A model generated the notes under the pieces. That model was not told the origin of the DNA. It was given only the letters and a program-made list of their open reading frames with translations, and made no database searches. A stretch of DNA of 64,000 bases from a virus: IMG/VR virus record IMGVR_UViG_3300036852_000742, positions 17,121 to 81,120 of that record. The stretch is one strand, 5' to 3'. Shown here in pieces: positions 1 through 64,000 of the stretch. Within the stretch, counting starts at the first letter, position 1, and the number at the start of each line of letters is the position of its first letter. The position numbers and the translations under genes were made by a program.

Positions 1-673
1 GTTCACAGCCGCAGTCAAGGCCAGGGACCAGGAACGGGTGGAGGATGTCGAGCGGGCCGAGTAGCGGCTCGCAGGACACCCACCGGACGGCGGCGGGGGT
101 GTCACACAGCGCCGGAAGTCTCAGCAGCGCCGTCGCGTCATCCTCGGCGCTGGCACCCATCCACACGTTGGACAAGGGCCACGTCAACGTACAGGCGGCC
201 GCGTTCGCGAGTACTCGCCGCCGCTGCGGGCGGGTCAACGGCGTCGACTCGTCGCGGGCCAGCGCGTGCGCGGCGTCCTCAACCTGCTGGCGGAAGTCCG
301 GCCGACTGAATAGGGAGCGCATCCGGGCGTGGCGTTTGCTCAGCGGTTGGAAGATGTGCCACTGGGCTATCGCCATGACCGCGAACGCCTTGATGATGAT
401 CTCGTCGGGTACGGCCGGGTGAAGCCAGTCCGATAGCGAGTTGGGGAAGATCATGCGGGATCGGTTCAAACGCAACGGCAACGTCAACTGGTGCTCAAGG
501 ATCCGCAGCCCCGTTGTGCCACCGATGCCGGCCTTGTCGAAGCGCATCCCGGCGATCCGGAACGGGATGGTGCGCTCGATGTAGCAGTTGAGGCAACCCT
601 CAGAGACTTTGGTGCAGCCGTGGATGAAGTTCCACGTCCGGTCCGTCCACTCGATCTTGCTGTCGTCACCCAC
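1..673 (-). CDS. DUF5131 (phage Gp37/Gp68) family protein, 3' end outside window
   Basis: The reading frame enters from the left edge, so only the first ~224 residues are visible. The N-terminus reads IEWTDRTWNFIHGCTKVS and carries a CX6CX2C cluster (Cys20, Cys27, Cys30), the hallmark of the DUF5131/Gp37-Gp68 family. That spacing resembles an iron-sulfur (radical-SAM-like) cluster, but the biochemical role in phages is not known to me. The GTG start overlaps the stop of the upstream gene by 8 nt and follows a GGTAGGAG ribosome site. It is the last visible gene of a minus-strand operon that starts from the promoter at 2004-2032. Family assignment is firm; function is not. Confidence 0.85.
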   Translation of the reverse strand, partial: MGDDSKIEWTDRTWNFIHGCTKVSEGCLNCYIERTIPFRIAGMRFDKAGIGGTTGLRILEHQLTLPLRLNRSRMIFPNSLSDWLHPAVPDEIIIKAFAVMAIAQWHIFQPLSKRHARMRSLFSRPDFRQQVEDAAHALARDESTPLTRPQRRRVLANAAACTLTWPLSNVWMGASAEDDATALLRLPALCDTPAAVRWVSCEPLLGPLDILHPFLVPGLDCGCE

Positions 674-1598
674 TCCTACCGCCCGACCCGCCGTGACGTT
701 CTAACGGTTCGTCATCCTGTACATCGGCTTGCGCGACGGCGCCTACCCGGCCAGCCTTGTAAGCCAACGGCCAGATAGCTTTCACGAACAACGCCACCAC
801 TGGGGCGACGAACTCCAACGGAACCAAGTCGGCGTAATCACTATTGACCAGTGCCAGTGCGGCGGCATCCATGGCCTCTTTGAGCGGCATCGGTGATCCA
901 GTGTTGGCCGCTGCGCTCAGGGGTTCGTGACGTTCTGCCGGGCCGCGCAGCTCAGCGACGGTGATCCCGAGTCGCCCAGCGATGGTCGGGGTGATGAGGT
1001 TCCCGTCGTTGTCGAAGTGGTGATCGCGGAGCGCGAACACGGTTGGCGTGTCGTCGGCGACCCATGCGGTGGCCGTTCTGTTGACCATGACTAGTGCGGA
1101 CGGGTCTGGTGCGTTCTTGAGGTCGTCTTCGGTGATGGCGACAGGCCCCACCTTGGCCAGTAGTGCGGTGACGAGTCGCTCGTAAAGCTCACCGGGTGTC
1201 GGGTCGTCTTCGTCGAACTGGTCCCGTAGTCGCTCGATCATCCTGATCAGCCGGCGCGCGATAGTTCCCAGCTCGATAGCTGAATCCGAGAACTGGGATT
1301 TGGGTTGGCGGCCGAGGAGCCGGGTGTACTCCCGGAGTACCCCCTTGGCCGATTCCAGATCGATCGGGGGACGGACCCGGCGTGGGGAGCTACTGCCGGG
1401 CATAGGTGTGCCGTCGACGCGGGCCTGCAACTGTTCGGCGGTTTCGATCAGCCTGAGCGTCATGGCCCCGGTCGCCTCGGCGGCGATGCCGAACGCGGAC
1501 AGGTCCTCGGGCTCGGGTAGCAGCCCGAGGAATCGGTTGAGGACTGCCCGTGCGGCATTCAGGTCGACGAGGCGTCGCGCTGGGGGACTGTTGGGCAT
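666..1598 (-). CDS. Hypothetical protein with an internal N-terminal duplication
   Basis: This is a 310-residue protein that I do not recognise. Two stretches of about 50 residues, near 10-60 and 75-125, look like copies of one another. Both run D-L-x-x-A-x-x-V-L, then an LL, a hydrophobic helix and a second helix ending in Q/E-rich sequence, so a duplicated helical module is likely. The ATG at 1598 is preceded by AGAGGAGAT; upstream in-frame sequence lacks a better site. It lies between a 114-residue gene and the DUF5131 gene in the same operon, with a stop/start overlap downstream. Confidence 0.7.
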   Translation of the reverse strand: MPNSPPARRLVDLNAARAVLNRFLGLLPEPEDLSAFGIAAEATGAMTLRLIETAEQLQARVDGTPMPGSSSPRRVRPPIDLESAKGVLREYTRLLGRQPKSQFSDSAIELGTIARRLIRMIERLRDQFDEDDPTPGELYERLVTALLAKVGPVAITEDDLKNAPDPSALVMVNRTATAWVADDTPTVFALRDHHFDNDGNLITPTIAGRLGITVAELRGPAERHEPLSAAANTGSPMPLKEAMDAAALALVNSDYADLVPLEFVAPVVALFVKAIWPLAYKAGRVGAVAQADVQDDEPLERHGGSGGRSG

Positions 1599-1618
1599 GG
1601 GGAACGCATCTCCTCTGG

Positions 1619-1963
1619 TTAGTGGGGCAGGAGCCCCGGTCGGAACTCCACCTGGCGGGCGGCGTCGGGGCCCAGGCGGGCCAGGACCCACATGAACACG
1701 GCGATCAGCGTTTCGGGGGCGGCGAGCAGCGCCGGCCGGCCGTCGAGGATCACCAGGTAGTGCAGTCCGCCCCGGTCGGGCAGGGTCAGGGTTGGGTACA
1801 TGTGCCCGTGGCTCGCTACTACCGAGGCGTCGTCGAGGTCGACGGGCCAGCGGTACTCCAGCACGCCGAGCCCAGCGGCGATCTGGAGCGCCTGGATCTG
1901 TTGCTGTGGTTTCGGCTTGCTCGTGTCGATTCCTGGGGTTTCAGGGGTTTCAGGGTCTGTCAT
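1619..1963 (-). CDS. Hypothetical protein, first gene of the left-end minus operon
   Basis: This is a 114-residue protein of unknown function. The first ~25 residues are rich in Pro, Thr and Glu and look disordered; the rest looks globular, with a hydrophobic strand/helix pattern. The ATG at 1963 follows GGGAGACCCA; an upstream in-frame ATG at 1990 has no clear ribosome site. It is the first gene after the TTGCCC-17-TAACAT promoter, which lies about 40 nt upstream. Confidence 0.6.
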   Translation of the reverse strand: MTDPETPETPGIDTSKPKPQQQIQALQIAAGLGVLEYRWPVDLDDASVVASHGHMYPTLTLPDRGGLHYLVILDGRPALLAAPETLIAVFMWVLARLGPDAARQVEFRPGLLPH

Positions 1964-2003
1964 TGGGTCTCCCGTTCGGGGGGTGGTCACGTCTCAACGT
2001 CTC

Positions 2004-2032
2004 ATGTTACCCGCGTCATGGATGCGGGGCAA
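2004..2032 (-). promoter_or_regulatory. Phage promoter, TTGCCC-17-TAACAT (minus)
   Basis: On the minus strand ATTGCCCCGC supplies the -35 (2027-2032) and TAACAT the -10 (2004-2009), separated by exactly 17 nt. The same arrangement recurs at seven other places in the window. It faces the 1963 gene. No GCTGGA leader hairpin follows it. Confidence 0.75.
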
Positions 2033-2091
2033 TGCGTGGGGTCTGGCGTGTCGCGCCGTGCGGTCGGCCCGTCAGTGAAACACTGCATGTT

Positions 2092-2796
2092 GTGAGCACC
2101 CCACCCCGGGTCACCGCCGAGCAGGCCGCCGACGCCGTCGCCCGGATCCACGCACGCCGGCACGCCGTGGACGACCCCAACGCGCACCGCCTCGACGACG
2201 ACGCGCTTCAAACCCTGCTCTACCTGCGCCAGCACAGCGACGGGATCCCCGACACTGTCCGCCAGGCCGACATTGCCGATGCCCTGCTGCTTCGGGTGCA
2301 TCTGTGGTGGGAAGCGGAGTCGCTGGAGCTGTGGCTGCTCAAAATGGCTGCGCAGCTCGGGATCCCACACCGCCAGGTCGGCCGGGTGCTCGGCATCCGC
2401 ACCAGGCAGGGTGTGCGTGACCGCCGTGACCGCAAGGAAGCGCTGCTCGGCCCGGCCGGGGTGCCCGATGAGAAGCTGACCCGTGCCGGCCGCCGGCCCG
2501 CGACCGACGCTGACACCTGGCTCTCCCATAACGGCCCGCAGGTCCGGGCGCTCGCGTCGACGCTGCTGGCCAACCAGTCCCGGCTGCCCGACAGTGACTA
2601 CTTCGAGGACCTGGCCGTTGTACTGCCCGGCCCTCACGAATCTGCCCAGGTGGGTGCCAAAGTGATGGCCGTGCTTCGGCTGCTCATCGCCGAGTTGAGG
2701 TCGGAGACCGGATGCCTACCCGGCGACCTTAAGGAAACCCTCGCCTGGGGTACGGAGCTGGTCACCGAACACCGCAAGCTGCTCGGCCCGGCGTAG
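2092..2796 (+). CDS. Helix-turn-helix protein (putative regulator)
   Basis: This 234-residue plus-strand protein is divergent from the left-end operon. Residues ~85-125 form a helix-turn-helix-like stretch (AAQLGIPHRQVGRVLGIRTR) followed by an Arg-rich segment, typical of small actinobacterial DNA-binding proteins. The GTG at 2092 is the earliest start that keeps the conserved-looking region; no strong ribosome site precedes it, so translation may be leaderless or weak. Its lone plus orientation in a minus-strand region suggests a separately controlled regulator. A specific family could not be assigned. Confidence 0.6.
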   Translation: MSTPPRVTAEQAADAVARIHARRHAVDDPNAHRLDDDALQTLLYLRQHSDGIPDTVRQADIADALLLRVHLWWEAESLELWLLKMAAQLGIPHRQVGRVLGIRTRQGVRDRRDRKEALLGPAGVPDEKLTRAGRRPATDADTWLSHNGPQVRALASTLLANQSRLPDSDYFEDLAVVLPGPHESAQVGAKVMAVLRLLIAELRSETGCLPGDLKETLAWGTELVTEHRKLLGPA

Positions 2797-2806
2797 AGCC
2801 TGACCG

Positions 2807-3037
2807 TCAGTGTGGGCGTTTGGCTGCCAGGTCGGTGCGGGCGCCTTGGCCCGCCCGGCCCGCCATGAACGCGTCGACGGTGTCCGGGTACCACCACGGG
2901 ACGCGGTCGGCGAACTCCCCATCGCGCGGGCAGCGGGCGCTGCGCCACGCGTCTCGGGTCATGCCGGCACGGGCAGCAGCCTGTGCTCCGAGCAGGACCA
3001 GGCGCCCGTCGACGGTGATGACCATTCCGGTGACCAT
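2807..3037 (-). CDS. Small putative HTH / excisionase-like protein
   Basis: This is a 72-76 residue protein; the start is ATG 3037 or ATG 3025. It contains GAQAAARAGMTRDAWRSARC followed by WWYPDTVDAFMAGR. This resembles the helix-turn-helix plus wing arrangement of small AlpA/excisionase-type DNA-binding proteins, but similarity is by pattern only. It follows an HNH nuclease gene with a 6-nt gap. With no integrase in view, a role as a recombination directionality factor is speculative. Confidence 0.5.
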   Translation of the reverse strand: MVTGMVITVDGRLVLLGAQAAARAGMTRDAWRSARCPRDGEFADRVPWWYPDTVDAFMAGRAGQGARTDLAAKRPH

Positions 3038-3043
3038 TCCGGT

Positions 3044-3373
3044 TCACGCTCCAACTGTGATGGTGACGCTGATCGTGAGGGTCCACGACGCGTTGTTGCT
3101 GCGGGCCTTGTTGCAGTGTGCGCAACTGGGCTGGACGTTCTCGTGGCGGTAACTTCCGCCCGGGACGATCCGGTCGGCTTCGAGCGTCTCGTAGGTCAAC
3201 ACGGCCGTGCAGTGCACGCATGCGCAGGTCTCGCCGTTGCCGTAGGTGCGCAGGAGCCAGAGCTTGCGGTTCTTGCGGTCCTGGTTGTTGCCGCGCTTCT
3301 CGCCGCCGGGGCGACGGGTGGTGGTGCAGGTCTTCGTGGTCCTCGTGCTCCGGGGGGTTGCGGTCCGTGTCAT
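3044..3373 (-). CDS. HNH endonuclease
   Basis: This is a 109-residue HNH nuclease. A CVHC zinc knuckle is followed by LEADRIVPGGSY (the His/Asp-like catalytic strand), HENVQPSCAHCNKARSN and a second CxxC. This is the usual compact HNH fold in which paired Cys bind zinc around the beta-beta-alpha metal site. The first ~35 residues are Thr/Arg-rich and probably flexible. Small HNH genes in phages act in DNA packaging or as mobile nucleases; this one lies in an early-type region far from the terminase, so I favour a free-standing nuclease. Confidence 0.8.
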   Translation of the reverse strand: MTRTATPRSTRTTKTCTTTRRPGGEKRGNNQDRKNRKLWLLRTYGNGETCACVHCTAVLTYETLEADRIVPGGSYRHENVQPSCAHCNKARSNNASWTLTISVTITVGA

Positions 3374-3424
3374 ACCCCAACTTTAACACGGTACCGTGTG
3401 GAAGTCTATGGGGTCTGTGTCTTA

Positions 3425-4453
3425 TCACGCCGATTTCGCCGCCGAGAACATGGCGTGCCGACTGCGACTGGGGACTGCCGAGACAACGCGGACAGGGTCC
3501 ACGGCATCATCCCCAACCTGCTCAGAGCGACACGGACCACAGCTCCCCTCGAACTGCCCGCGATGGCCACGCCTGCACGGAGCCCGCGCCGGGGCAGGCA
3601 CATCCGGCGCAGGGAGCGTGCCCAGGTTCTCAGGCTGTAGCCGCCACCGAGCCGCGCCGAACACCGTCGACGCCGAGTCGTACCGCTCGCCGAGGATCCC
3701 GGCCAACAGCTTCGGCGACCAACCAGCGTCCAGTGCGTTCACAACCAGCCCAGCCAACTCGGCAGCGTTCGCCCCCCGTGGTTGGCGGGCCTTCGGCACC
3801 GACGCCAGCCGGTACGCGTCCGCAAGGACGATCTCTGCCGTCTCGGTTTGCTCCAGGGTTGGCACCACCACCTCCACCGGTTCGATTGGTGGTTGGTCGG
3901 TGAGCGTCTCTGGCTGTGGTGGTGGTGGTTCTAGGTCTTGGTTCTTCTCAACTACTAGTTCTTCTTCTCTATGTGGTGCGGATGAGCCATTTATGGGTGA
4001 GCCGTCGACGGATGAGCCATGGATGGCTGATCCGTGTATGGTTCCGTCCCAATCGTCTGTTTCGTTACCACCCCCCTGTAACTGGGGCATGGTCTGACCT
4101 GCGAAAACGGGCCGGAAGCTGACGTCCCACCGCCAGACGAACTTGCCAGTCTCAGGATCGTTGGTTCGGGTCTGTCGTAAATGTCCACGATTGCGTAGGC
4201 CGCGCAGCACCGTATCGACTGCTGCCCTCCCCAACTCCGGGGCGAGCCTGTCAATCCGCTGCCGGGAGCACCTGTACCCCGACTTCATCGTCAGCAGCGC
4301 CGCGAGCAGCGCCCGCTCACGCAGCGTCATCCCTTGGAAGCTGACACCAAGAGCCTTGTCGTCGTCGCCACGGTGGAGAGCGTTCGGCGAGATCAGGTAC
4401 CTGTCGGCGAGGGACTCGGCAAACACCGCAATCTCGATGTCGCCGCCGCTCAC
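3425..4453 (-). CDS. Winged-helix protein, possible replication initiator
   Basis: This is a 342-residue protein. The N-terminal ~110 residues have the pattern of phage replication winged-helix domains: TLRERALLAALLTMKSGYRC, then SRQRIDRLAPELGRAAVDTV and LRNRGHLRQTR. A linker of alternating GSxIHGSS/GSxINGSS-type repeats and a Pro/Glu-rich stretch follow (about 140-220), then a C-terminal helical region. The start is a GTG at 4453. N-terminal DNA binding with a disordered linker fits replication initiators or helicase loaders of the DnaD type, but no diagnostic motif settles it. The gene is alone between an RHH regulator and an HNH gene. Confidence 0.6.
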   Translation of the reverse strand: MSGGDIEIAVFAESLADRYLISPNALHRGDDDKALGVSFQGMTLRERALLAALLTMKSGYRCSRQRIDRLAPELGRAAVDTVLRGLRNRGHLRQTRTNDPETGKFVWRWDVSFRPVFAGQTMPQLQGGGNETDDWDGTIHGSAIHGSSVDGSPINGSSAPHREEELVVEKNQDLEPPPPQPETLTDQPPIEPVEVVVPTLEQTETAEIVLADAYRLASVPKARQPRGANAAELAGLVVNALDAGWSPKLLAGILGERYDSASTVFGAARWRLQPENLGTLPAPDVPAPARAPCRRGHRGQFEGSCGPCRSEQVGDDAVDPVRVVSAVPSRSRHAMFSAAKSA

Positions 4454-4596
4454 GATGCCCCTGCCCAGCTACGGCAAGGGGAACTCGGTGTAGTCATCTG
4501 CGCGACTCCCTTATCGATGGGGTCGCGTGCGAGAAAATCACCAAGTACACTGAAGGTGGACTTGGGTTCCCCCCCACGCATGGCTGCGAGGTCCAT

Positions 4597-4635
4597 GCTC
4601 TCGCCGGATGCGGATCCGGCGAGAGCAGTTTTTTT
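4597..4635 (+). terminator. Strong intrinsic terminator on the plus strand, no plus gene upstream
   Basis: Arms GCTCTCGCCGGAT (4597-4609) and ATCCGGCGAGAGC (4614-4626) pair perfectly over 13 bp with a 4-nt loop and are followed by AG and seven T (4629-4635). The T tract is on the plus strand only, while every gene nearby is on the minus strand. The 195 nt between 4454 and 4648 hold no convincing ORF. Confidence 0.8.
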
Positions 4636-4648
4636 GCCTACGCGCAGG

Positions 4649-4882
4649 CTATGCCGCGTCGACCTGGTTGGTGGTCTGTTCGCCGGGATCGGCGATCCCG
4701 AGCCGGTCCAGCTCGGCAAGGAGTAGGTCCCGCAGGAGCCCCGAGCGGCTGACCCGGCCACCTTCACACACGACGTCCATCCGGCGTAGCTCATCGTCGT
4801 GGAGGGTTAGACCGACCTGATTGGTGCGTCTGGGCATGGTGCTTCGGCGTGGTCCTCTACGCCTGGCCGGGTCTTCATGCAT
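4649..4882 (-). CDS. Ribbon-helix-helix (CopG/Arc-like) DNA-binding protein
   Basis: This is a 77-residue protein. Residues ~22-60 read VGLTLHDDELRRMDVVC followed by SRSGLLRDLLLAELDRL: one beta strand and two helices, as in ribbon-helix-helix repressors. The N-terminus is Arg-rich. The ATG at 4882 follows GGAGGAGGT at ideal spacing. Such proteins bind operators as dimers and often repress their own promoter. It may act as a phage repressor or control nearby early promoters. A degenerate copy of the phage promoter lies about 40 nt upstream. Confidence 0.7.
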   Translation of the reverse strand: MHEDPARRRGPRRSTMPRRTNQVGLTLHDDELRRMDVVCEGGRVSRSGLLRDLLLAELDRLGIADPGEQTTNQVDAA

Positions 4883-4920
4883 GGGCGACCTCCTCCATGA
4901 TCTTCGGTCTTGTCAACGAT

Positions 4921-4949
4921 ATACTACCGTTGGTGGTTGCGGGACCCCC
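4921..4949 (-). promoter_or_regulatory. Degenerate promoter-like site upstream of the RHH gene
   Basis: On the minus strand TAGTAT (4921-4926) is preceded by a CCCGCAAC stretch resembling the CCCCGCAAC of the promoter at 57261. The -35 hexamer at 17-nt spacing is GGGGGT, so the match is partial. It could be a weak promoter for the 4882 gene. Confidence 0.3.
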
Positions 4950-5319
4950 GAACCGGACACGCCGGCCGACACCATCCCAGTTCCCCGGATGTCGCTCTGG
5001 GCGTTCCTGTACCCTGGCCCGTGTTCCCCTGCGCGTCCGGGGGGCCGATGGCAGGGGCCGCTGCGTACAACACGACCCTGCTGGTGGCGGCGCTACCCGG
5101 CTGGCCGTCACCTGACCGGACCCCACGCGCAGAATCCGCCCCACCGCCCAGACGGGCGGTGGGGCGGATCTGGTTTTGCGGCCGGTACAGCAGACAAGGG
5201 CAGGGCCCCGACGGGTCGCCGTGCAGGCACCGTGTGCGTACCCGCTCACCACGGCGGGTGCCGATGTGATGGACGGCCCGAAGGTGCCCACACACGCACA
5301 GCGGGTACGGGCCGGTCAC
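4924..5319 (-). CDS. Small zinc-ribbon-like ORF with doubtful C-terminus
   Basis: The GTG at 5319 overlaps the stop of the tandem-HTH gene (TGTGA), which suggests coupling. The first ~45 residues hold CVCGHLRAVHHIG and RCLHGDPSGPCPC, a plausible Cys/His zinc site seen in small actinophage proteins. After that the frame runs through a long GC hairpin (5138-5166) and composition becomes irregular. The true product may therefore end early, or the end may be frameshifted. Function unknown. Confidence 0.4.
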   Translation of the reverse strand: MTGPYPLCVCGHLRAVHHIGTRRGERVRTRCLHGDPSGPCPCLLYRPQNQIRPTARLGGGADSARGVRSGDGQPGSAATSRVVLYAAAPAIGPPDAQGNTGQGTGTPRATSGELGWCRPACPVRGSRNHQR

Positions 5320-5837
5320 AGCTCGACCAGGTTCAGGTCCAGCCGGGTGGGGACACCGGCGGCGAGCCCCACAGCCCGGCACACCCGTTGCAAGGTGGAC
5401 AGCAGCGGGTTCGCAGCCACCTCCACAAGGGCTATCGCGTTGCCGGTGACCCCGGCGTGGACGGCGACCGCCGGGCGGGACAAACCCCACGCCCGCCGGG
5501 CGGCCTCAAGCTGTGCCACCACCAACCACAAGTGGTGCCCGTCGGTGGGGGTCATCGCCGACAGCATCGCCACCGTCGGGTTCTTGGACAGGTCCGGGAA
5601 CCCGACGGGGGTCAGCGCCAGCCGTCGGCCAACATCAGCGCAGTAGTTCTGCACTGTGCTGGCGAGCCAGTGCATGGTGGTCGACGTTTCGAAGTCGAAC
5701 AGGACGGTCGGGTGCACCCCGCGCCGGGCGGCCATGGCGTCACGGGTCATCAGGTCCCGGCGGGCCGCCACCAGGCAGTCCCGTAGCTGCCGGCGGGCGT
5801 CCGTGTCCGCCGGGTCAATGTCGGGGGTGCGAGTCAC
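5316..5837 (-). CDS. Protein with two HTH-like repeats, putative repressor
   Basis: This 173-residue protein looks like two related helical DNA-binding halves. Residues ~17-80 (QLRDCLVAARRDLMTRDAMA, then GVHPTVLFDFE) and ~105-165 (QLEAARRAWGLSRPAVAVHA, then GVTGNAIALVEVAANP) share the order helix, SR/TRD-x-A-x-A, GV, and a final LxxVxRxxGL. This is like a tandem Cro/CI (XRE) arrangement. It is 3 nt from the next gene. It is the best candidate for a lysis-lysogeny or early-gene repressor in the window, but that is inference. Confidence 0.55.
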   Translation of the reverse strand: MTRTPDIDPADTDARRQLRDCLVAARRDLMTRDAMAARRGVHPTVLFDFETSTTMHWLASTVQNYCADVGRRLALTPVGFPDLSKNPTVAMLSAMTPTDGHHLWLVVAQLEAARRAWGLSRPAVAVHAGVTGNAIALVEVAANPLLSTLQRVCRAVGLAAGVPTRLDLNLVEL

Positions 5838-6274
5838 AGAGCTGCCGCCACGGTGACGTGGGTGATCTGCACGGGGTCCCAGATGACCGCTGCGACCCCA
5901 CCGCCGGGGGTGCCGGTGAGCGTGTAGTTCGCGGCTGTCACCCGCGTAGAGGCGCGCTCCTCCGGCCAGGTAGCGAGGGCGTAGTCGGCGCAGTCCGGGT
6001 GGTACGGGGCCGACCCGGTCACGATCGCCACCTCCGCCGCGACCACCTCCACCGGGCGGGGGACCACGAACACCGCCGGCCCGTCAGCACGGGTCCCGCA
6101 CAGTTGGCACCGCCGCCGGGCCATGCAGTCGTTGACCCTCGACTTGATGATCTCGCCGAACAGGGGAGTCCCGTCGGCGTCGATCACGGTCACGTACGGC
6201 ACGACCAGCCCGTTGTGCGACGGCCGGCCGTCGCACAACGGGGGGATGCCAGGACCGGTCGCTGTCACACTCAC
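5834..6274 (-). CDS. Conserved-looking zinc-binding phage protein
   Basis: This is a 146-residue protein with one putative metal site: RCQLCGTRADGPAVFVVPR followed by YHPDCADYA. It begins with a Gly/Pro-rich part containing HNGLVVPYVTVID. This layout is common in small proteins of actinobacterial phages and mobile elements, with no assigned function. It overlaps the downstream gene by 4 nt. Confidence 0.55.
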   Translation of the reverse strand: MSVTATGPGIPPLCDGRPSHNGLVVPYVTVIDADGTPLFGEIIKSRVNDCMARRRCQLCGTRADGPAVFVVPRPVEVVAAEVAIVTGSAPYHPDCADYALATWPEERASTRVTAANYTLTGTPGGGVAAVIWDPVQITHVTVAAAL

Positions 6275-6287
6275 GTGCCTCTCCTCC

Positions 6288-6800
6288 CTACAACGACCGG
6301 GTGTTGACGGTGGTCAACGCAGTCCGGACCCGGTTGACCGGCCAGTACGTCGCCTGCCCAACCAACCGCCGGCAGTGGGCTTCCGTTGCGGCGTGCTCCG
6401 GGCCGGTCCAGGTCCGGCACGCCCGGCAGGTGCGACGCCCGGCGACAGTCAACGCCCCGACGTCCTGGGCCAGGTCCTCGGTCTCAACCATGAGACGGAG
6501 CTGCTCGTTCACCCACGCCCGGTGGGTCTGCACGTGGGCGTCGGCCAGCGTCCCCCGGTATGAGGACCCAATATCGGGGTCCCGCACAAGGTCCCAATCG
6601 ACCTCGTGCGGGGCGCGCGTCGAGCTGTGCCAGCTCGCGGCTGTGTCGTTGTCGTCGATGTAATCGTGCGGCTCAGCCGCAACGAGACGCACCGCCTCCG
6701 CCTCGTCAGGGTCCCCTGCCGCGACCCACACCACATGCACGGTGGTCACTTCAACCATGACCGGGTACTCGTCCAGCTCGTGTGGCACCTGGGCAGGCAT
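6288..6800 (-). CDS. Hypothetical protein with C-terminal Cys/His motif
   Basis: This is a 170-residue acidic protein. The C-terminal 45 residues contain CRACRTWTGPEHAATEAHC, a candidate zinc site. The N-terminal part has a beta-strand pattern (MVEVTTVHVVWVAAGD) followed by an Asp/Glu-rich helix. The ATG at 6800 lies 7 nt after an AGGTGG ribosome site. No family recognised. Confidence 0.55.
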   Translation of the reverse strand: MPAQVPHELDEYPVMVEVTTVHVVWVAAGDPDEAEAVRLVAAEPHDYIDDNDTAASWHSSTRAPHEVDWDLVRDPDIGSSYRGTLADAHVQTHRAWVNEQLRLMVETEDLAQDVGALTVAGRRTCRACRTWTGPEHAATEAHCRRLVGQATYWPVNRVRTALTTVNTRSL

Positions 6801-6840
6801 GGGCCACCTCCGGTCGGTTGTTGTGGTGTGTTCTCCGGGT

Positions 6841-7590
6841 TCATCCCGCATCGGTCACACCCCCGTTTCCGTACAACTCGTGCAGCCGGGCAAGGTAGCG
6901 ACGCTCGGCCTCGGCCGGTCCCCAGCCCTCAACCTTGACGCCCAGCGGGGGCACGTCCTCGACTGCGGCCCACGGCAACGGCGGCGGCGCCATGAGCGCG
7001 TCGCGCTCGTCATGGAGGATTCGGTTGTCGGCCTCCTTGACTTCGACCGGGCAGGTGTGATCGAGACCGAACCGGTCGCAGATGACAACCATCAACCGGT
7101 CCTCAGCCGCCTGGTACGCCGGCATTGCAGCTTTGAGTGGCCGGATCATGTCGCCCATGTACGCCTCGGTCGCGTCATGCAGGAGCGCCCACAGCGCGTG
7201 CTCAGGTGCGACTGCGTAGCTCATCAGCACGCAGTGCTCGGCCACCGAGTAGAAGCGACTGACGTGCCCGCCGTAGCGGCACAGCAGCGACAAGGCGTGC
7301 GCGATGTCCACGGGATCGACGTCGTTCACGTTTGGCGCGAGCGGATAGAAGGCACGCCCGGTGAAGGTCTGCATCCATGCCTGCATCCCAGTGGGGTCGG
7401 TGGCACGTAGCGCGGCGAGGATGTGCCCGAGGTGTGTGGGGGTGCCCCGAACATGGAAGGTGACCACGCCTGTGCGCGGGTCCTGGTGGGCAACAGCGTG
7501 CGGCTTCAGGCCGGGGCCTGCCCACTCGTCGACCAGCGCCTCGGCGTCGGCGGCGGTCGCGACCAGAAGCCGGTCTGATGACTCAGTCAT
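6841..7590 (-). CDS. HD-domain phosphohydrolase
   Basis: This 249-residue protein has the HD superfamily signature. IAHALSLLCRYGGHVSRFYS gives the first His, VAEHCVL the next, and ALWALLHDATEAYMGDMIRP carries the catalytic HD pair and the final Asp side. The segment TFTGRAFYPLAPNVNDVDP is typical of the phage/YfbR-like subgroup that dephosphorylates dNMPs or related nucleotides. A role in adjusting nucleotide pools during replication is likely. It sits downstream of the RecA-like ATPase operon, overlapping its upstream neighbour by 8 nt. Confidence 0.8.
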   Translation of the reverse strand: MTESSDRLLVATAADAEALVDEWAGPGLKPHAVAHQDPRTGVVTFHVRGTPTHLGHILAALRATDPTGMQAWMQTFTGRAFYPLAPNVNDVDPVDIAHALSLLCRYGGHVSRFYSVAEHCVLMSYAVAPEHALWALLHDATEAYMGDMIRPLKAAMPAYQAAEDRLMVVICDRFGLDHTCPVEVKEADNRILHDERDALMAPPPLPWAAVEDVPPLGVKVEGWGPAEAERRYLARLHELYGNGGVTDAG

Positions 7591-8353
7591 TGGCCGCTGC
7601 CGATTCGACGTGTGGGCATCGGTAGCCCGACATCATCATCGGACACACGTCGGCCACGTACCGGTCGTGCGGCATGTGTTCGGCGGTGACACCCCTGGCC
7701 CGCCAGGCGGCGGCGTCGGAGTGGCCGTACATCTCTACCCAGGCATCGTCTTCCGTTTCGGCCTGGGAGCCTTCGAGCACCCCAAGCGGGCAGCCGCACG
7801 CCTCGCGGAACACCCACTGGGTACGCGTACGGCCACCGGGAACTGCCTCGGCCGCCGCGTGCGCCGCAACCTGCCGGTCGACGATCGCCAACAGGTGCTC
7901 GCCGTACTCGGTGTACACCTGCTTCACCTCATCGCTGTCTTCGGTGATCCGGATTGCGCCGGGGACACCACCGGGCCGCACCTTCAACCCTGGGATCACC
8001 TGCCCGGTTTTCGGGTCGGTGACCGACCCGTCAGCGCGGCGCTGGCCCCGCCCCAGCAACGCCTTCACGAACCTTTCCCGGACCTGGGTCACCTCCTGGA
8101 CCTCGTCCGGGTACTCCACCGCCACCCACCACGCCAACGCCTGTGGGTCGGCAACGAACGCGGCCTCTTTGGATACCGGCAGGACCACTGAGCCCAAGCC
8201 GGGCAGCTTCCACGACGGTGCGGTTCCCTGCTCGACCAGCTCGCGGGTGGCCTCCTCGTCCAGTGCGCGGCGAAACACCCCGGCCTGGCGCAGTGCTGCC
8301 GAAGCCAACGCCTGCAACCGCAGCACCTGCTCGATGCGCTCGCGGCGGTTCAT
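7583..8353 (-). CDS. Hypothetical protein encoded beside a RecA-like ATPase
   Basis: This is a 256-residue protein of unknown function. The first ~45 residues are helical; the middle carries an alternating charged helix (EYPDEVQEVTQVRERFVKAL). The C-terminal ~80 residues contain ACGCPLG and a terminal CPMMMSGYRCPH, which could bind zinc. It overlaps the upstream ATPase gene (ATGA) and the downstream HD gene, so it is translationally coupled to DNA-metabolism genes. It may be a partner of the ATPase, for example a single-strand annealing or nuclease accessory factor, but no motif proves this. Confidence 0.55.
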   Translation of the reverse strand: MNRRERIEQVLRLQALASAALRQAGVFRRALDEEATRELVEQGTAPSWKLPGLGSVVLPVSKEAAFVADPQALAWWVAVEYPDEVQEVTQVRERFVKALLGRGQRRADGSVTDPKTGQVIPGLKVRPGGVPGAIRITEDSDEVKQVYTEYGEHLLAIVDRQVAAHAAAEAVPGGRTRTQWVFREACGCPLGVLEGSQAETEDDAWVEMYGHSDAAAWRARGVTAEHMPHDRYVADVCPMMMSGYRCPHVESAAAND

Positions 8354-9264
8354 GCCGCAGCGTCCGCAACAGCGTGGGACAGCGTCGCTGCCGTGGTGCG
8401 ACGCAGGAACGCGGCCCGCTCGCGCAGCAGGGCCTCAAGGCTGGTCAGTTGCCCATCAGGGCCGTAGACAACAGCGCTGGCCTGGCCGACAGCGTCCAGC
8501 TCCCGGAACTTGGCACCCAACTCCGGCGGGGTCCGGCCGTCTTCGAGGGCCCAATCCCGCACGGTGATCGGGTTGAGTGGTTGGCCGACAGCGTCGCGCT
8601 CCAACCACCGCAGGACGATCTCGCCGACTTCTTCGGTGGGCTTGTCGAAGGTCTTGTCCCGCAGCTCCGGGCAGATGCTCTTGGAGATCCGGGCAACGGC
8701 GTTGTCCATGTCGAGAATGACGTCGAACTCACTCTCGATGTTGTCGCGCTGCTCGGGTTTGAGACCGATCTTCCGTGGGGCCATCTTCCCGGCGGTGTTC
8801 AACTCCACCACGTACTCGGTTTTCACCCTCATAGTGACGATGAGGTGCCCCGGGTACCCCAGGACGGCGTCCATCATCTGCCGTTCGACCGGTCGCATCC
8901 GCTTCCAGCCCTCGAACGAGCTTGCGGCGGCGCCGACCTTGTCGAGCATGCCGTCTTCGCCGCCCCAGAACGGGGACAGCGTGTCGATGATCAACGGGTT
9001 GATGCCTTGTTCTGCGGCGGCGATCGTTGCGCGCGTCAGGTCCTCAGGGTCGAACGTGGCCATTGGTAGATGCCGGAAGGTGAACAGGTCGGCGTACTTC
9101 CGGGCACGGTGCCTGTCGGTGTCGATCAGGCCCGGGTTGTCGCCAAGTGCACGAGCGAGCGTCAGTGCGCTGAATGTCTTACCCGATCCTGATACGCCGG
9201 TCAGCGCCAAGCGGGCCCAGCTACCAGTCTTCACAGCCTGGACGAACTGGAACGGTGTGGTCAT
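8350..9264 (-). CDS. RecA-like phage ATPase (Sak4/AAA_24 type)
   Basis: This is a 304-residue P-loop ATPase. Walker A is GVSGSGKT near residue 25, and a Walker-B-like strand INPLIIDTLSPF lies near 90. The size and the TGVSGSGKTFSALTLA context match the phage Sak4/AAA_24 RecA-like recombinases, which assist single-strand annealing and recombination-dependent replication. It is first in a tight operon with the 256-residue protein and the HD hydrolase. Its start follows a 155-nt upstream region with unusual short repeats. Confidence 0.8.
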   Translation of the reverse strand: MTTPFQFVQAVKTGSWARLALTGVSGSGKTFSALTLARALGDNPGLIDTDRHRARKYADLFTFRHLPMATFDPEDLTRATIAAAEQGINPLIIDTLSPFWGGEDGMLDKVGAAASSFEGWKRMRPVERQMMDAVLGYPGHLIVTMRVKTEYVVELNTAGKMAPRKIGLKPEQRDNIESEFDVILDMDNAVARISKSICPELRDKTFDKPTEEVGEIVLRWLERDAVGQPLNPITVRDWALEDGRTPPELGAKFRELDAVGQASAVVYGPDGQLTSLEALLRERAAFLRRTTAATLSHAVADAAA

Positions 9265-9419
9265 TGGGGTCAGATCTCCTCAGTTGTAGTGGGTGACCGC
9301 CCCTGTTACCGTTGCAGAACGGTGCAGCCCCCCGGTTGTATCCGTCTCCGCGCAGCCCCCAGTCCTGCAACGCTCAGGGTTCCAGCCCCTGTTGCAGCGG
9401 TCCGGGGGTTGCGTGTTTT
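9265..9419 (-). other. 155-nt noncoding stretch with TGCAAC/GTTGCA and GGGGCTG repeats
   Basis: Between the 9420 and 9264 genes I see no convincing ORF. The minus strand has three related blocks that combine GGGGCTG with GCTGCAAC, GTTGCAGG or CTGCAACGG, giving short direct and inverted repeats. This could be a structured 5' UTR, an operator array or an origin-like region. The GAGGAG site for the ATPase gene lies at its left end. Confidence 0.4.
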
Positions 9420-9836
9420 CTACCCCTTGGGCTTGAGTGGCCCACCCCCGCCTGGCGGTAGGGCTGGGGTCAGCGCCTTCCCGTCCCACTGGATCCGCCC
9501 ACCTTGCAGCAGCCAAGGGATGATCGTTGACAGCCGCCAGTAGATGACCCGCTGCCTGCCGATCGCCCTACCGTATGCGTCCGGTTTGGGCAGCTTCGTT
9601 GTCCCTGCCGTTGCCGGCAGGTTCCAGGCGTAGACGGTGTTGGGCTGACGTCCAGTCAGCTCGGCCACTCCGTCCACGCCGATCAGGGTCGTGTCCGAGA
9701 TCAGCGCGCCGTACTTCGCGTCGCCATCCAGGCCAGGGTCGGCGAGGACGGCGCGGATCTTGGCCAGGGCGAGGTCGTTCACCGTGGCCGGGTCGAGGAC
9801 CTCGTCGTCGACCACGTTGGACTCCATCGTGCTCAT
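9420..9836 (-). CDS. MerR/AlpA-like helix-turn-helix protein
   Basis: This is a 138-residue protein. A helix-turn-helix is visible near 55-75 (GVDGVAELTGRQPNTVYAWN), followed by a wing (GRQRVIYWRLSTIIPWLLQ). This is the arrangement of AlpA/MerR-like helix-turn-helix proteins of phages and plasmids. The N-terminus is acidic. The ATG at 9836 is preferred; a GTG at 9848 would sit directly on the AAGGAGG site. It is transcribed from the promoter at 9887-9915 and is probably a regulator. Confidence 0.65.
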   Translation of the reverse strand: MSTMESNVVDDEVLDPATVNDLALAKIRAVLADPGLDGDAKYGALISDTTLIGVDGVAELTGRQPNTVYAWNLPATAGTTKLPKPDAYGRAIGRQRVIYWRLSTIIPWLLQGGRIQWDGKALTPALPPGGGGPLKPKG

Positions 9837-9886
9837 GAGGGGTAGCACCTCCTTCTCTGTGTGTTGGGGCTGGCCAAGCCGTCCCT

Positions 9887-9915
9887 ATTCTATCCGGCCG
9901 TGGAACGCGGGGCAA
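9887..9915 (-). promoter_or_regulatory. Phage promoter, TTGCCC-17-TAGAAT (minus)
   Basis: ATTGCCCCGC on the minus strand (-35 at 9910-9915), 17 nt, then TAGAAT (9887-9892). It lies inside the last codons of the WhiB gene and drives the 9836 gene. The leader has a GGCT/AGCC hairpin rather than the GCTGGA type. Confidence 0.75.
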
Positions 9916-10369
9916 TACGCGCGCGTGATCTCGGGGTCTTCGCTGCTCGCCGGGACTTTTTGCGGGTCTCACTGGCACATTGCTTGCACTGACTCGCGCG
10001 CCCGTCGAGAAGCCCCTTGGCCGGGTAGAACTCGTCGAGGGGCTTCACCGCCCGGCAGCCCCGGCACGCTTTGAAGCCGTCGGGAGCCGCCGGCAACGGA
10101 TCCGGGGCCGGCCCAGCAGCAGCACGTTGCCGCTTGAGTTTGCGGCGCTCACCCTCGGTGAGTCCTCCCCAGATACCAGACGGGGCGTCGATCTTTATGG
10201 CCCAGTCCAGGCACTCTGCCTGGACTTCGCAACCTCGGCAGATCCGTTTCGCGACGTTGGTCTCCCAGGACGTTCCGGCGCCATGCTCAGGGAAGAAGGC
10301 CTCCGCGTCGGTCTCAAGGCATGCCGCGAGGTCTGTCCAGTCCTGCCCGGCGAGTTGGAAGGCTGTCAC
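9890..10369 (-). CDS. WhiB-like iron-sulfur regulator with extra C-terminal zinc module
   Basis: This 159-residue protein has the full Wbl signature: Cys17, then CRGC (Cys44, Cys47), Cys53 in AECLDWA, and the GIWGGLTEGERRKL turn near 65-77. These bind a redox- or NO-sensitive 4Fe-4S cluster and contact the sigma factor. Residues ~100-131 add two CxxC pairs (Cys102/105 and Cys128/131) around FYPAKGLLDGRASQ, like a small zinc finger, and a basic tail follows. Phage Wbl proteins are known to interfere with host WhiB regulation. The extra finger may add DNA binding. It is in an operon with a 119-residue gene from the 10788-10816 promoter. Confidence 0.88.
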   Translation of the reverse strand: MTAFQLAGQDWTDLAACLETDAEAFFPEHGAGTSWETNVAKRICRGCEVQAECLDWAIKIDAPSGIWGGLTEGERRKLKRQRAAAGPAPDPLPAAPDGFKACRGCRAVKPLDEFYPAKGLLDGRASQCKQCASETRKKSRRAAKTPRSRARIAPRSTAG

Positions 10370-10725
10370 GACTGACCGTGCCCATCGTCGTCGTGGGCAG
10401 GGTGGAACCGGCCGTGGTCGGCCACGGGCTGGGTCCAGGTGGTGCCGGTGTCGAGGTCGGAGCCGTGGGCCACCCGGAAGTGGTCCCCGAACTGACCACC
10501 CACCAGCTCATGATCGGCGTTGTAGTGTTCCGGGTATTCGTCCAGGGTGTCGATCCGTTGGTGGTGGCCGTCGGCGGTCAGGAAGACGTCGCCCTCATGC
10601 AGGGTCACCCCCTCCACGGTGTCGCCGGGGTCGGCTGGGCGGCCCACGGGCGACAAGTTGTGCATGGCAGGGGGCGGCGATTCGCCGCGCCCGATGGCGC
10701 CCAGCACATCGTCAATGATGGTCAT
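10366..10725 (-). CDS. Hypothetical protein, first gene of the WhiB operon
   Basis: This is a 119-residue, Asp/His-rich acidic protein of unknown function. Its C-terminal half contains an unusual density of His and Asp (HFRVAHGSD, HPAHDDDGHGQS) that could bind metal. The ATG follows GGGAGGCCCCCACC. It overlaps the whiB-like gene by 4 nt (ATGA), so the two are coupled. Confidence 0.55.
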   Translation of the reverse strand: MTIIDDVLGAIGRGESPPPAMHNLSPVGRPADPGDTVEGVTLHEGDVFLTADGHHQRIDTLDEYPEHYNADHELVGGQFGDHFRVAHGSDLDTGTTWTQPVADHGRFHPAHDDDGHGQS

Positions 10726-10758
10726 GGTGGGGGCCTCCCTGGTCTCCGTCTCGGTGGA

Positions 10759-10816
10759 GGGGCTTGTCCAGCACCCCTTAACTCTCTACATTACCCGCTA
10801 CTGGTGGGCGGGGCAA
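10759..10816 (-). promoter_or_regulatory. Phage promoter TTGCCC-17-TAATGT with GCTGGA leader hairpin (minus)
   Basis: The -35 is 10811-10816 and the -10 TAATGT is 10788-10793, with 17 nt between. The transcript start would fall near 10781, within the end of the HNH gene. The leader begins with GGGG-TGCTGGACAAG-CCCC (10759-10777), then GAGACGGAG and the GGGAGG ribosome site of the 10725 gene. Confidence 0.75.
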
Positions 10817-11275
10817 TACGCCGTCGGTGGTGAGCCACCCCAACCGACCCCGATACAGCACCGGCCAATCCGCCGGCACCTGCCACTCCTCCAACTGCCA
10901 ACCCACCCCCGGGGCTTTGGCCTGCGCCGGATTGGCATGGCACCACGTGTGACACGCCCGGCAGGCGTGCAGCACGTTGACCAACTGGTTGTTCAGCTCT
11001 TTCGCCGCCCCGTGCCGCCCGCCGTCCTTGCGGCCCTTGCGGTGCGCCGGGTCAACCGCCCGCTCCGTGCATCCATCCCGCGCGATCTCACACCGGCCGC
11101 CGGACCGGGCTGCCAGCCCCCGCATCGCCACCGCCGGCAACGCCGCCTGCACCCGATGCCGCTTGACCGTCCGCGCCGCCCGCAACGCCACCGTCCGGAC
11201 CAGCCCGCCCGTACGCGCCAGCGGTTTCCCCGCCGCGAGCGGACCTCCGCGCTTCAACGGCCCGCCCCGCTTCAC
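10778..11275 (-). CDS. HNH endonuclease
   Basis: This is a 165-residue protein with a basic N-terminus (two copies of KRGGPL, then Arg/Lys-rich). The HNH core spans residues ~75-135: CEIARDGC, then VDPAHRKGRKDGG, LNNQLVNVLHACRACHTWCH. These are the CxxxxC/CxxC zinc sites and the D-H...N...H catalytic residues. The GTG at 11275 overlaps the stop of the upstream gene (GTGA). The C-terminal tail continues past the domain to include the next promoter. Confidence 0.8.
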   Translation of the reverse strand: MKRGGPLKRGGPLAAGKPLARTGGLVRTVALRAARTVKRHRVQAALPAVAMRGLAARSGGRCEIARDGCTERAVDPAHRKGRKDGGRHGAAKELNNQLVNVLHACRACHTWCHANPAQAKAPGVGWQLEEWQVPADWPVLYRGRLGWLTTDGVLPRPPVAGNVES

Positions 11276-11601
11276 CGGTGATCGCCGTACATGCGGCCCA
11301 CACCGGGGTACAGGCAGTGGACCGACACCGGTGCTGCTGGCGCCTCGGGGAAACCGAGACGCCGCACGGTCACCATCTCGCCCTCGACGGCCAGCACCAC
11401 GTACTCCCATTGCGGGCCGTCGATGAACCTGACCACGTCCCTCGGGCGCGGGTCGAACGACACGAACACCTTCGCCAAACACTTCGGGCAGTGGTACACC
11501 CAGTCGCAGCTATCAGCACCGTGCCCGCCCATTGACCGTGAGTCGTGCCCGAGGAACTGGCCGTTGCACATGCCGCACATGCGCCAGAGGGCGCTAGCCA
11601 C
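11272..11601 (-). CDS. Zinc-ribbon-like hypothetical protein
   Basis: This is a 109-residue protein. CGMCNGQFLGHD followed by YHCPKCLAK gives two CxxC knuckles ~25 residues apart in the first 45 residues, a probable zinc ribbon. The remainder is a beta-rich domain ending in CLYPGVGRMYGDHR. It is part of a long run of overlapping minus-strand genes (15385 to 10778) from the promoter at 15441-15469. Confidence 0.55.
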   Translation of the reverse strand: MASALWRMCGMCNGQFLGHDSRSMGGHGADSCDWVYHCPKCLAKVFVSFDPRPRDVVRFIDGPQWEYVVLAVEGEMVTVRRLGFPEAPAAPVSVHCLYPGVGRMYGDHR

Positions 11602-12256
11602 GGGGCACCTCCACCAGCGGGACGGCGGGCGGGGCCGGGAGGTCAGCCGGCCACAGCACCGTCACACCGATCCCCCGAACGACGATCACGTCCATGACCA
11701 GGGCCAGCGCCGTAAAGGTGCCGTCCTCGTCCCGGGCCTGGTTGGTGGCCCAGTACTCGACGGCCCGGGTGGCAACCCGGGCCACGGACGCAGCTTCACG
11801 GGGCGACAGGGCCACCGCAGACCGGTCCTCTGTGGCGGCGGCCCGGCGAATGACCTGCCTGGCCGCGATCACATCCCGGGTTGCCCGGACAACCACAGTC
11901 CTGGACGTGGTGGAGTTGACGGGCCGGTCGGCGGCCAACTCCGTGACCAGGTCACACGCGGCGATCAGAGCCTGCCCGGCGACCGGCCACAGGGCCCGCC
12001 CGACCCGGTCACCCAGGTGCAGCATGACCGGCCCGGGGCAGTCGGGGAGCTTCCCCAACCCGGGATGGTTGTTGCCGCCGGTGCCGTTCGGGTAGGTCCA
12101 CCGCTGCCACCACGCACCCCGGTCACCCTGCACGTTCTCCACGTCGATCCCGCAGTACAGGCAGTCCCGCCAGTGGTCGCGGTCCTTATGCCACGAGTGA
12201 CGGCGCAGGGCCGGGTTGTACACCGTCACGCGCCGGTTGGGGTTGGTGCGCTTCAC
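11594..12256 (-). CDS. Hypothetical protein with N-terminal Cys/His site
   Basis: This is a 220-residue protein that starts at GTG 12256, overlapping the preceding stop by 4 nt. Near residue 15-35 HSWHKDRDHWRDCLYCG suggests a metal site. A long Ala/Val/Arg-rich helical region (residues ~100-190) follows and could form helical repeats. No family recognised. Confidence 0.55.
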   Translation of the reverse strand: MKRTNPNRRVTVYNPALRRHSWHKDRDHWRDCLYCGIDVENVQGDRGAWWQRWTYPNGTGGNNHPGLGKLPDCPGPVMLHLGDRVGRALWPVAGQALIAACDLVTELAADRPVNSTTSRTVVVRATRDVIAARQVIRRAAATEDRSAVALSPREAASVARVATRAVEYWATNQARDEDGTFTALALVMDVIVVRGIGVTVLWPADLPAPPAVPLVEVPRG

Positions 12257-12453
12257 GGCGGCGGCCCCGGCCTGCGGGGCTTCGCTGCTGGCACCTCGGC
12301 GGGCCACGCGGTCACCACCGCCCGGCCGACCTTGCCCAACGTGGCGTTGAGGGCCCACGCCACGGCGACCACCACCGCCCCGGCCAGGCGCTCAACCACA
12401 GGTTCGGTCCAGGTGGCCCCAACCCGCCGCAACGACACCCTGTGCCCGGTCAT
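12253..12453 (-). CDS. Small basic hypothetical protein
   Basis: This is a 66-residue ORF with a hydrophobic central helix (LAGAVVVAVAWALNATLG), either one membrane segment or a buried helix, and a Pro/Lys-rich tail. It overlaps both neighbours by 4 nt (ATGA at each end). This supports its reality more than its sequence does. Confidence 0.5.
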   Translation of the reverse strand: MTGHRVSLRRVGATWTEPVVERLAGAVVVAVAWALNATLGKVGRAVVTAWPAEVPAAKPRRPGPPP

Positions 12454-12890
12454 GACGGCACCGGCAGGTGTGTCACCACAGGCCAGTCGACGACTGTGTA
12501 GCTGTCCACGACCCGGCCCGCGTCCGGACCAACAACCCGGCTGCACCCCGCGTAGATGCACCACACCTCGTCCGTGGGGGAGGTCGGGGTCCGGTCGTCC
12601 CACGTCTCGCCGCACACCGCCATCGCCAAGCCGTCCGGGGATCGCCGGACCTGCCCGAGCAGCGGGGTCCACATCGGACCGAGCCCGTCGATGACCGTGC
12701 ACAGCCGGCACCGGTCGGGCTCGTCGGCGGCGGTGTTGAGCCGGTCGACAAACACGTAGCCGTGCGGGGGCATGTGGCACACCAGCTCCACGACGCTGTC
12801 GTTCTGCGTGACGGCGCGTACCCGGTGCTGGCGGCCCCATCCCGTCGGCGTCCACAACCCCGGCGCCAACCCGACCTGCCCGGCGCTCAT
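12450..12890 (-). CDS. Hypothetical protein with scattered Cys/His
   Basis: This is a 146-residue protein of unknown function. It has LVCHMPPHG, RCRLCTVIDG, AVCGETWDD and VWCIYAGCSR, i.e. at least six Cys that could bind zinc. The ATG at 12890 overlaps the upstream gene stop by 4 nt. It is one of several Cys-rich small proteins in this operon. Confidence 0.5.
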   Translation of the reverse strand: MSAGQVGLAPGLWTPTGWGRQHRVRAVTQNDSVVELVCHMPPHGYVFVDRLNTAADEPDRCRLCTVIDGLGPMWTPLLGQVRRSPDGLAMAVCGETWDDRTPTSPTDEVWCIYAGCSRVVGPDAGRVVDSYTVVDWPVVTHLPVPS

Positions 12891-13123
12891 CGGGGACCAC
12901 CGCCCTCGTCCCGCCCGCCACGGTGAGCAGGGCAGAAATCTGGGGCGGAACGGCTCCCCTTCCCTTTGAACGGGCGGGTCAGCCAGCCGGCCTTCTGGGC
13001 AGCCAAGCGGGCGTTGTTCTCGGAGAGCTTGTCCCACCGTCCGCCACCACGGAAGGTCGTGGCGCACCCGTACCGGTCGCAATGCACTTCCCATACCGGG
13101 TCCACGACCCGTCGGGCGCTCAT
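12887..13123 (-). CDS. Small zinc-finger-like protein
   Basis: This is a 78-residue protein. WEVHCDRYGCATTF and a distal FCPAHRGG give a Cys/His set compatible with one zinc finger, separated by a basic helix (NNARLAAQKAGWLTRP). This pattern is common in short actinophage proteins. It overlaps the DUF3560 gene by 4 nt. Confidence 0.5.
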   Translation of the reverse strand: MSARRVVDPVWEVHCDRYGCATTFRGGGRWDKLSENNARLAAQKAGWLTRPFKGKGSRSAPDFCPAHRGGRDEGGGPR

Positions 13124-14610
13124 CGGGGGCCGCCTGTCGGCCACGCCGCGAACCAGATGTGGGTCGGGTACTCGTGTTCAGCCCCGTCGTCCAGGCGGAT
13201 GGTCACCCAGTCGCCGCGCTCGCCGCGCCTGTCCACGGGGGAGCAGTACGCGACCGGGCCGGCGAAGTTTCGGATGAGGTGCCGACCGTTGAAGCCCCGG
13301 TCCCAGACGCCTTTGACGATGTCACCTACCTCGATCCGGTCGACCCGGATGTCTTCGGGGTCACCGGGTGGGAACTCCCACGCGGGGGTGCCGACGACCG
13401 GGGTCAGCGACGCGGCGATGTCCGGGACCGGTTCGCCGGCCTCAAGCCGGTCGTACACGTCCAGGTAGGCGGCGCTCAGCGCCCGGGTCGCGGCAACGTC
13501 GGCGCCGGGGGCGGGTTGGCGTACCGCTACCTCAACGTCGGCAGCACCCAGGTCAAGCCCATGTACCAGTCGCTGCGCCCATTCGACGTGCCTGGCGAGC
13601 TGGCGTGACGCGTCGTCGTACCGGCCGCCGGTGCGCCTCCACAGTTGCTGCCAGCGGTCAACCTTGGAGGCGAGCGCCGCCGACCATGGGGTGCTGGCCG
13701 GGGTGTCCCACTGCATCCCGTCCCGGCGCCGGCCGGTGACCCCGTCGTACTTGACGGTCTTCGGCCAACTGCTGCTGGCCAGGGAGACACTCTTCGGGTT
13801 GATCCGGGTGACCTTGTACCAGCCGTGCCCCCCGACCCGAGCCCAGTCACCTTTGGCGAAGTCTTCCGGCGCCCCAGCAACGAACTCACCGGACGCGGCC
13901 AGCTCTTCGAGCACCTTCCGCCAGTGGCGGATCTCTTCTGCGAGCCGGTCGACCTCGCGTTGCGACTTCTCTCCGGTTCCGCCGCTGGTCAGGGAGTCAT
14001 CCCGGCGCCGCTCCCACTGCCGCACCTCGGCCGACAAGGTGTCGATCCGGCGCATCGTGACCCTCGGGTTGTGCCGGGCCTTCTGGTTGGCTGCTACACC
14101 GTCGGCCCGGTCGGCGAGGTCCCGGGCGTAGCGGCGTTCGTCGGCGGCGTGCTCCTGGCTGCGGCTGGCCCGCTCCCGACGGTTCCGGTCAGCCGGGTAG
14201 GAGTAATGGTCGACTAGCAACGGCTGCCCGAACGGGATCGAGTCGTGGACCCGGTCGGCGGCGGCCTGGTGGCCGGCGGCGCGGGTAGCGGCGAGGCCTG
14301 CGCGTTCGTCGAGCCGGTCGGCGCGGACCTCAGCCCGGTCGGTCCGGGCAGCCTCCCGTACGGCGGTGGGCCGCCACCGGTTGTCGATCTGGACGGTGAC
14401 CACGTGGTCGGCGTCGCGCAGCGCCTGCGCAGCGCGATCGGTCTTCTCCTGCTGGCCGTCCTTGTCGCGGCTGTTTTTGATGTAGATGCCGACGGTACGA
14501 CCCCACGTGAAGCCGTGCCGGCTGACGATCTCCAACACGCCGTCGCCCTTGTGGGAGCCAGTTAACAGGGTCCCGTCGGCGTGGGTGTGGCTGATAAGGA
14601 TTGCGGTCAT
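13120..14610 (-). CDS. DUF3560 domain protein
   Basis: This is a 496-residue protein. The N-terminal ~90 residues (ILISHTHADGTLLTGSHKGD, then W-x-R-x-x-G-I-Y-I-x-x-S-R-D) match the DUF3560 family found on actinobacterial plasmids and phages. A long Arg/Ala/Glu-rich coiled-coil-like region follows (residues ~90-270), with many A-x-R-A-D repeats, and then a globular C-terminal half. The family has no established activity. It is the longest gene of this operon and may be a DNA-associated structural or regulatory protein. Confidence 0.7.
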   Translation of the reverse strand: MTAILISHTHADGTLLTGSHKGDGVLEIVSRHGFTWGRTVGIYIKNSRDKDGQQEKTDRAAQALRDADHVVTVQIDNRWRPTAVREAARTDRAEVRADRLDERAGLAATRAAGHQAAADRVHDSIPFGQPLLVDHYSYPADRNRRERASRSQEHAADERRYARDLADRADGVAANQKARHNPRVTMRRIDTLSAEVRQWERRRDDSLTSGGTGEKSQREVDRLAEEIRHWRKVLEELAASGEFVAGAPEDFAKGDWARVGGHGWYKVTRINPKSVSLASSSWPKTVKYDGVTGRRRDGMQWDTPASTPWSAALASKVDRWQQLWRRTGGRYDDASRQLARHVEWAQRLVHGLDLGAADVEVAVRQPAPGADVAATRALSAAYLDVYDRLEAGEPVPDIAASLTPVVGTPAWEFPPGDPEDIRVDRIEVGDIVKGVWDRGFNGRHLIRNFAGPVAYCSPVDRRGERGDWVTIRLDDGAEHEYPTHIWFAAWPTGGPR

Positions 14611-15077
14611 CGTGGTGCTCCTTGGGGAACGGTGAGCAGGATGGCCAGCGCCGCATGGGCGGCGGCGACCCGGATGGTGCTGTGCGCGGCGTCGCGGCGG
14701 CGGTGCTCTTCGCGTTCGGCGGCGCTCACCGAGTGACCGAAGACGACCATCCCGCCGATGCCGCCCCCGTCGGTGACCACGCGGTGTGCGATACCGACCA
14801 GGTCGGCATGCGCAGCAGGTGTGCCGATCCACCGGCGGGCCTGGGGCAAGCTCGCGAACTGGACCTCCAGCTCGGGCAGGAGCGCGGCCAACTCGACGAG
14901 CGGCAGGTAGATCGCCCCCCACGGTGTGCCGGGGGTTTCGAGGCGTTCCACGGCCCATTGCCCGTCCGTCGACTGGGCTGCCCACACCTCCGGGCGGGTG
15001 CGCCCGGAGGTGGGGCCGCCGAGGAACGTGACCCGGCTGCTGGTGGTGACACCCGTCACCGGGGTCACGCCGTTCAC
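14607..15077 (-). CDS. Hypothetical protein
   Basis: This is a 156-residue protein starting at GTG 15077, which overlaps the upstream stop. A beta-rich N-terminal half includes WAAQSTDGQWAVERLETPG, and two hydrophobic helices lie near the C-terminus (ADLVGIAHRVVTDGG; AAHAALAILLTVP). No recognisable family. It overlaps the DUF3560 gene by 4 nt. Confidence 0.5.
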   Translation of the reverse strand: MNGVTPVTGVTTSSRVTFLGGPTSGRTRPEVWAAQSTDGQWAVERLETPGTPWGAIYLPLVELAALLPELEVQFASLPQARRWIGTPAAHADLVGIAHRVVTDGGGIGGMVVFGHSVSAAEREEHRRRDAAHSTIRVAAAHAALAILLTVPQGAPR

Positions 15078-15385
15078 AGCGCGTCCTCTTCTTGGCAGCA
15101 GCCGCAGCAGAACCGGTGCCCGGTGTTGCACGGGCCAACACCCAGTTGGTGCGGTTCGTGGCAGTGCTGGTGGTCGCAGTCGACCGGCTCCGGGTCGGCG
15201 CAGGTTTTGTGGGGCTGGAGCGCCCGGCATTGCTGGTCGGTGGGGGTGTCGGCGCATTCGGCGCAGGCGTCGGCGTGGACCCATCGGCCGGCGGTGTAGG
15301 CGAGGAGCCCACCGCAGGTGCACTGGGCGATGGCGGTGCGCAGTGCGGGTTGGGTGGTGACAAGGGTCAGGGCCGGTGCGGGCAT
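15074..15385 (-). CDS. Cys-rich small protein, first gene of the 15-10 kb operon
   Basis: This is a 103-residue protein with at least 13 Cys: CTCGG, HADACAECAD, then CRALQPHKTCADPEPVDC, and CCGCCQEE at the end. It probably holds two or more zinc sites. The ATG at 15385 follows GAGACGGAAACCC, similar to the leaders after other phage promoters. It is directly downstream of the minus promoter of the divergent pair. Confidence 0.55.
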   Translation of the reverse strand: MPAPALTLVTTQPALRTAIAQCTCGGLLAYTAGRWVHADACAECADTPTDQQCRALQPHKTCADPEPVDCDHQHCHEPHQLGVGPCNTGHRFCCGCCQEEDAL

Positions 15386-15412
15386 GGTCGGGTTTCCGTC
15401 TCTGTGTGGGTG

Positions 15413-15469
15413 GGGGTTTCCAGCTCCCCTTCCGGTGTCCATATTACCCGACGTGGTAGCGCGGGGCAA
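15413..15469 (-). promoter_or_regulatory. Phage promoter TTGCCC-17-TAATAT with leader hairpin (minus arm of divergent pair)
   Basis: The -35 is at 15464-15469, the -10 TAATAT at 15441-15446, with 17 nt between. The leader hairpin is GGGG-AGCTGGAAA-CCCC (15413-15429). It drives the Cys-rich gene and the overlapping genes down to 10778. Confidence 0.8.
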
Positions 15470-15486
15470 TATCTGGGGTCGACGTA

Positions 15487-15544
15487 TTGCCCCGCGCTAG
15501 GGCATGGGGTAGCATAGTGGTTGTGAGGGGAGCTGGAACCCCTC
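15487..15544 (+). promoter_or_regulatory. Phage promoter TTGCCC-17-TAGCAT with leader hairpin (plus arm of divergent pair)
   Basis: TTGCCC is at 15487-15492, TAGCAT at 15510-15515, with 17 nt between. The -35 boxes of the two arms are only 17 nt apart, back to back. The leader hairpin at 15525-15544 has GAGGGG/CCCCTC arms and an AGCTGGAA loop. It drives the ArdC-like gene. Confidence 0.8.
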
Positions 15545-15565
15545 CAACTGAGACGGAGAACCGCC

Positions 15566-16066
15566 ATGGCCACCACGAAGACCGGACGTAAGACCCCCCG
15601 TCGGCGGTCCACTCAGGAGCGCCACGACGAGTACGTACACCTCACCGCGCTCGTCGAGCAGTTCGACCTCGCCGGGGACACGGACGGTGCGCTCGCAGCT
15701 CGCTTCGCCCACTTCTGCACCATCTACAGCGAGCGCAACGCAATCCTGATCCTGGCCCAGAAGCCGGACGCGATCGAGGTCCACGGCTACGTCGACTGGC
15801 AGAAGCTGGGCCGGCAGGTGCGCCACGGCCAGACCGGAATCCGCATCATCGCCTACACGGGCTCCCGTCCGAACAAAGGCAAAGGCGACCTCAGCGAGAC
15901 AGACCCTGCTGTGATCGACCCGACCACGGGAAAGCCCACCCGTCGCGACTTCAACCCGGTGTCCGTCTTTGACATCACCCAGACCGACCCGATGGGGCAA
16001 GACGCCGAAGCGCTCGCCGCCGTGGCCCGGTTCGAGGCCAACCAGGCAGCCAAGGCCGCGTCATGA
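15566..16066 (+). CDS. ArdC-like N-terminal (ssDNA-binding antirestriction) domain protein
   Basis: This is a 166-residue protein. The stretch ARFAHFCTIYSERNAILILA, then GYVDWQKLGRQVRHGQTG and FNPVSVFDITQT, matches the N-terminal domain of ArdC-type proteins, which bind single-stranded DNA and protect incoming DNA from restriction. The metallopeptidase half found in full ArdC proteins is absent here, although a separate HExxH gene lies three genes downstream (17105). The N-terminus is basic. Being first from the strong divergent promoter fits early expression after DNA entry. Confidence 0.75.
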   Translation: MATTKTGRKTPRRRSTQERHDEYVHLTALVEQFDLAGDTDGALAARFAHFCTIYSERNAILILAQKPDAIEVHGYVDWQKLGRQVRHGQTGIRIIAYTGSRPNKGKGDLSETDPAVIDPTTGKPTRRDFNPVSVFDITQTDPMGQDAEALAAVARFEANQAAKAAS

Positions 16067-16461
16067 CCGTGCGGACTGGGTCGGCGTACAAGGCGTGGAC
16101 GCCCCGGCAGGCCGGCTACGACCTGCCGGCCACGGTCGTCACCACCAGCCACGGCGACGGGGGCTTTACTCAGCACTACGTGCCCACTCGCCACGGCGCC
16201 GTCTGCCGGACGTGGACCGCCCCATCCATGACCGAGGTGGCCCTGTGCCGCACCAGCAACACCGGCGCGACGTTCCAGGGCGAGGTCAAACACTTCTCGT
16301 ACGGCGGTTGGATCGCCTACGACCACAACGGCCAGCAGGTCTGCGACCCGTTCGCCGACTACCTCGACGCCGAGGCGACCCTGTTGCGCTTGCGCGGCGG
16401 ACGCCGCTGCCAGGCCACCTACCGCTGGAACGTTCTCCCCGTTAGGAGCACCCGGTCATGA
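16063..16461 (+). CDS. Hypothetical protein between ArdC-like and methyltransferase genes
   Basis: This is a 132-residue protein, overlapping both neighbours by 4 nt. It has a beta-rich middle (ATVVTTSHGDGGFTQHYVPT; FSYGGWIAYDHNGQQVCDP) and a helical end. No family recognised. Confidence 0.5.
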   Translation: MTVRTGSAYKAWTPRQAGYDLPATVVTTSHGDGGFTQHYVPTRHGAVCRTWTAPSMTEVALCRTSNTGATFQGEVKHFSYGGWIAYDHNGQQVCDPFADYLDAEATLLRLRGGRRCQATYRWNVLPVRSTRS

Positions 16462-17108
16462 ATCTGAACCTGCGAGAGCTGATGACGGTCGACGTCCCAG
16501 CGGGTGACGTGCGGGGGTTGCGGGTGGAGCGGTTCACCGTGGACAGCACTTCACCCGGTCATCTGCGCGAGGTGCTGCGCGGACGGGGAACCCGACCGGG
16601 TACGTACACCCGGCTGCTCGCCGGGCACCGGCTGTGGATGACCGACACCGACGCCGAGCGGCAGGATCACATGCCGGCTGCGCGCCGCATCGCCCAGACC
16701 GGCACCCGCCGGGTACTGATCAACGGCCTCGGGTTGGGCATGGTGCTGCGCGTCGCCCTCGCCATGGACCACGTCGAGCACGTTGACGTGGTCGAGATCG
16801 ACGACCGGGTGATCGAGCTGGTCGGGGCGCACTACACCGACCCCCGGCTGACCCTGCACCACGCCGACGCCTACGACCAGGCCCGCCGCTGGCCGGCCGG
16901 CTCCCGCTGGGACGTGGTCTGGCACGACATCTGGCCGGACCTGTGCACCGACAACCTGGACGGGATGGCCCGGCTGCACCGCTCCTACGGCCGCCGCGCC
17001 GGGTGGCAGGGCTCCTGGGGCAAAACCCTCCTGGAGGGCAAAGCTCGCGCTGACCGCAAGCAGGACCGGGAATGGGCGCGTGCACGGGCGTGGGTGGCGT
17101 CGCGATGA
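16458..17108 (+). CDS. Class I SAM-dependent methyltransferase-like protein
   Basis: This is a 216-residue Rossmann-fold protein. Motif I VLINGLGLGMVLRVAL (near 87-102) and motif II VDVVEIDDRVIELV form the SAM pocket; HADAYDQARRW and WDVVWHDIWPD are the following strands. The layout resembles spermidine-synthase-like methyltransferases. The D/N-PP-Y/F motif of DNA methyltransferases is missing, so the substrate is unclear (small molecule, protein or nucleic acid). It is translationally coupled to both neighbours. Confidence 0.75.
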   Translation: MNLNLRELMTVDVPAGDVRGLRVERFTVDSTSPGHLREVLRGRGTRPGTYTRLLAGHRLWMTDTDAERQDHMPAARRIAQTGTRRVLINGLGLGMVLRVALAMDHVEHVDVVEIDDRVIELVGAHYTDPRLTLHHADAYDQARRWPAGSRWDVVWHDIWPDLCTDNLDGMARLHRSYGRRAGWQGSWGKTLLEGKARADRKQDREWARARAWVASR

Positions 17109-17752
17109 ACACCCGGCCGCGTGACTCGCAACGCTCCCGCCTGTACAAAGCGGAGCATGTCCTGCTCATGTACGGGGAGAACGCGTTCGGCAGCAACACC
17201 GACACCCAACGGTGGGTGGACCGGGTACTCGGGGAGCGCTGGTTCCGGTCCCGCTGGCAACTCCCCACCCTTCCGGTGACTCCCGGTCGGGGCGGCACCG
17301 CCACCTCATGGGGCGGGCGGATCACCGTCGGGCCCACGGCACGCAACCCGGGCATCGTCCTCCACGAGATCGCCCACGAGATCATCCGCGTGACCCCTCG
17401 CGGCCCATACGCCTCCCACGGCCCTGAGTTCGCATCGGTGCTGTTGTTCCTGGTGCGGCAGGTGATGGGCCCCGCCCAGGCCAACGAGCTGCGGTTGGCG
17501 TTCGTCCGCGAGCGGGTCCGGCACCGTGCCGGCTGGGTGGTCCCAGCACCCCGCTATGACGTACCCACCCAGTCGACGGTGCAGGCCGCCGCCCGTAGGG
17601 AAGCCGCCCGCCCGGTCACACGCGCCGAGGCGCTAGCGGCGGATGACGTCTTGCGCCGGCTGGTCCGGGCCGGCAAGTTCGGCCCTGCGGGCTCCGCCAC
17701 CCGCAACCACGCCCTCGAAACCGCCCGCACCCTCACCCGGGAGACGCTATGA
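17105..17752 (+). CDS. Zinc metallopeptidase-like protein (HExxH)
   Basis: This is a 215-residue protein. VLHEIAHEI carries the HExxH zinc motif near residue 82, and HGPEFASVLLFL ~20 residues on supplies a likely third ligand. It resembles SprT/ArdC-C-terminal metallopeptidase folds. The C-terminal ~70 residues are Ala/Arg-rich. In ArdC proteins an N-terminal ssDNA-binding domain is joined to such a peptidase; here the two halves could be separate genes of one operon (15566 and 17105). That link is inference. Confidence 0.7.
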   Translation: MNTRPRDSQRSRLYKAEHVLLMYGENAFGSNTDTQRWVDRVLGERWFRSRWQLPTLPVTPGRGGTATSWGGRITVGPTARNPGIVLHEIAHEIIRVTPRGPYASHGPEFASVLLFLVRQVMGPAQANELRLAFVRERVRHRAGWVVPAPRYDVPTQSTVQAAARREAARPVTRAEALAADDVLRRLVRAGKFGPAGSATRNHALETARTLTRETL

Positions 17753-18402
17753 CCGACATCATCTTCGCCGAGCCCTCAGGTGACGTACTTCAACGATGGG
17801 ACAACGCGGATCGGGTCCCCTCCCAGGGCGACCTGGTGTCGCTGCACGCGGGTGACCGTATGTATGCGGGTCCCGCCGGGCGGCGGGTCACCTGGCAGGT
17901 CCAGGGCCGGGAGTGGTTACACGCCGAAGTGATCCAACTGACCATGGTTGACACCGCTGCCGACACCAAAGCCCGCCGCACCGGCGAGGCAGACGTGGGT
18001 TGGCTGGCGATCGATTACAACTACAACCTGCCCGCGTTGATCGACTGGGTGCTCAGCGACCCGGAAGCGATCGACATGGGGTCCTTTAACCGCACATCAC
18101 CGACGTTCTTCGCCGACCTGGCGGACGTGGTCGCCGCACTCACCGCCGACGGCGGGCTGTGGCGCCTGGCCGACGGTGTTGAGGGGGTGCGCGTCGTGAC
18201 GTTGGCCGGCGGTTACGAAGACCTCGACCAGGGCATGGTGCGCGTCGACCTGTCCAACGGGCTGCGCCTGGTGTCCGCCCCGTTCTCGGCCAGAGAAATG
18301 GGCCCCGAGCGGGGCTTCCCAACAACCGTTGGGGCGCTGAAGACGGTGGCGCAACACGCCAACCGGGAGTACTCCCGCTACCGAAGGCTGACCCGTTTGT
18401 GA
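17749..18402 (+). CDS. Hypothetical protein, last gene before terminator
   Basis: This is a 217-residue protein of unknown function. It starts with a beta-rich region (VTWQVQGREWLHAEVIQLTM) and has a helical middle (FADLADVVAALTADGG). It overlaps the metallopeptidase gene by 4 nt and is followed by a strong hairpin terminator, so it closes the operon that starts at 15487. Confidence 0.55.
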   Translation: MTDIIFAEPSGDVLQRWDNADRVPSQGDLVSLHAGDRMYAGPAGRRVTWQVQGREWLHAEVIQLTMVDTAADTKARRTGEADVGWLAIDYNYNLPALIDWVLSDPEAIDMGSFNRTSPTFFADLADVVAALTADGGLWRLADGVEGVRVVTLAGGYEDLDQGMVRVDLSNGLRLVSAPFSAREMGPERGFPTTVGALKTVAQHANREYSRYRRLTRL

Positions 18403-18408
18403 CGTTTC

Positions 18409-18460
18409 GCGGGGTCGCACCCGTGGCTTGGCTTGGCCACCGCCGGGTGCGACCCCGCTT
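18409..18460 (+). terminator. Hairpin terminator after the ArdC-methyltransferase operon
   Basis: GCGGGGTCGCACCCG (18409-18423) pairs over 15 bp with CGGGTGCGACCCCGC (18444-18458), with a 20-nt loop, then TTAG. The U-tract is poor, but the stem is very stable. It separates the 15.5 kb operon from the one carrying cas12m. Confidence 0.65.
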
Positions 18461-18506
18461 AGCGTGCGTTCCCCAAAGAACTACGACGCACCAGGAAGGT
18501 TACGCC

Positions 18507-18572
18507 ATGTTCTACAGTGATCGCCGCACAGGCGGACCACTCTCGCACCGCACCAGGCCGGTGACCCCGTGA
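18507..18572 (+). CDS. 21-residue leader peptide coupled to a membrane protein gene
   Basis: The ATG at 18507 follows AGGAAGG at 7-nt spacing. The ORF (MFYSDRRTGGPLSHRTRPVT plus one Pro) ends in TGA at 18570-18572, which overlaps the GTG of the next gene. The excellent ribosome site belongs to this small ORF and the downstream GTG has none, so it probably delivers ribosomes to the next gene. Confidence 0.5.
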   Translation: MFYSDRRTGGPLSHRTRPVTP

Positions 18573-19006
18573 ACTGGCTCGGGCCGATCCTGGTCAAAGA
18601 GTTCATCCAGACGGTCCTCCTGTGGATCCTGTTCACCCACGTGCAGCAGCAGTTGGCAATGTCCACGGCCCGCCAGATGGCCCTCGCCGTCGCCGTCGGG
18701 GCTGCCGTCGGTGCCGCGCTCGCCGCCGTGAGCCACTGGACCACCCGCCCGATGGTTCACTCCGTGTTGTACCAGTCCCTCGGCCGGCTCGCCGTGTGGG
18801 TAGCCCTCGCCGCGACTGTGGGTGTTGTCCTGTCCCGCAACGTGTGGGCCGGCGGCGCCGGGGTCGCCCTCCTGGTGTGCGCCGGGGCTGTCCCCGCATG
18901 GCGGGTGGCCCGCGCTGGGGCGCACCGGTGGCGACCCGGCCCAACCTCAGGCCCGTGGCTGCGCGCCCAGGTTGTCACCCAGTCGAAACTGGGGCAGTCC
19001 CCTTGA
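18569..19006 (+). CDS. Multi-pass membrane protein
   Basis: This is a 145-residue protein with about four hydrophobic segments (around 8-26, 38-56, 74-92 and 95-110), e.g. LAVWVALAATVGVVL. The C-terminal tail is Arg/Pro-rich and probably cytoplasmic. It is the first full gene of the operon that ends in cas12m. Function unknown; a role in superinfection exclusion is possible but unproven. Confidence 0.55.
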   Translation: MNWLGPILVKEFIQTVLLWILFTHVQQQLAMSTARQMALAVAVGAAVGAALAAVSHWTTRPMVHSVLYQSLGRLAVWVALAATVGVVLSRNVWAGGAGVALLVCAGAVPAWRVARAGAHRWRPGPTSGPWLRAQVVTQSKLGQSP

Positions 19007-19884
19007 TGGGGCCCTCCCACGCGATCAGCGGCGGCGCGGTGTGGTTGGCCGGCTGCGCCGCCGCGACCACCACCCTTGGGGCTGACCTGTCGTGGCAGGC
19101 GGTGGTGGTCGGGGCGGTGGTGTGCGCCGGGTGGGCGCTCGCCTCCGACCTTGACCACCCTGATTCCACCGTCGCCAACTATGCCGGGCCGGTTTCAAGG
19201 CTGGCTGCGCACGGCATCGCCTGGGCAGGGGTGCGCATCCACGCCGCTACCCGCACCCGCTGGGACCGCCCAGACGAAGATGGTCACCGGACCTTCAGCC
19301 ACACCGCCGTGTACGCCGTTGTGATGGGTGTCGCGGCGGCGGCCGGTGGGCGCTACGGCGGGCCGTGGGTCGCGGCCGTCCTGGTGGCCCTCGCCGCCGA
19401 CCTGGCCGGCGACGCGGCCCTGCCCGGCCGCTGGTGGGACATCCCGATCAAAACCGGTTTCAGAATCCGGTTCATGCGCCGCCCGTGGGCCAAAGGCCTG
19501 TTCGGGCGCACCGGGCAACGGTGGGCCCGCAACTGCCGCCGGGTGAACATCCCCACCTCAACCCTGCTCGCCGCCGCACTCGGATGGGCCGCGTACCAGC
19601 TCACCCCCGCCGACGCGTGGTGGCTGGGGCTCGCAGTCGGTACCGGGGTACTCGTGCACTGCGCGGGTGACATGCTCACCGACTCCGCGTGCCCGGTCGC
19701 GTGGCCGCTGCCCTTGGGCCCTCCCGGCCAGCGGCGGCGCTGGTACCCGCTCGGCCCGCCCCGCTGGATGCGCTTCCACACCGACGGCCTTGTCGAGCGC
19801 TGGCTGGTCCGCCCCGCCCTCGTAGCGGGCGCCGCCGCGTCCACCACTGTCCTGCTGTTCCCGCTGATACAGGAGAAAACCTGA
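19006..19884 (+). CDS. YdjM/DUF457-like membrane-bound metal-dependent hydrolase
   Basis: This is a 292-residue protein. The N-terminus GPSHAISGGAVWLAGC, the acidic/His motif SDLDHPDS (near 45-52) and HRTFSHTAVY (near 91-100) match the DUF457/YdjM family of inner-membrane hydrolases, which use conserved His and Asp as metal ligands. Several transmembrane segments follow. The start codon overlaps the previous stop (TGATG). Family members are often carried by phages; their substrate is not settled. Confidence 0.75.
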   Translation: MGPSHAISGGAVWLAGCAAATTTLGADLSWQAVVVGAVVCAGWALASDLDHPDSTVANYAGPVSRLAAHGIAWAGVRIHAATRTRWDRPDEDGHRTFSHTAVYAVVMGVAAAAGGRYGGPWVAAVLVALAADLAGDAALPGRWWDIPIKTGFRIRFMRRPWAKGLFGRTGQRWARNCRRVNIPTSTLLAAALGWAAYQLTPADAWWLGLAVGTGVLVHCAGDMLTDSACPVAWPLPLGPPGQRRRWYPLGPPRWMRFHTDGLVERWLVRPALVAGAAASTTVLLFPLIQEKT

Positions 19885-20423
19885 TGCCCGAATCTGGACC
19901 TAACCCGTTCGTCTACCTCCTCTGGTCGAACTCCGCCAACGCGTGGTGGGCAGCCGGCACGGGTGCCGGCCACACCAAAGATGTGTGGCAGGCGGGCCGT
20001 TTCGACAAGGACGCGGCGGCCAGCACGTGCGCCGCGTTTACCCCGGCCGTTGTGGTGATGGTGCTGGCCCCGGAGTACCACCACGCACCGTTCACCGCAG
20101 CACAGCTACGGGAGGAGGTACCGGACATGATGCAGCGCCGGGTCCGCGACGCCACCGACCGGGCTGTTGCCGACGCGTACGCCGCCCGCCAGCCGGGGTA
20201 CCCGCCGGTGCACGTCTACTTCCTGCACGACACGCTCACACCCCGCACCGTCCGGGCCGTCCGGGACCTTGCCGCCGCGCCGGCCGTGGGAGACGTGTTC
20301 GACTTCCCGCACGCCGGCTACGAGGGCGCCGCCGTGACGTGGCGGGTGACCAGGGTCGAGATCACCGAGCAGGGTGGCAGCGCGACGGCGTACATGACCG
20401 ACGCCGGGGAGGGACACCAGTGA
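19884..20423 (+). CDS. Hypothetical protein in the cas12m operon
   Basis: This is a 179-residue protein of unknown function. The first ~70 residues look globular (VYLLWSNSANAWWAAGTGAG); later parts contain a helix (LREEVPDMMQRRVRDATDRA) and a beta-rich end. AGGAGAAAACC precedes the ATG, which overlaps the previous stop. It overlaps the next gene by 4 nt. Confidence 0.5.
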   Translation: MPESGPNPFVYLLWSNSANAWWAAGTGAGHTKDVWQAGRFDKDAAASTCAAFTPAVVVMVLAPEYHHAPFTAAQLREEVPDMMQRRVRDATDRAVADAYAARQPGYPPVHVYFLHDTLTPRTVRAVRDLAAAPAVGDVFDFPHAGYEGAAVTWRVTRVEITEQGGSATAYMTDAGEGHQ

Positions 20424-21238
20424 GCCGCGCCGCCCAGGTGCGGGCCTTCGCCCGTGACCTGTCCGAGCGGACCGGGGTAAGCATTGAGGTGTCCTATGAC
20501 AGCGGGCCCCGCTGGCATCTTGAGTGGAGCGACGGGCCTTCCCGCGACGCGGTCATCAAGGCGGCCACAAAGACGGACCTGGCCGGCGCCGTGATCGTGA
20601 CGCACCGGCATTACTCCACCCGCGCTGTCGCCCTCGGCTCGATACGCCTGGCAGCCTCAACCACCACCTACGGGCACTCCACGGCGGAGACAAGGACCTG
20701 GCGGATCGAGGAGACGCTGGAGGAAGTCGACTATCCCGACCGGGCCGCCGACGCCCGCGAAGAGCACATGGTCAACCGGGTGTTGGTTGAGGCGACACCG
20801 GAAGGGTGGAAGTGGACTGACCGGGATCTCGTTGTTGCCTTGATTGGGCGGAAGGGGCTGGGGTGGTTACTCGCCGACGCAGACCCAGGTGTGGCAAGCC
20901 CCGCAGAGATCCTGACCGCCCGCTACGCCACGACGGGCGCTGAGGTTATCCAGTGGAATCGACACGCCCACCCGATGCCGGCGGCCGACGCGGTCCGGGC
21001 CGCGCTCGCCGACCCGGACCTGGGCGCCGTTGGCTCGGTGGCGTTGCTGAGGCTGCTCCGCCAGCTAAGGGAAGACCGGCAGCGGGCCGAAGACTTGGCG
21101 GTAGCTGTCGCCCAACGGGCCGGTGTGCCTTTGTGGGAGATCGCCGACGCGCTCGGGGTTGACAAGGTGCGTGTTTCCGGTGCCCAACACCAGGACACTG
21201 AACACACTCTCACCGGTACGAGGAAGGATGACGGCTGA
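20420..21238 (+). CDS. Hypothetical protein with C-terminal HTH-like segment, cas12m operon
   Basis: This is a 272-residue protein starting at GTG 20420 (GTGA overlap). The C-terminal ~50 residues (LRQLREDRQRAEDLAVAVAQ, then GVPLWEIADALGVDKVRVSG) look like a helix followed by a helix-turn-helix. This suggests DNA binding. The N-terminal half is beta-rich. Its place two genes upstream of cas12m makes it a candidate regulator or accessory factor of the CRISPR system, but similar proteins occur elsewhere in actinophages. Confidence 0.5.
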   Translation: MSRAAQVRAFARDLSERTGVSIEVSYDSGPRWHLEWSDGPSRDAVIKAATKTDLAGAVIVTHRHYSTRAVALGSIRLAASTTTYGHSTAETRTWRIEETLEEVDYPDRAADAREEHMVNRVLVEATPEGWKWTDRDLVVALIGRKGLGWLLADADPGVASPAEILTARYATTGAEVIQWNRHAHPMPAADAVRAALADPDLGAVGSVALLRLLRQLREDRQRAEDLAVAVAQRAGVPLWEIADALGVDKVRVSGAQHQDTEHTLTGTRKDDG

Positions 21239-21465
21239 TGCCCACTACAGAGAATGAGCTGCCCACCGTTGTGGAGATGTTCGTCCGCGCGGACACCCTG
21301 ATGGACACCGCGCACCGGGCGCTTGCCGACGCGGCCGACTGGCTGCGCTCGGACTGGCAGCCCCTCGGGGCTAGCTTGACCGACGCGCAGGCGGCCCGCC
21401 GCAGCAAGATGTTCGCCGAGATCGAGGCTGCGATGGCCGCAATCGAAAGGGCCAGGCGCTCATGA
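21238..21465 (+). CDS. Small helical protein coupled to cas12m
   Basis: This is a 75-residue, mostly helical protein (EMFVRADTLMDTAHRALADA; AAMAAIERARRS). The ATG overlaps the previous stop, and its own stop overlaps the ATG of cas12m (ATGA at 21462-21465). Translation of the effector is therefore probably coupled to it. No family recognised. Confidence 0.5.
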   Translation: MPTTENELPTVVEMFVRADTLMDTAHRALADAADWLRSDWQPLGASLTDAQAARRSKMFAEIEAAMAAIERARRS

Positions 21466-23513
21466 TCACAGTTGTGTATCGGTACGGTGTCGCGTCCTGG
21501 TGGCGGGCACCAGAGTGGATCAGCGAGCAACTTCGGCTAGGGCACAACCTCGACAACGACCTTGTCTCGGTTGCCTACGAGCACGAGGAGGCCAAGGCCG
21601 CGCATTGGACGGCGTTCCCGCAGATCGCCGTTCACGAGGCCGCCCTAGCAACAGCCGAGACTGAGGCTGTGGATCTCTTCGCGCACGTCAAGCAGGTGCG
21701 CGGATGGCTGGGCAAGGCCAAACACGACAAGGACAAGCTCCGGGCCGCCGAGCTACGGGTGGACCTTGCCGCTGCGCAGGCCGATCTGAGGGCCGTCAAG
21801 GCCGGCATCGCCGCTCTGAAGTTGGAGCGGCGGACGTCGATCGCCGACGTGTACGAGCAGTCCACGGAGGCCCTGGCCGCGCTGTCGGACGACCGCAAGG
21901 CAAAGATCGGAGCCTTGTACGGGCGGTACTGCGGCAGCGACGGCGCTGAGGACGGCAGCGAGGATGCGGACGTGCTGCACTGGGCCAGCTTCAACGCCGC
22001 CGTCAAGCACCACGAAACCGCCCGCCAGCGGATGTTGAAGGCGCGTGGTGCCGGGCAGGCCGCCCAGCTCCACTACCACCGGTGGGACGGCACAGGTGCG
22101 GTCACCGTGCAGTTGATGCGCCATGCCTGGTCGCATGGGTGCGCACCGTCGGGTCCTCCGTGGCCGTGCAACCCGGACAAGCCGCGCCCAAAGGCCGTTG
22201 ACTGCCCGAACCGGCAGGCCAAAGACCCGGCCCGGTCACCGCAACTCCTCGCTGCCGGCGGCGGGAAATGGGCCAACGTGTTCCAGCTCAGCCCGTGGTC
22301 GCGGGACCCTGTGGCGTGGAAACGCCAGCCCCGTACCGCGCGGCGCGGCACAGCAACCCTGACCCTCAGCGGCGGCCGGCGCCTTGAGGTCCCCGTCCTC
22401 GTTGACCGGGTCCTGCCCGCAACTGCTGACGTACCGCAGGCGCAGCTCGTGCGGTCTGAGGTAGCCGGCCGGATGGTGTGGCACCTGTGCGTGACGGCGA
22501 TCCTGCCCGACCCGGAGCCGGTGACCACCGGCCCGACCGTGGCGGTACACCTGGGGTGGCGGCGCCGCCCGGACGGGCATGTCCGTGCCGGGGTTGTCCT
22601 ACCCGACGGGCCACTCCCCCCACCACCCGCCGACCTGCTGCGGGCCGCGTCGTCGAGCCCCGGCCGCACCGGCACCGCCCCAACCCATGTCCCGCATCAC
22701 CGCCCGTTCTTGGAACGCCACGACGGCTGGTGGGAAGTTGTCATCCCCGGCCCGATGTGGGACATCGTCGGCCGCCCGTCGGCAATCCGGGCACGCCGGG
22801 ATCTCGCCTTCAACGAGATCCGGGACGTGCTGGTCAGGTGGTTGGATGAGCACCCGGAGCACGCCGACCCGCTGGGGCTCGACCTGGCCCGGGTCAAACT
22901 GTGGCGGGTGCCACGGGCACTGGCCGGCCTGGTACGACGGTGGGCCAGCGACGCGCAACTACCGGCCCTGTTCGCCGCGCAGTTGCTCCCCGACCTGGTC
23001 GCCTGGTGGCGACGGGACCTGCACCTGTACCGGTACGAAGTCGGCGAACGCCACGACCTGGCCGCCCGCCGTGACGACGTGTGGGGACAGATCGGGGCAT
23101 GGCTCGGCCGGTCAGCCGGCCGGGTCCTCGTCGGGGACGAGGACTACCGGGCGCTGCGCCGACGCACCAGCATCGTCGACGACGACATGAGCGCACCGAC
23201 CGAAAGGGTCGATGAGGCGGTCCGTGCCCGCGCGGCCTTCGCCGTACCGGGGCTGCTACGCGCAGCGCTGACCAACGGCGCGAGCCGGCGCGGCGTGACC
23301 GTGGCGAAAGTCCCGGCAGCGTGGGCCACCCGGGAACACCACGAATGCGGCCATGTCGCGACCGGTGACGACGACCAGTACAGGGAGCGGATCGTGGTGA
23401 CCTGCCCTGGTTGCCAGGTTGCCTACGACCAGGACCGCAACGCGGTGCTGGTGATGCTGGAACGCGAGCGGGCCGGTAGCACGGGGGCGAAGGGGGACCG
23501 CTCGCAGCCCTGA
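21462..23513 (+). CDS. cas12m: Cas12m-like type V-M CRISPR effector, RuvC-I Asp replaced by His
   Basis: This is a 683-residue protein resembling characterised Cas12m across its length. The N-terminal helical part (LRLGHNLDNDLVSV; long charged helices 55-150) is followed by YWASF-like HWASFNAAVKHHETA near 173 and RWDGTGAVTVQL near 207. RuvC-I is TTGPTVAVHLGWR (355-367), with His363 where active nucleases have Asp. RuvC-II is RVLVGDEDY (554-562; Asp559 candidate). The zinc knuckle is ECGH (628-631) with CPGC (648-651), and RuvC-III is AYDQDRN (Asp658). Known Cas12m processes its own crRNA, binds DNA and blocks transcription without cutting. A helical insertion and Pro-rich linker make it somewhat longer than the best-known member. 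It ends 128 nt before the array, on the same strand. No cas1/cas2 nearby. Family placement is strong; activity is inferred. Confidence 0.92.
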   Translation: MITVVYRYGVASWWRAPEWISEQLRLGHNLDNDLVSVAYEHEEAKAAHWTAFPQIAVHEAALATAETEAVDLFAHVKQVRGWLGKAKHDKDKLRAAELRVDLAAAQADLRAVKAGIAALKLERRTSIADVYEQSTEALAALSDDRKAKIGALYGRYCGSDGAEDGSEDADVLHWASFNAAVKHHETARQRMLKARGAGQAAQLHYHRWDGTGAVTVQLMRHAWSHGCAPSGPPWPCNPDKPRPKAVDCPNRQAKDPARSPQLLAAGGGKWANVFQLSPWSRDPVAWKRQPRTARRGTATLTLSGGRRLEVPVLVDRVLPATADVPQAQLVRSEVAGRMVWHLCVTAILPDPEPVTTGPTVAVHLGWRRRPDGHVRAGVVLPDGPLPPPPADLLRAASSSPGRTGTAPTHVPHHRPFLERHDGWWEVVIPGPMWDIVGRPSAIRARRDLAFNEIRDVLVRWLDEHPEHADPLGLDLARVKLWRVPRALAGLVRRWASDAQLPALFAAQLLPDLVAWWRRDLHLYRYEVGERHDLAARRDDVWGQIGAWLGRSAGRVLVGDEDYRALRRRTSIVDDDMSAPTERVDEAVRARAAFAVPGLLRAALTNGASRRGVTVAKVPAAWATREHHECGHVATGDDDQYRERIVVTCPGCQVAYDQDRNAVLVMLERERAGSTGAKGDRSQP

Positions 23514-23641
23514 CCGCGCAGGCCAAGGGTTAGTGTCAGCACCGAGAACGGGGCCATAACTCCACAGTGGACAAGTGTCCAGGGGAGCACTCGCGACGAT
23601 CTACGTTTGCGCTGCTCAACCTGCGGCTTTTTCCCCAAGCC
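23514..23641 (+). promoter_or_regulatory. Leader between cas12m and the CRISPR array
   Basis: This is a 128-nt noncoding stretch, less GC-rich than its surroundings. It contains an 11-nt palindrome TCCACAGTGGA (23561-23571) and a run GGCTTTTTCCCC just before the first repeat. No copy of the TTGCCCCGC promoter is present. It may hold a weak array promoter, or the array may be read from the cas12m transcript. Confidence 0.4.
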
Positions 23642-25495
23642 GTGGCAATGGCGATCGCAGCGCCCTTTCTCTGCGAGCCACATGGTGAGCTTGCACGGCC
23701 AGACAATGATCTCGTGGCAATGGCGATCGCAGCGCCCTTTCTCTGCGAGGCGTCAGGACGTCAGCTACTACAGGTCTCCGTCCGAGTGACAACGGCGAGC
23801 GCAGCGCCTCGAACTCTGCGAGCGGCCATGTCTACAGAGGCCGGCGCATCGTCGGTTCGACGCGACAATGGCGAGCGCAGCGCCTCTTTCTCTGCGAGTG
23901 CGCCATGGGTTTACGCGGACTCCTGGCGAGGTACGTGACGACGGCGAGCGCAGCGCCTCAAATCTGCGAGGTCCGGGCTGTCGCGTTCGTCATGGGTGAC
24001 GAACGCGATCGCAGCGATCCTTCTCTGCGAGTACGTCGACGACTCCGGCGCCGAGGCGAGGCGGTTCAAGTGGCAATGGCGATCGCAGCGCCCAAAGACT
24101 GCGAGCTTAGCTCCTCGTCGTAGTACCCCTGCACTGCAAGGTGGCAATGGCGAGCGCAGCGCCTGAAATCTGCGAGCCGGTGATTCGGTGCGGCCGGCGT
24201 TGGGTGGTACCTGCATGTGACCATGGCGAGCGCAGCGCCTCAACTCTGCGAGAAGGGGCAGGGCCTGTCGCGCGTACCAGGCCCGCGCGGTGACCATGGC
24301 GAGCGCAGCGCCTCAACTCTGCGAGTCCCGCCAGCTTGACTACCCGCTAGCCTGGATCAGGCCGGTGACCATGGCGAGCGCAGCGCCTCAACTCTGCGAG
24401 TCTCCACCGGCGTCATGCTCACTTCGCGCAACCCCAAGGTGACCATGGCGAGCGCAGCGCCTCAACTCTGCGAGGAGGGTCTCCCGTAGCAGCTCGGTGC
24501 AGCGTGACAACGGCGAGCGCAGCGCCTGAAATCTGCGACGCTATATCGTGAAGCAGGCGCACCATTATGAGCGTGGTGACAATGGCGAGCGCAGCGCCCC
24601 TCTTTCTGCGAGTACCTGAACCACGCCCGAGCGGCTTCCGTTGCCTGCGGCGTAGCAACGGCGAGCGCAGCGCCCTTTTTCTGCGAGTGCGTGTGCGGCG
24701 AGGCCGCAGTACTGACGCGACAGTGGCGAGCGCAGCGCCTAAAACCTGCGACTTGGTATCCCGATCCAGGCGGCCCGTGAGACCGCGTAAGTGACAACGG
24801 CGACCGCAGCGCCCTTTCTCTGCGAGGCTGCAATGAGTAACTACATGGATGTCCGGCGCAGGTAACGATGGTGATCGCAGCACCTCAAAACTGCGAGTGG
24901 ATGGTCCCGATGTTGGTCGTGATCGAGGGCGCCGCGCGTGACAATGGTGATCGCAGCACCTCAAACTGCGAGGTCGTCAGCCGCACGGACGCGGCAAGGT
25001 TTGAGACCATGAGCGACAATGGCGATCACAGCGCCTCAAAACCTGCGAGCTGGATGCGGCGGCGGAGCATCTCCGCGTCGCGCGTACCGGCGACAATGGC
25101 GATCACAGCGACCACAAACTGTGAGATCCTCTCAACCGGTGCTAGCTTGCGCGCGACCGGTTGCGTGACGATGGTGATCGCAGCGCCCAAAACCTGCGAG
25201 CACGGCAGCGCCTCCAGCCCGACCGGTTGCGCGACGACGGTGAGCGCAGCACCCAAGAAGACACTGCGAGTTCGAGTACGTGTCGGCTCCTCCAAGGGCG
25301 ACATGGGCGACGATGGTGAGCGCAGCGCCCAAAGTCTGCGAGTGATGGGGTGGCGCGAGCAGTACGACCGCATGCAGGTGGCAATGGCAATGGCGATCGC
25401 AGCGCCCAAAACCTGCGAGTCCATAGCTTGGATGGGTTACCACTCCGCGCTACGGCGCGACAACGGTGATCGCAGCGCCCCAACGATCCTGCGAG
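23642..25495 (+). CRISPR. Degenerate CRISPR array: 26 repeats, 25 spacers
   Basis: I count 26 repeat units, mostly 36 nt (range 35-42), starting 23642, 23714, 23786, 23862, 23935, 23996, 24070, 24141, 24217, 24290, 24365, 24439, 24504, 24576, 24652, 24717, 24791, 24862, 24938, 25013, 25090, 25165, 25231, 25307, 25378, 25457. Units 1-2 are identical, as are units 9-12; the others drift. The core is GCGA(G/T)CGCAGC, a 9-14 nt loop, then CTGCGAG, so CGCAG pairs with CTGCG. Two units end CTGCGAC. Spacers are 25-40 nt (36,36,39,36,25,38,35,40,37,39,38,29,36,39,29,38,35,40,40,40,39,30,36,35,37) and all differ. The hairpin abuts the 3' spacer, as in type V crRNAs read on the plus strand. Unit 25 carries a 6-nt duplication; unit 23 has a 14-nt loop. 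Confidence 0.9.
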
Positions 25496-25516
25496 TACTG
25501 CTCCGGGTGCGAAGAA

Positions 25517-25555
25517 TGCCCCGCCCCAAACGCCAGCGGCGTCGGGGGCGGGGCA
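25517..25555 (-). terminator. Long GC hairpin between the array and the late operon
   Basis: TGCCCCGCCCC (25517-25527) pairs with GGGGCGGGGCA (25545-25555), enclosing a second small stem CGCC/GGCG. On the minus strand it is followed by TTCTTC. It most likely ends the late minus-strand transcript and keeps it out of the array; on the plus strand it would also stop array transcription. Confidence 0.6.
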
Positions 25556-25572
25556 ACGTGCGCGGGGAGAAG

Positions 25573-25842
25573 CTAGGCCACGGTGACGTGCACCCCGTCC
25601 GCCAGGTCCACTGCACCTCCGGCGCGGGCCACCCGGTGCGCAGCTTCGGCGGTGAGCCCGGCGGCGACCAGGCGCAGCATCATCGCCGCCACTTTGGGTT
25701 CGGTGGCCGGCCAGCGGCGGGGTACACCCGATCCGGGGGCGGGGTCGACAGGTTGGAGGTAGCCGCGCCGGGTCCACACATCGGCCCGGCGGGGGGTGAG
25801 CCCGACAGCGAGCATGTCCTGGTAGCCGGCGTCGTTGTTCAC
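25573..25842 (-). CDS. MerR-like winged-helix protein
   Basis: This 89-residue protein starts at GTG 25842, overlapping the holin-like gene stop. LTPRRADVWTRRGYLQPVDP resembles the recognition helix and wing of MerR-type regulators, followed by a helix AAMMLRLVAAGLTAEAAHRV. It is the last gene of the late minus-strand region, beside the CRISPR array. Its target is unknown. Confidence 0.55.
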   Translation of the reverse strand: MNNDAGYQDMLAVGLTPRRADVWTRRGYLQPVDPAPGSGVPRRWPATEPKVAAMMLRLVAAGLTAEAAHRVARAGGAVDLADGVHVTVA

Positions 25843-26162
25843 CGCCGTGTCGGCGGTGTTGTCGGGTTGTACTGGGGCTGCCCGGTGGACACACCCAACG
25901 ACAACAGGACCCGGGCGGCGCGGTGCGCGAACCCGGCGCCGCGCCGGGTATCGGGCCAGCGTTCCAACCACCGCCCCAACTCCCACACCGCCCCGGCGAG
26001 CACAAACCCGATGACCTCGAAGAGCACTGCCTCACCAACATGAACGCCCAACGGCTCCAACTTCACCAGCGCCGGTTGCGCCCACACCACCAGCACAGCG
26101 GCGACGTGTCCGAGCAGGATCGGCCACCAGGTCCGCAGCCGCGCGGCAAGCTCATCGGACAT
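25839..26162 (-). CDS. Holin-like small membrane protein
   Basis: This 107-residue protein has two hydrophobic segments (WPILLGHVAAVLVVWAQPAL near 13-32 and VLFEVIGFVLAGAVWELG near 44-61), followed by RWLERWP and a basic tail. This is the layout of actinophage holins. The ATG at 26162 follows GGAGGC. With the amidase at 28172-29056 it would form the lysis cassette, now separated by the tnpB element. Assignment is by topology and position. Confidence 0.6.
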   Translation of the reverse strand: MSDELAARLRTWWPILLGHVAAVLVVWAQPALVKLEPLGVHVGEAVLFEVIGFVLAGAVWELGRWLERWPDTRRGAGFAHRAARVLLSLGVSTGQPQYNPTTPPTRR

Positions 26163-26229
26163 GCCTGCCTCCACGCGTAGCCTTGGGCCGGTGACAGACA
26201 AAGCCAACGGGTTGATCTGTTGACATCCT

Positions 26230-26249
26230 CCCCCGTCTAAGGGCGGGGG
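26230..26249 (-). other. Right-end hairpin of the IS605-type element / omega-RNA scaffold end
   Basis: Stem CCCCCG (26230-26235) with CGGGGG (26244-26249), 8-nt loop. In IS605 elements the RNA from the 3' end of tnpB through the right end acts as the guide RNA of TnpB. The guide would be the sequence just outside the element, toward 26200. Confidence 0.6.
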
Positions 26250-27460
26250 ATTCCAACTGCAAGCGGTTGAGGTTCACGGGCGCTCAACGCCTTGCGGCGT
26301 GTCGCCCCTCCGGCACGAGACGGTTGTCTCGGGACTGGTGTGCAGTCCTGTCCTGCCGCGATGTTGATGCTGGCGTTGTGGTCGGCGTTGCAGGTAAAGC
26401 CGCAGGCGGTGCAACAGAATCGGGCTTGGCTCTCGCGCGAGTTCTTGTCGATCCATCCGCAGGCACTGCAACGCAGGCTGGTGTAGGCGGCTTTGACTTT
26501 CTGGACGCGGCCGGGGGCTTTGTCTTCGGTGCGCCGGGCGAGCATGCCCCACCCGGACGCGAGGATGGCCCGGTTCAGGCCGGCCTTCTGCCGGACGTTG
26601 CGGCCGGGGCTATCGACGGTGCCCCTTGCGGTCGCGGTCATGTTCTTGATCCGCAGGTCTTCGAGGCGGATCACGTCGAACCGGCGGGCGAATGCGGTGC
26701 TGGTTTTCTCGGTCCAGTCCTTGCGGATGTCCGCCTCGCGTGCCTTGAGCCGTGCGATCCGCTGACGCTCAACCTGCACTACCTCGGACCGCTTCGGTGC
26801 CCGAGCCTTGCGCCGTTCTGCCTTACGCAGTCGGGCCCGCTCTTTGCTGGACAGGCGAGGGCAGGCCAGTGTTTCGCCCGTGCTCAACGCGGCCGTGATG
26901 GTCACGCCCCGGTCGACGCCGACAACCGTTCCGTTTCCGGGAGACTCGATCGGGTCGGGGATGACCGCGAACGCGACGTGCCAACGCCCGGAGCGGTCAC
27001 AGGTGATGCGGTACGACTTGCATGCCGCAACGGATCGCGACCAGCGGAACCGAACCCAGCCAACCTTGGGAACCTTGACCTGACCCCAGTGTCGGTTCAG
27101 CCGTTGGACATGGAGTCCGAAGGTGAAGTCGGTGATCCGGAAGCCTTCGTGGACGTACTTGCTGCGCCACGTCGGCCGCATGTGGGCGCCCGTAAAGAAG
27201 TTGGCCATGGCTTGGGCGTAGTCGCGCAGAGCCTGTTGCTGGACGTTAACCGAACCGGCGGCGAGCCACGGCTCGGCGGTGCGCGCTTCGGTGAGTTGGC
27301 GGCACTGGACGACGAAGCTGGGGGCCGACCGACGGGCACGCGCGGGCGTCCACCACGCTCCCTGTTCAACGGCCAGATTCCAGACGTACCGGGCGTCACC
27401 GCAGTGCGACAGAAGGGTCGCCTCCTGCGCCACGGTCGGGTACAGCCGATACCTGGACAT
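26237..27460 (-). CDS. tnpB: TnpB RNA-guided nuclease (IS200/IS605 family OrfB)
   Basis: This is a 407-residue protein, normal length for TnpB. RuvC-I is TVVGVDRGVT with Asp183, RuvC-II is DVIRLEDLRIKN with Glu267, and the zinc finger is CSACG (Cys331/334) with CCTACG (Cys350/353). RuvC-III is CNADHNASINI with Asp360. All three catalytic acids are intact, unlike the Cas12m-like protein nearby. The start is taken as MSRYRLYP at 27460; the open frame extends upstream without a sensible start. TnpB cuts DNA guided by omega-RNA and helps the element persist at its site. The gene interrupts the lysis region. Confidence 0.92.
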   Translation of the reverse strand: MSRYRLYPTVAQEATLLSHCGDARYVWNLAVEQGAWWTPARARRSAPSFVVQCRQLTEARTAEPWLAAGSVNVQQQALRDYAQAMANFFTGAHMRPTWRSKYVHEGFRITDFTFGLHVQRLNRHWGQVKVPKVGWVRFRWSRSVAACKSYRITCDRSGRWHVAFAVIPDPIESPGNGTVVGVDRGVTITAALSTGETLACPRLSSKERARLRKAERRKARAPKRSEVVQVERQRIARLKAREADIRKDWTEKTSTAFARRFDVIRLEDLRIKNMTATARGTVDSPGRNVRQKAGLNRAILASGWGMLARRTEDKAPGRVQKVKAAYTSLRCSACGWIDKNSRESQARFCCTACGFTCNADHNASINIAAGQDCTPVPRQPSRAGGATRRKALSAREPQPLAVGIPRP

Positions 27461-27488
27461 GGAACCATAATAGCACCATGATGGTCCC

Positions 27489-27638
27489 ATGAAGCATGTG
27501 AACCTGCGCCTACCCGACGACGTCCACGAGGCAGTCAAAGCAGCCGCCGAACACGACCGACGTTCCCTCAACAGCATGCTGATCGTCCTCATCGAGCGAG
27601 CCCTCACGGCAGACCGTCCAACCTCACCCCCGCCCTGA
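27489..27638 (+). CDS. Ribbon-helix-helix (Arc/HicB-like) protein of the tnpB element
   Basis: This is a 49-residue protein: MKHVNLRLPDDVHEAVKAAA, then EHDRRSLNSMLIVLIERALT. One strand plus two helices with RSLNSM is the classic Arc/CopG ribbon-helix-helix pattern. It is divergent from tnpB with only 28 nt between starts, so it may repress the shared promoter region. A TTCATGGGACCATC-type stretch between them is a possible operator. It probably travels with the element. Confidence 0.75.
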   Translation: MKHVNLRLPDDVHEAVKAAAEHDRRSLNSMLIVLIERALTADRPTSPPP

Positions 27639-27722
27639 AGGACGAGGCACCCGCCGGACAAGGGTCGGTGGCTGCCGGATCCGCACCGCCGCCCCGGTGA
27701 ATCGACGGCCCGGGTGCGCGGT

Positions 27723-28160
27723 TCAGAGTTTGAGGATGATCGCAAGGATCGAGCCTGCGAGGATCGCCGCCCCGCACAGGTACGCCCAGCCCAGATTCAG
27801 CCCGGTCGAGCGGCCTTCGGTCTTGTCGATCCTGGACGCCAACTCACGTATCCGCTCACCGGTACCGGCGCGCTGTGCCTCAAACTCGACGCGCGACACG
27901 AACGTGGCCGTCTGATCAGACAGGGTCTGACGAAACTCGTTGACCCCTTCGAAGCGTTTCTCCGTGGCCACTTCAGCCTTCGTGACGGCTTTCTCCGCCG
28001 CGATCAGCGCCGCCCCGATGGCCTTCTCGGCCGCGAGGAGGGCCGCGTCGATTGCTTTTGTCTGGGCGTCGAAACGCTGCTGGTAGCGCAGATCAGTTTC
28101 GACGAACAAGGCCCGGACATGCTCCAGGAGTGTGATACGTGAAGACCTCACACCCCACAC
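27723..28160 (-). CDS. Coiled-coil protein with C-terminal membrane anchor (second holin candidate)
   Basis: This is a 145-residue protein. A long helical region with repeated LLAAEKAIGAALIAAEKAVT units (residues ~35-60) and charged heptads is followed by one C-terminal hydrophobic segment (WAYLCGAAILAGSILAIIL). This is the shape of the small tail-anchored proteins next to actinophage endolysins, thought to act as holins or membrane adaptors. GTG 28160 follows GGGG; an internal GTG at 28148 is possible. It lies 11 nt after the amidase gene. Confidence 0.65.
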   Translation of the reverse strand: MWGVRSSRITLLEHVRALFVETDLRYQQRFDAQTKAIDAALLAAEKAIGAALIAAEKAVTKAEVATEKRFEGVNEFRQTLSDQTATFVSRVEFEAQRAGTGERIRELASRIDKTEGRSTGLNLGWAYLCGAAILAGSILAIILKL

Positions 28161-28171
28161 CCCTTTTTTGG

Positions 28172-29056
28172 TTAGGCGCCGAACGCGTCGCCGGCAGCGG
28201 ACAGTCTGGTAGCGAGGTCGACGACCGCTGTTGTGAGCCCGGCCAGTGAGGCGCCTACGGCGGCCGACACGGATGCGGTGATCGCGGCGAGTTGCGCATC
28301 GGTCAGCTCGATGGGCGGTGCCGACGCGGCGGCCTCGATCCGGTCGAGCTGCTTGCCCCGCGCGCCCTTATCGGGTCCGTACGCGCCAGCGCTGGTCTGT
28401 TCGCCGGCCCACAAATCGGCCAGCAGAACAGCCGCCGTCCGGCTGCCCACAGATTCGGGTTTGCCCCATTCGCCGTAGTCGAGATCCGTCATTGGGTCCT
28501 CCATGAACGTCGCGATATCGGCGAGCAGCACGTCCCACGGGAACTCAGGCCCAGGGTCGGTGTGGTCGCCGCCGTCCTCAGGCCAGCCGATCGTCCAGTC
28601 GTAGTGCCCGCAGATCCCGCGCGCGGCCGGGTCGCGCACGCCTCGGCCCACGACGCGCACCGCCGGGATGCCCCACTTGGCCATGTCGCGGGCGGCCTGG
28701 CGGGCGGCGTTGCGGATCGTCGCCCGGCTCACCGGATCCAGCCACTGCGCCCGCGTCTGGACGGTGCCGGCCAGCTCGTAGTGGATGCCGAACGCGTTGC
28801 CGTGCCACAGCGCGGTGTGGCTGCGATCCGTCGTCCGTACACAGTGGACGACCGAGTCGCTGTCGACGTGATAGTGGGCACTGGTCCCGTCGGTGCGCCT
28901 CTGGTCGTACGCCGCGCCGCTCTCGCCCGCGTCCGGGCCTTCATGGCCGGCGGTGTAGTGGATCGTCACAAAGCGGGGTGGGCCGTCCGGGCGACCACGC
29001 GAAAACGAGCGCGGGGGCACCCACGCCAGATCCGGATATTCGGGAGACTGCGCCAT
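28172..29056 (-). CDS. Endolysin: N-acetylmuramoyl-L-alanine amidase
   Basis: This is a 294-residue protein. The Amidase_2 (PGRP-like) domain occupies about 25-190: TIHYTAG (His33, first zinc ligand), AHYHVDSDSVVHCV, WHGNAFGIHYELAG, GHYDWTIGWP and HTDPGPEFPWDVL (last His ligand and catalytic surroundings). It cleaves the bond between muramic acid and the stem peptide. A ~100-residue C-terminal region with an amphipathic Ala-rich helix may bind the cell wall or oligomerise. It is flanked by holin candidates. The start ATG 29056 leaves a 44-nt gap to the divergent esterase. Confidence 0.88.
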   Translation of the reverse strand: MAQSPEYPDLAWVPPRSFSRGRPDGPPRFVTIHYTAGHEGPDAGESGAAYDQRRTDGTSAHYHVDSDSVVHCVRTTDRSHTALWHGNAFGIHYELAGTVQTRAQWLDPVSRATIRNAARQAARDMAKWGIPAVRVVGRGVRDPAARGICGHYDWTIGWPEDGGDHTDPGPEFPWDVLLADIATFMEDPMTDLDYGEWGKPESVGSRTAAVLLADLWAGEQTSAGAYGPDKGARGKQLDRIEAAASAPPIELTDAQLAAITASVSAAVGASLAGLTTAVVDLATRLSAAGDAFGA

Positions 29057-29100
29057 CACTGCGCCCCCTTTCGCCGCGTCGAAGGGGGACACTGGGCGCC

Positions 29101-29865
29101 GTGAACATTCCGATGAGCAGGGCCCTGTCGGTAGTTGCGGCGCTGGCTGTGGTTGTGGTGGGCGGTGCCGGACCGTCATCCACTCGCGCGGCGGCACTCC
29201 CGGCGGAGTTAGTGATCATGACCATGGGTGACTCGATCACCCTGGCTGCCGAGTCGGGCGGGGAAAGCTACCGCGCTGAGTTGGGGCGGCTCCTCGACCA
29301 GGCCGGCGTCGCGCACCGGTTCGTGATCGCCGCGCACGGCGGTTGGGGCTGCCGCGACTGGGTCCCGCTGGCGCAGAACCTCGTTGCGACGGAGCGGCCT
29401 GATGTTGTGCTGCTGAACTGCGGAACCAACGACGGCGGCCTGCCCGACTTCGAAGGGCAATACTACTGGCTGATCAACAACCTGTTAAGCGGCAACGGGT
29501 GGGGCACTCGGGTGATGCCCAGTTGGGTCATGTACTCGGCTGTGCCACCGGGAGCGGCCTGGTTGCGGGACAGTGAGCCCAGGGCCAACGACGCGATCTA
29601 CCGGGTGATCGTGCCGTCGGTCTGGAAAGCCCAGGGCCGGGTGGTCAACTTCGCCAACACCGGGGCCATCCCCGAGGCTTATTTGGACTCTGGCGGTGTC
29701 CACCCAACAACGGCCGGCTACACGGCGATGGGCAGGCTCTGGTTCGAGGCGTTGCGCCCGGTGTACGGGCTGCCGGACATCGCACCGAAAACGTGCGGGC
29801 TGACTGGGAGAAGACCGGGTGGCCTGACCCCGGCCTACCTTCCATGTACGGTCCTGGCTGGGTAG
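29101..29865 (+). CDS. Secreted SGNH/GDSL hydrolase
   Basis: This 254-residue protein lies on the opposite strand to the late genes. It has a signal peptide (Arg7, hydrophobic 9-23, AxA-like end near 30-32). The catalytic blocks are MGDSIT (Ser45), HGGWGCRDW, NCGTNDGG (Asn of block III) and DSGGVHPTTAGY (Asp/His pair). It should hydrolyse an ester outside the membrane, for example acetyl or acyl groups of the cell envelope. It starts at GTG 29101 after GAAGGGGG. Its place between endolysin and tail-tip genes suggests a lysis or cell-wall role, or cargo. Confidence 0.85.
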   Translation: MNIPMSRALSVVAALAVVVVGGAGPSSTRAAALPAELVIMTMGDSITLAAESGGESYRAELGRLLDQAGVAHRFVIAAHGGWGCRDWVPLAQNLVATERPDVVLLNCGTNDGGLPDFEGQYYWLINNLLSGNGWGTRVMPSWVMYSAVPPGAAWLRDSEPRANDAIYRVIVPSVWKAQGRVVNFANTGAIPEAYLDSGGVHPTTAGYTAMGRLWFEALRPVYGLPDIAPKTCGLTGRRPGGLTPAYLPCTVLAG

Positions 29866-29871
29866 CCGGGT

Positions 29872-30480
29872 CTAGGCCTGGTAGCAGAGGAGGGCGAAGA
29901 TCTGGTCGTTGGTCGCCCACGCCGTCCCCGGGCCGGCGGAGCCCAGCGCGGTGCCGATGCCCTGCTGGAAGATCTCGATGTTGGTTGAGTTGAGCCCTCT
30001 GGCGACGTCGCAGTAAAAGCCGGAGCCGGAGTCTTGAATGAAGACCACACCGGCGCACCGGCTCTGCGCTGCCGTGCTGGCGGCGACCGGGATGCTGAAA
30101 CGGTAGGCGCCCGACCCGGCGGAGTAGGTGGACCCGATGGTGACCGCGAAGGCAAAGAACACGGTCTTGCCGATCTGGACCCACTCGGCGGCGTAGGTGC
30201 TGTTTCCCTTGGTGGGGTTGGTTGTGACGGCGGTGATCGCGAAGGTGGCCGAGTAGTCGGTCCAGGCCCCCAGCGGGAGACCGTTGAGCCAGGCGGCCCC
30301 GCTGTAGCCGTCGTACCGGTCGCTGTCAGCCAGGTACGACAGCATTCCCTCAACCGGTGCGGTGACCGCCGAGGTGCGGGCGGCCTCCGTGGCGAACGGG
30401 GTGACGACCTGGTCGCGGATGTTGGCGTTGGCCCACGCGGCGGTGATGGTCGTGCCGGCGACGTTCGTGGTGTAGGGCAC
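29872..30480 (-). CDS. Tail-tip / fibre-associated protein
   Basis: This 202-residue protein begins with VPYTTNVAGTTITAAWANAN, a sequence typical of the short N-terminal region of phage tail-fibre or minor tail proteins in actinophages. A beta-rich C-terminal domain follows (TVFFAFAVTIGSTYSAGSGA; SIPVAAS), likely receptor-binding or structural. It starts at GTG 30480 after GGAGGAGTAGGG, 2 nt from the upstream stop, at the end of the tail module. Confidence 0.65.
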   Translation of the reverse strand: MPYTTNVAGTTITAAWANANIRDQVVTPFATEAARTSAVTAPVEGMLSYLADSDRYDGYSGAAWLNGLPLGAWTDYSATFAITAVTTNPTKGNSTYAAEWVQIGKTVFFAFAVTIGSTYSAGSGAYRFSIPVAASTAAQSRCAGVVFIQDSGSGFYCDVARGLNSTNIEIFQQGIGTALGSAGPGTAWATNDQIFALLCYQA

Positions 30481-30482
30481 CC

Positions 30483-30884
30483 CTACTCCTCCTCCCCACG
30501 CCAAACGCCCAACGGTCGGTGGTCGGCCTCGGCCGGGATCGGGTCGTAGCCCAGGCGCAGGACGCCGTAGCGGGCCGGCGCGCCCATCAGCCGCAGCGCC
30601 TTGCACACCGTGGAGCCGTGCGATTCGCCCTCGACCGCCGCTGTCGACTCATCGGCGGCGTGCCCAGCCCCGGCGCAGTAGTCCAAATTGGACGGTGCGA
30701 CCCCGCCGACCATCACCGCCCACCGGTAGCCGGCGGGGATCGTCGGATGCACGCCCACATCAATCGGGTGGATCACGACCGTCACTTCGGGCACCAGCAC
30801 AGGCCCTGGCGGGCCGGCGGGCACCACCCGCGCCACAAGGTCGGTCTCCGCCTTGGCCATGTAGTCGCTCAGGACTGCCGTCAC
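30483..30884 (-). CDS. Minor tail protein candidate
   Basis: This is a 133-residue protein, Pro- and Gly-rich in the middle (VVPAGPPGPVLVPEVTVVIH), located between two tail-tip genes. No specific family is recognised; assignment is by position. Confidence 0.5.
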   Translation of the reverse strand: MTAVLSDYMAKAETDLVARVVPAGPPGPVLVPEVTVVIHPIDVGVHPTIPAGYRWAVMVGGVAPSNLDYCAGAGHAADESTAAVEGESHGSTVCKALRLMGAPARYGVLRLGYDPIPAEADHRPLGVWRGEEE

Positions 30885-30902
30885 CCGCGCTCCTCGCTGC
30901 TG

Positions 30903-32171
30903 CTAGTAGAAGAACAGCGACGAATCCCAGGTCGCGGCGTCCCACAGACTGGTGGCGTAGATGGTGTACGGGGAGGCTGACCACAGCTCGAAGGCCGTCA
31001 CCCAGGTGCCGCCGGTGATGGTGTGGGTGATACCGGAGACGAACACGTCACGGGTGATGGTGTGGTCGCCCGGGGGGCGGCGCACCACCCGCATGAGGTC
31101 TCTCACCTGCCGGCCCAGCACCTGCGGGAACAGCAACGCGGGCCGGTTACGCGGCCTGACGGTGATCCCTTCGACCCGCAGTTCTGGGTCCTTGTACCGC
31201 TGCACATGCCACGTCGCCAACGCCAAGGCCTGGGCGTCGGTTTCGCAGATCAGGTCGGTGCGGACCTCTGTCCGGTCGCCGTACAAAGCGCGGGAGGTGT
31301 TGTCCGTAGCGATCTGCGCGGTGGACCCGACAGCCGCGAACGAGGCGATGTTGGCGACCAGGTCCCCGTCGTAGGACACCACCGGTTCGTCGTAGGCCAA
31401 CTCTCCGGGCCCGTCACCCCACGTCGCCTGGACTGTGTTCGACCGCGTGTTCTCCATCAACGCGTACTGGTTTTCGAAGACCACCGTCCCGTCGGCGGCG
31501 ATGTACAGCGCCCCGCCTTCGCTGTCGGCGGTTAGCTTCAGCTCGGTGGTGGTGTTCGCGGCCAGGGTGGTGGCCTGCATTGTTTGCCGACCGGGGTCCA
31601 CAGCGCGGTTCCCGGTGTGCCCGGCGGTGTTGAGGATCCGGTGGATGCGTTGCCCCGCTGTTTCCCCGCCGCCGGCCGGGGGCTGTTCGTACCCGTCGTA
31701 GCCGGACAGCCGGGCCAGCTCGTCAGCGCATGGCACCGTCACAACCGCGTCGCCGGTGCGGTCGGTGCCGCCGCCGCCTTCCCAGGACTCCTGCCACGCC
31801 AGGGCGTACCCGCTGAACACGTCGTAGGTGATGCTGTTGTAGGTGGCCCGGACCCGGACCGGGCGCCACGGGCGGATCCCGGTGACACCGCTGGTGACGT
31901 ACGGGCCGGTCAGGTTCGCTGGGGAGAACCGCCCATCAGAGTTGGCCAGGACGATCGTGGCGGCGCCGGCCTCCCACGCCGCCACGTCCCGGCTGAACCC
32001 GCGCGAGGTGAGCACGGACCGAACCCACTCGCTGATGTCGGTCCAGACAACGTCAGGGCCGAACGTCGCGGTGTTGAACAGGGCGCTGTCCCACGCCCCG
32101 TAGCTGCCGGTGGCGGCCGACAACGCCGCCTCCACCGTCAACGTCACACCGTCGAACAGGGTGATGGACAC
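30903..32171 (-). CDS. Phage minor tail / tail-tip protein
   Basis: This 422-residue protein directly follows the tape measure gene by order. It has FGPDVVWTDISEWVRSVLTS and ANSDGRFSPANLTGPY, the pattern seen in the distal-tail or baseplate-hub-like minor tail proteins of actinophages, and a C-terminal beta domain. It probably caps the tail tube and holds fibres. The start is GTG 32171, 3 nt after the tape measure stop. Confidence 0.75.
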   Translation of the reverse strand: MSITLFDGVTLTVEAALSAATGSYGAWDSALFNTATFGPDVVWTDISEWVRSVLTSRGFSRDVAAWEAGAATIVLANSDGRFSPANLTGPYVTSGVTGIRPWRPVRVRATYNSITYDVFSGYALAWQESWEGGGGTDRTGDAVVTVPCADELARLSGYDGYEQPPAGGGETAGQRIHRILNTAGHTGNRAVDPGRQTMQATTLAANTTTELKLTADSEGGALYIAADGTVVFENQYALMENTRSNTVQATWGDGPGELAYDEPVVSYDGDLVANIASFAAVGSTAQIATDNTSRALYGDRTEVRTDLICETDAQALALATWHVQRYKDPELRVEGITVRPRNRPALLFPQVLGRQVRDLMRVVRRPPGDHTITRDVFVSGITHTITGGTWVTAFELWSASPYTIYATSLWDAATWDSSLFFY

Positions 32172-32174
32172 AGG

Positions 32175-34964
32175 TCATGCCCTCCACCCCGCCCCGTTGG
32201 CCTTCTCGTACTGGCGGATCTTCGACACGACCACCGCGCCGACTTCCGCCCCGGTCCCGGGCACCCCGTTCACGGTGATGTTGTACGAGTTCCCGCCCCC
32301 ACCGCCGCCGCCCGGCGTGACGGACGCCCCGTACCAGGACGCCGCCCTGCCCAAGATGTTCATGGACCGGCCGTAGTTGCCTCGCTTCGGCACGAACGCC
32401 TCACCGCCGGTGGCGGGTTCGGCGAACGCGTAGCGCGGGCGCGACCCGGCCGAATAGACACTGGCCTCACGTAGCAGACCGCTGGCGGCGTACTCGGTGA
32501 TGCCACCCCACCGGTTGTACTTGCGGCTTGATCCGGTGTACTGGCCGGAGTCGTCGTAGGTCTGGATGTGATCGCTGTAGATCTTGACGTGGGCCACCGA
32601 CCCGTCAAGCCGGGTGATGTCCCGCAGCACGCCGTACAGCTTCCTTTCCGCTTCGGCGAGGCCAGCCATGTCGATCCTCGTGGAGACCACCGGCGGCATG
32701 GTGAACAGGTCGGCGACCAGCTTGTTGATCTGCTCGTCGGTGAACCCTGCCTGACGCATCGTCGAGCGCAACTGGGCAACGTAGCCGTCCCACACGGCGG
32801 CCGCCTCGGTGACGGATCCGGTCTCCTCGTACTTGGCCTGCGCGGATTTGATCGCCGCCTCACGCAGCGACAGGATCGTCTTCTGGTTCTCGCGGCCCTG
32901 GGCGGAGTTCAAATCGAGGGTGGCGCCGTTCTCACCGAACGCCTCCGTCAACGCAATCACAGCTTCACGCGCGGCGATGTCAGCCCCGATGAAACCGGCC
33001 AGGCCACCAGAAAGCTGGTTGAGGACGTCAAGCAGGGTCTGGCCCTTTTCGATTGCCCCTTGCATCCCGTCGCCGAGCAGCAACGCGTTCGCGCTCGCGT
33101 CGCCGAACCCTTTCGCCGCACCTGAGGACGCCAAGGCCGCTCCGCCAGCGGCCACCGAGTACTCCGGGAACAATGCGGTCAGGTCCCCGAGCGCACGACC
33201 GTCGGCGATCCACGCGGCTTCGATCGCCCGGTACGCCATGGCGGCCTGTGTGGCATGTCCCGACTTGGTCATCCCGGCCAGCGCCGTGTCGGCAACCTTG
33301 AAGTCCGCCGCCGCCTGCGCGGCGGCCTTACCCAAGGCCTCGAAGTCACCGGACGGAAGGGTCCGGCCTACGGCAGCACCTGCCGCGTCCTTCACCGACT
33401 TCAGCGCCGAGCTGTACTTGTTGATCGCGTCGGCGGCAGCGCCCATCTTCTTCAGATCCATGCCGAACATCACGTCAAGCGGTTTGGACGTGTTGCCGGA
33501 ACGACCCAAGGTGTCCAACGCCCGCGAGACTTCGTCGATGTCCCGGGCCGCTGGCCCGGCCTTCTTGTTGATCGTGCTGAGGAGGCCATCGACGACGATG
33601 TACGCGGCGTAGATGGCCAGCGCCCACGGGATCGCAGCGTGGATCGCGGCGCCGAGGAAGCGGATGCCGATCGCGGCGTACGTCCCGGCTGTACCCATCC
33701 CGGCCAGCGCCACCATGGCGGCGCTGGCCATCGCAGACAGCCTCATAAACCCGGCGGCAGCAAGTAGCGAAATGCCCGCCAGCCCAGCAACAACAGTGAT
33801 GGTGGAGGTGATCGGGGTTGGGATTGACGAGATCAGGTTGACGAGCGCTTCCAACGACTTCGTGAGGATCCGCAGCCCGCTGGTGACCCCACCACCGGAC
33901 GAAATCATCAAAGTGTCGATGGACCCTTTCAGGTGCTCGACGTCACCGGCCAGGTTGTCCATCTTCGTGGCGGCGGTCTTCGCGGCCGACCCGGACTGGT
34001 TGATCGCGTCGGTGTAGGTCGTGACCCCAGACGCGCCAAGGTCGTACAGGACCGAGGCGCCCCGGATCGCGTCCGTCCCGAAGATCGTGGCCATCGCCGC
34101 GTTGCGTTCGGCATCGGTCAGCTCGCTCATGGTGTCGCGTAGCCGCCCGGCCATTGTCGCCGCGTCGACCATTTTCCCGCTGGAGTCGTACACGCTCAAA
34201 CCCAGTTCTTTCATGACCCCGGCGGCCTTCGTCGACGGGGAGAACAGGTGGATGAGCATGGTTTTGAGTGAGGTGCCGGCGTCGGCGGAGCGCAGACCCC
34301 GGTCGGCGAACGCGGCCAGGACAGCGGTGGTTTCCTCAATGGACCACCCGGCCTGGGCCGCGACCATGCCACCCTGGCGCAGCGCCAAGGTCAGGTCGTG
34401 CATTGACGCGGCTGACTTGTTCGCGGCCCCGGCGAACAGGTCAGCGACGTGGCTGACTTGGCTGCCGGACAGGTGGAACATGTTCATGGCCTGCGCGGCG
34501 ATGACCGCAGCGTCGGCCAGCTCCATCTGCCCGGCGGCGGCCAGGTTGACCGTCCCGACCAGGGCCCCGCCCAGAATGTCGGCGGTGCTCAGGCCTGCTT
34601 TCGCCAGCTCCGCCTCGGCCTGCGCGGCCTGGGTGGCGGTGAATGCGGTGGTCCGGCCGGTGTCCAACGCAAGCTCGCGCAGCCGGGCCAGTTCGTCGGC
34701 GGTGGAGTTCGTGACAGCTTTCACCTCGGACATGGCCTTGTCGAACGCCATCTGGACCTTGATGGCGTACCCGGGCAGGAGGAGCAGGCCTGCGCCGAGC
34801 ACCGCAGCGGCGCGGGTGATCTCACCGAGGCGGGCCGGTGAGGTGCGTCCCAGGTCGTCCAGTTCCCCACCGAAGCGCCTGGTGGCGGCCCCGGCCGCCC
34901 GCAGGCCGGCAAGGTACCCGGCGATCTCCGCCCGCAAAACGACGGACACGGAACGGACAGTCAC
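32175..34964 (-). CDS. Tape measure protein
   Basis: This is a 929-residue protein, the longest in the window. The TP901-1-type core spans about 60-340: AVTNSTADELARLRELALDT, TQAAQAEAELAKAGLS, DAAVIAAQAMNMFHLSG and SLKTMLIHLFSPSTKA. Hydrophobic segments near 375-460 (ITVVAGLAGISLLAAAGF; AIPWALAIYAAYIVV) may enter the membrane at DNA delivery. It sets tail length; ~930 residues would suggest a tail of roughly 140 nm by the usual 1.5 Å per residue rule. The start is GTG 34964. Confidence 0.93.
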   Translation of the reverse strand: MTVRSVSVVLRAEIAGYLAGLRAAGAATRRFGGELDDLGRTSPARLGEITRAAAVLGAGLLLLPGYAIKVQMAFDKAMSEVKAVTNSTADELARLRELALDTGRTTAFTATQAAQAEAELAKAGLSTADILGGALVGTVNLAAAGQMELADAAVIAAQAMNMFHLSGSQVSHVADLFAGAANKSAASMHDLTLALRQGGMVAAQAGWSIEETTAVLAAFADRGLRSADAGTSLKTMLIHLFSPSTKAAGVMKELGLSVYDSSGKMVDAATMAGRLRDTMSELTDAERNAAMATIFGTDAIRGASVLYDLGASGVTTYTDAINQSGSAAKTAATKMDNLAGDVEHLKGSIDTLMISSGGGVTSGLRILTKSLEALVNLISSIPTPITSTITVVAGLAGISLLAAAGFMRLSAMASAAMVALAGMGTAGTYAAIGIRFLGAAIHAAIPWALAIYAAYIVVDGLLSTINKKAGPAARDIDEVSRALDTLGRSGNTSKPLDVMFGMDLKKMGAAADAINKYSSALKSVKDAAGAAVGRTLPSGDFEALGKAAAQAAADFKVADTALAGMTKSGHATQAAMAYRAIEAAWIADGRALGDLTALFPEYSVAAGGAALASSGAAKGFGDASANALLLGDGMQGAIEKGQTLLDVLNQLSGGLAGFIGADIAAREAVIALTEAFGENGATLDLNSAQGRENQKTILSLREAAIKSAQAKYEETGSVTEAAAVWDGYVAQLRSTMRQAGFTDEQINKLVADLFTMPPVVSTRIDMAGLAEAERKLYGVLRDITRLDGSVAHVKIYSDHIQTYDDSGQYTGSSRKYNRWGGITEYAASGLLREASVYSAGSRPRYAFAEPATGGEAFVPKRGNYGRSMNILGRAASWYGASVTPGGGGGGGNSYNITVNGVPGTGAEVGAVVVSKIRQYEKANGAGWRA

Positions 34965-34991
34965 CCCGCCACCCCCGCACCGTTGCGCCGT

Positions 34992-35396
34992 TCAGCGTCG
35001 TTCCGCCCGCCACCGGGTGGCCTGCATGTGTTTGTGGTCCTGGGCGTGGCGCTCCATCGCCATCGCCACAGCGGTGCACGCCCCGCAGCGGTGCGGCGGG
35101 GGTACCCGGTACAGCTCGGCGTCGGCGTCGGTGGTGGTGTCCGGCAACCACCCGCCGCACCCGTCGCACGTCATCGTGCGGTACAGGCGCAGCGCAAGGG
35201 CATGCGCCTGCTGCTGTTCGTCCCACTCCACGTCGCGGGTCGTGACCGCCGTGGCGAGGCGCCCATCCGGCCCGTAGGTGTACTCGGTCGTGTCGGTGGG
35301 TTCCCACCCGTCGAACCGTTTCAGGCTGATACCCAGCCCGGTGGCTGCCTCTACTCGCCCACGAAGGTCTTCAGAATCGCGGAGGCGGTGGGCGAG
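34992..35396 (-). CDS. Tail assembly chaperone, -1 frameshift extension (T part)
   Basis: This frame has no sensible start of its own but stays open from the slippery site at 35396-35402, past the end of the first chaperone ORF, to 34992. It adds 134 residues in the -1 frame. The extension holds TMTCDGCGGWLP and HRCGACTAVA, two CxxC pairs that could bind zinc. In siphophages a G/GT pair made by frameshifting chaperones the tape measure protein; position just before the tape measure gene fits exactly. Confidence 0.8.
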   Translation of the reverse strand, partial: LAHRLRDSEDLRGRVEAATGLGISLKRFDGWEPTDTTEYTYGPDGRLATAVTTRDVEWDEQQQAHALALRLYRTMTCDGCGGWLPDTTTDADAELYRVPPPHRCGACTAVAMAMERHAQDHKHMQATRWRAERR

Positions 35397-35878
35397 AAAG
35401 GGATATCAACACCGCGCCGGTTCAGCGACCACACCGCGTCAGCCAGTGTCTGGTACTGGAGGTTGGTCAGTTTCTCATCCAGCAACACTGTCCATTGTGC
35501 TTCGGTGAGCACCGGCTCCACGGTGCACTCGCGGATGAGTGCACCGAAGAACGAGTCTTCGTTGACGCCGATCAGCTTGTCGCCGTTGTTGTCCGGGCGG
35601 GGCGGGTGCGCAACAAGCAGCTCAGACCACCGGATCCGGGTCAGTGCCCGCATCCGGAACTCGACGGCACCGGCGCGCATCTCTTCCCGCAGCGCCTCGA
35701 TCCGTTCGGCGATGGCCCGGCGCTGCCCACCGGAGGACAGGGAGTCCGCCGGCCGGTCGAGCATCTCCAGCTCCCGTTCGGCGACCTCCACCTGGGCAAC
35801 CAGGTCCCCACGCAGGGACAGCGGAACGCTGCGTTCGGGGAGCTGCGCGGCGGCGAGCGCGGCGTCAATGTCGAGCAT
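35351..35878 (-). CDS. Tail assembly chaperone (G part)
   Basis: This is a 175-residue protein between the major tail protein and the tape measure gene. It is helical and acidic, with REEMRAGAVEFRMRALTRIR, typical of chaperone G proteins that coat the tape measure protein before tail polymerisation. Most ribosomes should stop at the TAG at 35351; a fraction should shift at C CCT TTC near codon 160 to give a ~295-residue fusion. Confidence 0.8.
   Translation of the reverse strand: MLDIDAALAAAQLPERSVPLSLRGDLVAQVEVAERELEMLDRPADSLSSGGQRRAIAERIEALREEMRAGAVEFRMRALTRIRWSELLVAHPPRPDNNGDKLIGVNEDSFFGALIRECTVEPVLTEAQWTVLLDEKLTNLQYQTLADAVWSLNRRGVDIPFSPTASAILKTFVGE
35396..35402 (-). promoter_or_regulatory. 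Programmed -1 frameshift site CCCTTTC
   Basis: On the minus strand the codons ATC-CCT-TTC give C CCT TTC, a perfect X-XXY-YYZ heptamer in the right register. It lies 15 codons before the first-frame stop. The -1 frame is open for 56 codons before its first GTG. Confidence 0.8.
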
Positions 35879-35972
35879 GTTGCGTTTACCTGTGTGCCTT
35901 GCCTTGTAGGGTTGCGGTGGTGCGGGACGGCCTGCGGGGGAGCGGGACCGTCCCGCACTGTCACGAGCGGGG

Positions 35973-36452
35973 TTAGGCGACGGCAGACCGCAAATCCGGC
36001 GCCGAGGTGATCATGGTGGGGACTTCCCACCGGGCCACCGTGTTCGCCTCCGGGGTGAGGCGTTTGGTCTGCCCGCAGATCACCGGGAACACCTGGATGG
36101 CCTGTGCCGACGTCCACGCCGTGGTCTCCAGCACGTCACGGCGGATCACGATGTACCCGGTGGCGCCCCGGATGAGGGTGGTGTATGCGGTGTCGGTGCC
36201 GGACTGCTTTTTCAACCGCAGCATCGTCCCGCTGAAGTCATCCCGGCCGATTGTCTTGGTGTTGAACGTCGACGACAGGGCGGTGGTGTCCACTTCGGAC
36301 GTTGACGCCTCAAACCCGATCAGCCCGTCGGCGGTGATGACCGACTGGAGGGTGGTGCCCGCGTTCAGCTCGGTCGTGGTCGGGGCGGCGATGTTGGAGA
36401 TGGTCGGCACCCACGACACGCGGGTGTAGCCATCGACGAGGATGTCAGCCAT
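35973..36452 (-). CDS. Major tail protein
   Basis: This is a 159-residue beta-rich protein directly upstream of the tail assembly chaperones, where tail-tube proteins are found. VDGYTRVSWVPTISNIAAPT at the N-terminus followed by beta strands, a long loop and TAWTSAQAIQVFPVICGQ fits the single-domain tube fold. It overlaps the preceding gene by 8 nt. Confidence 0.75.
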   Translation of the reverse strand: MADILVDGYTRVSWVPTISNIAAPTTTELNAGTTLQSVITADGLIGFEASTSEVDTTALSSTFNTKTIGRDDFSGTMLRLKKQSGTDTAYTTLIRGATGYIVIRRDVLETTAWTSAQAIQVFPVICGQTKRLTPEANTVARWEVPTMITSAPDLRSAVA

Positions 36453-36723
36453 CGGTCAGGTCTCCGGTCGCGTTGGGGTGCGGGGCGGCCTTGGCGGCCT
36501 TGGGCTTGGAGTCGGCCGGGGTCAAAGCCGCGACCGTGGCGGGGGGTGCTTTGCGGGTGCCCGGGTTGTCCAGCGACGGGTCGCGGGTCGGGTCCGGCTC
36601 GGGCGGCGCGTCGCACAACTCCCACCCCGCGTGCTGCCACAGTTCGACCGCACCGGCCGCGAACCGGCCCTTGCCTTTGTGCTCGCGGTGCTGCATCCAG
36701 ACGAAGTCGGTCACGATGGCCAC
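36445..36723 (-). CDS. Small head-tail region protein
   Basis: This is a 92-residue protein. The N-terminal 45 residues are globular (FVWMQHREHKGKGRFAAGAV; LWQHAGWELCD), the rest is Pro/Ala/Lys-rich and likely disordered. It lies between tail-module genes. Function unknown. Confidence 0.5.
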   Translation of the reverse strand: MAIVTDFVWMQHREHKGKGRFAAGAVELWQHAGWELCDAPPEPDPTRDPSLDNPGTRKAPPATVAALTPADSKPKAAKAAPHPNATGDLTDG

Positions 36724-36731
36724 TGCCCGCC

Positions 36732-37067
36732 TCAGAACTTGTAGGCCTCGGCGGTGACCGAGGTCGTGAAGGAGTGGGAGACCGTGGCGACGCCCGTGGT
36801 CTGGTTCACGTTGGCCGGCCCGATGTACATGCGTTTGCGTGCACCGGCGGCGACAGCCACAGTCGCCGCGACACCGGCGTTGCCGGCGGCGGTGGTGCCC
36901 GGGTCGGAGATCGTGACGGTGTCGGTGGAGCCGCCCGCGTTGGACACCTCGTAGATCAGCCCACGGGTGCCCACGTCGGCGGTGGCGATCGTGTCGGATG
37001 CGGCCACGGCGGTCAGGGATACCGCCGCCCCGGCAGCGACCACTGTTGCGACAGTCAAAAGCGCCAT
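36732..37067 (-). CDS. Hypothetical virion-region protein
   Basis: This is a 111-residue beta-rich protein with a hydrophobic N-terminal stretch (LLTVATVVAAGAAVSLTAVA) that could be a strand/helix or a membrane-like segment. The middle is Gly/Thr-rich (SNAGGSTDTVTISDPGTTAA). It may be a decoration or tail accessory protein. The ATG at 37067 follows GGAGGG. Confidence 0.5.
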   Translation of the reverse strand: MALLTVATVVAAGAAVSLTAVAASDTIATADVGTRGLIYEVSNAGGSTDTVTISDPGTTAAGNAGVAATVAVAAGARKRMYIGPANVNQTTGVATVSHSFTTSVTAEAYKF

Positions 37068-37130
37068 GCGGCGTCCCTCCTGGGGTGATTGGGGTTTCCG
37101 CCGCACGGGCGGGGCAGCAAAAAAGAGCGG

Positions 37131-37571
37131 TCAGGCCAGGTAGGACATGACCGCGAACTGGTTGATGGCGTAGAACAAGGGCCGCCCGGTGGCCGGGTCA
37201 CGCGCGGCGGGGTCTTGGGCCACCGACACACTCGTGATCACCTCAGTGACCATGCCGACGGTGCGCCCGGTCACCACAGGACGCTGGTCAACAGCGGCGG
37301 CCCTAGCCCGGTCGATCGCGGCGCAGGTTTCCATCCAGTCCCGGCCGACAGCGGTGATCTGCCACCGGAACGTGAACTCACCGGACGTACCAGCCAGGGT
37401 GTTCGTGGCTGTGGCACCGGGGGTCGGGTACAGGACCAGGTACGGGTAGGTCAGGCCGGCGCCGTCGTCGGTGACCTCCACCTCGTACACCGGGTAACCG
37501 GCGTTGCGGTGCAACGCGGCCACGGCGGTGGTGTGGTGCTGGGAGATGTCGAGCAGGTCCAGCCAGCCCAT
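37131..37571 (-). CDS. Tail terminator-like protein
   Basis: This is a 146-residue protein. YEVEVTDDGAGLTYPYLVLY, FTFRWQITAVGRDWMETCAA and VTGRTVGMVTEVITS have the beta-alpha pattern of tail-completion/terminator proteins (DUF3168-like), which cap the tail tube end that meets the head. Position between HK97 gp10-like and major tail genes agrees. The ATG at 37571 is chosen because upstream in-frame sequence overlaps the plus-strand nuclease promoter region. Confidence 0.7.
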   Translation of the reverse strand: MGWLDLLDISQHHTTAVAALHRNAGYPVYEVEVTDDGAGLTYPYLVLYPTPGATATNTLAGTSGEFTFRWQITAVGRDWMETCAAIDRARAAAVDQRPVVTGRTVGMVTEVITSVSVAQDPAARDPATGRPLFYAINQFAVMSYLA

Positions 37572-37640
37572 GCCCGCCCCCCCTTGTTTTCCGGGCGGGT
37601 TGACGGCTAGGAGTGCCCGACTCACCGTAGAATTACTTGC

Positions 37641-38531
37641 ATGAGGCCATCCCGTGACGCCCTGGAAGACCTGTACGTCAAGCAACGTAAGACCATGCGG
37701 CAGATCGGGCTGGTGTACGAGGTGTCGAAAACGTCGGTGCGGCGTTGGCTTGCCTTTTACGAGATCCCGTGTCGCACAGCCGACCGAGGGCTGCTCAACC
37801 GGGGGATACCCGAGCCCACGGCTGCACAGCTACATGGCCTGGTGCACAACCAACACCTGGGGTACCGGGAGATTGCCGACATGTACGGGGTGGACCCCTC
37901 GGCCGTTGGCCACTGGGTTACCCGCCTCGGGATTGTGAGGCCAACGATCTGGGGTACACGCCGTAAGGGTGTGCCGATGCCGTACCCGCCGCCCGAGGAG
38001 GTCCGGACCCGCTACGGCGAGGGCGAACCTCTGGAAAGCATCGCCAAGGGCTGCGGCGTGTCCCGCAGCGCGTTACGGGACTACTGCCAACGGAACGGCA
38101 TCGAGATTCGCCCTGACGGGTGGATCGCCGGCCGGCGATGGATGTGCGCGGACGGCCACGCTGTCCGATCGAGCTTCGAACAGCGAGTTGACGACTGGCT
38201 CGGCGACAACGGACTCGACCACGAGTTAGAGCCACGGCTTCCGTTCGACCGGCGGTCCCAAGGGGACTTCCTGGTAGCGGGCCGCATCTATGTGGAGGTG
38301 TGGGGTGTAGTTGGATCCGTGCAGTACGAGGAACGCCGAAAGCGAAAGGCGGGGCTGTACCGGGCACACGGCTTGCCACTGGTTGAGCTACCGGTATGGA
38401 CCTTTGCTCGTGGTGCGTGGGCGCGCAGGCTCAGCGCCGCGCTGTTACCCGGGCATGACCGCCCCCGCTCACAGGGGTGGCGCGGCGGCGATGGTCAGGG
38501 CGGTCAGGAAGTCCCCGGAGTGCCTGTCTAG
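37641..38531 (+). CDS. HTH-repeat protein with Vsr/PD-(D/E)xK-like nuclease domain (putative homing endonuclease)
   Basis: This 296-residue protein is on the plus strand inside the minus-strand head-tail operon. Three helix-turn-helix modules are visible: TMRQIGLVYEVSKTSVRRWL (~18-37), GYREIADMYGVDPSAVGHWV (~72-91) and PLESIAKGCGVSRSALRDYC (~131-150). A nuclease-like domain follows: SSFEQRVDDWLGDNGL, then QGDFLVAGRIYVEVWGVV with candidate catalytic Asp and Glu, then AGLYRAHGLPLVELP. This resembles Vsr-like homing enzymes. Its 3' end overlaps the opposed gp10-like gene by 63 nt. Likely a mobile endonuclease. Confidence 0.75.
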   Translation: MRPSRDALEDLYVKQRKTMRQIGLVYEVSKTSVRRWLAFYEIPCRTADRGLLNRGIPEPTAAQLHGLVHNQHLGYREIADMYGVDPSAVGHWVTRLGIVRPTIWGTRRKGVPMPYPPPEEVRTRYGEGEPLESIAKGCGVSRSALRDYCQRNGIEIRPDGWIAGRRWMCADGHAVRSSFEQRVDDWLGDNGLDHELEPRLPFDRRSQGDFLVAGRIYVEVWGVVGSVQYEERRKRKAGLYRAHGLPLVELPVWTFARGAWARRLSAALLPGHDRPRSQGWRGGDGQGGQEVPGVPV

Positions 38532-38828
38532 TGCTGGACCCATAAACGCATGGGGCGCCATCCGGCTTGTTCCCCATTCCACGAACGCAGCGTAGGACGC
38601 CTCGGGGCCGATGGTGGCTTCCAGGCCGGCGGGCATCATCGTTGTGGTGATGGAGTTGCGCAGGTTCCCGGTGCGCACCGGGGCGAGCTGTTTGGCGGTG
38701 GACTCAATGTCGAACGCCGTTTTCTGCACGACTCGCATGACCCGCCCGGTGGCGGAGAACCCGATCCTCCCCAGGTCGGCCGCGACCGTGTTCAGTTCGT
38801 TGATCCCGTCGAACCACACACTGACCAC
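38469..38828 (-). CDS. HK97 gp10-like head-tail joining protein
   Basis: This is a 119-residue protein. FDIESTAKQLAPVRTGNLRN followed by GLEATIGPEASYAAFVEWGT and MAPHAFMGPALDR is the HK97 gp10 family signature. Such proteins join head and tail. It is truncated in spacing by the convergent nuclease gene whose last 63 nt overlap its 3' end. Confidence 0.85.
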   Translation of the reverse strand: MVSVWFDGINELNTVAADLGRIGFSATGRVMRVVQKTAFDIESTAKQLAPVRTGNLRNSITTTMMPAGLEATIGPEASYAAFVEWGTSRMAPHAFMGPALDRHSGDFLTALTIAAAPPL

Positions 38829-38841
38829 AGGGCACCTCCGG

Positions 38842-39282
38842 TTAGCGGGTGGTGGCCTCGTGGACCTCGCAGATCAGGTCCTGCTGCCACAGCAGTGACC
38901 CGGTGCGGGTGCCGATGACCCGGAGCCGGGTGTCGACCAGGGATGTGTCGGTGGCGGTGTCAACGTCGACCAGGTCGTTGACCTGGACCGGGTCCGCGTC
39001 CAGCGGCAACGACACCACGTACCGGCGCAGCGCTGTCTGTTTCTCCCCGATTGACTGGCCGCCGCCGGCTGAGGTGACGTCGGCGCGCTGCACCCGGCAC
39101 GCCCCGGTGAACACATCGGTGGGGGTGGGGTATGTGGAGGACCCGGTGGCCTGGTTGTAGTACGGGCCGGTACCCGACGCCGGGCGGGTGATGGTGCAGG
39201 TGGCGGTCATGACGTTTTCGGCGACCGGTGTGTGGTGCGCTTCCCACCCGGTAGGGATGACCCGTGACCCTGGGCGGGGCAT
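38842..39282 (-). CDS. DUF6093-like head-closure protein
   Basis: This is a 146-residue beta-rich protein. GACRVQRADVTSAGGGQSIG, YVVSLPLDADPVQVNDLVDV and LLWQQDLICEVHEA match the pattern of DUF6093 proteins of actinophages, found between connector and gp10-like genes. It probably closes the head pore. It overlaps the upstream gene by 1 nt. Confidence 0.7.
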   Translation of the reverse strand: MPRPGSRVIPTGWEAHHTPVAENVMTATCTITRPASGTGPYYNQATGSSTYPTPTDVFTGACRVQRADVTSAGGGQSIGEKQTALRRYVVSLPLDADPVQVNDLVDVDTATDTSLVDTRLRVIGTRTGSLLWQQDLICEVHEATTR

Positions 39283-39929
39283 CAGGACTCCTCAACCAGC
39301 AGCCAGTCGGTCGGATCCCAGTCGACAACGTCCATGACGAACGCGGTCCCCGTTGTGTCGGACCCGGTGGCCTGCTCGCGGAGCAGCGCCGCGCGGGCGC
39401 GCAGCTCGGCGGCGACTTTCGTGCCGTCGGTGGACAGGTCGTTGGTGCGGATCACCTTGGACACCATGGCCTCGTTGGAGGCTAGGGTTTCCAGGGCGAC
39501 CGCCGCCGCCAGGCGCGCGTTGGTGGATTCCAGGGTGAGGAATGCGGTGATCTCGGTGTCGGTGAACACCGGGTCGGCCTCGGTGGTGTCGGAGATCAGC
39601 AACCGGACGAGGCCGATGCTGGTGGTCGGATCAACGGTGATGGGGGTGGCCCCGGTGAGGGAGCGCCGCACGATGACGGTGCCCTCTTCGGCCGAGTCGG
39701 CCGCCCCGGTCGCGGTCAGCCGCCAGGCGTGCAGCCCGGCGGTGGTCGGGTCGTAGGTGGCCCGGTACCGGTCGGTCAGCTCACTGACAGACATCGCGGC
39801 GGTGGTCCCGGCTGGGAGGGTCACTGTCCCGGCCACCGTCGCGGCCGGGACGAACAGCCCGGTGGTGGGGTTTTCCAACACCCAGTCCACAACCAGCGTT
39901 TTGCTGATCCAGTACGGTTCGGTGCTCAC
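39282..39929 (-). CDS. Head-tail connector protein
   Basis: This is a 215-residue protein. It has an N-terminal beta domain (~1-90) and a helical part with SIGLVRLLISDTTEADPVFT, DTEITAFLTLESTNARLAAA and ALETLASNEAMVSKVI, typical of gp6/YqbG-type connectors. An additional Ig-like N-terminal domain is present compared with minimal connectors. It starts at GTG 39929, overlapping the repeat protein stop (GTGA). Confidence 0.75.
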   Translation of the reverse strand: MSTEPYWISKTLVVDWVLENPTTGLFVPAATVAGTVTLPAGTTAAMSVSELTDRYRATYDPTTAGLHAWRLTATGAADSAEEGTVIVRRSLTGATPITVDPTTSIGLVRLLISDTTEADPVFTDTEITAFLTLESTNARLAAAVALETLASNEAMVSKVIRTNDLSTDGTKVAAELRARAALLREQATGSDTTGTAFVMDVVDWDPTDWLLVEES

Positions 39930-42064
39930 CTCACGCTCACCTCCGACGCCGGGGCGAGCCCGGCCGTGCTGCGCCGGGGATAGCTGACACCGCCGCTGTA
40001 CGTGGCCACCGTGGCGCCGCCTCGTCCGGGCGGGGCAATGTCTTCGGCGGTGACGGTTGGGCTTGGCACCGTGGCCAACGCCGCAACGGTGGTCCCGCTG
40101 ATGGTCACTGACACCAGTACGGTCACCGCAGGGACCGCAGCCACTGCCATGACAGCGCCTGGGGTGGCCCCTGCCCCTGCCCCCGGGGTGGGTGCGGGGA
40201 TGGTCGCGTTCGCCGCGACGGATGCCGGGGTGATGTCCGCCCCGGCACCCACTACCGGGGCGGGTACAGCAGCACTCCCGGCCACGGTGCCCGGGGTGGC
40301 GGTGGAGCCGGTGGCCAGTGTTGGTGAGGGAACCGCCGCCACGGCGGTGACCACGCTGGCGGTGACGGTGACCTCGGCCGTCACCGTGCCGTCTGGGACG
40401 GTGGCCAGGACGGCGACCGCCGCCGGGGCCACAGTGGACCCGGCGGTAACGGCCGGTGTGGGTACGGTCCCGGTTGCGGTGACGGTCGACGCGACGACGG
40501 TTGATCCGGTGGACCACGCTGGTGCAGCAGCCGTGGTGGTGGCTGCGACTACGGCTGGGGTCACGGTGGACCCGGTGGACACATCCGGTGTGGGGATGGT
40601 TGTGAGCGTGGCTACCGGTGACGGAACCACGGTCGCGTTGCCGCCGGCTGTGATGATCGGTGCTGGTACAGCCGCGACGCTGGCCACAGTGGACGGTGTG
40701 ACGGTTGAGCCGGTCGCAATCGTGACTGCTGGCACCGTTGTGAGCGCTGCCACGGTTGCGGGGATGACTGTTGAGCCGGTAGTGACAGTGGCCGCCGGGG
40801 TGGCGGCAACGCCCACAACCACGCCTGGGGTGAGGGTTGACCCCGTTGACAGGGCGGGTGCCGGTACAGCCGCGACCGCACCAACCGTGGCCGGGTCGAC
40901 GTTGGTGACCGCAACTACCGTCGCCGCCGACACCGCCGCAACGGCTGCGACTACACCGGGGCTGACCGTGGAGCCGGTAGCCAGCGCAGGGCCCGCTATG
41001 GCCGCCGCCCCGGCGACCGTGGCCGGGGTGACGGTGGAGCCGGTCGCCACAGCCGGACCAGGTACCGCAGCCACCGCAGCCACAGCCGCTGGGGTGATCG
41101 TGACACCGGTGGATGGGCTTGCCGTGGGGACAGCCGCGACACCGCCCACAGTGGACGGTGCAACAGTCGAGCCGGTGGCGACCGCAGGGGCGGGTACAGC
41201 AGCCGTCGCCGTAACCGCCGCCGGGGCAACGGTGGTAACCGCCGTGACCACAACGGCCCCGACCGCTGCGACACCGGCCACAGCCGCCGGGGTGACAGTC
41301 GAACCCGTCTTGACCGAGGCGGTTGGTGCGGCCACCACAGCCGCGACGGCAGCGGGTAGGACGGTTGAGCCGGTGGCGACGGTGGCCGAAGCGACCGACG
41401 CCACCGTCGCGACAGTTGACGGGGTGACGGTTGCGCCGCTACCGCTGGCCGGGGCGAGCGCCAGCAGGAAGCCGGCGATGTCCTGTGTGGACCCGCTGAC
41501 GGTCAGGGTGCGGGTCTGCCCCACCCCGCTGCCGCCCGACAGCAGCTCATCGGAGATGCACCTGTGCATCGTCGAGTCGAGCTGGTCGAGGCGCTCGTTC
41601 GGAGCGCCGCTCTGCGTCCAGGTGCGGGCGGCGCCGGTCGCGTCCGTGGCGGCGAAAGCCACGAGCATGCAGTCGTTGACCGTGGGGGTGATCGCCCCGA
41701 GGGCGATCGCGTTGATCCCGGTGCCCTGCTCGCCGATATCGACGTTGACCGGGGTCGTGGCGTCGACACCGGAGTAGCTGACGACGTCAACAGTCCAGCC
41801 ACCGGACGCGCTCAGCGTCCACGTCGGAGCGGGCTCGCTGGTCGCCCATGGCTTGCTGTAGCACCAGGTGGAGAAGTCCGCCGGGGCCGGGTCGTCCTCT
41901 TGCAGCGTCCACCCGTCCGGCACGGCGGACACCGTCGTGCTGGAACTCACACTGCACACGAATGCGACCATGAAATCGCCGGTGGTCGTGCCGGAGGGGA
42001 TCGTGCCCTCCGCCGAGGCATCCGAACCGGTGCCCGTCGAGAGGGCGCGGAAGGCGACGGCCAC
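39926..42064 (-). CDS. Large repeat protein: globular head plus ~21 tandem 22-residue repeats
   Basis: This is a 712-residue protein in the head region. Residues ~1-210 form a beta-rich globular domain (MAVAFRALSTGTGSDASAEG; TVDVVSYSGVDATTPVNVDI). From ~215 to ~675 there are about 21 tandem units of 22 residues with the pattern P-xx-V-A-x-V-A-x-V-P-x-P, then ATGSTV. They contain almost only Ala, Val, Thr, Pro, Gly and Ser. The tail (SYPRRSTAGLAPASEVSVR) is basic. Each unit could form one turn of a beta-solenoid or fibre. It may be a head fibre or decoration filament; repeat number may vary by slippage. Confidence 0.65.
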   Translation of the reverse strand: MAVAFRALSTGTGSDASAEGTIPSGTTTGDFMVAFVCSVSSSTTVSAVPDGWTLQEDDPAPADFSTWCYSKPWATSEPAPTWTLSASGGWTVDVVSYSGVDATTPVNVDIGEQGTGINAIALGAITPTVNDCMLVAFAATDATGAARTWTQSGAPNERLDQLDSTMHRCISDELLSGGSGVGQTRTLTVSGSTQDIAGFLLALAPASGSGATVTPSTVATVASVASATVATGSTVLPAAVAAVVAAPTASVKTGSTVTPAAVAGVAAVGAVVVTAVTTVAPAAVTATAAVPAPAVATGSTVAPSTVGGVAAVPTASPSTGVTITPAAVAAVAAVPGPAVATGSTVTPATVAGAAAIAGPALATGSTVSPGVVAAVAAVSAATVVAVTNVDPATVGAVAAVPAPALSTGSTLTPGVVVGVAATPAATVTTGSTVIPATVAALTTVPAVTIATGSTVTPSTVASVAAVPAPIITAGGNATVVPSPVATLTTIPTPDVSTGSTVTPAVVAATTTAAAPAWSTGSTVVASTVTATGTVPTPAVTAGSTVAPAAVAVLATVPDGTVTAEVTVTASVVTAVAAVPSPTLATGSTATPGTVAGSAAVPAPVVGAGADITPASVAANATIPAPTPGAGAGATPGAVMAVAAVPAVTVLVSVTISGTTVAALATVPSPTVTAEDIAPPGRGGATVATYSGGVSYPRRSTAGLAPASEVSVR

Positions 42065-42090
42065 GGCTCACCGCCCCTACGGGGTGAAGA

Positions 42091-42540
42091 TCACGGGGTG
42101 AGGTCCAGGGTGAAGATCCCGCTCGCGTTCCAGGTGATCGCGAACGTACCGGCCACTGTGGAGTAGTCCGCACCGAAGTTGACCAACACGATGGCGTTGT
42201 TGCCGGCCAGCACGTCGGCGTACAGCAGATAGCAGCGGGCGTTGGTGATCGTTGTGGTCGCCACGGACACATCGGTGGCGTCGAACGTTGCGGTACCCGA
42301 TGCGCCGGTGAACGTGGTGCCCGTGAGGGCGACCCCGCCGGCTGCCCAGTTGGTGCCGGTGACCTCGTTCGCGTCGTACGGGGCGACACCGAAGGCGGTG
42401 TCGGTCGTGAAGTTCGGGGTGATCGTGTTGGAGAACAGGGCACCCTTGTGGGTTTCCAGGTCCAGGTCGATCGCGAGCTGGGTGGTGTCCAGCACATCGA
42501 CAAACGTCGCGACGTACAGTCCGGATGCGGTGACAGCCAC
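42091..42540 (-). CDS. Virion-region beta-rich protein
   Basis: This is a 149-residue protein of mostly beta pattern (LYVATFVDVLDTTQLAIDLD; ITNARCYLLYADVLAGNNA), just before the repeat protein in transcription order. It may be a second head-fibre or decoration subunit. No family recognised. Confidence 0.55.
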   Translation of the reverse strand: MAVTASGLYVATFVDVLDTTQLAIDLDLETHKGALFSNTITPNFTTDTAFGVAPYDANEVTGTNWAAGGVALTGTTFTGASGTATFDATDVSVATTTITNARCYLLYADVLAGNNAIVLVNFGADYSTVAGTFAITWNASGIFTLDLTP

Positions 42541-42543
42541 AGA

Positions 42544-42795
42544 TCAGCCCTCGTTCTGCTCGGGCGACACGAACGCGTCGCCGCCAACAAGGTCGGTGCG
42601 GGTTGCGCGCAGCAAAGCCCTGTGGGCCTGGATGTTCGCTACCGCAGCGGCCTTGGCCTGCCTGGTGGTGTCGGTGGGCGACTTCCGGTGGGCGTCCTTG
42701 GCCTGGACCAGCTCGGCGATGAGGGTGGCCTCGAAGTCGGCGAGCGCCTCGTCCGCTGCTCGCTTCGCGGCCAGAAGGTCGTTGAACTGGCTCAT
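42544..42795 (-). CDS. Small helical head-region protein
   Basis: This is an 83-residue, almost wholly helical protein (LLAAKRAADEALADFEATLI; AAAVANIQAHRALLRATRTD). A role in assembly is possible. It overlaps the preceding gene by 4 nt. Confidence 0.5.
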   Translation of the reverse strand: MSQFNDLLAAKRAADEALADFEATLIAELVQAKDAHRKSPTDTTRQAKAAAVANIQAHRALLRATRTDLVGGDAFVSPEQNEG

Positions 42796-43022
42796 CGGCG
42801 GATCTCCTCAGCCCGAACGTGGATGGTGGAGGGGCGCACGTGGACGTCTTGCCGGTCGCCTTTGGCGTGTTCGGTGACGGTGGTGCCGAGTTCGTCTGTG
42901 GTCGCTTTGGTGCGGACCCCGTCGGGGCGGCGGCCTTCCGCGACGTGGTTGCGGGTGCGGCCCCGGCTCAGGTAGCCGAGGCTGCGCAGCTTGTCCAGGT
43001 CGATCGGGGTGCCCTCAGGCAT
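42792..43022 (-). CDS. Small basic head-region protein
   Basis: This is a 76-residue protein: PIDLDKLRSLGYLSRGRTRN followed by a basic, strand-rich C-terminal part. Function unknown. It overlaps the next gene by 4 nt. Confidence 0.45.
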   Translation of the reverse strand: MPEGTPIDLDKLRSLGYLSRGRTRNHVAEGRRPDGVRTKATTDELGTTVTEHAKGDRQDVHVRPSTIHVRAEEIRR

Positions 43023-43103
43023 CGGCCCTCCTCGGTGATGAACCGGTTGTGGCGCCCCACGCACATGGGGCCCCACAACCGGGGCTGAAGGGGGGAAGTC
43101 CGT

Positions 43104-43526
43104 CTACGGGATGAGGACGACACCCGCCGAGTAGGTGATCGAGTCGGTGTCGGCGTGGGTGAACGTGACCCGGAACAGCCCAGGGAGCACCTGCGACACG
43201 GCGACGTTGGTGACCGGTGTGGCACCGGGGTAGACGGTGAGGACGGTGGTGCCTGTGCCGGTGATCGCCGCGCCGGTGAGCAGCGGGTAGTAGACCCCAC
43301 TGAGCGGGTCTTTGCCCTCCACAACCGGCACAACCGACGGTGTGGCCGCGCTGGCGGTGACGTTGATGACGATGTGCCCGCCCCGAAACCCTGGGTTGGC
43401 CACGTCGTCGGTGGACAACGCGACGGCTGCGGTTCGCGCGGCCGACGCCAGCAGTGTTGCTTTGCCCGTGGCCACGGCGCTGGTGCCCAGCGCCCCGGCG
43501 TCAACGGTCGGAGTGATGGTTGCCAT
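43104..43526 (-). CDS. Putative virion beta-sandwich protein
   Basis: This is a 140-residue protein. It shows repeated strands (GGHIVINVTASAATPSVVPV; FRVTFTHADTDSITYSAGVV), like an immunoglobulin- or decoration-type domain. Located downstream of the capsid gene. No family recognised. Confidence 0.5.
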   Translation of the reverse strand: MATITPTVDAGALGTSAVATGKATLLASAARTAAVALSTDDVANPGFRGGHIVINVTASAATPSVVPVVEGKDPLSGVYYPLLTGAAITGTGTTVLTVYPGATPVTNVAVSQVLPGLFRVTFTHADTDSITYSAGVVLIP

Positions 43527-43556
43527 TGGCCCCCCTGCTGTTTACGGAACCGGGGG

Positions 43557-44072
43557 TCAGGTGGCGATGGCCTGTGAGGTGCGCAGCGACGCCAGCAGGT
43601 TGTTGGTCTTGGTGCGTGCCGTGCCGACGTCGGTGACCAGCGCCGCGACCGGGGTACGTACCGCCACCACGTCCACCACCGACGCGGCGATGGGTGTGCG
43701 CATCGCGGCGATGTCCGTCACGAGTTTGACGACTTCGGCGCGTACGGCGGTGAGGTCGGTGACCAGCTTGACGACCTCCGCGCGTACGGCGGTGAGGTCA
43801 GCGGTGGTCTGGTTGTGCTCGGCCTCAGTTGGGGACTCACCGCCCGTGATCGTCGCCGATGTCATCGCGGCGGGGGCAACGGCGGTCAACGCCGCAGGGT
43901 TCGCCGCCGTGAGCGCAGCAGGTGCCGCCGCCGTGAGCGCGGCCGGGGCGGCAGCGGTCAACGCGCCGAGGTCGGCAACCGCCGCACCCTGGTTCATGTC
44001 ACCGGCGGCGATCTGACCGTCGGCGTCGAGCGTGGCCAGCCCGTTGGGCTGGCCCTTAGCGGTCAGTGCCAT
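43557..44072 (-). CDS. Repeat-containing head fibre-like protein
   Basis: This is a 171-residue protein. The N-terminus (KGQPNGLATLDADGQIAAG) is the short domain seen at the start of phage fibre proteins. Residues ~38-68 have four near-copies of A-A-x-P-A-A-L-T-A, and ~92-120 have two exact copies of LTAVRAEVVKLVTD, then more coiled-coil-like sequence. This suggests a trimeric coiled-coil head fibre. It overlaps the upstream gene by 17 nt. Confidence 0.6.
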   Translation of the reverse strand: MALTAKGQPNGLATLDADGQIAAGDMNQGAAVADLGALTAAAPAALTAAAPAALTAANPAALTAVAPAAMTSATITGGESPTEAEHNQTTADLTAVRAEVVKLVTDLTAVRAEVVKLVTDIAAMRTPIAASVVDVVAVRTPVAALVTDVGTARTKTNNLLASLRTSQAIAT

Positions 44073-44355
44073 GTCGGGTCTTCTCCTTCGAGCTAGGGCG
44101 GCGGGCGGCGGTCGTGGGGGGTGGCCTGCGCCGTTGGGGTGCCGGTTCGGCCAGGTCCGCCACCGAACCGGCCCCCGTTGGGGTGGGGGCCGGTTCGGTG
44201 AGACGGATGGGGGTGGTGGCTGGGTCCGGCTGCTCGTCTTGGGGGGTGGGCAGCCGGTCGCGAATGTCAGCGAGCACCAGGCGCTGCGTTTCCAGCTCGC
44301 GCAGGATCAGCGCCAGGTACTCATCGCCGGTGGTGATGGGGTTGGGCCAGGCCAT
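44056..44355 (-). CDS. Small protein downstream of the capsid gene
   Basis: This is a 99-residue protein. An N-terminal helix (TTGDEYLALILRELETQRLV; LADIRDRLP) is followed by a Pro/Thr-rich, basic, probably disordered tail. The ATG at 44355 is 8 nt after the capsid stop. Function unknown. Confidence 0.5.
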   Translation of the reverse strand: MAWPNPITTGDEYLALILRELETQRLVLADIRDRLPTPQDEQPDPATTPIRLTEPAPTPTGAGSVADLAEPAPQRRRPPPTTAARRPSSKEKTRHGTDR

Positions 44356-44363
44356 GCGCTGTA

Positions 44364-45560
44364 CTACGAACCGGTCCCGTTGGACGCCACGGCCGACTTC
44401 GGGTCCATCAAAGTGCCGCCGAAAACGTGCCTTATCTTCCATTCGACACTATCTGTGCCGAAATCGCCCTCTTCGGGCGCGAGGAGGCCGCCGCCGACGC
44501 GGACCGCGTTGGCGAGCTTCTGGAACAACTCGGGCTGCTCGTGGCCGATGAGGAAACCGACCTCGGCGGCCGGCCGTCCGGTGGACGGGTTCGCGAACAG
44601 GTACCAGGACGTGCCGCCGTTGGTGGTGGAGATGATCGGCAGCCACGGGTTGACGACCACGGATACCCGGTTCCGCATCCAGTTGATGGCGCGGAGCTGG
44701 TCGTTGCCGGTGCCGTCGCCGCCGCCGGTCCCGGCCAGGATCTCGGTCGCGTTGATGATGTTGTTGGCGGTGACTTCCAGGGCCGGTGGGACCACAAGGA
44801 CGGTTCCGTCGATGTAGATGGGGGAGCTGTCGGTGTCGAGCTGCGCGGCGAGGACCGTGTACGCGGTCTGGAGCGCCTGGATCGACAGGGCCGGGTTGGA
44901 GGTGACGATGTTGGCGTTGCCGGATGCGAAGAAGGTGCCGTCCGGGCCGGTTGTTCCGGCGTACAGGTCGGTGGCGAAGCGTTCCTCCGACCGGCGGGCG
45001 GCGTTGCCGAGGCGGTCGGGCAGGTCCCGGAACGCGTCCAGGTCGTCGTTGATCAACGTTTCCCAGGACAGGTGCAGGCGCCGGCCGCGCTTGGTGACCG
45101 CGTAGCTGTACTCGGCGTCGGTCAGGCTGGCAGCCGGGTACTCGGCCTGCTGCGCGACGGCGTCCAGTACCGCCTCACCCCCGTCGAGGGTGAAACGCTT
45201 CACGGTGCGGAAGTCGCGCACCCGACCGCGCTTGGCGACCCGGTCCCACTGGATCGGGGCCTGGTTGTAGGCCGCCAGTAGCTGCCGGTCGAGGATGTCG
45301 CCGAACAGGTTCGTGAAGTCCGACGTGGTCATTGCCTCGATGAAGTCCAAACCGGCGCGCTGGTTGCCGGCGAGTACCCGCTTGTACAGGTGCGCCGCCT
45401 CCAGGAGACGGCGCCGGTACTCGGGGTTGCCGGTGCGGCGCCCGCCGCGCAGGCGCGCGGACAGACTGGTGCCTTCACCGGCGTAGATGGTGGCGGTGGA
45501 CGCCTGGGACGCATCCCAGGTACCGACGTCGGGCAGGACGTCGAGAACGTTGCTGCTCAT
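44364..45560 (-). CDS. Major capsid protein (HK97 fold)
   Basis: This is a 398-residue protein in the expected place after protease/scaffold and decoration genes. TSDFTNLFGDILDRQLLAAY, WDRVAKRGRVRDFRTVKRFT and NDDLDAFRDLPDRLGNAARR are typical of one actinophage capsid group (N-arm, then E-loop and P-domain). The AINWMRNRVSVVVNPWLPII region near 290-310 fits the A-domain. The start MSSNVLDVLP lies 19 nt after the decoration gene. Confidence 0.85.
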   Translation of the reverse strand: MSSNVLDVLPDVGTWDASQASTATIYAGEGTSLSARLRGGRRTGNPEYRRRLLEAAHLYKRVLAGNQRAGLDFIEAMTTSDFTNLFGDILDRQLLAAYNQAPIQWDRVAKRGRVRDFRTVKRFTLDGGEAVLDAVAQQAEYPAASLTDAEYSYAVTKRGRRLHLSWETLINDDLDAFRDLPDRLGNAARRSEERFATDLYAGTTGPDGTFFASGNANIVTSNPALSIQALQTAYTVLAAQLDTDSSPIYIDGTVLVVPPALEVTANNIINATEILAGTGGGDGTGNDQLRAINWMRNRVSVVVNPWLPIISTTNGGTSWYLFANPSTGRPAAEVGFLIGHEQPELFQKLANAVRVGGGLLAPEEGDFGTDSVEWKIRHVFGGTLMDPKSAVASNGTGS

Positions 45561-45579
45561 GGTTTGTAGGCCCCCGCCC

Positions 45580-45936
45580 CTAGTAGCCGAGCTTGACTTG
45601 GATGGTGGCGGTGGCTGCTGAGGTGACGGCTTCGAGCGCGTAGCCGAAACGGACCCCGCTGGTGGCTTTCTTGCTCAGCTTCGGCGTGTCGCCGGTCTGG
45701 TAGTAGATGATGTCGCCGGCCGCCACAGCGCTGTTGCCGGACGAGTCGACAGCCTTGACGGACAGGTCGTAGACACCCTTGGTGGTGATGGTTGTCAGAC
45801 CGTCGGCCGTTTCGGCGATCAGCGCGACACCGGGGATCTGCCCGCACAGGACCGGCCCGCCGGAGGCGGGGGTGGTCGGGTCGGTGCAGACCAAGGACAG
45901 GTTGTCCCCGTCCTCGTAGACCTCGTTGGTAGCCAT
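45580..45936 (-). CDS. DUF2190-like capsid decoration protein
   Basis: This is a 118-residue beta-rich protein. The N-terminus (YEDGDNLSLVCTDPTTPASG), VALIAETADGLTTITTKGVY and AVAAGDIIYYQTGDTPKLSK follow the DUF2190 pattern of head-stabilising proteins placed before the capsid gene. Confidence 0.75.
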   Translation of the reverse strand: MATNEVYEDGDNLSLVCTDPTTPASGGPVLCGQIPGVALIAETADGLTTITTKGVYDLSVKAVDSSGNSAVAAGDIIYYQTGDTPKLSKKATSGVRFGYALEAVTSAATATIQVKLGY

Positions 45937-45942
45937 CTGCGG

Positions 45943-47538
45943 TTACCGCCCCTTCGCGGCGAGCTTGGCCCCGGCGGTGTTCATGCCGACGGACTCGAAA
46001 ATGTCGGTGAGTGCGGCTTCCAACGCGGCCTCGTCAGTTGGGGCGGCGGTGGCCGGCGCGGTGGTTTCGCCGAGCCCGCGTACGCGTCCGGCACCTCGCG
46101 CCTCGTCGTAGGCGGTGAGGTAGGCGCGCTCTGCGGTGATCGCCGCGCTGATCGCGGCGGCCAGTGCGACACCGTCGAGCTGCCCGGCCTCGTCCAGCCA
46201 GGTGTCGATGCCGGCGGTGACGGTGTCGGCGACGCGGGTGTGCGCGACGGCCGGCAGCGGGTCGGACGTGTCAGCGGCGAGGGCGTCGCCGATGCGGGCC
46301 CGTACGGTTTCCCCGGCGCGCAGCCGGTACGTCTCCCGCTCGGCAACGGCACGTGCTGCTGCCGCCTCGGTCGCGGTGGCCTGCGCGGTGCGGAGCTGCT
46401 CGGCGAGGGTCGTTTCGCGGGTTGCCGCTTCGGCGAGCTGGCGGGCCAGCTCGTGTTCGCGTACAGCGGCCTCAACCGCTGCGGTGGTGGCGTTGCCGCC
46501 TGTGTCGGGCGGGGCGGCGCCGGCCTGCTCGGCCATTGGCTGTCCTTCCTCGGGGTTGGCCGGCGGTGCGCCCGGCGCGTCTGTGATGGGGGTGTCGTCG
46601 GACGGTTCGGTGGCTTCAGCGGCGGCGTACGGCTCCGCCTGGGGTGGGCTCGTTGGGGGGTCGCCCCACCGGTCGCGGGTGTAGAGCTGCGGGGCGTCGG
46701 CCTCCACGCGCTGCACGAACGCGTCGAGGGCGTCACCGATCGCCGAGGAAAGGGAGATCCGCTCGGCGCGGGTCAAATGACCGGCGGCGTACATGTCGTC
46801 GTAGGCCTGCGTCGCGGCGGTGTGCAGGTGCGCCTCGGCGCACGCACCGATCGACCCGGACTCCCGCAGCCGGGTACGGGCCGACTCAAGGACCTGCACG
46901 ATCCCGCCGCCCGCACCGGGCTTCGTGACGTAGTCCACGGAGTGCCCATGGGTGAGGGTGGTGACGAGCAGACCGTGGCGGCCCTCGGCCTCCCCGTACT
47001 CGCCCATGCCTTCGGCGCGGATCGACATGCCGATGTGCGCGGCCATGTCGGTGATCGCGTCGCGCCACGGCGCGAACAACCGCACCTCAGCCATCAGTGC
47101 CTGCTGCACGGGGTCCCAGTACGCGTCGGTGGTTTGCACACTGGCCAGGTCCCGCAGCGACCCCTCAGGCCGTTCGGCTTCCTGGTTGTCCGTGGCGTGG
47201 TCAACGAAGTTGAGGGTGCCGGCGGAGAAGACACGGGGCCCGTCGCGCTCCAACACAGCCGGCGGGTAGTAGCGGGAGCCGGAGGTGTTCCACCCGGCGG
47301 TGATGAGCCGCACCAGCATCCGACCGGGCCGGCCACCGACCGGCGACTCGACGATCGTGGGGGTTTCCCGGATCGACACCGCCTCAGCGGTACGCACCGG
47401 CGGTGCTGTGACGGTGAAGGTTGTGTTGACCGGTGTCGGGCTGGTGCTGACCGTCGGGGCCCACAGGGCGCTGCTGGTGGTGGTGGCTGATTCGGTCAGG
47501 TGGATGTCGCGGCGGCGACGTCGGGCGCCTTTGGGCAT
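45943..47538 (-). CDS. Prohead protease fused to scaffold-like domain
   Basis: This is a 531-residue protein. After a basic N-terminus the protease region (~60-220) has MLVRLITAGWNTSGSRYYPP, NFVDHATDNQ (His) and HIGMSIRAEGMGEYG (Ser), as in S78-like capsid maturation proteases. Residues ~300-345 form a Pro/Glu-rich linker. The C-terminal ~180 residues are a long Ala/Glu/Arg helix (scaffold-like) ending in FESVGMNTAGAKLAAKGR. Such fusions self-cleave and mature the capsid. The ATG at 47538 follows GGAGGACCCCTC. Confidence 0.82.
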   Translation of the reverse strand: MPKGARRRRRDIHLTESATTTSSALWAPTVSTSPTPVNTTFTVTAPPVRTAEAVSIRETPTIVESPVGGRPGRMLVRLITAGWNTSGSRYYPPAVLERDGPRVFSAGTLNFVDHATDNQEAERPEGSLRDLASVQTTDAYWDPVQQALMAEVRLFAPWRDAITDMAAHIGMSIRAEGMGEYGEAEGRHGLLVTTLTHGHSVDYVTKPGAGGGIVQVLESARTRLRESGSIGACAEAHLHTAATQAYDDMYAAGHLTRAERISLSSAIGDALDAFVQRVEADAPQLYTRDRWGDPPTSPPQAEPYAAAEATEPSDDTPITDAPGAPPANPEEGQPMAEQAGAAPPDTGGNATTAAVEAAVREHELARQLAEAATRETTLAEQLRTAQATATEAAAARAVAERETYRLRAGETVRARIGDALAADTSDPLPAVAHTRVADTVTAGIDTWLDEAGQLDGVALAAAISAAITAERAYLTAYDEARGAGRVRGLGETTAPATAAPTDEAALEAALTDIFESVGMNTAGAKLAAKGR

Positions 47539-47666
47539 GAGGGGTCCTCCCGTGTCCTCGGGCCTCGGAAAAAGCAGGTGGCGGCGAAACAACAGGGAGG
47601 GTTACGGCGCAATGCGGCGGGGGGCCTTGGGATACCGGCCTGGCACCCCCGCCGCACGCGGGCTTG

Positions 47667-47816
47667 TCAGGTCCACAACTTGGCGAGCGCACCGGTGAAC
47701 AGGGCGACAGCCAGGCAGGCGTAGCCGAAGAACTCGGGGGCGAACCGTGGGGCACGCACGTTGAGCCCGGCCAGGATGAGCAGCACAACGCCGGCAATGA
47801 CGAATAGGACAACCAC
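47667..47816 (-). CDS. 49-residue membrane protein inside the head module
   Basis: The GTG at 47816 follows GGAGGAGGT at 6-nt spacing. The product has two hydrophobic segments, VVVLFVIAGVVLLILAGL and FFGYACLAVALFTGALAKLW, joined by a short basic/acidic turn. It lies between the MuF-like and protease genes. It has the shape of a small holin or superinfection protein. Function unknown. Confidence 0.6.
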   Translation of the reverse strand: MVVLFVIAGVVLLILAGLNVRAPRFAPEFFGYACLAVALFTGALAKLWT

Positions 47817-47833
47817 GGCGGAACCTCCTCCAC

Positions 47834-48916
47834 TTACGCGGCGGCTCCGGCCAGGGCGGCGCGGCGCCGAAGTTCAGCTACAGGGGTGGGGCCGTAGGAG
47901 TCGCGCCAGCCGGTGTTGGTGCGGCGTTGCGCGAGGTCGTCCCAGGTGACGCGCCCGGAGCGCAGCAGGTCGAGCCGACCCGCGCCCATGATCGCGACCT
48001 GGTCGTCTTCGGGGAGCCGCGCGAACCAGGCCCGCGCGTCGGGCAACGTGTGCGGGGGTTCGTTGAGGTTGATGCCCAACTCCCGCCAGGTGCGGGTACG
48101 GGGCACCCGCACGCACCGGCCCCGAGGGTGGTCCAGCGGGCCGGGGTCCTCAACCGGGTGCACAGTCCCATTCATCGAAATGCATGTGAGACATGTCCGG
48201 TTTGAGAAAAAACAGTGCCACACCCACGACTCGACGACGTCGGCGTTCGCGTTGTGCACGTACCGGGAGGTGGTGCGGTACGCGTCGAGCATTTCGGTCC
48301 GGGCGATCGTCATCGCCCGGGTCAGCCCACCGTTGAACGCGCCCTGGACACGGCGCACCATCTGCCGGGCGGCGTCGTTCGGGTTGGTGCCCTCGGCGAT
48401 GCCCCGGATCAGTTCACGGCGCATCGCCTCTGTCGCCGCCGCCGACAACGGCAGCAGTGTTGATGTGATCTGCCCGCCGGTACGGGCCACGATCGCGTCG
48501 AGCGCGGTGGGTTGGGTGCGGCCGGTGAACCGTTTCGCCGCCTCGCCTTGTTCCCCGGCGGGGAGTTGGGAGGCGATCAGGTGCGGTTCGGCTTCGGCTG
48601 TGGCGTGGATGATGTGCCCGGCGCCGTCGGTGACGAGGACCCCGGTGCGTTGCCCGAGGCGGCCCAGGGACAGTTGCGCAGCCCACAACGCGTCGCGGAG
48701 ACGTTGGATGCGGACCAGTTCCCACGGTTGCGGCCAACGACCTGTTGCCGCCCACACGTCGACGGCGTCGACGACACCCGCGCGCATTGCTGTGTCCAGC
48801 TCGGCCCACGCCCGCGCCCACGCAACGGTCAGGTCGCGGGTGGTCTGGTCGGCGTGCCGGCCGACGGTGACCCGCAACCGCCGGGACAGGCGCATCGTCT
48901 TCGGGCCGATCGCCAT
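47834..48916 (-). CDS. MuF-like head morphogenesis protein
   Basis: This is a 360-residue protein. A helical N-terminal half leads into the MuF domain: MTIARTEMLDAYRTTSRYVH, then VESWVWHCFFSNRTCLTCIS, MNGTVHPVEDPGPLDHPRGR and CRC-type Cys/His residues. MuF proteins are minor capsid proteins that are injected or help assemble heads. It follows the portal and Ntn hydrolase genes. Confidence 0.88.
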   Translation of the reverse strand: MAIGPKTMRLSRRLRVTVGRHADQTTRDLTVAWARAWAELDTAMRAGVVDAVDVWAATGRWPQPWELVRIQRLRDALWAAQLSLGRLGQRTGVLVTDGAGHIIHATAEAEPHLIASQLPAGEQGEAAKRFTGRTQPTALDAIVARTGGQITSTLLPLSAAATEAMRRELIRGIAEGTNPNDAARQMVRRVQGAFNGGLTRAMTIARTEMLDAYRTTSRYVHNANADVVESWVWHCFFSNRTCLTCISMNGTVHPVEDPGPLDHPRGRCVRVPRTRTWRELGINLNEPPHTLPDARAWFARLPEDDQVAIMGAGRLDLLRSGRVTWDDLAQRRTNTGWRDSYGPTPVAELRRRAALAGAAA

Positions 48917-48937
48917 GGCCGCCCCCTGCCCGTGGGG

Positions 48938-49135
48938 TCAGGTACGGCTGATCTCGATACCGCCGAGCGTTCGGATAAGACGGAGTAGCTTGTCGTCGCC
49001 GATGTACTCGACGTGCACGATGGGGAACTGGTTAACACCGATGTCGATGACGACGCGGCGGGCCTGGTCCAGGTTGGGGATGATCCCGGCGTCGTGCAGG
49101 GCGGCGAAGGCCTGATCGGGTGTGACGACAGACAA
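48938..49135 (-). CDS. Small hypothetical protein in head module
   Basis: This is a 65-residue protein (DQARRVVIDIGVNQFPIVHV, then EYIGDDKLLRLIRT), alpha/beta, between the Ntn hydrolase and MuF-like genes. No family recognised. Confidence 0.5.
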   Translation of the reverse strand: MSVVTPDQAFAALHDAGIIPNLDQARRVVIDIGVNQFPIVHVEYIGDDKLLRLIRTLGGIEISRT

Positions 49136-49147
49136 CCGGGGGCCCCC

Positions 49148-49681
49148 CTATTCCAGGGACAGTGACAGGAACGGGCCGCGTACCCCAGCGGAGAACCGTT
49201 CGGCGGCGCGCAACGCCACATCGACCCGCGCCGCCGGTGCCATGGTGGTGTCGGTGGCGTACAGGGCGCCGAGGGCGACGTCGGCGCCGCAACCAACAGC
49301 GGCGTACCCGTCGGCGGCTTCCCCGACCTGGTAGTCCGACTCGACTTTGAACAGCCGTCCGGTGACACCGACCAGGAACGTGCCGCCCTCTTCCCGTTCG
49401 GTGTCTTTCTTGGCCCAGCCGCCTTCTTTCAGGCAGTCCCGCAAGGCGTCGATGAACGTGGTGGCCATGTACCGGTCCAGGTCAGCCGCCGGGGTCGGGA
49501 GCTTCAGCGTGTACCGGATGAGCTGGCCCATGCGGAACGAGTCGGTGAACCCGAACAGGTAGTCGCCGACGCGGAACACTTTCGCGTCGGCGCGCACCGT
49601 CATGGACCAGTCGGCTACTCCGGCGGAGTCACCGCCGATGTGCACCGTGCCGTCGCCGACCAAACCAACCACAGCGGTCAC
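49148..49681 (-). CDS. Proteasome beta/HslV-like Ntn hydrolase
   Basis: This 177-residue protein has the length of HslV. After removal of the initiator residue (GTG start) Thr becomes residue 1. Counting from it, GGDSAG puts Asp at 17 and ADAKVF puts Lys at 33. These are exactly the Thr1/Asp17/Lys33 positions of proteasome beta and HslV subunits. The fold pattern agrees: TAVVGLVGDGTVHIGGDSAG, KVFRVGDYLFGFTDS, FLVGVTGRLFKVES, YAAVGCGADVALGALYAT. It lies between portal and MuF-like genes, although a separate prohead protease is present. No HslU/ATPase partner is visible. Catalytic competence is inferred. Confidence 0.82.
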   Translation of the reverse strand: MTAVVGLVGDGTVHIGGDSAGVADWSMTVRADAKVFRVGDYLFGFTDSFRMGQLIRYTLKLPTPAADLDRYMATTFIDALRDCLKEGGWAKKDTEREEGGTFLVGVTGRLFKVESDYQVGEAADGYAAVGCGADVALGALYATDTTMAPAARVDVALRAAERFSAGVRGPFLSLSLE

Positions 49682-49698
49682 AGCAGGCCCCCCGGGTT

Positions 49699-51411
49699 TT
49701 ACGCTGCGGTGGTCTTGGCGCCGGCCGGCTCCGGCTCCTCTTCCTCTTCCTTGTCGTCGTCGGCCATGGGTCCGCCGTCGACCATGGCCGGGTCTTCACC
49801 GTTGGCCAGGGCGTCGGCGGCGGCCTGCCCGGCCCCGCCCAAAGGCGCGGCGGACGGCCACTGGAACACCCCGTCGTCGTCGAGGAGTTCGTCCACGATT
49901 TCGTCGACGTCACGCACACCGAGGGCGATGAGGAGCAGCCGGGCGATGTGCTCGGGTGGGATGACCCCGGTGGCTGAGGCTTTGACGATGGCGTCGACCA
50001 CCACAGCCGGGTCAACATCGTCCAAATCTGGCCAGGAAACGTCGATGGTCGGTTCGGTGTCACCGGCCAACGCCAGGTACTCGCGGCCGGTGTCCGGGTC
50101 GCGGCGCAGCGAGCCCCGCAGTGTGCCTTGCGGGGCCCGGACCGCCTCGGTGATGACGTGGCGCAGGATCCGCTGGTAGGCCGCAGCCCACAGCTCCCGC
50201 CGCTGCGCCATGGCCAGCTCGGTGGGCTGGTCAAGGGTTTCGGCGGTGGCCCGCGCCCCGGTCTGCCCAGGGTCGGACAGCAACATCGTCACCGGCACAT
50301 CCAGCGCGGCGGCGACCATCATCGCCAACGGCCGACCGGAGCCGGCGTCGATGGTGGCGCCCGACTTGGAGATTGCCTCCAATGCCACGTCGGGCGGGAT
50401 GATCGCGGTGCCGCCGGCAGAGTTCGGGGCACCGGTCGCGGCGTCGGTGGTCGGTGCGGTCGTGAGGCGGGTACGGATCGCGGCGGCTTTGTTCCCGGGG
50501 GCGGTGACCCGCCACGTGTACCGGGACAGCGACCGCATCAGCCGCGCCCAGTCCTCCAGGAACTCTTTGTACGCCCGAGCCCAGTCGATGGCGGCGTACG
50601 CGTCGGGCACACCGCGCTGCCACCCTTCAAGGTCGTTGACGCGGATGTGCAGCATGGGTGAGTCCCACGCCACCGGCACCCCGTCAAAAGCCCGGGGCCG
50701 TGACGCGGGCCGGTAGTCCACGCACGGGTACAAACGCTCCATCGCTGTCACGACCTGCCGGCCGTGGGTGTCGTAGGACACCTGCTGCCACACCCGCCGG
50801 TAGTACCAGGGCTCGGACCGGTCCTCAGGGTTCGTGACGATCGTGCTGATCTCGTCGGCGAGGACAACCCGCACCTGCACGGTGCCGGAGCGTGGGCGGG
50901 TGAACAGGGCCACGAACAGTTCCCCGTCGGTGCCCAAACAGCGCTCCAGGCGCTCGCGGGCGCTGGCACCGGTGAACGCCCGCTGGTTGGAGTCGTCGCC
51001 CAGGAAGTCCTGCACGACGGCGTTGACGTCCTGCTCGCCGGGTTCCAGGCGCCGCCCGGTGGCGCGGGCCGCGATCTGCACACCCTGGCCCCACACGTAC
51101 GCCGCCCGCAGCGCCAACCCCCGCTTGATCAGCGGGTTCTTCAGGGCGTACACACGGCAGATGGCCCGGACCTGCACCAGGCCGGGTGCGGAGAACTCCA
51201 GCTCGGCGTGGGCCAGCAGCAACGTCCACCCTGGGTCGGACAGTTGCCGTTCCAGGTCGGAGATCGACTCGGCGAGTAGTTCCCCGTTGCCTTCGGCGAC
51301 CGCCAACTGGTGTTGGGTGGTGTGGATGGCGTGGCGCAGCGCCGGCACCCCGGCTGCTGTCTCCGCAAGGTTGCGCAGGGGGCCCGGCAGGCGCACGGCG
51401 ACCCCCCGCAC
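49699..51411 (-). CDS. Portal protein
   Basis: This is a protein of about 570 residues between terminase and head genes. Recognisable stretches are VRAICRVYALKNPLIKRGLA, YVWGQGVQIAARATGR, DTHGRQVVTAMERLYPCVDY and ARAYKEFLEDWARLMRSLSR. LDVPVTMLLSDPGQTGARAT is the turn typical of actinophage portals. The C-terminus is an acidic low-complexity tail (DDDKEEEEEPEPAGA). The start is uncertain: GTG 51411 is taken, 5 nt after the terminase stop. Confidence 0.85.
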   Translation of the reverse strand: MRGVAVRLPGPLRNLAETAAGVPALRHAIHTTQHQLAVAEGNGELLAESISDLERQLSDPGWTLLLAHAELEFSAPGLVQVRAICRVYALKNPLIKRGLALRAAYVWGQGVQIAARATGRRLEPGEQDVNAVVQDFLGDDSNQRAFTGASARERLERCLGTDGELFVALFTRPRSGTVQVRVVLADEISTIVTNPEDRSEPWYYRRVWQQVSYDTHGRQVVTAMERLYPCVDYRPASRPRAFDGVPVAWDSPMLHIRVNDLEGWQRGVPDAYAAIDWARAYKEFLEDWARLMRSLSRYTWRVTAPGNKAAAIRTRLTTAPTTDAATGAPNSAGGTAIIPPDVALEAISKSGATIDAGSGRPLAMMVAAALDVPVTMLLSDPGQTGARATAETLDQPTELAMAQRRELWAAAYQRILRHVITEAVRAPQGTLRGSLRRDPDTGREYLALAGDTEPTIDVSWPDLDDVDPAVVVDAIVKASATGVIPPEHIARLLLIALGVRDVDEIVDELLDDDGVFQWPSAAPLGGAGQAAADALANGEDPAMVDGGPMADDDKEEEEEPEPAGAKTTAA

Positions 51412-51415
51412 TCGT

Positions 51416-52981
51416 TCAGTAGGGGGAGATGCTGAAGGCGTTGTCTTCGACGTCCTCAACCGCCTGTTGGGGCGGCGGGGCGGTGGTGGCGGTCAACATG
51501 ATCGCGTCAGCCCGGTCAGGGGAGGGCATGCCCCGCTTGCGCAGGTCGTCTTTCGACTCGATGACGACCTGCCCGCGTGGGGTGAACCGGTACCTGATCG
51601 CCCCGAGCTGGGCGGCGAGTTCGTCATCGTCGGGGTCCAGGTCAACCGCCCCGGCCTCGAACCTTTCCCGCAGCCCCCAGTACCACTCGGCCCGCGCGTT
51701 CAGGAAACGCTCCGGGTCGCCAGCACCAGCACCGGCTTGCATGTCGACAACGTCGTGACCTTCAGCAACGAGCTGGTCCACAACCCCACCACCGACACCG
51801 ACCCCGTCGACACGGATCTCATGTGCGGCGTGGGCCCGTTTCGCAGCGATGACATAGCCGGTGGTGGCTGTGGTGGCCAGCTTCGCGTGGTCGGAGATGA
51901 CCCGGGTGCGGGGCCACTGGGACAAGGCGATGATGGTGCGGTCCGACCCGTAGCGGGCCACGTCGACACCCAACACCTTGTGGTGGCCTGGTTGCAGTTC
52001 ACGTTCCTGCGCGGCCCGGATCATCGACGGGGTGATCAGGACGTCTTCGCCGATGTCGGGGAACAGGCCCCGGACCTTCGCCGTGAAGATTGGTGAGTTG
52101 GCACCCCACCGGTGGATGCGCTCCTCAATCCACAGTGGGGAGATCAGCAGCGAGCGGAGCCGGTCGGGCACCGGTTCGTCGAACGGCTTCAGCCCAAGCT
52201 GGTCGTACAGGGCAGCGACCCGAGGGTGGGACGCAACAGCCTCGCTGGTCATGTTCGGCGACGCCAGGCCGTCGATGCGGATGACGTGCCATCCGGAACC
52301 GGGCTGGCAGATCGTTGAGAAGTGGCTGGCCGGATCGTCCGGGTTCCCGATGGCCAGCACCCGGGCGGCCTCGTTGGTGGCCAGTGCGTCCACGGCATCG
52401 AACAGGGTGCGGGGCACACCGCACGCCTCATCGACGACGATCAACGGAAAGTCGGCGTGGATGCCCTGGAACGCGGCCTGGTCGTAGTCGGCCGGTTTAC
52501 GCCCGTACCCGATCAGCTCCCCGTCGTCGAGCTGCCACGACGGCACGAACCCGCCGCTGATCCGACCCGGCAACCCGGCCAGCTTGTGCGCCCGCCGGAT
52601 CTCCCGCCACAGGATCGCCGAGACCTGCGCTGCGGTGGGTGCGGTGGTGACCGCGAACGCCTGCCCTTGAGGGTGCACCGACAACCACCACGCCACAGCC
52701 CGGGACGCGATGAACGATTTGCCGACGTCGTGGCAGGACTGGACGGCGGTGTACCGGTTGTCCCGCACCGACTCGATGATCTCGCGCTGTTTCGACCACA
52801 GGTGCTCGCCGAGCCGGTCGGTGATCCAGCCCACCGGGTCGGCCCGGTAGGCGGCGTTCACCGTCTCCTCAACGGCGCGCTGCGCCGATGCGACGGCGGC
52901 ATCCTGGACGGCTTTGGTCTGGTACAAGCTATGCAGGACCTGGAGCCGGTCCAGTTTCCGCCTCTGCAACGGTGTCGACAC
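51416..52981 (-). CDS. Terminase large subunit
   Basis: This is a protein of about 521 residues. The Walker A-like loop is SCHDVGKSF (near 82-90), Walker B is FPLIVVDEACGVP, and the RuvC-like nuclease part has LGVDVARYGSD with later acidic residues (HEIRVDGVGVGGGVVDQL; SPDRADAIMLT). It packages DNA into the prohead. GTG 52981 overlaps the small-subunit gene by 53 nt. Confidence 0.93.
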   Translation of the reverse strand: MSTPLQRRKLDRLQVLHSLYQTKAVQDAAVASAQRAVEETVNAAYRADPVGWITDRLGEHLWSKQREIIESVRDNRYTAVQSCHDVGKSFIASRAVAWWLSVHPQGQAFAVTTAPTAAQVSAILWREIRRAHKLAGLPGRISGGFVPSWQLDDGELIGYGRKPADYDQAAFQGIHADFPLIVVDEACGVPRTLFDAVDALATNEAARVLAIGNPDDPASHFSTICQPGSGWHVIRIDGLASPNMTSEAVASHPRVAALYDQLGLKPFDEPVPDRLRSLLISPLWIEERIHRWGANSPIFTAKVRGLFPDIGEDVLITPSMIRAAQERELQPGHHKVLGVDVARYGSDRTIIALSQWPRTRVISDHAKLATTATTGYVIAAKRAHAAHEIRVDGVGVGGGVVDQLVAEGHDVVDMQAGAGAGDPERFLNARAEWYWGLRERFEAGAVDLDPDDDELAAQLGAIRYRFTPRGQVVIESKDDLRKRGMPSPDRADAIMLTATTAPPPQQAVEDVEDNAFSISPY

Positions 52982-53393
52982 TGCCGACCTGACCGAGTTC
53001 GGCGGAGAGCCGCTGGATCTCCTGCTCGATTGCGTCAAGGGTGATCACCTCGTAGCGCGTCGGCGCGTCGAGGCCCAAGAGCTTGATCCGCCTGTCGATG
53101 ATTTTCAGTGCGGTGTCGGCCGCGCGGGGGTCACCGGCGAGCGCCGCCGCCCACACCCCAACCTGGAGCCGGTCCAGGCGTTGAAGTTCCTGCTCACGCA
53201 AGGTTTCGGAGTACTGGGCGGTCTCCGCGACGGCAATCTCGTAGGCGCGGGAGATGTCTTTGCACGCGGCGGCCCGGCTGGAGTAGCCGAGGGCATCGGC
53301 GATGCGCTGTAGTTCGGCGCCGGCCAGTTTCATCGCGACGGCCTGGGCGCGGCGGGTGGCGGTCGCGGCGCGCTGGGCCCTGGAAGGGGGCAC
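52929..53393 (-). CDS. Terminase small subunit-like protein
   Basis: This is a 154-residue protein just upstream of the large subunit. The N-terminal helix-turn-helix (GAELQRIADALGYSSRAAAC) and the following coiled helices (RLDRLQVGVWAAALAGDPRA) are typical of small terminases, which recognise the packaging site. The start is GTG 53393. Confidence 0.78.
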   Translation of the reverse strand: MPPSRAQRAATATRRAQAVAMKLAGAELQRIADALGYSSRAAACKDISRAYEIAVAETAQYSETLREQELQRLDRLQVGVWAAALAGDPRAADTALKIIDRRIKLLGLDAPTRYEVITLDAIEQEIQRLSAELGQVGSVDTVAEAETGPAPGPA

Positions 53394-53414
53394 GAACCCC
53401 CCCTCGGCGAGCGA

Positions 53415-53720
53415 TCAGGCGAGGTGGATCCGGGTGGTACCGCCGTAGTGGTTGGTGAGCCACTGCTCGTACAGGGCCTGCTCACGTTCGGCGGCGTCCG
53501 CCAGCGCGGTGAAGTACTGCTCCTCGGTGATCACGCCTTTACCGATGAGCAGGAACGCCAGGGCGCTGTGCTCGACCATCGCCGAGTTGACCCCGACCCG
53601 CAGTTGCTTCGGGCTGGTCTCGGCCGGGTCGATGCCCATTTTCGCGGCCACCCCGGACTGGACGGCGTGCATCGCCGCCAGGTACCTGGCGTTGGCGGCG
53701 TGGATCTGGTCGTCGGTCAC
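53415..53720 (-). CDS. Hypothetical protein upstream of terminase
   Basis: This is a 101-residue helical protein (RYLAAMHAVQSGVAAKMGID; FTALADAAEREQALYEQW). LVGVNSAMVEHSALAFLLIGK-type residues suggest a buried core. It lies 21 nt before the small terminase gene and may belong to the packaging operon. No family recognised. Confidence 0.5.
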   Translation of the reverse strand: MTDDQIHAANARYLAAMHAVQSGVAAKMGIDPAETSPKQLRVGVNSAMVEHSALAFLLIGKGVITEEQYFTALADAAEREQALYEQWLTNHYGGTTRIHLA

Positions 53721-53738
53721 GGCGGGTTCAACCCGTGG

Positions 53739-53945
53739 TCAGGCGGTCAGGACACGGCGGGCGGCGGTACGGGTCGCGGCCTCGGCGCGGGCCACGTCCA
53801 ACAGCCGGTACAGGGGGTGGCCTTGGGCGGTGTGGTCGGCTGCGCGGAGGTGGCCGCGCGCGACCCATGCGCGGATGGTGACCGGCCGGACCTGGCAGTG
53901 CATGGCCGCGTCGCGGGTGGTCAACAGAGCGTCAAGGTCCCACAC
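53739..53945 (-). CDS. Small MerR/excisionase-like HTH protein
   Basis: This is a 68-residue protein starting at GTG 53945 after a GGGGGGAGG site. LLTTRDAAMHCQVRPVTIRA, then WVARGHLRAADHTAQGHPLY and RLLDVARAEA is the AlpA/MerR winged helix layout. It lies at the head of the late operon and may regulate it. Confidence 0.65.
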   Translation of the reverse strand: MWDLDALLTTRDAAMHCQVRPVTIRAWVARGHLRAADHTAQGHPLYRLLDVARAEAATRTAARRVLTA

Positions 53946-53970
53946 GTTGGCCGCCTCCCCCCGGACACGA

Positions 53971-54001
53971 CAAAACCCCAGCCGCCGAAACGGACTGGGG
54001 T
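53971..54001 (-). terminator. Intrinsic terminator after the 54.9-54.1 kb gene
   Basis: ACCCCAG and CTGGGGT pair (53975-53981 with 53995-54001); on the minus strand the second arm runs into TTTTG. It lies 70 nt after the stop of the 54071-54928 gene and before the small HTH gene. Confidence 0.65.
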
Positions 54002-54032
54002 CAATGTGGGCAGACTGCACCTACAGTTCGGG

Positions 54033-54062
54033 ATGCTACGCGCAACACCGCATCCACCGCAA
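54033..54062 (-). promoter_or_regulatory. Candidate late promoter, TTGCGG-18-TAGCAT (minus)
   Basis: On the minus strand ATTGCGG (TTGCGG 54057-54062) is followed after 18 nt by TAGCAT (54033-54038). It resembles the phage promoter family but lacks CCCCGC and has 18-nt spacing. The terminator at 53971-54001 lies between it and the late genes, so read-through would be needed. Confidence 0.35.
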
Positions 54063-54070
54063 TACGGGGC

Positions 54071-54928
54071 TTAACTGGCGGGTCGGGCACGGCGGGGCCG
54101 CTCGGGAAGGTCCTCATACTCGGCGTCGGTGACCAACGTCCCGCAGTTCCGGCACTCGATGTAAGCGGCGTTCGCGTCCCGCCGGTACAGGGCCAGCAGC
54201 TTGCACTGCGCGCACACCTTGTCGTACCAGGTGGGACGCCGGGACACGTTCAGGGCGGCCCGGACGGCGCACACCGCGCTGATCAGTTCGGTGGCGAAGT
54301 CAACGACGGCTGGGTGGTGGTCGCAGGCCCAGTCGACGCGGGCCCGTAGCCACCCGGCCATGAGCGGCACGGTGCGCTGCGGGCCGTACTCCCGCCGGCC
54401 GCGTAGCTCCGCCCAGTCACCGACCCACTCGTCCAGGAACGCGGCAGTGGGTACCGGTCCGACCTGGTCCCCGGCCGGCACCCACACCGGGTCGCCGTTG
54501 CCGTCCCGGGCCAGGCCCCGATGCCACACCACCACGGCAACGTCACCGACGTCGACGGTGGTGGTCCATGAGCGGATGGCGGGGATCAGGGTGTCACGGA
54601 CGGGGCCGGTCGCGGCCGGCCCGATCAGGTTGAGCGCACCCAGGCGGGTTGGGGTGGGGGCCTCACGGCTGCCGGAGACGCGAGCACCCCCGGCGGATCC
54701 GGGGGCCAGGGCGTAGGGCAGGAGCGGTCCCAACTCGGCCAGCTCGGCGAGGTGGGAATGCAGGCGTACCCGGTCGGCGTCGCACACAGCGGGCCGGGCC
54801 GGCCGGAGGCGTTGGCAGATGGCGCACAGCCCGGTGTCGGTGTGGCCGGGGCCGCACCCTCCGGGGGTGCTGCACTCGACGTACCGGGTGGTGTGACAAA
54901 TGCAGTCGCAGACGTACCCCACAGACAT
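54071..54928 (-). CDS. Zinc-ribbon phage protein
   Basis: This is a 285-residue protein with two Cys-rich ends. The N-terminal CDCICHTTRYVECSTPGGCG and CAICQRLRP, and the C-terminal CAQCKLLALYRRDAN with IECRNCGTLV, look like zinc ribbons. The middle is helical, with VDWACDHHPAVVDFATEL. Similar proteins occur next to terminase genes in actinophages; function not established. It is divergent from the 55 kb plus-strand genes. Confidence 0.65.
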   Translation of the reverse strand: MSVGYVCDCICHTTRYVECSTPGGCGPGHTDTGLCAICQRLRPARPAVCDADRVRLHSHLAELAELGPLLPYALAPGSAGGARVSGSREAPTPTRLGALNLIGPAATGPVRDTLIPAIRSWTTTVDVGDVAVVVWHRGLARDGNGDPVWVPAGDQVGPVPTAAFLDEWVGDWAELRGRREYGPQRTVPLMAGWLRARVDWACDHHPAVVDFATELISAVCAVRAALNVSRRPTWYDKVCAQCKLLALYRRDANAAYIECRNCGTLVTDAEYEDLPERPRRARPAS

Positions 54929-55017
54929 CCCGTTACCCCCCGTAGCAAGTTAACCACTGTCTGTGGATGGGGGCTGTGGGAATGTCGCGGATGCCCGGAG
55001 TCCAAGCCGATTACCTA

Positions 55018-55046
55018 TTGCCCCGCGCGTGCCTTGCGGGTAGTGT
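55018..55046 (+). promoter_or_regulatory. Phage promoter, TTGCCC-17-TAGTGT (plus)
   Basis: TTGCCC (55018-55023), 17 nt, TAGTGT (55041-55046), with ATTGCCCCGC intact. The leader has GGGTTGCTGGGCCCC (55059 onward), a weaker form of the GCTGGA hairpin, then AAGGAGACGG before the 55094 start. Confidence 0.78.
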
Positions 55047-55093
55047 AGGAGGTGGCAAGGGTTGCTGGGCCCCGGAGACACAAGGAGACGGAC

Positions 55094-55420
55094 ATGACAA
55101 CACAGGTCGGCAGCGTTCACCGGTTCGACGGCCAGTCCGACGTCTTCCACGGGGAATACCGCCTGGTGGAAGACCTTGGAAAGGGTCTGTTCGTCGCGGA
55201 GTACGTCGAGCCGTCCGATGCGCTCATCACCGAGGCGGAAGCGTTCTACCTCCATAGCCCGCAGCCGTACCTCGGCTACCACGACCCGTTCGGGCCGGAG
55301 CGCCGCGAGGCCACCCGCCAGGAGGCACTCGACCAGGAAATCGACGACCGCATCGACCGGGCCGGCCGGACGTTCAGGATCCGGTTTGTGTCGCAGGAGG
55401 CCTGGGCCGCCGCGTTCTAA
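55094..55420 (+). CDS. Hypothetical early protein
   Basis: This is a 108-residue acidic protein of unknown function (YRLVEDLGKGLFVAEYVEPS; ATRQEALDQEIDDRIDRAGR). The ATG at 55094 follows AAGGAGACGG. It is the first of a series of short plus-strand genes, each with a strong ribosome site. Confidence 0.6.
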   Translation: MTTQVGSVHRFDGQSDVFHGEYRLVEDLGKGLFVAEYVEPSDALITEAEAFYLHSPQPYLGYHDPFGPERREATRQEALDQEIDDRIDRAGRTFRIRFVSQEAWAAAF

Positions 55421-55430
55421 GCCCCCCCTA

Positions 55431-55464
55431 TTGCCCCGCACGACAGGGGGGTGCTGGATCCCCC
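55431..55464 (+). promoter_or_regulatory. Truncated promoter-leader copy
   Basis: TTGCCCCGCACGACA runs directly into a leader hairpin GGGGG-TGCTGGAT-CCCCC (55447-55464). Compared with the copy at 55785, about 25 nt holding the spacer and -10 are missing. The next gene keeps the leader and GAGGAGACGG site but probably relies on read-through. Confidence 0.55.
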
Positions 55465-55485
55465 GCCCAACCTGAGGAGACGGAC

Positions 55486-55764
55486 ATGCTTGAGAGCGCT
55501 GCTCGTGTGGTCGGGCGCCGTGAACAGCTCGCGGCCTTCACCACGCCTGGAACGGTCTTCACCTTCGTTGAGGACCTGACAGCCCTCGGCGCCAGGTGGG
55601 CCAACCGGGTGCCCGGCGTCCACTTCATGGTCATCGGGCTCTCCGAGAGTGGCTACACCTTCTCGGCCCTCAATACCTCCACCGGGCACATGGACGACCT
55701 CATGGCCGAGGCGTGGGTCTTCAACGCTGCCCGAATCGTCGGCGGCCCGGCGGCCGGCAACTGA
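55486..55764 (+). CDS. Hypothetical early protein
   Basis: This is a 92-residue protein. It is alpha/beta (VFTFVEDLTALGARWANRVP; FMVIGLSESGYTFSALNTST). The ATG follows GAGGAGACGG. No family recognised. The gene follows the truncated promoter copy. Confidence 0.6.
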   Translation: MLESAARVVGRREQLAAFTTPGTVFTFVEDLTALGARWANRVPGVHFMVIGLSESGYTFSALNTSTGHMDDLMAEAWVFNAARIVGGPAAGN

Positions 55765-55784
55765 CCGCCGTTACAGTTCCGGTA

Positions 55785-55840
55785 TTGCCCCGTACGCCAT
55801 GCACGGGTAGTATAGGAGGTGAACAGGGGAGCTGGACCCC
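55785..55840 (+). promoter_or_regulatory. Phage promoter TTGCCC-17-TAGTAT with GCTGGA leader hairpin (plus)
   Basis: TTGCCC (55785-55790), 17 nt, TAGTAT (55808-55813). The leader hairpin GGGG-AGCTGGA-CCCC is at 55826-55840. GAGGAGCAG precedes the 55865 start. Confidence 0.8.
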
Positions 55841-55864
55841 GACCCAACACCCGAGGAGCAGACC

Positions 55865-56218
55865 ATGAGCGAGATCGCCGCCACAGCCAAGGCCATGTGG
55901 AAGCACGTAGGCGCCACCCCTGAGCAGATGACGCAGGAGGCCACCAACCCCGCCGACGTGGCAGCCGGTCGGCTCGCCTCCCAGATCATCTACGCGTTCC
56001 GCATGCTGGCCAGCGCGGAGCATGACATGACCGCCGCGATGCACAGCTTGGCGATCGCCGTCGAGCGCGAGCAGGGCAACCTCACCAGCGGGCAGAAGGT
56101 CACCGGCATGTGGATCGCTCAGCACGCCGAGCGGGTCGCCGAGGCCGAGACCAAGATGCAGTCCTGGATCGACCGGATCCAGTCCCTGTCCTACATCCGC
56201 AAAGGCGCCTCGCAATGA
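55865..56218 (+). CDS. Hypothetical helical early protein
   Basis: This is a 117-residue, mainly helical protein (ASQIIYAFRMLASAEHDMTA; HAERVAEAETKMQSWIDRIQ). No family recognised. It overlaps the next gene by 4 nt (ATGA). Confidence 0.6.
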   Translation: MSEIAATAKAMWKHVGATPEQMTQEATNPADVAAGRLASQIIYAFRMLASAEHDMTAAMHSLAIAVEREQGNLTSGQKVTGMWIAQHAERVAEAETKMQSWIDRIQSLSYIRKGASQ

Positions 56219-56472
56219 GCCTGTTCGCGACCCCCGAAGAGCACGCCGCCAACCCGCCTACCACCTGGGTTGCTGTGAAGGCCGGCCCCCGCTGGTGGAA
56301 CCTTCGCACCAGCTCAGGTGCAGTCCTCGACACGTACCCCACGAAGAAGGCCGCCGAGGCAGCCCGCACGGACAGCTTCTACGCCACCCTGTACGACAGG
56401 GAGACCCGGTGGTACGCCGGTGAACCGGTGGCCGGCTGGAAGCCGTACAACGCACCCAAGAAAGAGGGCTGA
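56215..56472 (+). CDS. Hypothetical small protein
   Basis: This is an 85-residue protein with an antiparallel strand pattern (TTWVAVKAGPRWWNLRTSSG; YDRETRWYAGEPVAGWKPYN). No family recognised. It is coupled to the preceding gene. Confidence 0.55.
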   Translation: MSLFATPEEHAANPPTTWVAVKAGPRWWNLRTSSGAVLDTYPTKKAAEAARTDSFYATLYDRETRWYAGEPVAGWKPYNAPKKEG

Positions 56473-56475
56473 GCC

Positions 56476-56760
56476 ATGGCAGGCGCGTACTGCCAGTACT
56501 GCGATCGACGTTGCTTCGTCCTGCGGGTGATGCCGTCCGACGCCACCTGGAACCCCGGGCAGTCCGTGCACCTGGCCACCTGTACCGCAGGTATGGAGCA
56601 CGACCGGGAGCAGTCCGGCTACGACTGCACCACCACGACCAACCCGTCAGCAGGGGCAGCCTCCACACTGCCGCTTCCACCGTCTGTCGTCGACGTCAGC
56701 ACCGAGACTGTCGGCGGCGAGATGCCGCTGCGGTTGTCGTTCCAGGTGCGGGTGTTCTGA
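56476..56760 (+). CDS. Small putative zinc-binding protein
   Basis: This is a 94-residue protein. AGAYCQYCDRRCFVLRVM and a later HLATCTAGMEHDRE give a Cys/His set for one zinc. The C-terminal half is beta-rich. No family recognised. Confidence 0.55.
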   Translation: MAGAYCQYCDRRCFVLRVMPSDATWNPGQSVHLATCTAGMEHDREQSGYDCTTTTNPSAGAASTLPLPPSVVDVSTETVGGEMPLRLSFQVRVF

Positions 56761-57065
56761 TGGCGGTCCTGAGCAAGGACGAGGCCCGGCGCGAGCGCGC
56801 CCGCAAGCACGCCAGTCGCAGCGAGCAGTGCGAGTGCGGACGGACCGTGTACGGCAATGGCGGGAAGGTCAGCCACTACCGCCGCTGCCGTGTCTACCTG
56901 GAGAAGTACGGCTGGCCTTTCAACGAGGCCGAGCAAACCGTGGTCCGCCAGGCCGCCCGTGAAGCCACCGCTCACCTGCCGACGGCCGTGCGCGCCGTCG
57001 CATGGCTGCGGGTCTACCGCGAGGCCTGCATCGAGGAAGCGCGGCGCAGGGGGCTGATCACATGA
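56760..57065 (+). CDS. Small basic protein with Cys motif
   Basis: This is a 101-residue, Arg/Lys-rich helical protein. CECGRTVYGNGGKVSHYRRC looks like a zinc knuckle, followed by helices (TVVRQAAREATAHLPTAVRA). DNA or RNA binding is plausible. The start overlaps the preceding stop (TGATG). Confidence 0.55.
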   Translation: MAVLSKDEARRERARKHASRSEQCECGRTVYGNGGKVSHYRRCRVYLEKYGWPFNEAEQTVVRQAAREATAHLPTAVRAVAWLRVYREACIEEARRRGLIT

Positions 57066-57244
57066 GCCGCGAGCCCGTGGAGCGGGTCGCCGCCACGTTC
57101 CTTGACCAGCTCCTGGTCGAGGCCGGCCTGCGTGGGGCGGACGACGTGCCGAACACCATGGGTCTGGACGGGGCCTGGTTCGACGAGCAGAACACGCCCA
57201 ACAACCAGGTCGGCTGGTCCTTCGACACTGACGCGGCGTGGTGA
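57062..57244 (+). CDS. Short acidic protein
   Basis: This is a 60-residue protein (SREPVERVAATFLDQLLVEA; GLRGADDVPNTMGLDGAWF). No family recognised. It overlaps the preceding gene by 4 nt and precedes a promoter. Confidence 0.5.
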   Translation: MSREPVERVAATFLDQLLVEAGLRGADDVPNTMGLDGAWFDEQNTPNNQVGWSFDTDAAW

Positions 57245-57260
57245 CCGAACCACCCTGGTA

Positions 57261-57289
57261 TTGCCCCGCAACGGTCCAACGGGTAAGGT
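57261..57289 (+). promoter_or_regulatory. Phage promoter, TTGCCC-17-TAAGGT (plus)
   Basis: TTGCCC (57261-57266), 17 nt, TAAGGT (57284-57289). The leader is short, with no GCTGGA hairpin, and contains AAGGGG before the 57323 start. Confidence 0.7.
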
Positions 57290-57322
57290 AGACAGTACCA
57301 ACCACAACCGTAAGGGGTCGTC

Positions 57323-57517
57323 ATGGCTACCAGGCTTTCCCACTCCACTGCACATCGCGGCGAGCGCGTGGGCGTCACCCGACGCGATGGGACCCGAGTT
57401 GCCGGCGCCATCCTTGGGTGGGGCAGCAGCGAACTGCGCGTACGCCGGGTCGTTACCGGCGAGTACGTCGTCATCCCGGGCACTGACGTCGATTCCGTCA
57501 TCAGCTTCGACCGCTAG
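57323..57517 (+). CDS. Small beta-rich protein
   Basis: This is a 64-residue protein resembling a single SH3-like barrel (RVGVTRRDGTRVAGAILGWG; LRVRRVVTGEYVVIPGTDVD). It could bind nucleic acid or protein. No family recognised. Confidence 0.5.
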   Translation: MATRLSHSTAHRGERVGVTRRDGTRVAGAILGWGSSELRVRRVVTGEYVVIPGTDVDSVISFDR

Positions 57518-57560
57518 GAGGGCGGCATCGTCCCCACCGTCCACCAACCGGGAGGTAACC

Positions 57561-58124
57561 ATGAGGACCCTCGCTGACTTCCGCCGTGCTGCCGTACCTG
57601 GCAGCCGGTGGGAGTCCACCAACCATCTACACCCGCACGCATCCGGGCTGCGCATCATCACCAAAGCTGGGCCGAAGGTTTTGAGCTACGACGCCACCAA
57701 AGCCGACGGGGCTGTGGTCGACGGGCGGATGGAGATCCCGAAGGCGAACGCGGTCCGCTTCGAGGGCGATTCGGTGCACTTCCTGGACGACGACCTCCAT
57801 CCGTACCCACCCCGGGTCGCGTACACCTGGACACTGCTGCCCGGGGTAGGCGGCACAGACCCGCTCGCGTTCGAAATCGACCAGACCAAGGTCGACGCGC
57901 CCAACTTCCCCCGCGACCTGTCCTGGTGGGCCAAGTTCGTCCCGATGTGGGTCGACGTCACAGAGGCCGAGGGCGGCGTCATCCGACTGACGGTCGACTC
58001 CCAAGCCAGAGCCGGGGCGCTCGACCGGTGGCTCGCGACTTGCGGCGGCGGGCGACTCGCACAGGCGTACCAGCCCGCGCCCCGACTGGCCAGCGTGGGC
58101 TCGTGCGCCGAGGGGGAAGCGTGA
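57561..58124 (+). CDS. Hypothetical protein
   Basis: This is a 187-residue protein (AAVPGSRWESTNHLHPHASG; DLSWWAKFVPMWVDVTEAEG), mixed alpha/beta. The ATG at 57561 follows GGGAGGTAACC at ideal spacing. It overlaps the next gene by 4 nt (GTGA). Confidence 0.6.
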   Translation: MRTLADFRRAAVPGSRWESTNHLHPHASGLRIITKAGPKVLSYDATKADGAVVDGRMEIPKANAVRFEGDSVHFLDDDLHPYPPRVAYTWTLLPGVGGTDPLAFEIDQTKVDAPNFPRDLSWWAKFVPMWVDVTEAEGGVIRLTVDSQARAGALDRWLATCGGGRLAQAYQPAPRLASVGSCAEGEA

Positions 58125-58423
58125 ACACCGACAGCCCGGCGTACCGCGCCGCGATGGACCGCAATGCCGCCGCCGCGACCGACGCAATCACCAACCAGGC
58201 CCGCAGGCTGGGCCACCTCGACTCGGCCGAGGCGATCCACCGGCTGAGCCTGGCCCTGCAAGGCAGCCGGATGCCTCGCGATCAGCTGGCCGCCGTCCTG
58301 GCTGCCTTGGCTGTGCACACCGTGCGTGCTGACCAGCACGCCGCCTTCCTGCAACCCCCGACGACCACGGGCCCCGCAAGCGTGTGGAAAGCCATCCGAG
58401 CCCGGCTGCGGTACAAGCCGTGA
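58121..58423 (+). CDS. Hypothetical helical protein
   Basis: This is a 100-residue helical protein starting at GTG 58121 (AVLAALAVHTVRADQHAAFL). No family recognised. It overlaps both neighbours by 4 nt. Confidence 0.55.
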   Translation: MNTDSPAYRAAMDRNAAAATDAITNQARRLGHLDSAEAIHRLSLALQGSRMPRDQLAAVLAALAVHTVRADQHAAFLQPPTTTGPASVWKAIRARLRYKP

Positions 58424-58611
58424 GGACTGTGCCGCCACGGGTGATGCCTCCGACTAGCTTCTCCCAGCCCGGGATACCGCCGTGGGCGCACGTCCTGTAC
58501 TTCCTGCTGGGGTTCTGTACCTGCGGCGCCGGGTGGAGTGTGTGGGCTGTGCACTGGTGGGCAACCCGGTCCCGCCGGAGGTTCCCAACGTCCGGCGGTT
58601 ACAGGATGTAG
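58420..58611 (+). CDS. Small membrane protein
   Basis: This is a 63-residue protein with one or two membrane segments (PPWAHVLYFLLGFCTCGAGW; VWAVHWWATRSRRR). The pattern FLLGFCTCGxGWxVW followed by HWW is common in small actinobacterial and phage membrane proteins of unknown role, some suspected in superinfection exclusion. It starts at GTG 58420, overlapping the previous stop. Confidence 0.6.
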   Translation: MRTVPPRVMPPTSFSQPGIPPWAHVLYFLLGFCTCGAGWSVWAVHWWATRSRRRFPTSGGYRM

Positions 58612-58633
58612 GGGCCCAAGCTCCGGCCGCTGT

Positions 58634-60100
58634 TCAGTCTCGGTGAGCACTGATCGCCTTGGTCTCTAGATAGTGCCCGAGCCCTTCTGGCCCCAGCTCC
58701 CGCCCGATGCCAGAGTCTTTGTATCCACCCAGCGGGGTGTTCACGCCGATCGGCGCACCGTTGACCTGGACGGTACCGGCCCGGATCTGACGGGCCAGAC
58801 CTCCGGCGCGGTACGAGTCGGAGGTCCATACACCTGCGTCGAGTCCGTACGGCGAGTCGTTGGCCAGGTCGACAGCCTCCTGGTCGGAGTCGAACGGGAT
58901 GACGGCCAGGACCGGGCCGAAGACTTCCTCCCGGGCGATCGGCATGGCGTTGTTGACACCGGTGAAGATGGTCGGCTGCACGTACCAGCCTGTGTGCAGC
59001 CCGGCCGGGCGTTGGCCGCCACGGACCAGGGTCGCACCGGCCTCTACTGCGCCGTGGATGTAGCGCTCGACCTGATCGCGTTGTCGTTTGCTGACCAGCG
59101 GCCCGACCTCGGTGACCGGATCGGTCGGGTCGCCGATCGGCATGCTGTCCACCAGCCCGACGAGCCGGTCAACGAACTGGTCATGTAGGGAACGGTGGAC
59201 CAGCAGGCGGGTGTGGGCCGAGCAGATCTGCCCCGTGTTGGCCAGGGACGCGCCCTTGAGCGCGGGCACGACCTGATCCAGGTCGGCGTCGTCACAGATG
59301 ATCGCCGCCGATTTGCCACCAAGCTCCAGCGACACCCGCCGCAGGTTGTCCCCGCACATGGCGGCGATGCGCCGGCCGACGGCGGTCGACCCGGTGAACG
59401 CGACCTTGTCAACATCGGGATGGGCGACCAGGTACTCGGCGACCACCCCGTTGCGGCGCACCGGGACAACGTTGAGCACCCCGGCAGGCAAGCCCACGTC
59501 GTCACACACACGGGCCAGCAGCATCGCGTCCAGAGGCGTCTCAGCGGCCGGCTTGACCACTACTGTGCAACCCGCCAGCAGGGCCGGGGCCAGCTTCATG
59601 ATGATGGTCTTCTGCGGCATGTTCCAGGGCACGATCGCGGCGACGACTCCCACCGGCTCACGGATCACTAAGGCGCTGCCGGTGGCGTCATCTCGGCGCT
59701 CTGCCCAGGTGTACCGGCCGGCCAGGTCCACGTAGTACCGGAGGATCGCGACCGGATCCGGGACCTGCCGGGTCTTCGACCAGGTGATCGGGCAACCCAT
59801 CTCGGCGGTAATCAGTTCGGCCATCGTGTCGGCGTACCGCTCGTACAGGGTGACGATGCGGGACAGGACACCGGCCCGGTCGACTGGGCTGGACCGGGGC
59901 CAGACACCCTGATCGAACGCCCGCCGGGCGGCCGCCACAGCCCGATCAACGTCGCCTCGACCAGCGTCGGGAACGTACCCGAGGGCCTGTTCGGTCGCCG
60001 GGTTGACGACCGTGACCGGATCTGCGGTGCCGACCGGCTGGCGCCAGGCCCCGTCGATGTACAGCCGGTCGTACGTGAGCAGGTCCGGGGCGAGCGCCAT
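58634..60100 (-). CDS. Aldehyde dehydrogenase (NAD(P)-dependent)
   Basis: This is a 488-residue, full-length ALDH. IVPWNMPQ (cofactor and oxyanion Asn), FTGSTAVGRRI (NAD-binding turn), LELGGKSAAI (catalytic Glu) and NTGQICSAHTR (nucleophile Cys) are all present, as are EEVFGPVLAVIPFD and NDSPYGLDAGVW. It oxidises an aldehyde to an acid; the substrate is not evident. It ends 22 nt from the convergent early genes and starts 4 nt after the ParB-like gene. A complete metabolic enzyme of this size is unusual in a phage and is probably cargo. It looks intact. Confidence 0.92.
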   Translation of the reverse strand: MALAPDLLTYDRLYIDGAWRQPVGTADPVTVVNPATEQALGYVPDAGRGDVDRAVAAARRAFDQGVWPRSSPVDRAGVLSRIVTLYERYADTMAELITAEMGCPITWSKTRQVPDPVAILRYYVDLAGRYTWAERRDDATGSALVIREPVGVVAAIVPWNMPQKTIIMKLAPALLAGCTVVVKPAAETPLDAMLLARVCDDVGLPAGVLNVVPVRRNGVVAEYLVAHPDVDKVAFTGSTAVGRRIAAMCGDNLRRVSLELGGKSAAIICDDADLDQVVPALKGASLANTGQICSAHTRLLVHRSLHDQFVDRLVGLVDSMPIGDPTDPVTEVGPLVSKRQRDQVERYIHGAVEAGATLVRGGQRPAGLHTGWYVQPTIFTGVNNAMPIAREEVFGPVLAVIPFDSDQEAVDLANDSPYGLDAGVWTSDSYRAGGLARQIRAGTVQVNGAPIGVNTPLGGYKDSGIGRELGPEGLGHYLETKAISAHRD

Positions 60101-60104
60101 CCTT

Positions 60105-60662
60105 CTACACCGTCCATCCGTTGTTGAACCCAGACTGGGCGGCCCGCTTGAGCATGTCACCCCGGTCCGCGAGACGGTCGACCTCCTCCTCGTCCATCTC
60201 CAGCCGCCGGCCGATCTCTTCCGGGGTCATCCCGAGCCCGAGCAGGTCCGCCACGATGTCAGCCATCCCCAGGACATGGTGGGTGCCCCGGGCCCGGTTG
60301 TGGCGCACGGTCGCTAGCCGGGCGAGCGCCTGGTCCGGCTGCACCAGCTCAACCGTCGGCACATACCCGGCGGTAAGCGCGAACACCTGCGGGTCGGCTG
60401 AGGCCATCCATCGGTGGTAGCCATCCACGATCTCGTAGAGTGGCCCGGCCCCGTCTTCACCCTCCTCGTGGATCACGATGGGCTGGGTCCAGCCATTCTC
60501 CAGGATCGACTTCCTGAGCAGCCGACGCTCAGGCGGTGCGGCCTGGTTCGGGTTCCATGTGTTCGCCCGTAGCCGGTCGCGTGAGATCCACCGGACCGTA
60601 GAGATCGGCTGGCAATCGACCGCCGCCGAAGCCTCGCTTGTTGAGCCGATGAAGCTCGTCAT
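60105..60662 (-). CDS. ParB/Srx-like (IbrB-type) protein with re-created N-terminus
   Basis: This is a 185-residue protein. The ParB_N core is visible: STVRWISRDRLRANTWNPNQ, SILENGWTQPIVIHEE, YEIVDGYHRWMA, and HNRARGTHHVLGMADIVADL followed by a helix-turn-helix-like end (GMTPEEIGRRLEMDEEEVDR). Proteins of this type are paired with PAPS-reductase-like IbrA proteins in phages and prophages. Its first ~45 codons overlap the endonuclease gene by 134 nt in a different frame. A second, divergent copy of the same N-terminal segment stands at 61169-61255. It appears functional. Confidence 0.8.
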   Translation of the reverse strand: MTSFIGSTSEASAAVDCQPISTVRWISRDRLRANTWNPNQAAPPERRLLRKSILENGWTQPIVIHEEGEDGAGPLYEIVDGYHRWMASADPQVFALTAGYVPTVELVQPDQALARLATVRHNRARGTHHVLGMADIVADLLGLGMTPEEIGRRLEMDEEEVDRLADRGDMLKRAAQSGFNNGWTV

Positions 60663-61134
60663 AGCATTCCCACTCTTCTGGTCCATACGCGGTCCAGGCC
60701 CGCCCATAGCCTCGGCTGCTGACCCGTCCGAGCGCGTCGATTGTTGCCTGATCCAGCCGCAGCTTGAGGAATCGCAGGAGTACTTGCCAGTGTTCGCGTT
60801 TCGTCACCGCGTACGGCATGACCGCCTCGGCCATCAGGATGGCGTCGATCATCCGATTGACCCGAAGGTGGAAGGCGTCCTGGTGTTTCTCCGGCTTCTT
60901 CTCCTGGTAGGTATAGGCGAGACCCCGGGCGCCGAGCGCTACCAGGACGTTGCCGGCATGACGGATCGTCCGCTCGCAGGTCATACAGAGCTGGAGACGG
61001 ACCATTATCGAGGTCGCGCGGCCTTCGATGCGCTCGCCGCGCCCGTTGCGCTTGTTTTGCGCGCCGAGGCCGATCGACCCTTCGCCATCCCAAAGCCCGG
61101 CTAGCCATGCTCGCTCTGCCACTGTCGCTGTCAT
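60529..61134 (-). CDS. LAGLIDADG homing endonuclease
   Basis: This is a 201-residue protein. LAGLWDGEGSIG near residue 10 is the LAGLIDADG helix with its catalytic acidic end; RVNRMIDAILMAEAVMPYAV and ALGRVSSRGYGRAW follow in the typical alpha/beta layout. Only one clear LAGLIDADG motif is seen, so it probably works as a dimer. It lies between ibrA-like and ibrB-like genes and its C-terminal ~45 codons double as the new 5' end of the ParB-like gene. It probably cleaves ParB-like genes lacking the insertion. Confidence 0.85.
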   Translation of the reverse strand: MTATVAERAWLAGLWDGEGSIGLGAQNKRNGRGERIEGRATSIMVRLQLCMTCERTIRHAGNVLVALGARGLAYTYQEKKPEKHQDAFHLRVNRMIDAILMAEAVMPYAVTKREHWQVLLRFLKLRLDQATIDALGRVSSRGYGRAWTAYGPEEWECYDELHRLNKRGFGGGRLPADLYGPVDLTRPATGEHMEPEPGRTA

Positions 61135-61168
61135 TTGCACACCGTACTATCAAGGTGCGACTAAACCG

Positions 61169-61255
61169 GTTCCAATCGTTTGCGGACAACGTCTCCCGGG
61201 GCACCCACTCGACGCGGGTCACTGGCTGGGTGTCGACAGATACGGCAGTGGTCAT
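61169..61255 (-). pseudogene. Displaced 5' fragment of the ParB-like gene
   Basis: The ATG at 61255 overlaps the stop of the IbrA-like gene. It encodes 29 residues ending RVEWVPRETLSANDWN, which match 12 of 23 positions of the ParB-like N-terminus (TVRWISRDRLRANTWN). Homology stops exactly after the final Asn; the frame then runs on through the endonuclease region without meaning. It is the original start of the ParB-like gene, cut off by the homing gene. Confidence 0.75.
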
Positions 61256-62601
61256 TCGGCGACAGGCTCTCGGGCGTAGGGCGGAACAAGGGCGTGCGGG
61301 TCGGCGGGCTGACGGCCGGGGTGCGCCAGGTCGCCGAAGGTGCCGTCGGTGATCACAGCGGTCAGGTCTTTGGCGTAGCGGTGCCAGTACTTGGGGAGGG
61401 TCCGGCCCTGGTCGTCGGTCATTAGCCGGCCGCCGGTTTGTTTCCGGTTTTTGAAGTCGCCGCGCATCGCAAGCATGAGGAGGAAGTCCCAGGACAGGCC
61501 TGTGCCCGGGTGCGGCGCGGTGGGTGCGATCGGGTCGGTGGTCTTGCGGTAGTGCAGGGTGATCTCGTCCCGGCAGCGGGCGGCGATGAACGCTGACTCG
61601 GTGGGCCGGAACTGCTCCAGATAATGGACGATGAAATCGGGCCAGGGCATGCCGGCGGGTTTGTCGGGCCGGCCCCGGTACGAGTACAGCTCGGTCAAGG
61701 CGTAACGGGACGCTGCCCCAACACCTGGGACACGATCGACCATTTTTTCCCACACGTCCGGGAAACACTGGGCATAGGTGTGGATCTTCTGGAGGGGTTC
61801 CTCACCGAACGCGGGTGAGCAACGCTGGGTGCTCCGGCCAAGGCCGGCCATCTCCAGCCGGTCGTAGGCCCGGTTGTAGTCCCACCCTTTCAACGCGGGG
61901 GCGGTCCATACGTCGTCGGTGGTCCAGTCATAGACCGGGTACGCCTTCCACAGGTTCCCCTGTGATGTGCCAGATGAGTCGAACTTGGTCAGGTAGTTGA
62001 GTTCCCGCCCGGTCTTGGTCACCGCCCTACGCCGTGTCAACGACTCCTGCGCCCGAATGCCCATGAACATGACGCAGTTACCGAGCCGGGGCGGGAACAG
62101 CAACCCGTTGGTGTCGGGTGCGGACAGGCGCGCCTCAGGCGGGTCGATCGGGAACCCGTCCAGGGTCACAAGCGCTTCATCGGGCAACGGCCGGCACCAC
62201 AGGTCGCGGGCCTCCGGCGCCCACGGCCACCAGTACGGGCTCTTACGCGAGCAGGCGTTGCGGTGTTTGAGAGGCAGGCAGTACCACTCCAGGTTGACGT
62301 CGCCGCGTTGGGCGATGCGCCGGACGTACTCCACGGTCTCGAACGGGATGGCTTCCTCGTCCTGGAAGAATGCCCGCAGCGGCAGGTGCCGTTCGTAGCG
62401 CGGGTCGGAGTGGGCTACCTCAAGGACGACCTGCAAGGTGGCGGTGGAGTCTTTGCCGCCGCTGAACGCGACCGCGACGTGGTCGAACCGGTCCAGCACG
62501 AGGGCTGTCCGTTCCAGCGCGAGGGTGTACACATCAGTGTCGAGCGGTCGCTGGCGGAGTGTTGCTTTGGCCTTCGCCGCAGGTGGGGGTTGCTGTTTCA
62601 T
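61252..62601 (-). CDS. IbrA-like PP-loop ATPase (PAPS reductase/DndC family)
   Basis: This is a 449-residue protein. FSGGKDST (47-53) is the PP-loop; LPLRAFFQDEEAIPFETVEY, MFMGIRAQESLTRRRA, AYPVYDWTTDDVW and a distal RCSPAFGEEPLQ are typical of the IbrA/PAPS-reductase-like group. Such enzymes adenylate a substrate; IbrA with IbrB (ParB-like) is known as a prophage regulator pair, and DndC relatives act in DNA phosphorothioation. It overlaps the amidotransferase gene by 4 nt upstream and the ParB fragment by 4 nt downstream. Confidence 0.85.
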   Translation of the reverse strand: MKQQPPPAAKAKATLRQRPLDTDVYTLALERTALVLDRFDHVAVAFSGGKDSTATLQVVLEVAHSDPRYERHLPLRAFFQDEEAIPFETVEYVRRIAQRGDVNLEWYCLPLKHRNACSRKSPYWWPWAPEARDLWCRPLPDEALVTLDGFPIDPPEARLSAPDTNGLLFPPRLGNCVMFMGIRAQESLTRRRAVTKTGRELNYLTKFDSSGTSQGNLWKAYPVYDWTTDDVWTAPALKGWDYNRAYDRLEMAGLGRSTQRCSPAFGEEPLQKIHTYAQCFPDVWEKMVDRVPGVGAASRYALTELYSYRGRPDKPAGMPWPDFIVHYLEQFRPTESAFIAARCRDEITLHYRKTTDPIAPTAPHPGTGLSWDFLLMLAMRGDFKNRKQTGGRLMTDDQGRTLPKYWHRYAKDLTAVITDGTFGDLAHPGRQPADPHALVPPYAREPVAE

Positions 62602-63200
62602 ACGGTCACCGCCGCGTCCTCGGCTACCGGTCGGGCATCGGGATGGAACGCCCACGATGACAGGTAAGTACCGACGTTGGTCGCCAGACGGTGCAGCGGG
62701 TGGTAGCGGCGGTGGGCGTACATCTGGCCGTCGACGTCGAGCACGACGACAACCCATGATCGGGCGGTGAACACGGCGGCCAGCTTGGCGAGGGTGTCCG
62801 TTGGTGGCACCCCGTGGCCGCGCATCGCAGCGTACGCGGCGGCGAGGGCGTACGAGTCGGTGATCGCGTCTGGTGCCAGGTCGTCAGGGTTGTCGATGAC
62901 CCCGTTGTGCGCGACGGCGTGCGCTCCGGCCAGCGCCGGCTGTAGCTGCTCCGGCGCCTGCCAGTCCCCGACTGTGGCCAGCCGGGCGTGACCAAGGACA
63001 CGGGTGTCGGTGATGGCGGTGAGGGCGTCACGGTGTGGGCCCAGCGGCCCCAGGTGGCGTACACAGACCGGCGGCGTCCCGGGGTTGTATGTGACCCAAC
63101 CACAGCCGTGGGGCCCGCGACGTCCAGCACCCTCCGCCGCTGCCAGCAACAGTTGCGGGTCGGGCGGGCCGACGCCGGTGTAGGCGAAGATCCCGCACAT
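62598..63200 (-). CDS. Class II glutamine amidotransferase
   Basis: This is a 200-residue protein. It begins MCGIFAYTG, so Cys becomes the N-terminal nucleophile after Met removal. RRGPHGCGWVTYN, LGHARLATVGDW and HAVAHNGVIDNPDDL are the glutamine-binding motifs of class II (Ntn) amidotransferases. It should release ammonia from glutamine. It stands alone, without a fused synthetase domain, between two PP-loop enzymes and overlaps both genes, so a PP-loop partner probably supplies the acceptor. Confidence 0.88.
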   Translation of the reverse strand: MCGIFAYTGVGPPDPQLLLAAAEGAGRRGPHGCGWVTYNPGTPPVCVRHLGPLGPHRDALTAITDTRVLGHARLATVGDWQAPEQLQPALAGAHAVAHNGVIDNPDDLAPDAITDSYALAAAYAAMRGHGVPPTDTLAKLAAVFTARSWVVVVLDVDGQMYAHRRYHPLHRLATNVGTYLSSWAFHPDARPVAEDAAVTV

Positions 63201-64000
63201 CAGGTTTTGCCGTTCCGGCTCATCCAATCCGCAGCGGCGGGCAACGTCGCAGCAGCGGCGCGCACCACGGTCGAGTCGATCGCCCAGCACTCTGCCCAAC
63301 CGTGGTCGGGGGAGGTGGTCCACTGGCGGGCAGGCCACGGACCGGTGCCGACCTGGAACCCTCGGGGCCAGTGGTAGCAAGGCGGCAGCGGGATGTTGTG
63401 CCGGTCGATGAGGGCGAAGACCTGCTCGTGGGTCCAGTCGGCCATCGGCGACCAGCGGGTCAGACCGTGACGGTCGGTGTAGCGGTCCTGCCCGTCGCGG
63501 CCGACGAAGTTGCCGTCCTTACGGCGCCGGCCCAACGCCAGCAGCTCCAGCCCCTCACGCTGGAAGTAGACGCGTTGGGCCCGGTGCTGGACGAGGGAGA
63601 ACCAGCGCGGGCCGTGCGCGCCTTGCGGGAACAGCATCGACGGGTGCTTGATGAGCCAGGGCAGGTCGAGCGCGACGGTGACGACTTCGCATCCGGGTGG
63701 CATGTGATCGGTCTGCCAGCGCAGCATCGCCGGCCATTCCAGGCCGATCGTCATACCGACCATGCAGGCTGGTACGCCGGCCTGCTCCATCACGTACCGC
63801 AGCGCCTGGGAGTCTTTCCCGCCGGACCAGGCGTAGGCGATGCGGCGGCCGGCGGCGAGTTCAGCCCGTACCTGCCCGACCGTGGCGGCGGTCAACGCGT
63901 CCAGCTCGACGTCGGTGACGACATCCCGGGCGCGGGCCATCTGCTCTTGCCAGACGAGCGGGTCGGCGATGGACTGCTTGCGGCCAAGTGCTGCCGGCAC
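63200..64000 (-). CDS. PP-loop ATPase, PAPS-reductase-like; start at or beyond window edge
   Basis: At least 266 residues are seen. YAWSGGKDSQALRYV (59-64 SGGKDS) is the PP-loop; VGMTIGLEWPAMLRWQTDHM, RHGLTRWSPMADWTHEQVFA and IPLPPCYHWPRGFQVG resemble PAPS-reductase/adenylating enzymes. A GTG at the last base triplet could be the start, but the gene may extend further right. The stop overlaps the amidotransferase start (TGATG). Confidence 0.8.
   Translation of the reverse strand: MPAALGRKQSIADPLVWQEQMARARDVVTDVELDALTAATVGQVRAELAAGRRIAYAWSGGKDSQALRYVMEQAGVPACMVGMTIGLEWPAMLRWQTDHMPPGCEVVTVALDLPWLIKHPSMLFPQGAHGPRWFSLVQHRAQRVYFQREGLELLALGRRRKDGNFVGRDGQDRYTDRHGLTRWSPMADWTHEQVFALIDRHNIPLPPCYHWPRGFQVGTGPWPARQWTTSPDHGWAECWAIDSTVVRAAAATLPAAADWMSRNGKT

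Follow-up and report, generated by a model that had tools for sequence, protein, structure and literature searches.

Type V-M CRISPR systems, whose effector is Cas12m, have been found on plasmids and in some prophages, and the two stems of their repeats have already been published. CRISPR repeats are normally alike, each being copied from its neighbour, and one ordinary array therefore hides which of its bases matter. The Cas12m proteins characterised so far are DNA binders that do not cut and that protect via blocking; V-U/V-M systems are typically devoid of adaptation genes (PMC11013384). V-M systems use no tracrRNA, and the RuvC triads described for Cas12m are D-E-D, H-D-D and N-D-D. In the solved structure of Cas12m2 (PDB 8HHL; PMC10442227), an effector which processes its own pre-crRNA with a cut upstream of the scaffold, the protein holds a pseudoknot and a stem through their sugar-phosphate backbone. 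The flipped-out A-24 is followed by G-23 opposite A-2, six pairs join C-22 to C-17 with G-8 to G-3, and His269 and Arg270 contact C-1 of the crRNA. That repeats from different arrays differ by compensatory changes which preserve their pairing was described in 2007 (PMC1896005). The pseudoknot itself is already known; what appears to be new is the strong divergence of repeats inside single phage-borne V-M arrays, in which the fold alone is kept, and the literature, which was covered in part, yielded no description of single V-M arrays whose repeats diverge strongly.

The window analysed here, a stretch of 64,000 nucleotides, is part of an IMG/VR virus record of 81,120 bases (IMGVR_UViG_3300036852_000742), and it derives from a tailed phage, since the contig carries genes for a terminase large subunit, portal, capsid, tape measure protein and endolysin. 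For the portal protein, the nearest counterparts are those of a Brevibacterium phage and similar phages (approximately 43% identity). The cas12m product (Table 1) matches the solved Cas12m2 (PDB 8hhl, E=3.7e-73), a second Cas12m structure (GoCas12m, E=1.2e-70) and, across residues 3-670, the PADLOC Cas12u1 profile (E=6.8e-103). Judged by these matches and by the adjacent array with its stem-plus-pseudoknot repeat, the locus is a phage-borne type V-M (Cas12m) system. Its array lies directly downstream of cas12m on the same strand, a layout shared, together with the effector family and the two stems, with Gordonia otitidis Cas12m (PDB 8PM4; PMC11013384), which differs in having six identical repeats and an H-D-D triad. 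A weak terminator-like site in the putative leader (23611-23627) was within chance in a scan. The ORFs upstream of cas12m (75 aa and 431 aa) had no homologue beside the other cas12m genes collected. Of the adaptation genes that a canonical array would have in cis, Cas1 was searched for and not found on the contig, an 81-kb record that may be a fragment.

Table 1. Features of the phage-borne V-M locus (positions within the window)
Feature	Position	Strand	Basis or remark
cas12m, 683 aa, type V-M effector	21462..23513	+	PDB 8hhl, PADLOC Cas12u1, alignments
Putative leader, cas12m-array interval	23514..23641	+	Position only
CRISPR array, 26 units	23642..25495	+	Spacing 61-77 nt
Units 18 and 19	24862..24972	+	P1 GGTG/CACC (both sides changed)
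Unit 20	25013..25049	+	PK CACAG/CTGCG, one A·C mismatch; P1 GGCG/CGCC intact
Unit 21	25090..25125	+	PK CACAG/CTGTG restored; P1 has G·A or bulged A
Unit 23	25231-25270	+	P1 GGTG/CACC

For comparison, V-M loci (numbered with the prefix L below) were collected from IMG/VR, GTDB genomes, plasmids and phages; most of them carry an array, and Cas12m was present in 2 of 395 genomes of the Gordonia class. With Cas12m2 (PMC10442227) the window system shares the effector family, a His at RuvC-I, a 36-nt repeat and a pseudoknot-plus-stem scaffold in the same register, whereas both helices are of other sequence, the PK helix has five pairs rather than six, the RuvC-II acid is Gly, His269 is replaced by Asp, the repeat ends in G, the system resides on a phage and the repeats diverge within the array. 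Alignment places the RuvC residues at H363, G558 and D656, and the resulting H-G-D site is none of the described triads, Gly558 standing in place of the RuvC-II acid (Mm Asp485). This acid is also absent in Cas12m relatives from other phages (L016 and L028), such that H-G-D marks a variant; the Cas12m family is not defined by its active site. With the acid lost, the window protein is expected to bind and block without cutting. Its Asp315 occupies the position of Mm His269, and G is the last repeat base in 24 of the 26 units; the viral contig L015 has Asp at the same position with repeats ending in G (6/6), while nearly all other systems combine His with a terminal C, the exceptions being L066 (His with G) and L063 (Ser with C). 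It may be hypothesised that effector and repeat co-evolve where the protein meets base -1, Asp going with G and His with C, a proposal kept at that level because two Asp systems make a small sample and could be related.

The initial annotation had presented the repeat as a hairpin under selection, in which most units pair CGCAG with CTGCG across 9-14 nt. Direct reading bears out both the strands and the spacing, as CGCAG/CTGCG is present in all 24 units other than units 20 and 21, and the pairing is indeed selected (see below); the hairpin, however, constitutes only half of a two-helix pseudoknot. What had been read as a free loop opens with CGCC, whose four bases pair with the GGCG that shortly precedes CGCAG, and each unit forms an H-type pseudoknot composed of P1 (GGCG/CGCC) and PK (CGCAG/CTGCG). 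The P1 strands flank CGCAG, GGCG one linker dinucleotide before it and CGCC directly after it. The units match the Cas12m2 register: A-24 is invariant, G or U predominates at position -23, and the pair C-22/G-3 is present. Flanking bases had been said to drift freely, which is true of the 3' loop, the most variable part (19 different strings of 5-10 nt among the 26 units), but not of C-32 and A-24, which never vary, while G-36 and A-30 are near-invariant (25 of 26 units each). Single-sequence MFE folding was discarded as structural evidence (z from -1.2 to +0.4), being uninformative because it shows one of the two overlapping helices.

The mismatch in unit 20 (GCGACAAT GGCG AT CACAG CGCC TCAAAAC CTGCG AG) was confirmed by direct reading, and the restoration claimed for unit 21 (GCGACAAT GGCG AT CACAG CGAC CACAAA CTGTG AG) holds for PK, but the same unit places G opposite A in P1 unless the A is bulged (CG-A-CC). 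By itself, this change would not be sufficient evidence of selection on structure. As a single event (Fisher p=0.077) it might be a coincidence, in which neutral distal decay produced two independent transitions that restored the pair by luck: repeats at the distal end often decay, the stem variants cluster there (8 of 9 distal versus 1 of 17 proximal units; p=5e-5), and unit 6 has lost P1 pairs through two mismatches, which suggests that some units may be dead. Such luck is nevertheless rather improbable, as the second helix covaries independently of PK, C-26/G-16 changing to U/A in units 18, 19 and 23 (p=0.0077), and as the loop beside the stems takes 19 forms against six in the stems. U·G intermediates occupy the same P1 positions (-26/-16) in units 22, 24 and 26. 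Across both helices 230 of 234 stem cells are paired and four mispaired, compared with a mean of 226.8 when 3' strands are shuffled among units (P=0.0006; P=0.0001 if only Watson-Crick pairs are counted), although these within-array p values are indicative only, the units being related by descent rather than independent.

Further evidence against coincidence is that covariation of these helices recurs between systems and inside other arrays. The covariation analysis of related arrays, which the initial annotation had proposed, returned 90/90, 65/65 and 161/168 paired cells in three tests. In the first (MAFFT-based), ten systems with 28-nt cores were aligned without gaps: all 90 cells of the two-helix structure were paired, a percentage that is partly by construction as the cores were located via the same layout, both-sided changes occurred at eight of the nine pairs, and the covariation score was 0.921 versus 0.203 for shuffled and at most 0.237 for slid partners. 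The other two tests are freer. Repeats of 13 systems anchored only at their 3' ends had all 65 PK cells paired (shuffle maximum 49), and within the L044 array, where the PK strands occur in 23 combinations, 161 of 168 PK cells were paired (shuffle maximum 146). Covariation tests of single PK pairs in L021 and L024 were each non-significant alone. Selection on pairing, as had been claimed from the window array, is therefore secure on account of covariation across and inside related arrays, and it rests chiefly on the cross-array evidence, which is far stronger than the within-array values. In contrast to the compensatory changes reported between arrays (PMC1896005), those described here also distinguish units of a single array, and they affect a pseudoknot.

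Because an RNA helix always corresponds to an inverted repeat at the DNA level, the repeats could be conserved as DNA, i.e. as protein-binding or recombination sites. We find this barely credible, given that two overlapping helices are incompatible in one simple DNA cruciform, that wobble pairs are present (units 22, 24 and 26; L021; L024), and that the repeats agree with the solved Cas12m2 crRNA (PMC10442227) in register, in their invariant A-24 and at positions -23/-2. As regards the function of the structure, the initial annotation had expected it to be kept for crRNA processing as well as effector recognition. Selection on processing rather than binding would be in keeping with a Cas12m that processes its own pre-crRNA, yet it is quite unlikely, as in Cas12m2 the cut falls 5' of the scaffold and it is the pseudoknot that the protein binds (PMC10442227). 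Backbone contacts and an upstream cut site together make effector binding the likelier selected role, and where contacts are to the backbone, helix sequence may change while pairing may not.

We thus have high confidence in an explanation in which a phage-borne V-M system keeps the shape of its scaffold while the sequence drifts and its effector is a binder or blocker. The array would be transcribed from its cas12m end, every unit yielding a crRNA with a 5' scaffold followed by the guide, and P1 would stack on PK in the H-type pseudoknot. Cas12m would grip this pseudoknot mainly by its backbone, leaving helix sequence free provided that pairing is kept. The pre-crRNA would probably be cut by Cas12m 5' of the scaffold, whereupon Cas12m would bind target DNA and block transcription or replication without cutting. 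Units would drift like separate guide-RNA genes, accumulating compensatory changes mostly at the distal end, and this drift might be enabled by the lack of a Cas1 recopying a template repeat, a tentative link given that identical-repeat arrays also exist.

The window array contains 22 distinct repeats among its 26 units and so departs from the near-identical repeats of a canonical array. Neighbouring repeats are more alike than in random order (P=0.0003), which makes past templated copying possible and counts against the above explanation. From this likeness and the polarity of the stem variants, we infer that the array once grew at its cas12m end and then drifted. Identical repeats (one distinct core each) characterise L007, L015, L042, L050, L053 and L064. 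G-ending repeats were encountered only in the window, L015 (both with Asp) and L066. Other diverged arrays are those of L021 (9 distinct repeats of 11), L005 (12 of 22), L024/L019 (6 of 9) and L044/L046, in which all 28 units are distinct. The V-M-like locus of phage Rctr197k (KX853510), likewise a Cas12m relative carried by a phage together with a CRISPR array, shares this divergence (12 distinct cores in 22 units), but differs from the window in its D-E-D-type RuvC motifs and in its constant PK strands, its loop and P1 being the parts that vary. In L019/L024, CGTAGA/TCTACG and CGTGGA/TCCACG are bridged by the G·U form CGTGGA/TCTACG, a path of the same kind as that of units 20 and 21, albeit via a wobble pair. 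The Cas12m locus and array are identical in L019/L033 (6.6-Mb actinomycete genome G187) and L024 (IMG/VR record 2889752395); as a chromosome-sized bacterial contig and a viral record share it, this locus is probably a prophage. Its Cas12m has Arg at RuvC-I and seems to have lost the C-terminal zinc part.

The L044 array (1696-3022), which also occurs in L045 and in L046, a 180-kb phage contig, alternates 28-nt scaffolds with guides of approximately 19 nt at a spacing of 45-60 nt. Some of its guides are alike in pairs, with mostly silent-type changes (TCAGGCTTCTCTCCTACACC / CCAGACTTCTCTCCTACGCC; CGCCACCATGAGCAT / CGCCATCATGAACAT), as if they were aimed at related genes. L022 has nine or ten diverse units with 53 of 54 cells paired; on this 39-kb phage contig the units lie at 4502-11458 in small clusters and singly, all repeats being different, and they flank cas12m on both sides, with others further off between phage genes. 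No convincing solo V-M unit was found elsewhere on the window phage contig. A bolder view, which we offer as conceivable but short of probable, is that phage V-M units are families of separate guide-RNA genes that duplicate and mutate in scaffold and guide, held only by the pseudoknot gripped by Cas12m, with 28 compact units (28-nt scaffold plus ~19-nt guide) or scattered solo units as extremes and with effector-repeat co-evolution at -1.

Diverse phage arrays represent natural mutagenesis experiments, and they indicate that Cas12m reads shape, not sequence, at nearly every scaffold pair. This would guide the design of multiplex arrays with non-recombining repeats, and it raises the question of how spacers are gained without an adaptation module. 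Additionally, array finders that require near-identical repeats would probably miss L044-like arrays and scattered units such as those of L022.

As in a canonical array, the 25 complete window spacers (24-40 nt) are all different. Searches with blastn against phages and plasmids yielded no target (best E=0.04), and two exact seed scans of IMG/VR were empty. Against their own contig, the only match was that of the PAM-distal part of spacer 9 (19/20) at 48018-48037, inside a head morphogenesis gene; the seed is mismatched and the match is probably due to chance. Self-targeting in the L046, L022 and L021 phages was likewise limited to short, non-significant matches. Spacers 21 and 22 (25126-25230) end in nearly identical 13 bases (GCGCGACCGGTTG / GCCCGACCGGTTG), which, together with the shortness of spacer 22, suggests recombination between units. 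A TnpB-like gene with a typical IS200/IS605 zinc ribbon (26237-27745, - strand) adjoins the CRISPR array, and the GGGGGAGGATGTCAAC-type end at approximately 26219-26235 looks like its right end and guide-RNA site. Furthermore, the phage carries genes for an aldehyde dehydrogenase (Pfam Aldedh, E=6e-158) and a PAPS-reductase-like/DUF3440 protein at 58634-60160 and 61252-62757, respectively, both on the - strand.

Follow-up and report, generated by a model that had tools for sequence, protein, structure and literature searches.

A proteasome-type N-terminal-threonine hydrolase gene is recurrently linked to packaging and head operons of tailed phages

The stretch of DNA that was analyzed, hereafter the window, comprises 64,000 nucleotides (positions 17,121 to 81,120 of IMG/VR virus record IMGVR_UViG_3300036852_000742). 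On its minus strand lies a packaging and head module in the order terminase small subunit (terS), terminase large subunit (terL), portal, a gene for an Ntn hydrolase, a 65-aa ORF, a MuF-like gene, head maturation protease, decoration protein, and major capsid protein (Table 1). The Ntn gene, whose ORF has the coordinates first annotated but is read on the minus strand, opens with a GTG at 49681, 17 nt downstream of the portal stop; its 177 codons end at 49148, and the protein begins M-T. The first-pass annotation had placed this gene between portal and MuF-like genes, which is true of its position, with the amendment that the 65-aa ORF separates it from MuF. The separate prohead protease mentioned in the same annotation is real, as its match to phrog_15531 attests. 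So is the absence of a visible ATPase partner: no AAA_2 or AAA ATPase was found in the whole 81,120-base record and no AAA_2 above its cut-off in 29 related records, with the qualifications that these records may be incomplete and that a host ATPase is possible.

Table 1 Features of the packaging and head module, in window coordinates
Feature	Coordinates	Strand	Basis
Probable terminase small subunit	52929..53393	-	phrog_645 6.1e-30 (PHROG name 'Rnase E'), weak HTH_23; function inferred from position
Terminase large subunit	51416..53038	-	phrog_2 6.8e-27; 43% identity to Streptomyces phage terminases
Portal protein	49699..51459	-	phrog_10963 1e-114; PF05136 8.6e-8, narrowly short of its cut-off
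AAH-like N-terminal-threonine Ntn hydrolase, 177 aa, GTG start	49148..49681	-	phrog_1040, PDB profile matches, AlphaFold2 model
Thr1 codon, nucleophile	49676..49678	-	sequence; 129/129 relatives
Asp17 codon	49628..49630	-	sequence; 129/129 relatives
Lys33 codon	49580..49582	-	sequence; 129/129 relatives
65-aa ORF between Ntn gene and MuF	48938..49135	-	ORF only; no significant family match
MuF-like head morphogenesis protein	47834..48916	-	PF04233 7.6e-11; phrog_241 3e-17
Head maturation protease, possibly with a later start codon	45943..47592	-	phrog_15531 5.6e-24
Capsid decoration/cement protein	45580..45936	-	PF09956 1.8e-11
Major capsid protein	44364..45560	-	PF25209 2.3e-50

Several other features of the window were recorded. 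Just downstream of the capsid gene, an ORF at 43557-44072 (minus strand) contains the low-complexity repeats PAALTAA and VRAEVVKLVTDLTA. Near the head module, also on the minus strand, are aldehyde dehydrogenase and PAPS-reductase-like genes (58634-60160 and 61252-62757), which are possibly auxiliary metabolic genes. A transposase (phrog_506, 6.4e-69) is encoded at 26237-27745 on the minus strand, and to its left the tested genes were mostly without phage or Pfam matches, the exceptions being DUF3560 at 13120-15363 and AAA_24 at 8350-9264.

Counted from the first residue past the initiator Met, Thr1, Asp17, and Lys33 occupy the exact positions of the proteasome triad, as had been noted from the sequence, and the mature protein of 176 residues is indeed close in length to Escherichia coli HslV (175 residues in 1e94_A). 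In searches against PHROGs, the window protein matched phrog_1040 ('peptidase HslV family') over its full length at E 1.9e-20 and no second family at E below 0.05, which rules out membership in a known head maturation protease family. Pfam gave no match, and no NCBIfam family matched at E up to 1, the HslV equivalogs TIGR03692 and NF003964 included. A missed upstream start was ruled out, since relatives share no homology upstream of M-T. A long antisense ORF lies opposite the Ntn gene in 68 loci from GC-rich genomes (e.g., L002 9692-10849); its recurrence is best explained as a codon-shadow artefact and not as a real gene.

We assessed the fold with AlphaFold2, run on a 72-sequence alignment, and compared the resulting model (pLDDT 96, pTM 0.91) with solved structures by Foldseek and VIA-align. 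The closest solved fold was BPH (5ovs/5ovt/5ovu; Z 21.9, rmsd 2.2-2.4 A over 169 residues), followed by E. coli HslV (Z 20.6) and the Mycobacterium tuberculosis proteasome beta subunit (Z 19.3), and all 1000 chains compared with the model gave Z 8 or more. The model Thr superposes on chain residue 1 of both BPH and HslV. Helices are predicted at 49-58, 68-86, 133-142, and 149-163, with the chain ending after a strand at 172-176, and the protein as modeled has the alpha-beta-beta-alpha fold of proteasome subunits. A single-sequence search of the PDB with the window protein returned no significant match, and only profiles reached significance: an eight-relative profile matched HslV at 5.7e-12 and also BPH, with Thr on mature HslV residue 1, and the 72-sequence profile placed BPH 5ovu first, at full length. 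The comparison with HslV and proteasome beta that the first-pass annotation had proposed as its check therefore returned the proteasome/HslV-type Ntn fold and not a different one.

The narrower identification as HslV did not hold. The window protein resembles HslV in length, triad, and fold, but shares only 17-18% identity with it, and HslV proper was ruled out by the unmatched equivalog models together with the lack of an HslU-type ATPase in the records searched; BPH is structurally closer, and the group matches AAH instead. BPH itself differs in sequence (24% identity) and is a bacterial gene found outside phage head operons. A 20S proteasome beta subunit with a propeptide was ruled out because the start codon abuts Thr in 129/129 relatives. 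Fuchs, Alva, and Lupas described 22 new proteasome homologues in 2021 (PMC8665760), among them PPH (phage proteasome homologue), which has about 140 residues and lacks helix H2; the window protein, with 176 residues and helices 49-58 and 68-86 both present, is not of this type. In the same survey, AAH was placed in group I with BPH and HslV and described as compact, with helices H1-H4, without the C-terminal S12/H5, and without a propeptide (PMC8665760). It was most abundant in actinobacteria and occurred also in alpha-proteobacteria, phages, and Firmicutes (PMC8665760). By features matched to this description, we infer that the window protein is a group I AAH-type proteasome homologue: it has the triad, four helices, an M-T start, and no S12/H5, no AAA+ partner was seen, and its length, lack of a propeptide, and taxonomic spread (actinobacteria, rhizobia, Firmicutes, and phages) all fit. 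What phrog_1040 supplies is a name only, and annotated phage relatives extend to T5-type phage proteins at ~32% identity. The name 'HslV' is thus too specific for a protein that belongs to a known but functionally blank family.

We collected relatives widely to ask how far these features are conserved. tblastn found relatives in 180 phage records, the best being Moorella phage MTATph1 (55%), and locus scans covered 80 IMG/VR loci of 293 confirmed candidates and 80 genome loci of 137 confirmed. The genome matches listed came from Micromonosporaceae, Streptomyces, Frankia, rhizobia, and Paenibacillus. Among the matches listed, 129 dereplicated relatives were used for conservation counts. Each triad residue was invariant, and the start codon directly preceded Thr in all of them (ATG in 85, GTG in 36, TTG in 8); it is from this universal M-T start that Thr, as first proposed, is expected to become N-terminal once the initiator Met is lost. 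Gly43, the expected oxyanion loop residue, was present in 128/129. The loci had been collected by the patterns GFT.SFRM and YMATTFID, which do not cover the triad, so its invariance reflects purifying selection on the active site and not selection of matches. Two stretches are conserved specifically in the family, GFT.SFRMGQ and D..Q around residues 115-117. At the position of proteasome Ser129, 113 relatives have Cys and 12 have Ser, so the chemistry may differ.

The enzyme family is already known, and what is new is its genomic context. In 2021 AAH function was unknown, genomic neighborhoods gave no hint of it, and no actinobacterial phages carrying AAH were found (PMC8665760). We scanned the neighbors of the viral relatives against PHROGs and built HMMs from neighbor clusters to map each locus. 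The neighbors were dominated by terL, portal, MuF/head morphogenesis, prohead protease, major capsid, and terS genes of many families. Head genes were present within the fetched flank in 53 of the 74 viral-type loci (window included), and none of those detected lay on the strand opposite to the Ntn relative. With the window excluded, 40 of 73 viral relatives had a head gene within 3 kb, and at least 26 had a terminase, portal, protease, or capsid gene within 700 nt, a lower bound because head genes outside the HMM set are missed. When the window and prophages in genomes were counted, 30 loci had a head gene at 700 nt or closer, and in 17 of them the gap or overlap was no more than 35 nt. The slot varied: between terL and portal in seven loci, terS and terL in four, portal and protease in three, and elsewhere portal and MuF (the window), protease and portal, and others. 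At least four terL groups (phrog 2, 9, 15, and 38) and at least five portal groups (phrog 12/2662, 21, 145, 10963, and 30703) were involved. One locus, L043, carries the window's own module of portal, Ntn relative, protease, and capsid. In Streptomyces sp. STR69 and SID3212 (L118 and L120), the gene sits just upstream of terS-terL-portal-protease, which indicates that some actinobacterial prophages carry an AAH-like gene. The close relatives described here thus differ from the AAH of the 2021 paper in lying in head operons and Streptomyces prophages, neither of which it reported (PMC8665760).

To compare this proximity with chance, a 540-bp gene was placed at random in 16 records fetched nearly whole. 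Random placement fell within 700 nt of a head gene in 4.9% of cases (2-10% per record), against 10/16 observed, and in all 16 records the Ntn relative was within 2.7 kb of a head gene. The binomial p for 26/73 is 6e-16 at a 5% chance rate and 4e-9 at 10%, values that overstate the evidence, since the loci are related; the 16 records used for random placement had been picked from loci with head matches. The nearest IMG/VR matches of the first scan (L002-L004) have no window-type portal or MuF alongside and had suggested a random accessory gene, a reading that wider sampling overturned.

Copies also occur outside head modules. The large lytic phages Moorella MTATph1, Geobacillus E3, and Vibrio 2.058.O have the gene outside the head module, and Micromonosporaceae, Streptomyces, Frankia, and the symbiotic plasmids of rhizobia have bacterial copies around which no phage genes were detected. 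These bacterial copies imply an activity that can do without virion substrates. The tree intermingles phage-head and chromosomal copies, with at least seven context changes, many branches being weakly supported. Within it the window gene falls, with moderate support, among copies from Micromonosporaceae chromosomes (Plantactinospora at 75% identity). The window has a GC content of 67-70%, and if a faecal phage record at 53% is set aside, the nearest matches of its terminase, at 43%, are in Streptomyces phages. Judged from such sequence affinities, the virus likely has an actinobacterial host, probably one of the soil actinobacteria; a host search by plasmid DNA match found nothing. Some non-viral copies have distinctive surroundings. 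Loci L209-L212 include relatives carried by symbiotic plasmids of rhizobia that nodulate legumes: in S. fredii pSfreNXT3b (L210 10001-10546) between nifQ/rpoN and nifS-nifW-fixABC-nifA, and in R. tropici CIAT 899 pRtrCIAT899b (L209 12001-12516) ~7 kb from nifHDK. Further relatives come from Paraburkholderia phymatum and from the chromosomes of nitrogen-fixing Frankia (loci L152-L169), and a possible link between the AAH-like gene and nitrogen-fixing symbionts merits testing. In Dactylosporangium (L092-L095, about 7250-8555), an ORF recognized by eye as a TetR-like regulator ends with a 4-nt overlap onto the chromosomal copy, which suggests an operon outside any phage.

What does the protein do for the phage? 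The first-pass annotation had offered processing of a virion protein, degradation of host proteins, or packaging, and among these the comparative evidence favors a role tied to head assembly. Fold, triad, family, and operon linkage were each established computationally; the proposal that the window protein is an active AAH-type peptidase, made late from the packaging/head operon and acting during head assembly, is one we consider evenly poised between right and wrong. Peptidase activity as such is likely, and we infer the role in head assembly. In the proposed mechanism, host methionine aminopeptidase would strip the initiator Met, freeing Thr1 as the nucleophile; Asp17 and Lys33 would activate it, a propeptide being unnecessary; and the subunits would probably form a ring chamber like that of BPH or HslV, in which unfolded or flexible polypeptides could be cut without a dedicated ATPase. 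Late production from the packaging/head operon would place the enzyme at head assembly, where it would most likely trim or clear head-associated chains, candidate substrates being scaffold or delta-domain fragments freed by the prohead protease and unassembled portal, MuF, or capsid protein. No dedicated unfoldase was seen in its own record or those of 29 relatives, so the enzyme probably acts on chains that are unfolded, flexible, or cut beforehand. Chains of just these kinds arise when proheads mature, and for that reason we favor an enzyme that helps to assemble heads or removes the products of assembly. The protein shares head-operon location and proteolysis with phage prohead proteases but is unrelated to their families, and one of these is encoded separately in the window phage and many relatives; as a general replacement for the prohead protease it was ruled out, because S78, S14, or phrog_15531 proteases coexist with it in the window and in many loci. 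It may be a replacement in single lineages: at L062, which has an SPP1-like portal/MuF/scaffold set, a protease was not found among the genes checked.

Bacterial copies with no phage genes detected around them, and large lytic phages that keep the gene away from their head module, argue against a purely head role, as do the chromosomal copies at 75% identity among the closest relatives listed for the window gene, and the variable slot could be a tolerated insertion region or reflect selection for late expression only. These same free-standing chromosomal and plasmid copies, the early/metabolic-region location in large lytic phages, and the dedicated prohead protease present in the window and many relatives are what an accessory protease (moron or host-takeover factor) would lead one to expect, one that rides the late operon while degrading host or defense proteins or relieving proteotoxic stress. 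We consider this unlikely, though a serious competitor, because recurrent co-directional slots within the terS-terL-portal-protease order are unusual for morons, gaps are often 35 nt or less or the frames overlap, and placement is far above random. That the protein is instead a virion component, packaged near portal and MuF, delivered with the DNA, and active in the next cell, gains from the gene adjoining portal and lying near MuF in the window, and adjoining portal or terL in others, MuF proteins being minor head proteins; the absence of a targeting sequence and of a conserved neighbor, and a slot not restricted to portal/MuF, make it improbable. More improbable again is a sequence-specific ligase or transpeptidase that modifies a head protein in the manner of connectase. 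Proteasome homologues do include this ligase (PMC8665760), and the conserved family motif GFT.SFRMGQ and the Cys at the Ser129 position would suit such chemistry, but the helical insertion that connectase has between S3 and S4 (PMC8665760) is absent from the compact AlphaFold2 model. The mostly Cys residue at that secondary proteasome position and the partner ATPase not found would also fit an inactive structural relative of the proteasome fold, to which we give the least credence, since Thr1, Asp17, Lys33, and Gly43 are essentially invariant over deep divergence and Met always abuts Thr.

Returning to the peptidase acting in head assembly, we tentatively extend it, with rather more doubt than belief, to the broader view that a proteasome-type self-compartmentalizing protease is a general and hitherto unrecognized auxiliary factor of tailed-phage head assembly, repeatedly recruited into the packaging/head operons of phages whose terminases and portals are unrelated, with exchange between phage and bacterial copies. 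AAH-type homologues have so far had no function or context assigned to them, and the head-operon context provides a first testable role for them. If that role is true, it would tie the proteasome family to the maturation of virions, the prophages of Streptomyces (L118 and L120) and Paenibacillus (L141), which have the gene in head position, would be genetically tractable systems for a substrate search, and it would suggest why this family keeps moving among phages, soil actinobacteria, and nitrogen-fixing symbionts.

Follow-up and report, generated by a model that had tools for sequence, protein, structure and literature searches.

A phage homing endonuclease gene that appears to split ibrB and to bring a replacement for its 5' end

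Background

Homing endonuclease genes (HEGs) usually spare their targets by sitting in an intron, in an intein or between genes. Replacing the broken end of the gene is a third way, and the locus described here raises the question of whether a phage HEG has taken it. The window, by which we mean the whole stretch of 64,000 nucleotides that was analysed, is the end of an IMG/VR virus record of 81,120 bases (IMGVR_UViG_3300036852_000742); it encodes tape measure and head genes, hence a tailed phage. An initial annotation claimed that a HEG splits a ParB-like gene of this phage, ibrB, and supplies it with a new start. This claim is supported by the homology of two N-termini, by flanks that join in frame, by HEG-free relatives and by a second phage, L037 (L numbers designate the compared loci). 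The reading that we favor, and hold to be very probable, is intronless homing of a LAGLIDADG HEG into the ibrB gene of a tailed phage, with an element that carries a replacement 5' end: the identity of such a system is well supported, and its activity is predicted.

Results

Organization of the locus

On the minus strand, the order is ibrA, an orphan 5' end of ibrB, the HEG, and a rebuilt ibrB:

61252..62757, minus strand: ibrA-like gene with a PAPS-reductase domain, upstream of the insertion (Pfam PAPS_reduct, E 2e-9; DUF3440)
61168..61255, minus strand: orphan native ibrB 5' end, 29 codons, MTTAVSVDTQPVTRVEWVPRETLSANDWN, recognized by its profile score and its native position beside the ibrA stop
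60551..61167, minus strand: inserted element, composed of a 33-nt leader, the HEG and the replacement ibrB 5' end
60529..61134, minus strand: HEG, single-motif LAGLIDADG, 201 amino acids, AWLAGLWDGEGSIG
60529..60662, minus strand: overlap of the HEG 3' end and the rebuilt ibrB 5' end, 134 nt, ibrB in frame +1 relative to the HEG
60551..60662, minus strand: replacement ibrB N-terminus, MTSFIGSTSEASAAVDCQPISTVRWISRDRLRANTWN, with homology to the orphan as well as to the N-termini of native IbrB
60105..60662, minus strand: rebuilt ibrB with a ParB_N domain, 185 amino acids from the ATG at 60662 (Pfam ParB_N, E 6.6e-5)

The coordinates and content originally given for these parts hold, with the break of the orphan now placed at 61168. 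The ibrA stop overlaps the start codon of the orphan, the ATG at 61255 (ATGA), and the orphan stops after GATTGGAACC, its last nucleotides being TGGAACC. The HEG starts at the ATG at 61134 or at the GTG at 61140, and stops at 60529; no match to a sigma-70-type promoter was found for it. Three candidate ATGs for ibrB lie within the HEG, at 60707, 60686 and 60662, all in a frame that continues to 60105. A start at the last of them gives a +1-frame overlap of 134 nt with the 3' end of the HEG, in agreement with the overlap first described; the two earlier starts are possible, and the rebuilt gene is predicted to be translated. The ParB_N match of the rebuilt protein is slightly below the Pfam curated score, and an alignment of 12 members of the IbrB family contains many invariant columns.

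Between positions 58637 and 64000, an aldehyde dehydrogenase gene follows ibrB, an order shared by L025; upstream of ibrA lie genes for a class-II glutamine amidotransferase and for a second PAPS reductase. The genes of this region possibly form a conserved phage pathway. Elsewhere in the window, positions 26240-27592 hold a transposase gene (phrog_506).

The endonuclease

Relatives of the HEG are located in L030, in L031/L012 (a prophage of Streptomyces cavernae), and in L034, L036, L037 and L182; the HEG of the window is 36-47% identical to the five of them that were compared pairwise. Family members keep the motif AWLAG..DGEGS, LAGLIDADG_3 of Pfam is recognized in each of the six members tested (best E 1.7e-6), and the family profile matches variants of I-OnuI with an E-value of 3e-5. 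The AlphaFold2 model of the window protein (pLDDT 82.5) is matched by Foldseek to I-MsoI and I-CreI, with an E-value of about 3e-7 (2.9e-7) and a probability of 1.00. Motif, Pfam match and model agree on a LAGLIDADG helix with its catalytic acidic residue and on an alpha-beta-beta-alpha-beta-beta-alpha fold. The single motif implies that the enzyme would work as a homodimer of the I-CreI/I-MsoI type. The HEG is free-standing: it has its own start codon, no intron in Rfam and no Hint domain match. An intein was rejected, as stop codons divide the parts and no Hint domain is matched. As a side remark, the family phrog_5046 is labelled HNH endonuclease, yet it matches all six LAGLIDADG HEGs, and the label looks wrong.

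Two N-termini for one gene

The N-terminal ParB segment is present twice, as had been noticed at the outset. The orphan and the rebuilt N-terminus are identical at 11 of 22 residues, a value matched by none of 20,000 shuffles; counting the final Asn reproduces the 12 of 23 first reported. Scored with a profile built from 71 native IbrB N-termini, the orphan reaches 45.4, within the native range of 34.7-58.6 and above shuffled DNA (17.3 at most). When the flanks of the element are joined, TGGAACC to CGAACC, they yield an in-frame IbrB of 177 amino acids, MTTAVSVDTQPVTRVEWVPRETLSANDWNPNQAAPPE..., which is an ordinary length. The join falls at a 7-nt repeat, TGGAACC, and the insert measures 617 nt between the ends of the left and right copies.

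Among native N-termini, the orphan is best matched by that of L009, a HEG-free locus that is also the closest to the ibrA of the window (65% identity; the ibrA tree leaves out the row of L031), and the IbrB body of the window groups with those of L017, L009 and L010. Because ibrA, orphan and body share the neighbourhood of L009, all three look native to this phage, and the HEG and the second N-terminus look imported. We also compared the regenerated N-terminus with other phage lineages, as the initial annotation had proposed: it is more similar to related actinophages (L015) than to distant phages, although it is too short for lineage placement, and a remote lineage is not indicated.

The same break point in a second phage

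L037 is a phage of 42% GC whose IbrA is only about 42% identical to that of the window. Its ibrA stop is followed at once by MLSYKLPESRIQGKEAQPVNIVEWIHRDNLHANNY, which is interrupted before NPN, and on the other side of the HEG ...GKDAQPVNTVEWIHRDILHGNSYNPN is fused to the body of ibrB. The insert is 626 nt long, compared to 617 nt in the window, and the two N-terminal copies are identical at 17 of 22 residues. In codon terms, the break points of the two phages are at most 4 nt apart, at the codons of a conserved motif, N-x-[W/Y]-N-P-N. L037 is thus, to judge from these comparisons, an unrelated or remote phage with the same event at the same spot, independent of the window. Since it repeats both the structure and the break point, an assembly error or a one-off scar is unlikely.

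Relatives with and without the endonuclease

Seven HEGs (window, L030, L031, L034, L036, L037 and L182) lie directly upstream of a gene with a ParB domain, six of them with a long +1 overlap. These six, window included, sit between ibrA and ibrB, with their 3' end overlapping the 5' end of ibrB. The seventh, in L182 (2450-4719), is flanked by a Dam-like methylase gene and by an ordinary ParB gene distinct from ibrB, which it overlaps by 8 nt, and there is no orphan; the motif RPNSWNPN occurs within 24 codons of the start of this ParB gene. The feature that the HEG loci share is a ParB motif N-x-W-N-P-N just downstream.

In L030, L031, L034 and L036 the HEG and the overlap are present, without an orphan: a search in the first three returned nothing above chance, and a marginal signal in L036 (p 0.035) was left uncounted. 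Given these four ibrB-linked members, the orphan is not an obligatory product; and since most members (the same four and L182) are without one, clean replacement by co-conversion is apparently the commoner outcome.

The distribution of the HEG among ibrB loci is patchy. Relatives with an uninterrupted junction do exist, as the original reading required: about 70 distinct loci, L009 and L014 among them, are HEG-free with a short, direct ibrA-ibrB junction. No duplicated ibrB N-terminus was found in HEG-free loci. Apart from the Streptomyces cavernae prophage, no further member of the HEG family was found in 394 class-level and 392 genus-level genomes; none was found in plasmids, and phages returned a single weak match to an annotated LAGLIDADG protein. 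The HEG tree is poorly resolved, and a grouping of the window HEG with those of L031, L034 and L036 is not rejected (p 0.29); we therefore dropped the idea of a phylogenetic proof of exchange. Exchange of the HEG between remote phages is no more than suggested by the identities.

Two other arrangements were observed at these loci. Spacers or unrelated ORFs of several hundred nt separate ibrA from ibrB in L016/L131, L024, L167, L175, L177 and L178, so the junction is a recurrent insertion site. Two or three tandem copies of ibrA precede ibrB in L009, L014, L015 and L034.

A near-identical pair with and without the element is formed by L036 and L014, a HEG-free relative with an uninterrupted target: they are 96% identical, with most of both flanks at 96-100%. 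L036 has lost the first native codons of its ibrB and carries in their place the HEG and the ibrB start that comes with it. Identity to L014 falls to 72-88% over about 300 nt on the right side of the HEG, then is again mostly 96-100%; the first part of this divergent tract is closest to the HEG-bearing L034 (86%, versus 82% to L014). Such a tract, seen at this one locus, is the trace that would be expected of homing with co-conversion. The site reads KNLWNPN in L034 and L036, and in none of 72 HEG-free loci. We considered recoding of the target as a general form of immunity and rejected it: P, G and S do occur at the position of this K among HEG-free loci, the window keeps its Ala, and the K of L034 and L036 is at most suggestive. 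With an unaltered Ala codon at the site, the window gives no evident sign of immunity by recoding.

The overlapping frames

The +1 relation between HEG and ibrB recurs in L030, L031, L034, L036 and L037. The dual-coded overlap had been called unusual, and this stands in part. An open +1 frame across the last 44 codons of the HEG is kept in 28% of codon shuffles, thus an open frame is ordinary by itself; what is unusual is that a conserved ParB N-terminus is encoded there. A strong dual constraint over the overlap was rejected. The last confident helix of the HEG model (residues 152-168) ends at LNKRG, and the tail that follows has a pLDDT of about 50 and is predicted to be disordered; near LNxRG of the HEG and QP of ParB, the ParB frame takes over the constraint from that of the HEG, so that the core of the endonuclease ends where the conserved part of ParB starts.

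Alternative explanations

Flanks that join in frame at a 7-nt repeat, together with the fact that HEGs often reside in group I introns, bring to mind a mobile intron: splicing at TGGAACC would join the orphan, as a 5' exon, to the body of ibrB, leaving the second N-terminus incidental. However, Rfam finds no group I or group II match in the window locus, L030, L036, L037 or L182, and neither the group I catalytic core nor 5'U..G3' boundaries were found by the search and by inspection of the ends: the putative ends have neither the terminal G of group I nor the GTGYG start of group II. Moreover, an intron leaves unexplained the six loci in which a second conserved ParB N-terminus is fused in frame, four of which have no orphan that could serve as a 5' exon. 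We thus consider an intron very unlikely, in agreement with the original reading, in which none is involved. The possibility of two original ParB-like genes flanking the HEG, the first of which was later truncated, has in its favor that both copies are bona fide IbrB N-termini. But ibrA is directly followed by just one ibrB in about 70 distinct relatives, no relative beyond L037 has two ParB N-termini, and the orphan halts at precisely the point from which the body of the second copy carries on in the same frame, which leaves this explanation with a negligible probability.

There is also the possibility that the HEG was a resident of the ibrA-ibrB interval, and that the orphan arose later or separately, by tandem duplication or as a recombination scar rather than by HEG cleavage. 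The four related loci with the order ibrA, HEG, ibrB and no orphan agree with it, and in L037, where the copies are identical at 17 of 22 residues, a local duplication is conceivable. This reading must nevertheless accommodate orphans that end at the same codons in two remote phages, window copies that differ at 11 of 22 residues, and HEG-free loci in which no duplicated N-terminus was found; we regard it as unlikely. An assembly chimera of HEG-bearing and HEG-free phage haplotypes comes to mind for a contig that is a virus record, known here from assembly alone; yet the independent contig L037 has the same structure and break point, and the near-isogenic comparison of L036 and L014 reveals a genuine HEG insertion, so that a chimera is extremely improbable.

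Discussion

A possible mechanism

Under intronless homing, the HEG would cut ibrB at the conserved N-x-[W/Y]-N-P-N codons, a target site that we infer from the two break points, in the window and in L037. The break would be repaired from a HEG-bearing copy, and the HEG would enter together with the ibrB 5' end of the donor. This 5' end, overlapping the HEG 3' end in the +1 frame, would re-form ibrB with the body of the recipient, without intron or intein. If recombination on the left side took place in shared sequence, the old 5' end would be cleanly swapped, as in L031, L034, L036 and L030; if joining on the left took place at the cut, the former 5' end would be stranded as an orphan, as in the window and in L037. 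With its left half-site changed, the rebuilt ibrB would presumably no longer be cleavable.

Engineered home-and-rescue gene drives exist, and the element of the window would be their natural counterpart. Somewhat short of an even chance, in our estimate, is the broader conjecture of a natural drive of this kind: a HEG family that targets a ParB motif, carries an overlapping, cleavage-resistant 5' end, and invades remote phages, and even a second ParB family (L182), without cost to the gene that it enters.

Comparison with known systems

The nearest system in the literature is that of fungal mitochondria, where HEGs are known that replace the C-terminus of a gene: atp6 of Allomyces macrogynus, and atp6, atp9, cox2 and nad3 of Glomus sp. 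(PMC3630166). They share with the window a free-standing HEG, usually LAGLIDADG in the fungi, that splits a protein gene, a foreign replacement end, a native remnant and a hybrid rebuilt gene (PMC3630166). A remnant native end and a divergent replacement end also flank the HEG in the window and in L037, at the N-terminus; C-terminal replacement, with the gene upstream of the HEG, is not found in the window. Thus the fungal HEG replaces a 3' end in mitochondria and lies after the gene (PMC3630166), whereas that of the window replaces a 5' end with its start codon, in a phage, and lies before the gene and overlaps it in another frame. In the literature that we searched, whose coverage was partial, gene-end replacement is C-terminal and belongs to fungal mitochondria, and we found no description of a phage HEG that replaces an N-terminus. 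The window and L037, as independent cases in which an N-terminus is replaced at shared codons from an overlapping start, would extend the strategy to phages.

Intronless homing is known in T-even phages, for segF and gene 56, segG and gene 32, and mobE and nrdB (PMC2988022). The window has in common with them a free-standing HEG beside its target, break repair with co-conversion, as proposed here, and the overlap of a neighbouring ORF. The T-even HEGs, unlike that of the window, are of GIY-YIG or HNH type and lie between intact genes, with no gene fragment left; their overlaps are of at most about 24 nt, with the upstream gene (PMC2988022), compared to 134 nt with the downstream gene in the window. 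Phage genes split by HEG insertion, mobE in nrdA of Aeh1 and mobA in gene 60 of T4, share a HEG within a coding gene, but there the two fragments persist and their proteins reassemble (PMC2988022), whereas the 5' fragment of the window is made redundant by the replacement.

The hidden endonucleases of the ShiLan type are also ORFs of actinophages that overlap their target in another frame, without intron or intein (PMC11855218); there, the insert is read through in the frame of the target, whereas the target gene of the window is restarted. A closer parallel is found in a second LAGLIDADG ORF of L037 (4450-4995, in an insert at 4376-4995), which is located within ibrB, following ...GWTQPIVIREPE. 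No stop closes the ibrB frame anywhere in this second insert, an outcome seen in 1.2% of codon shuffles, and ibrB resumes at EIIDGYHRW. This second HEG resembles the ShiLan type, with a LAGLIDADG endonuclease in place of the HNH endonuclease.
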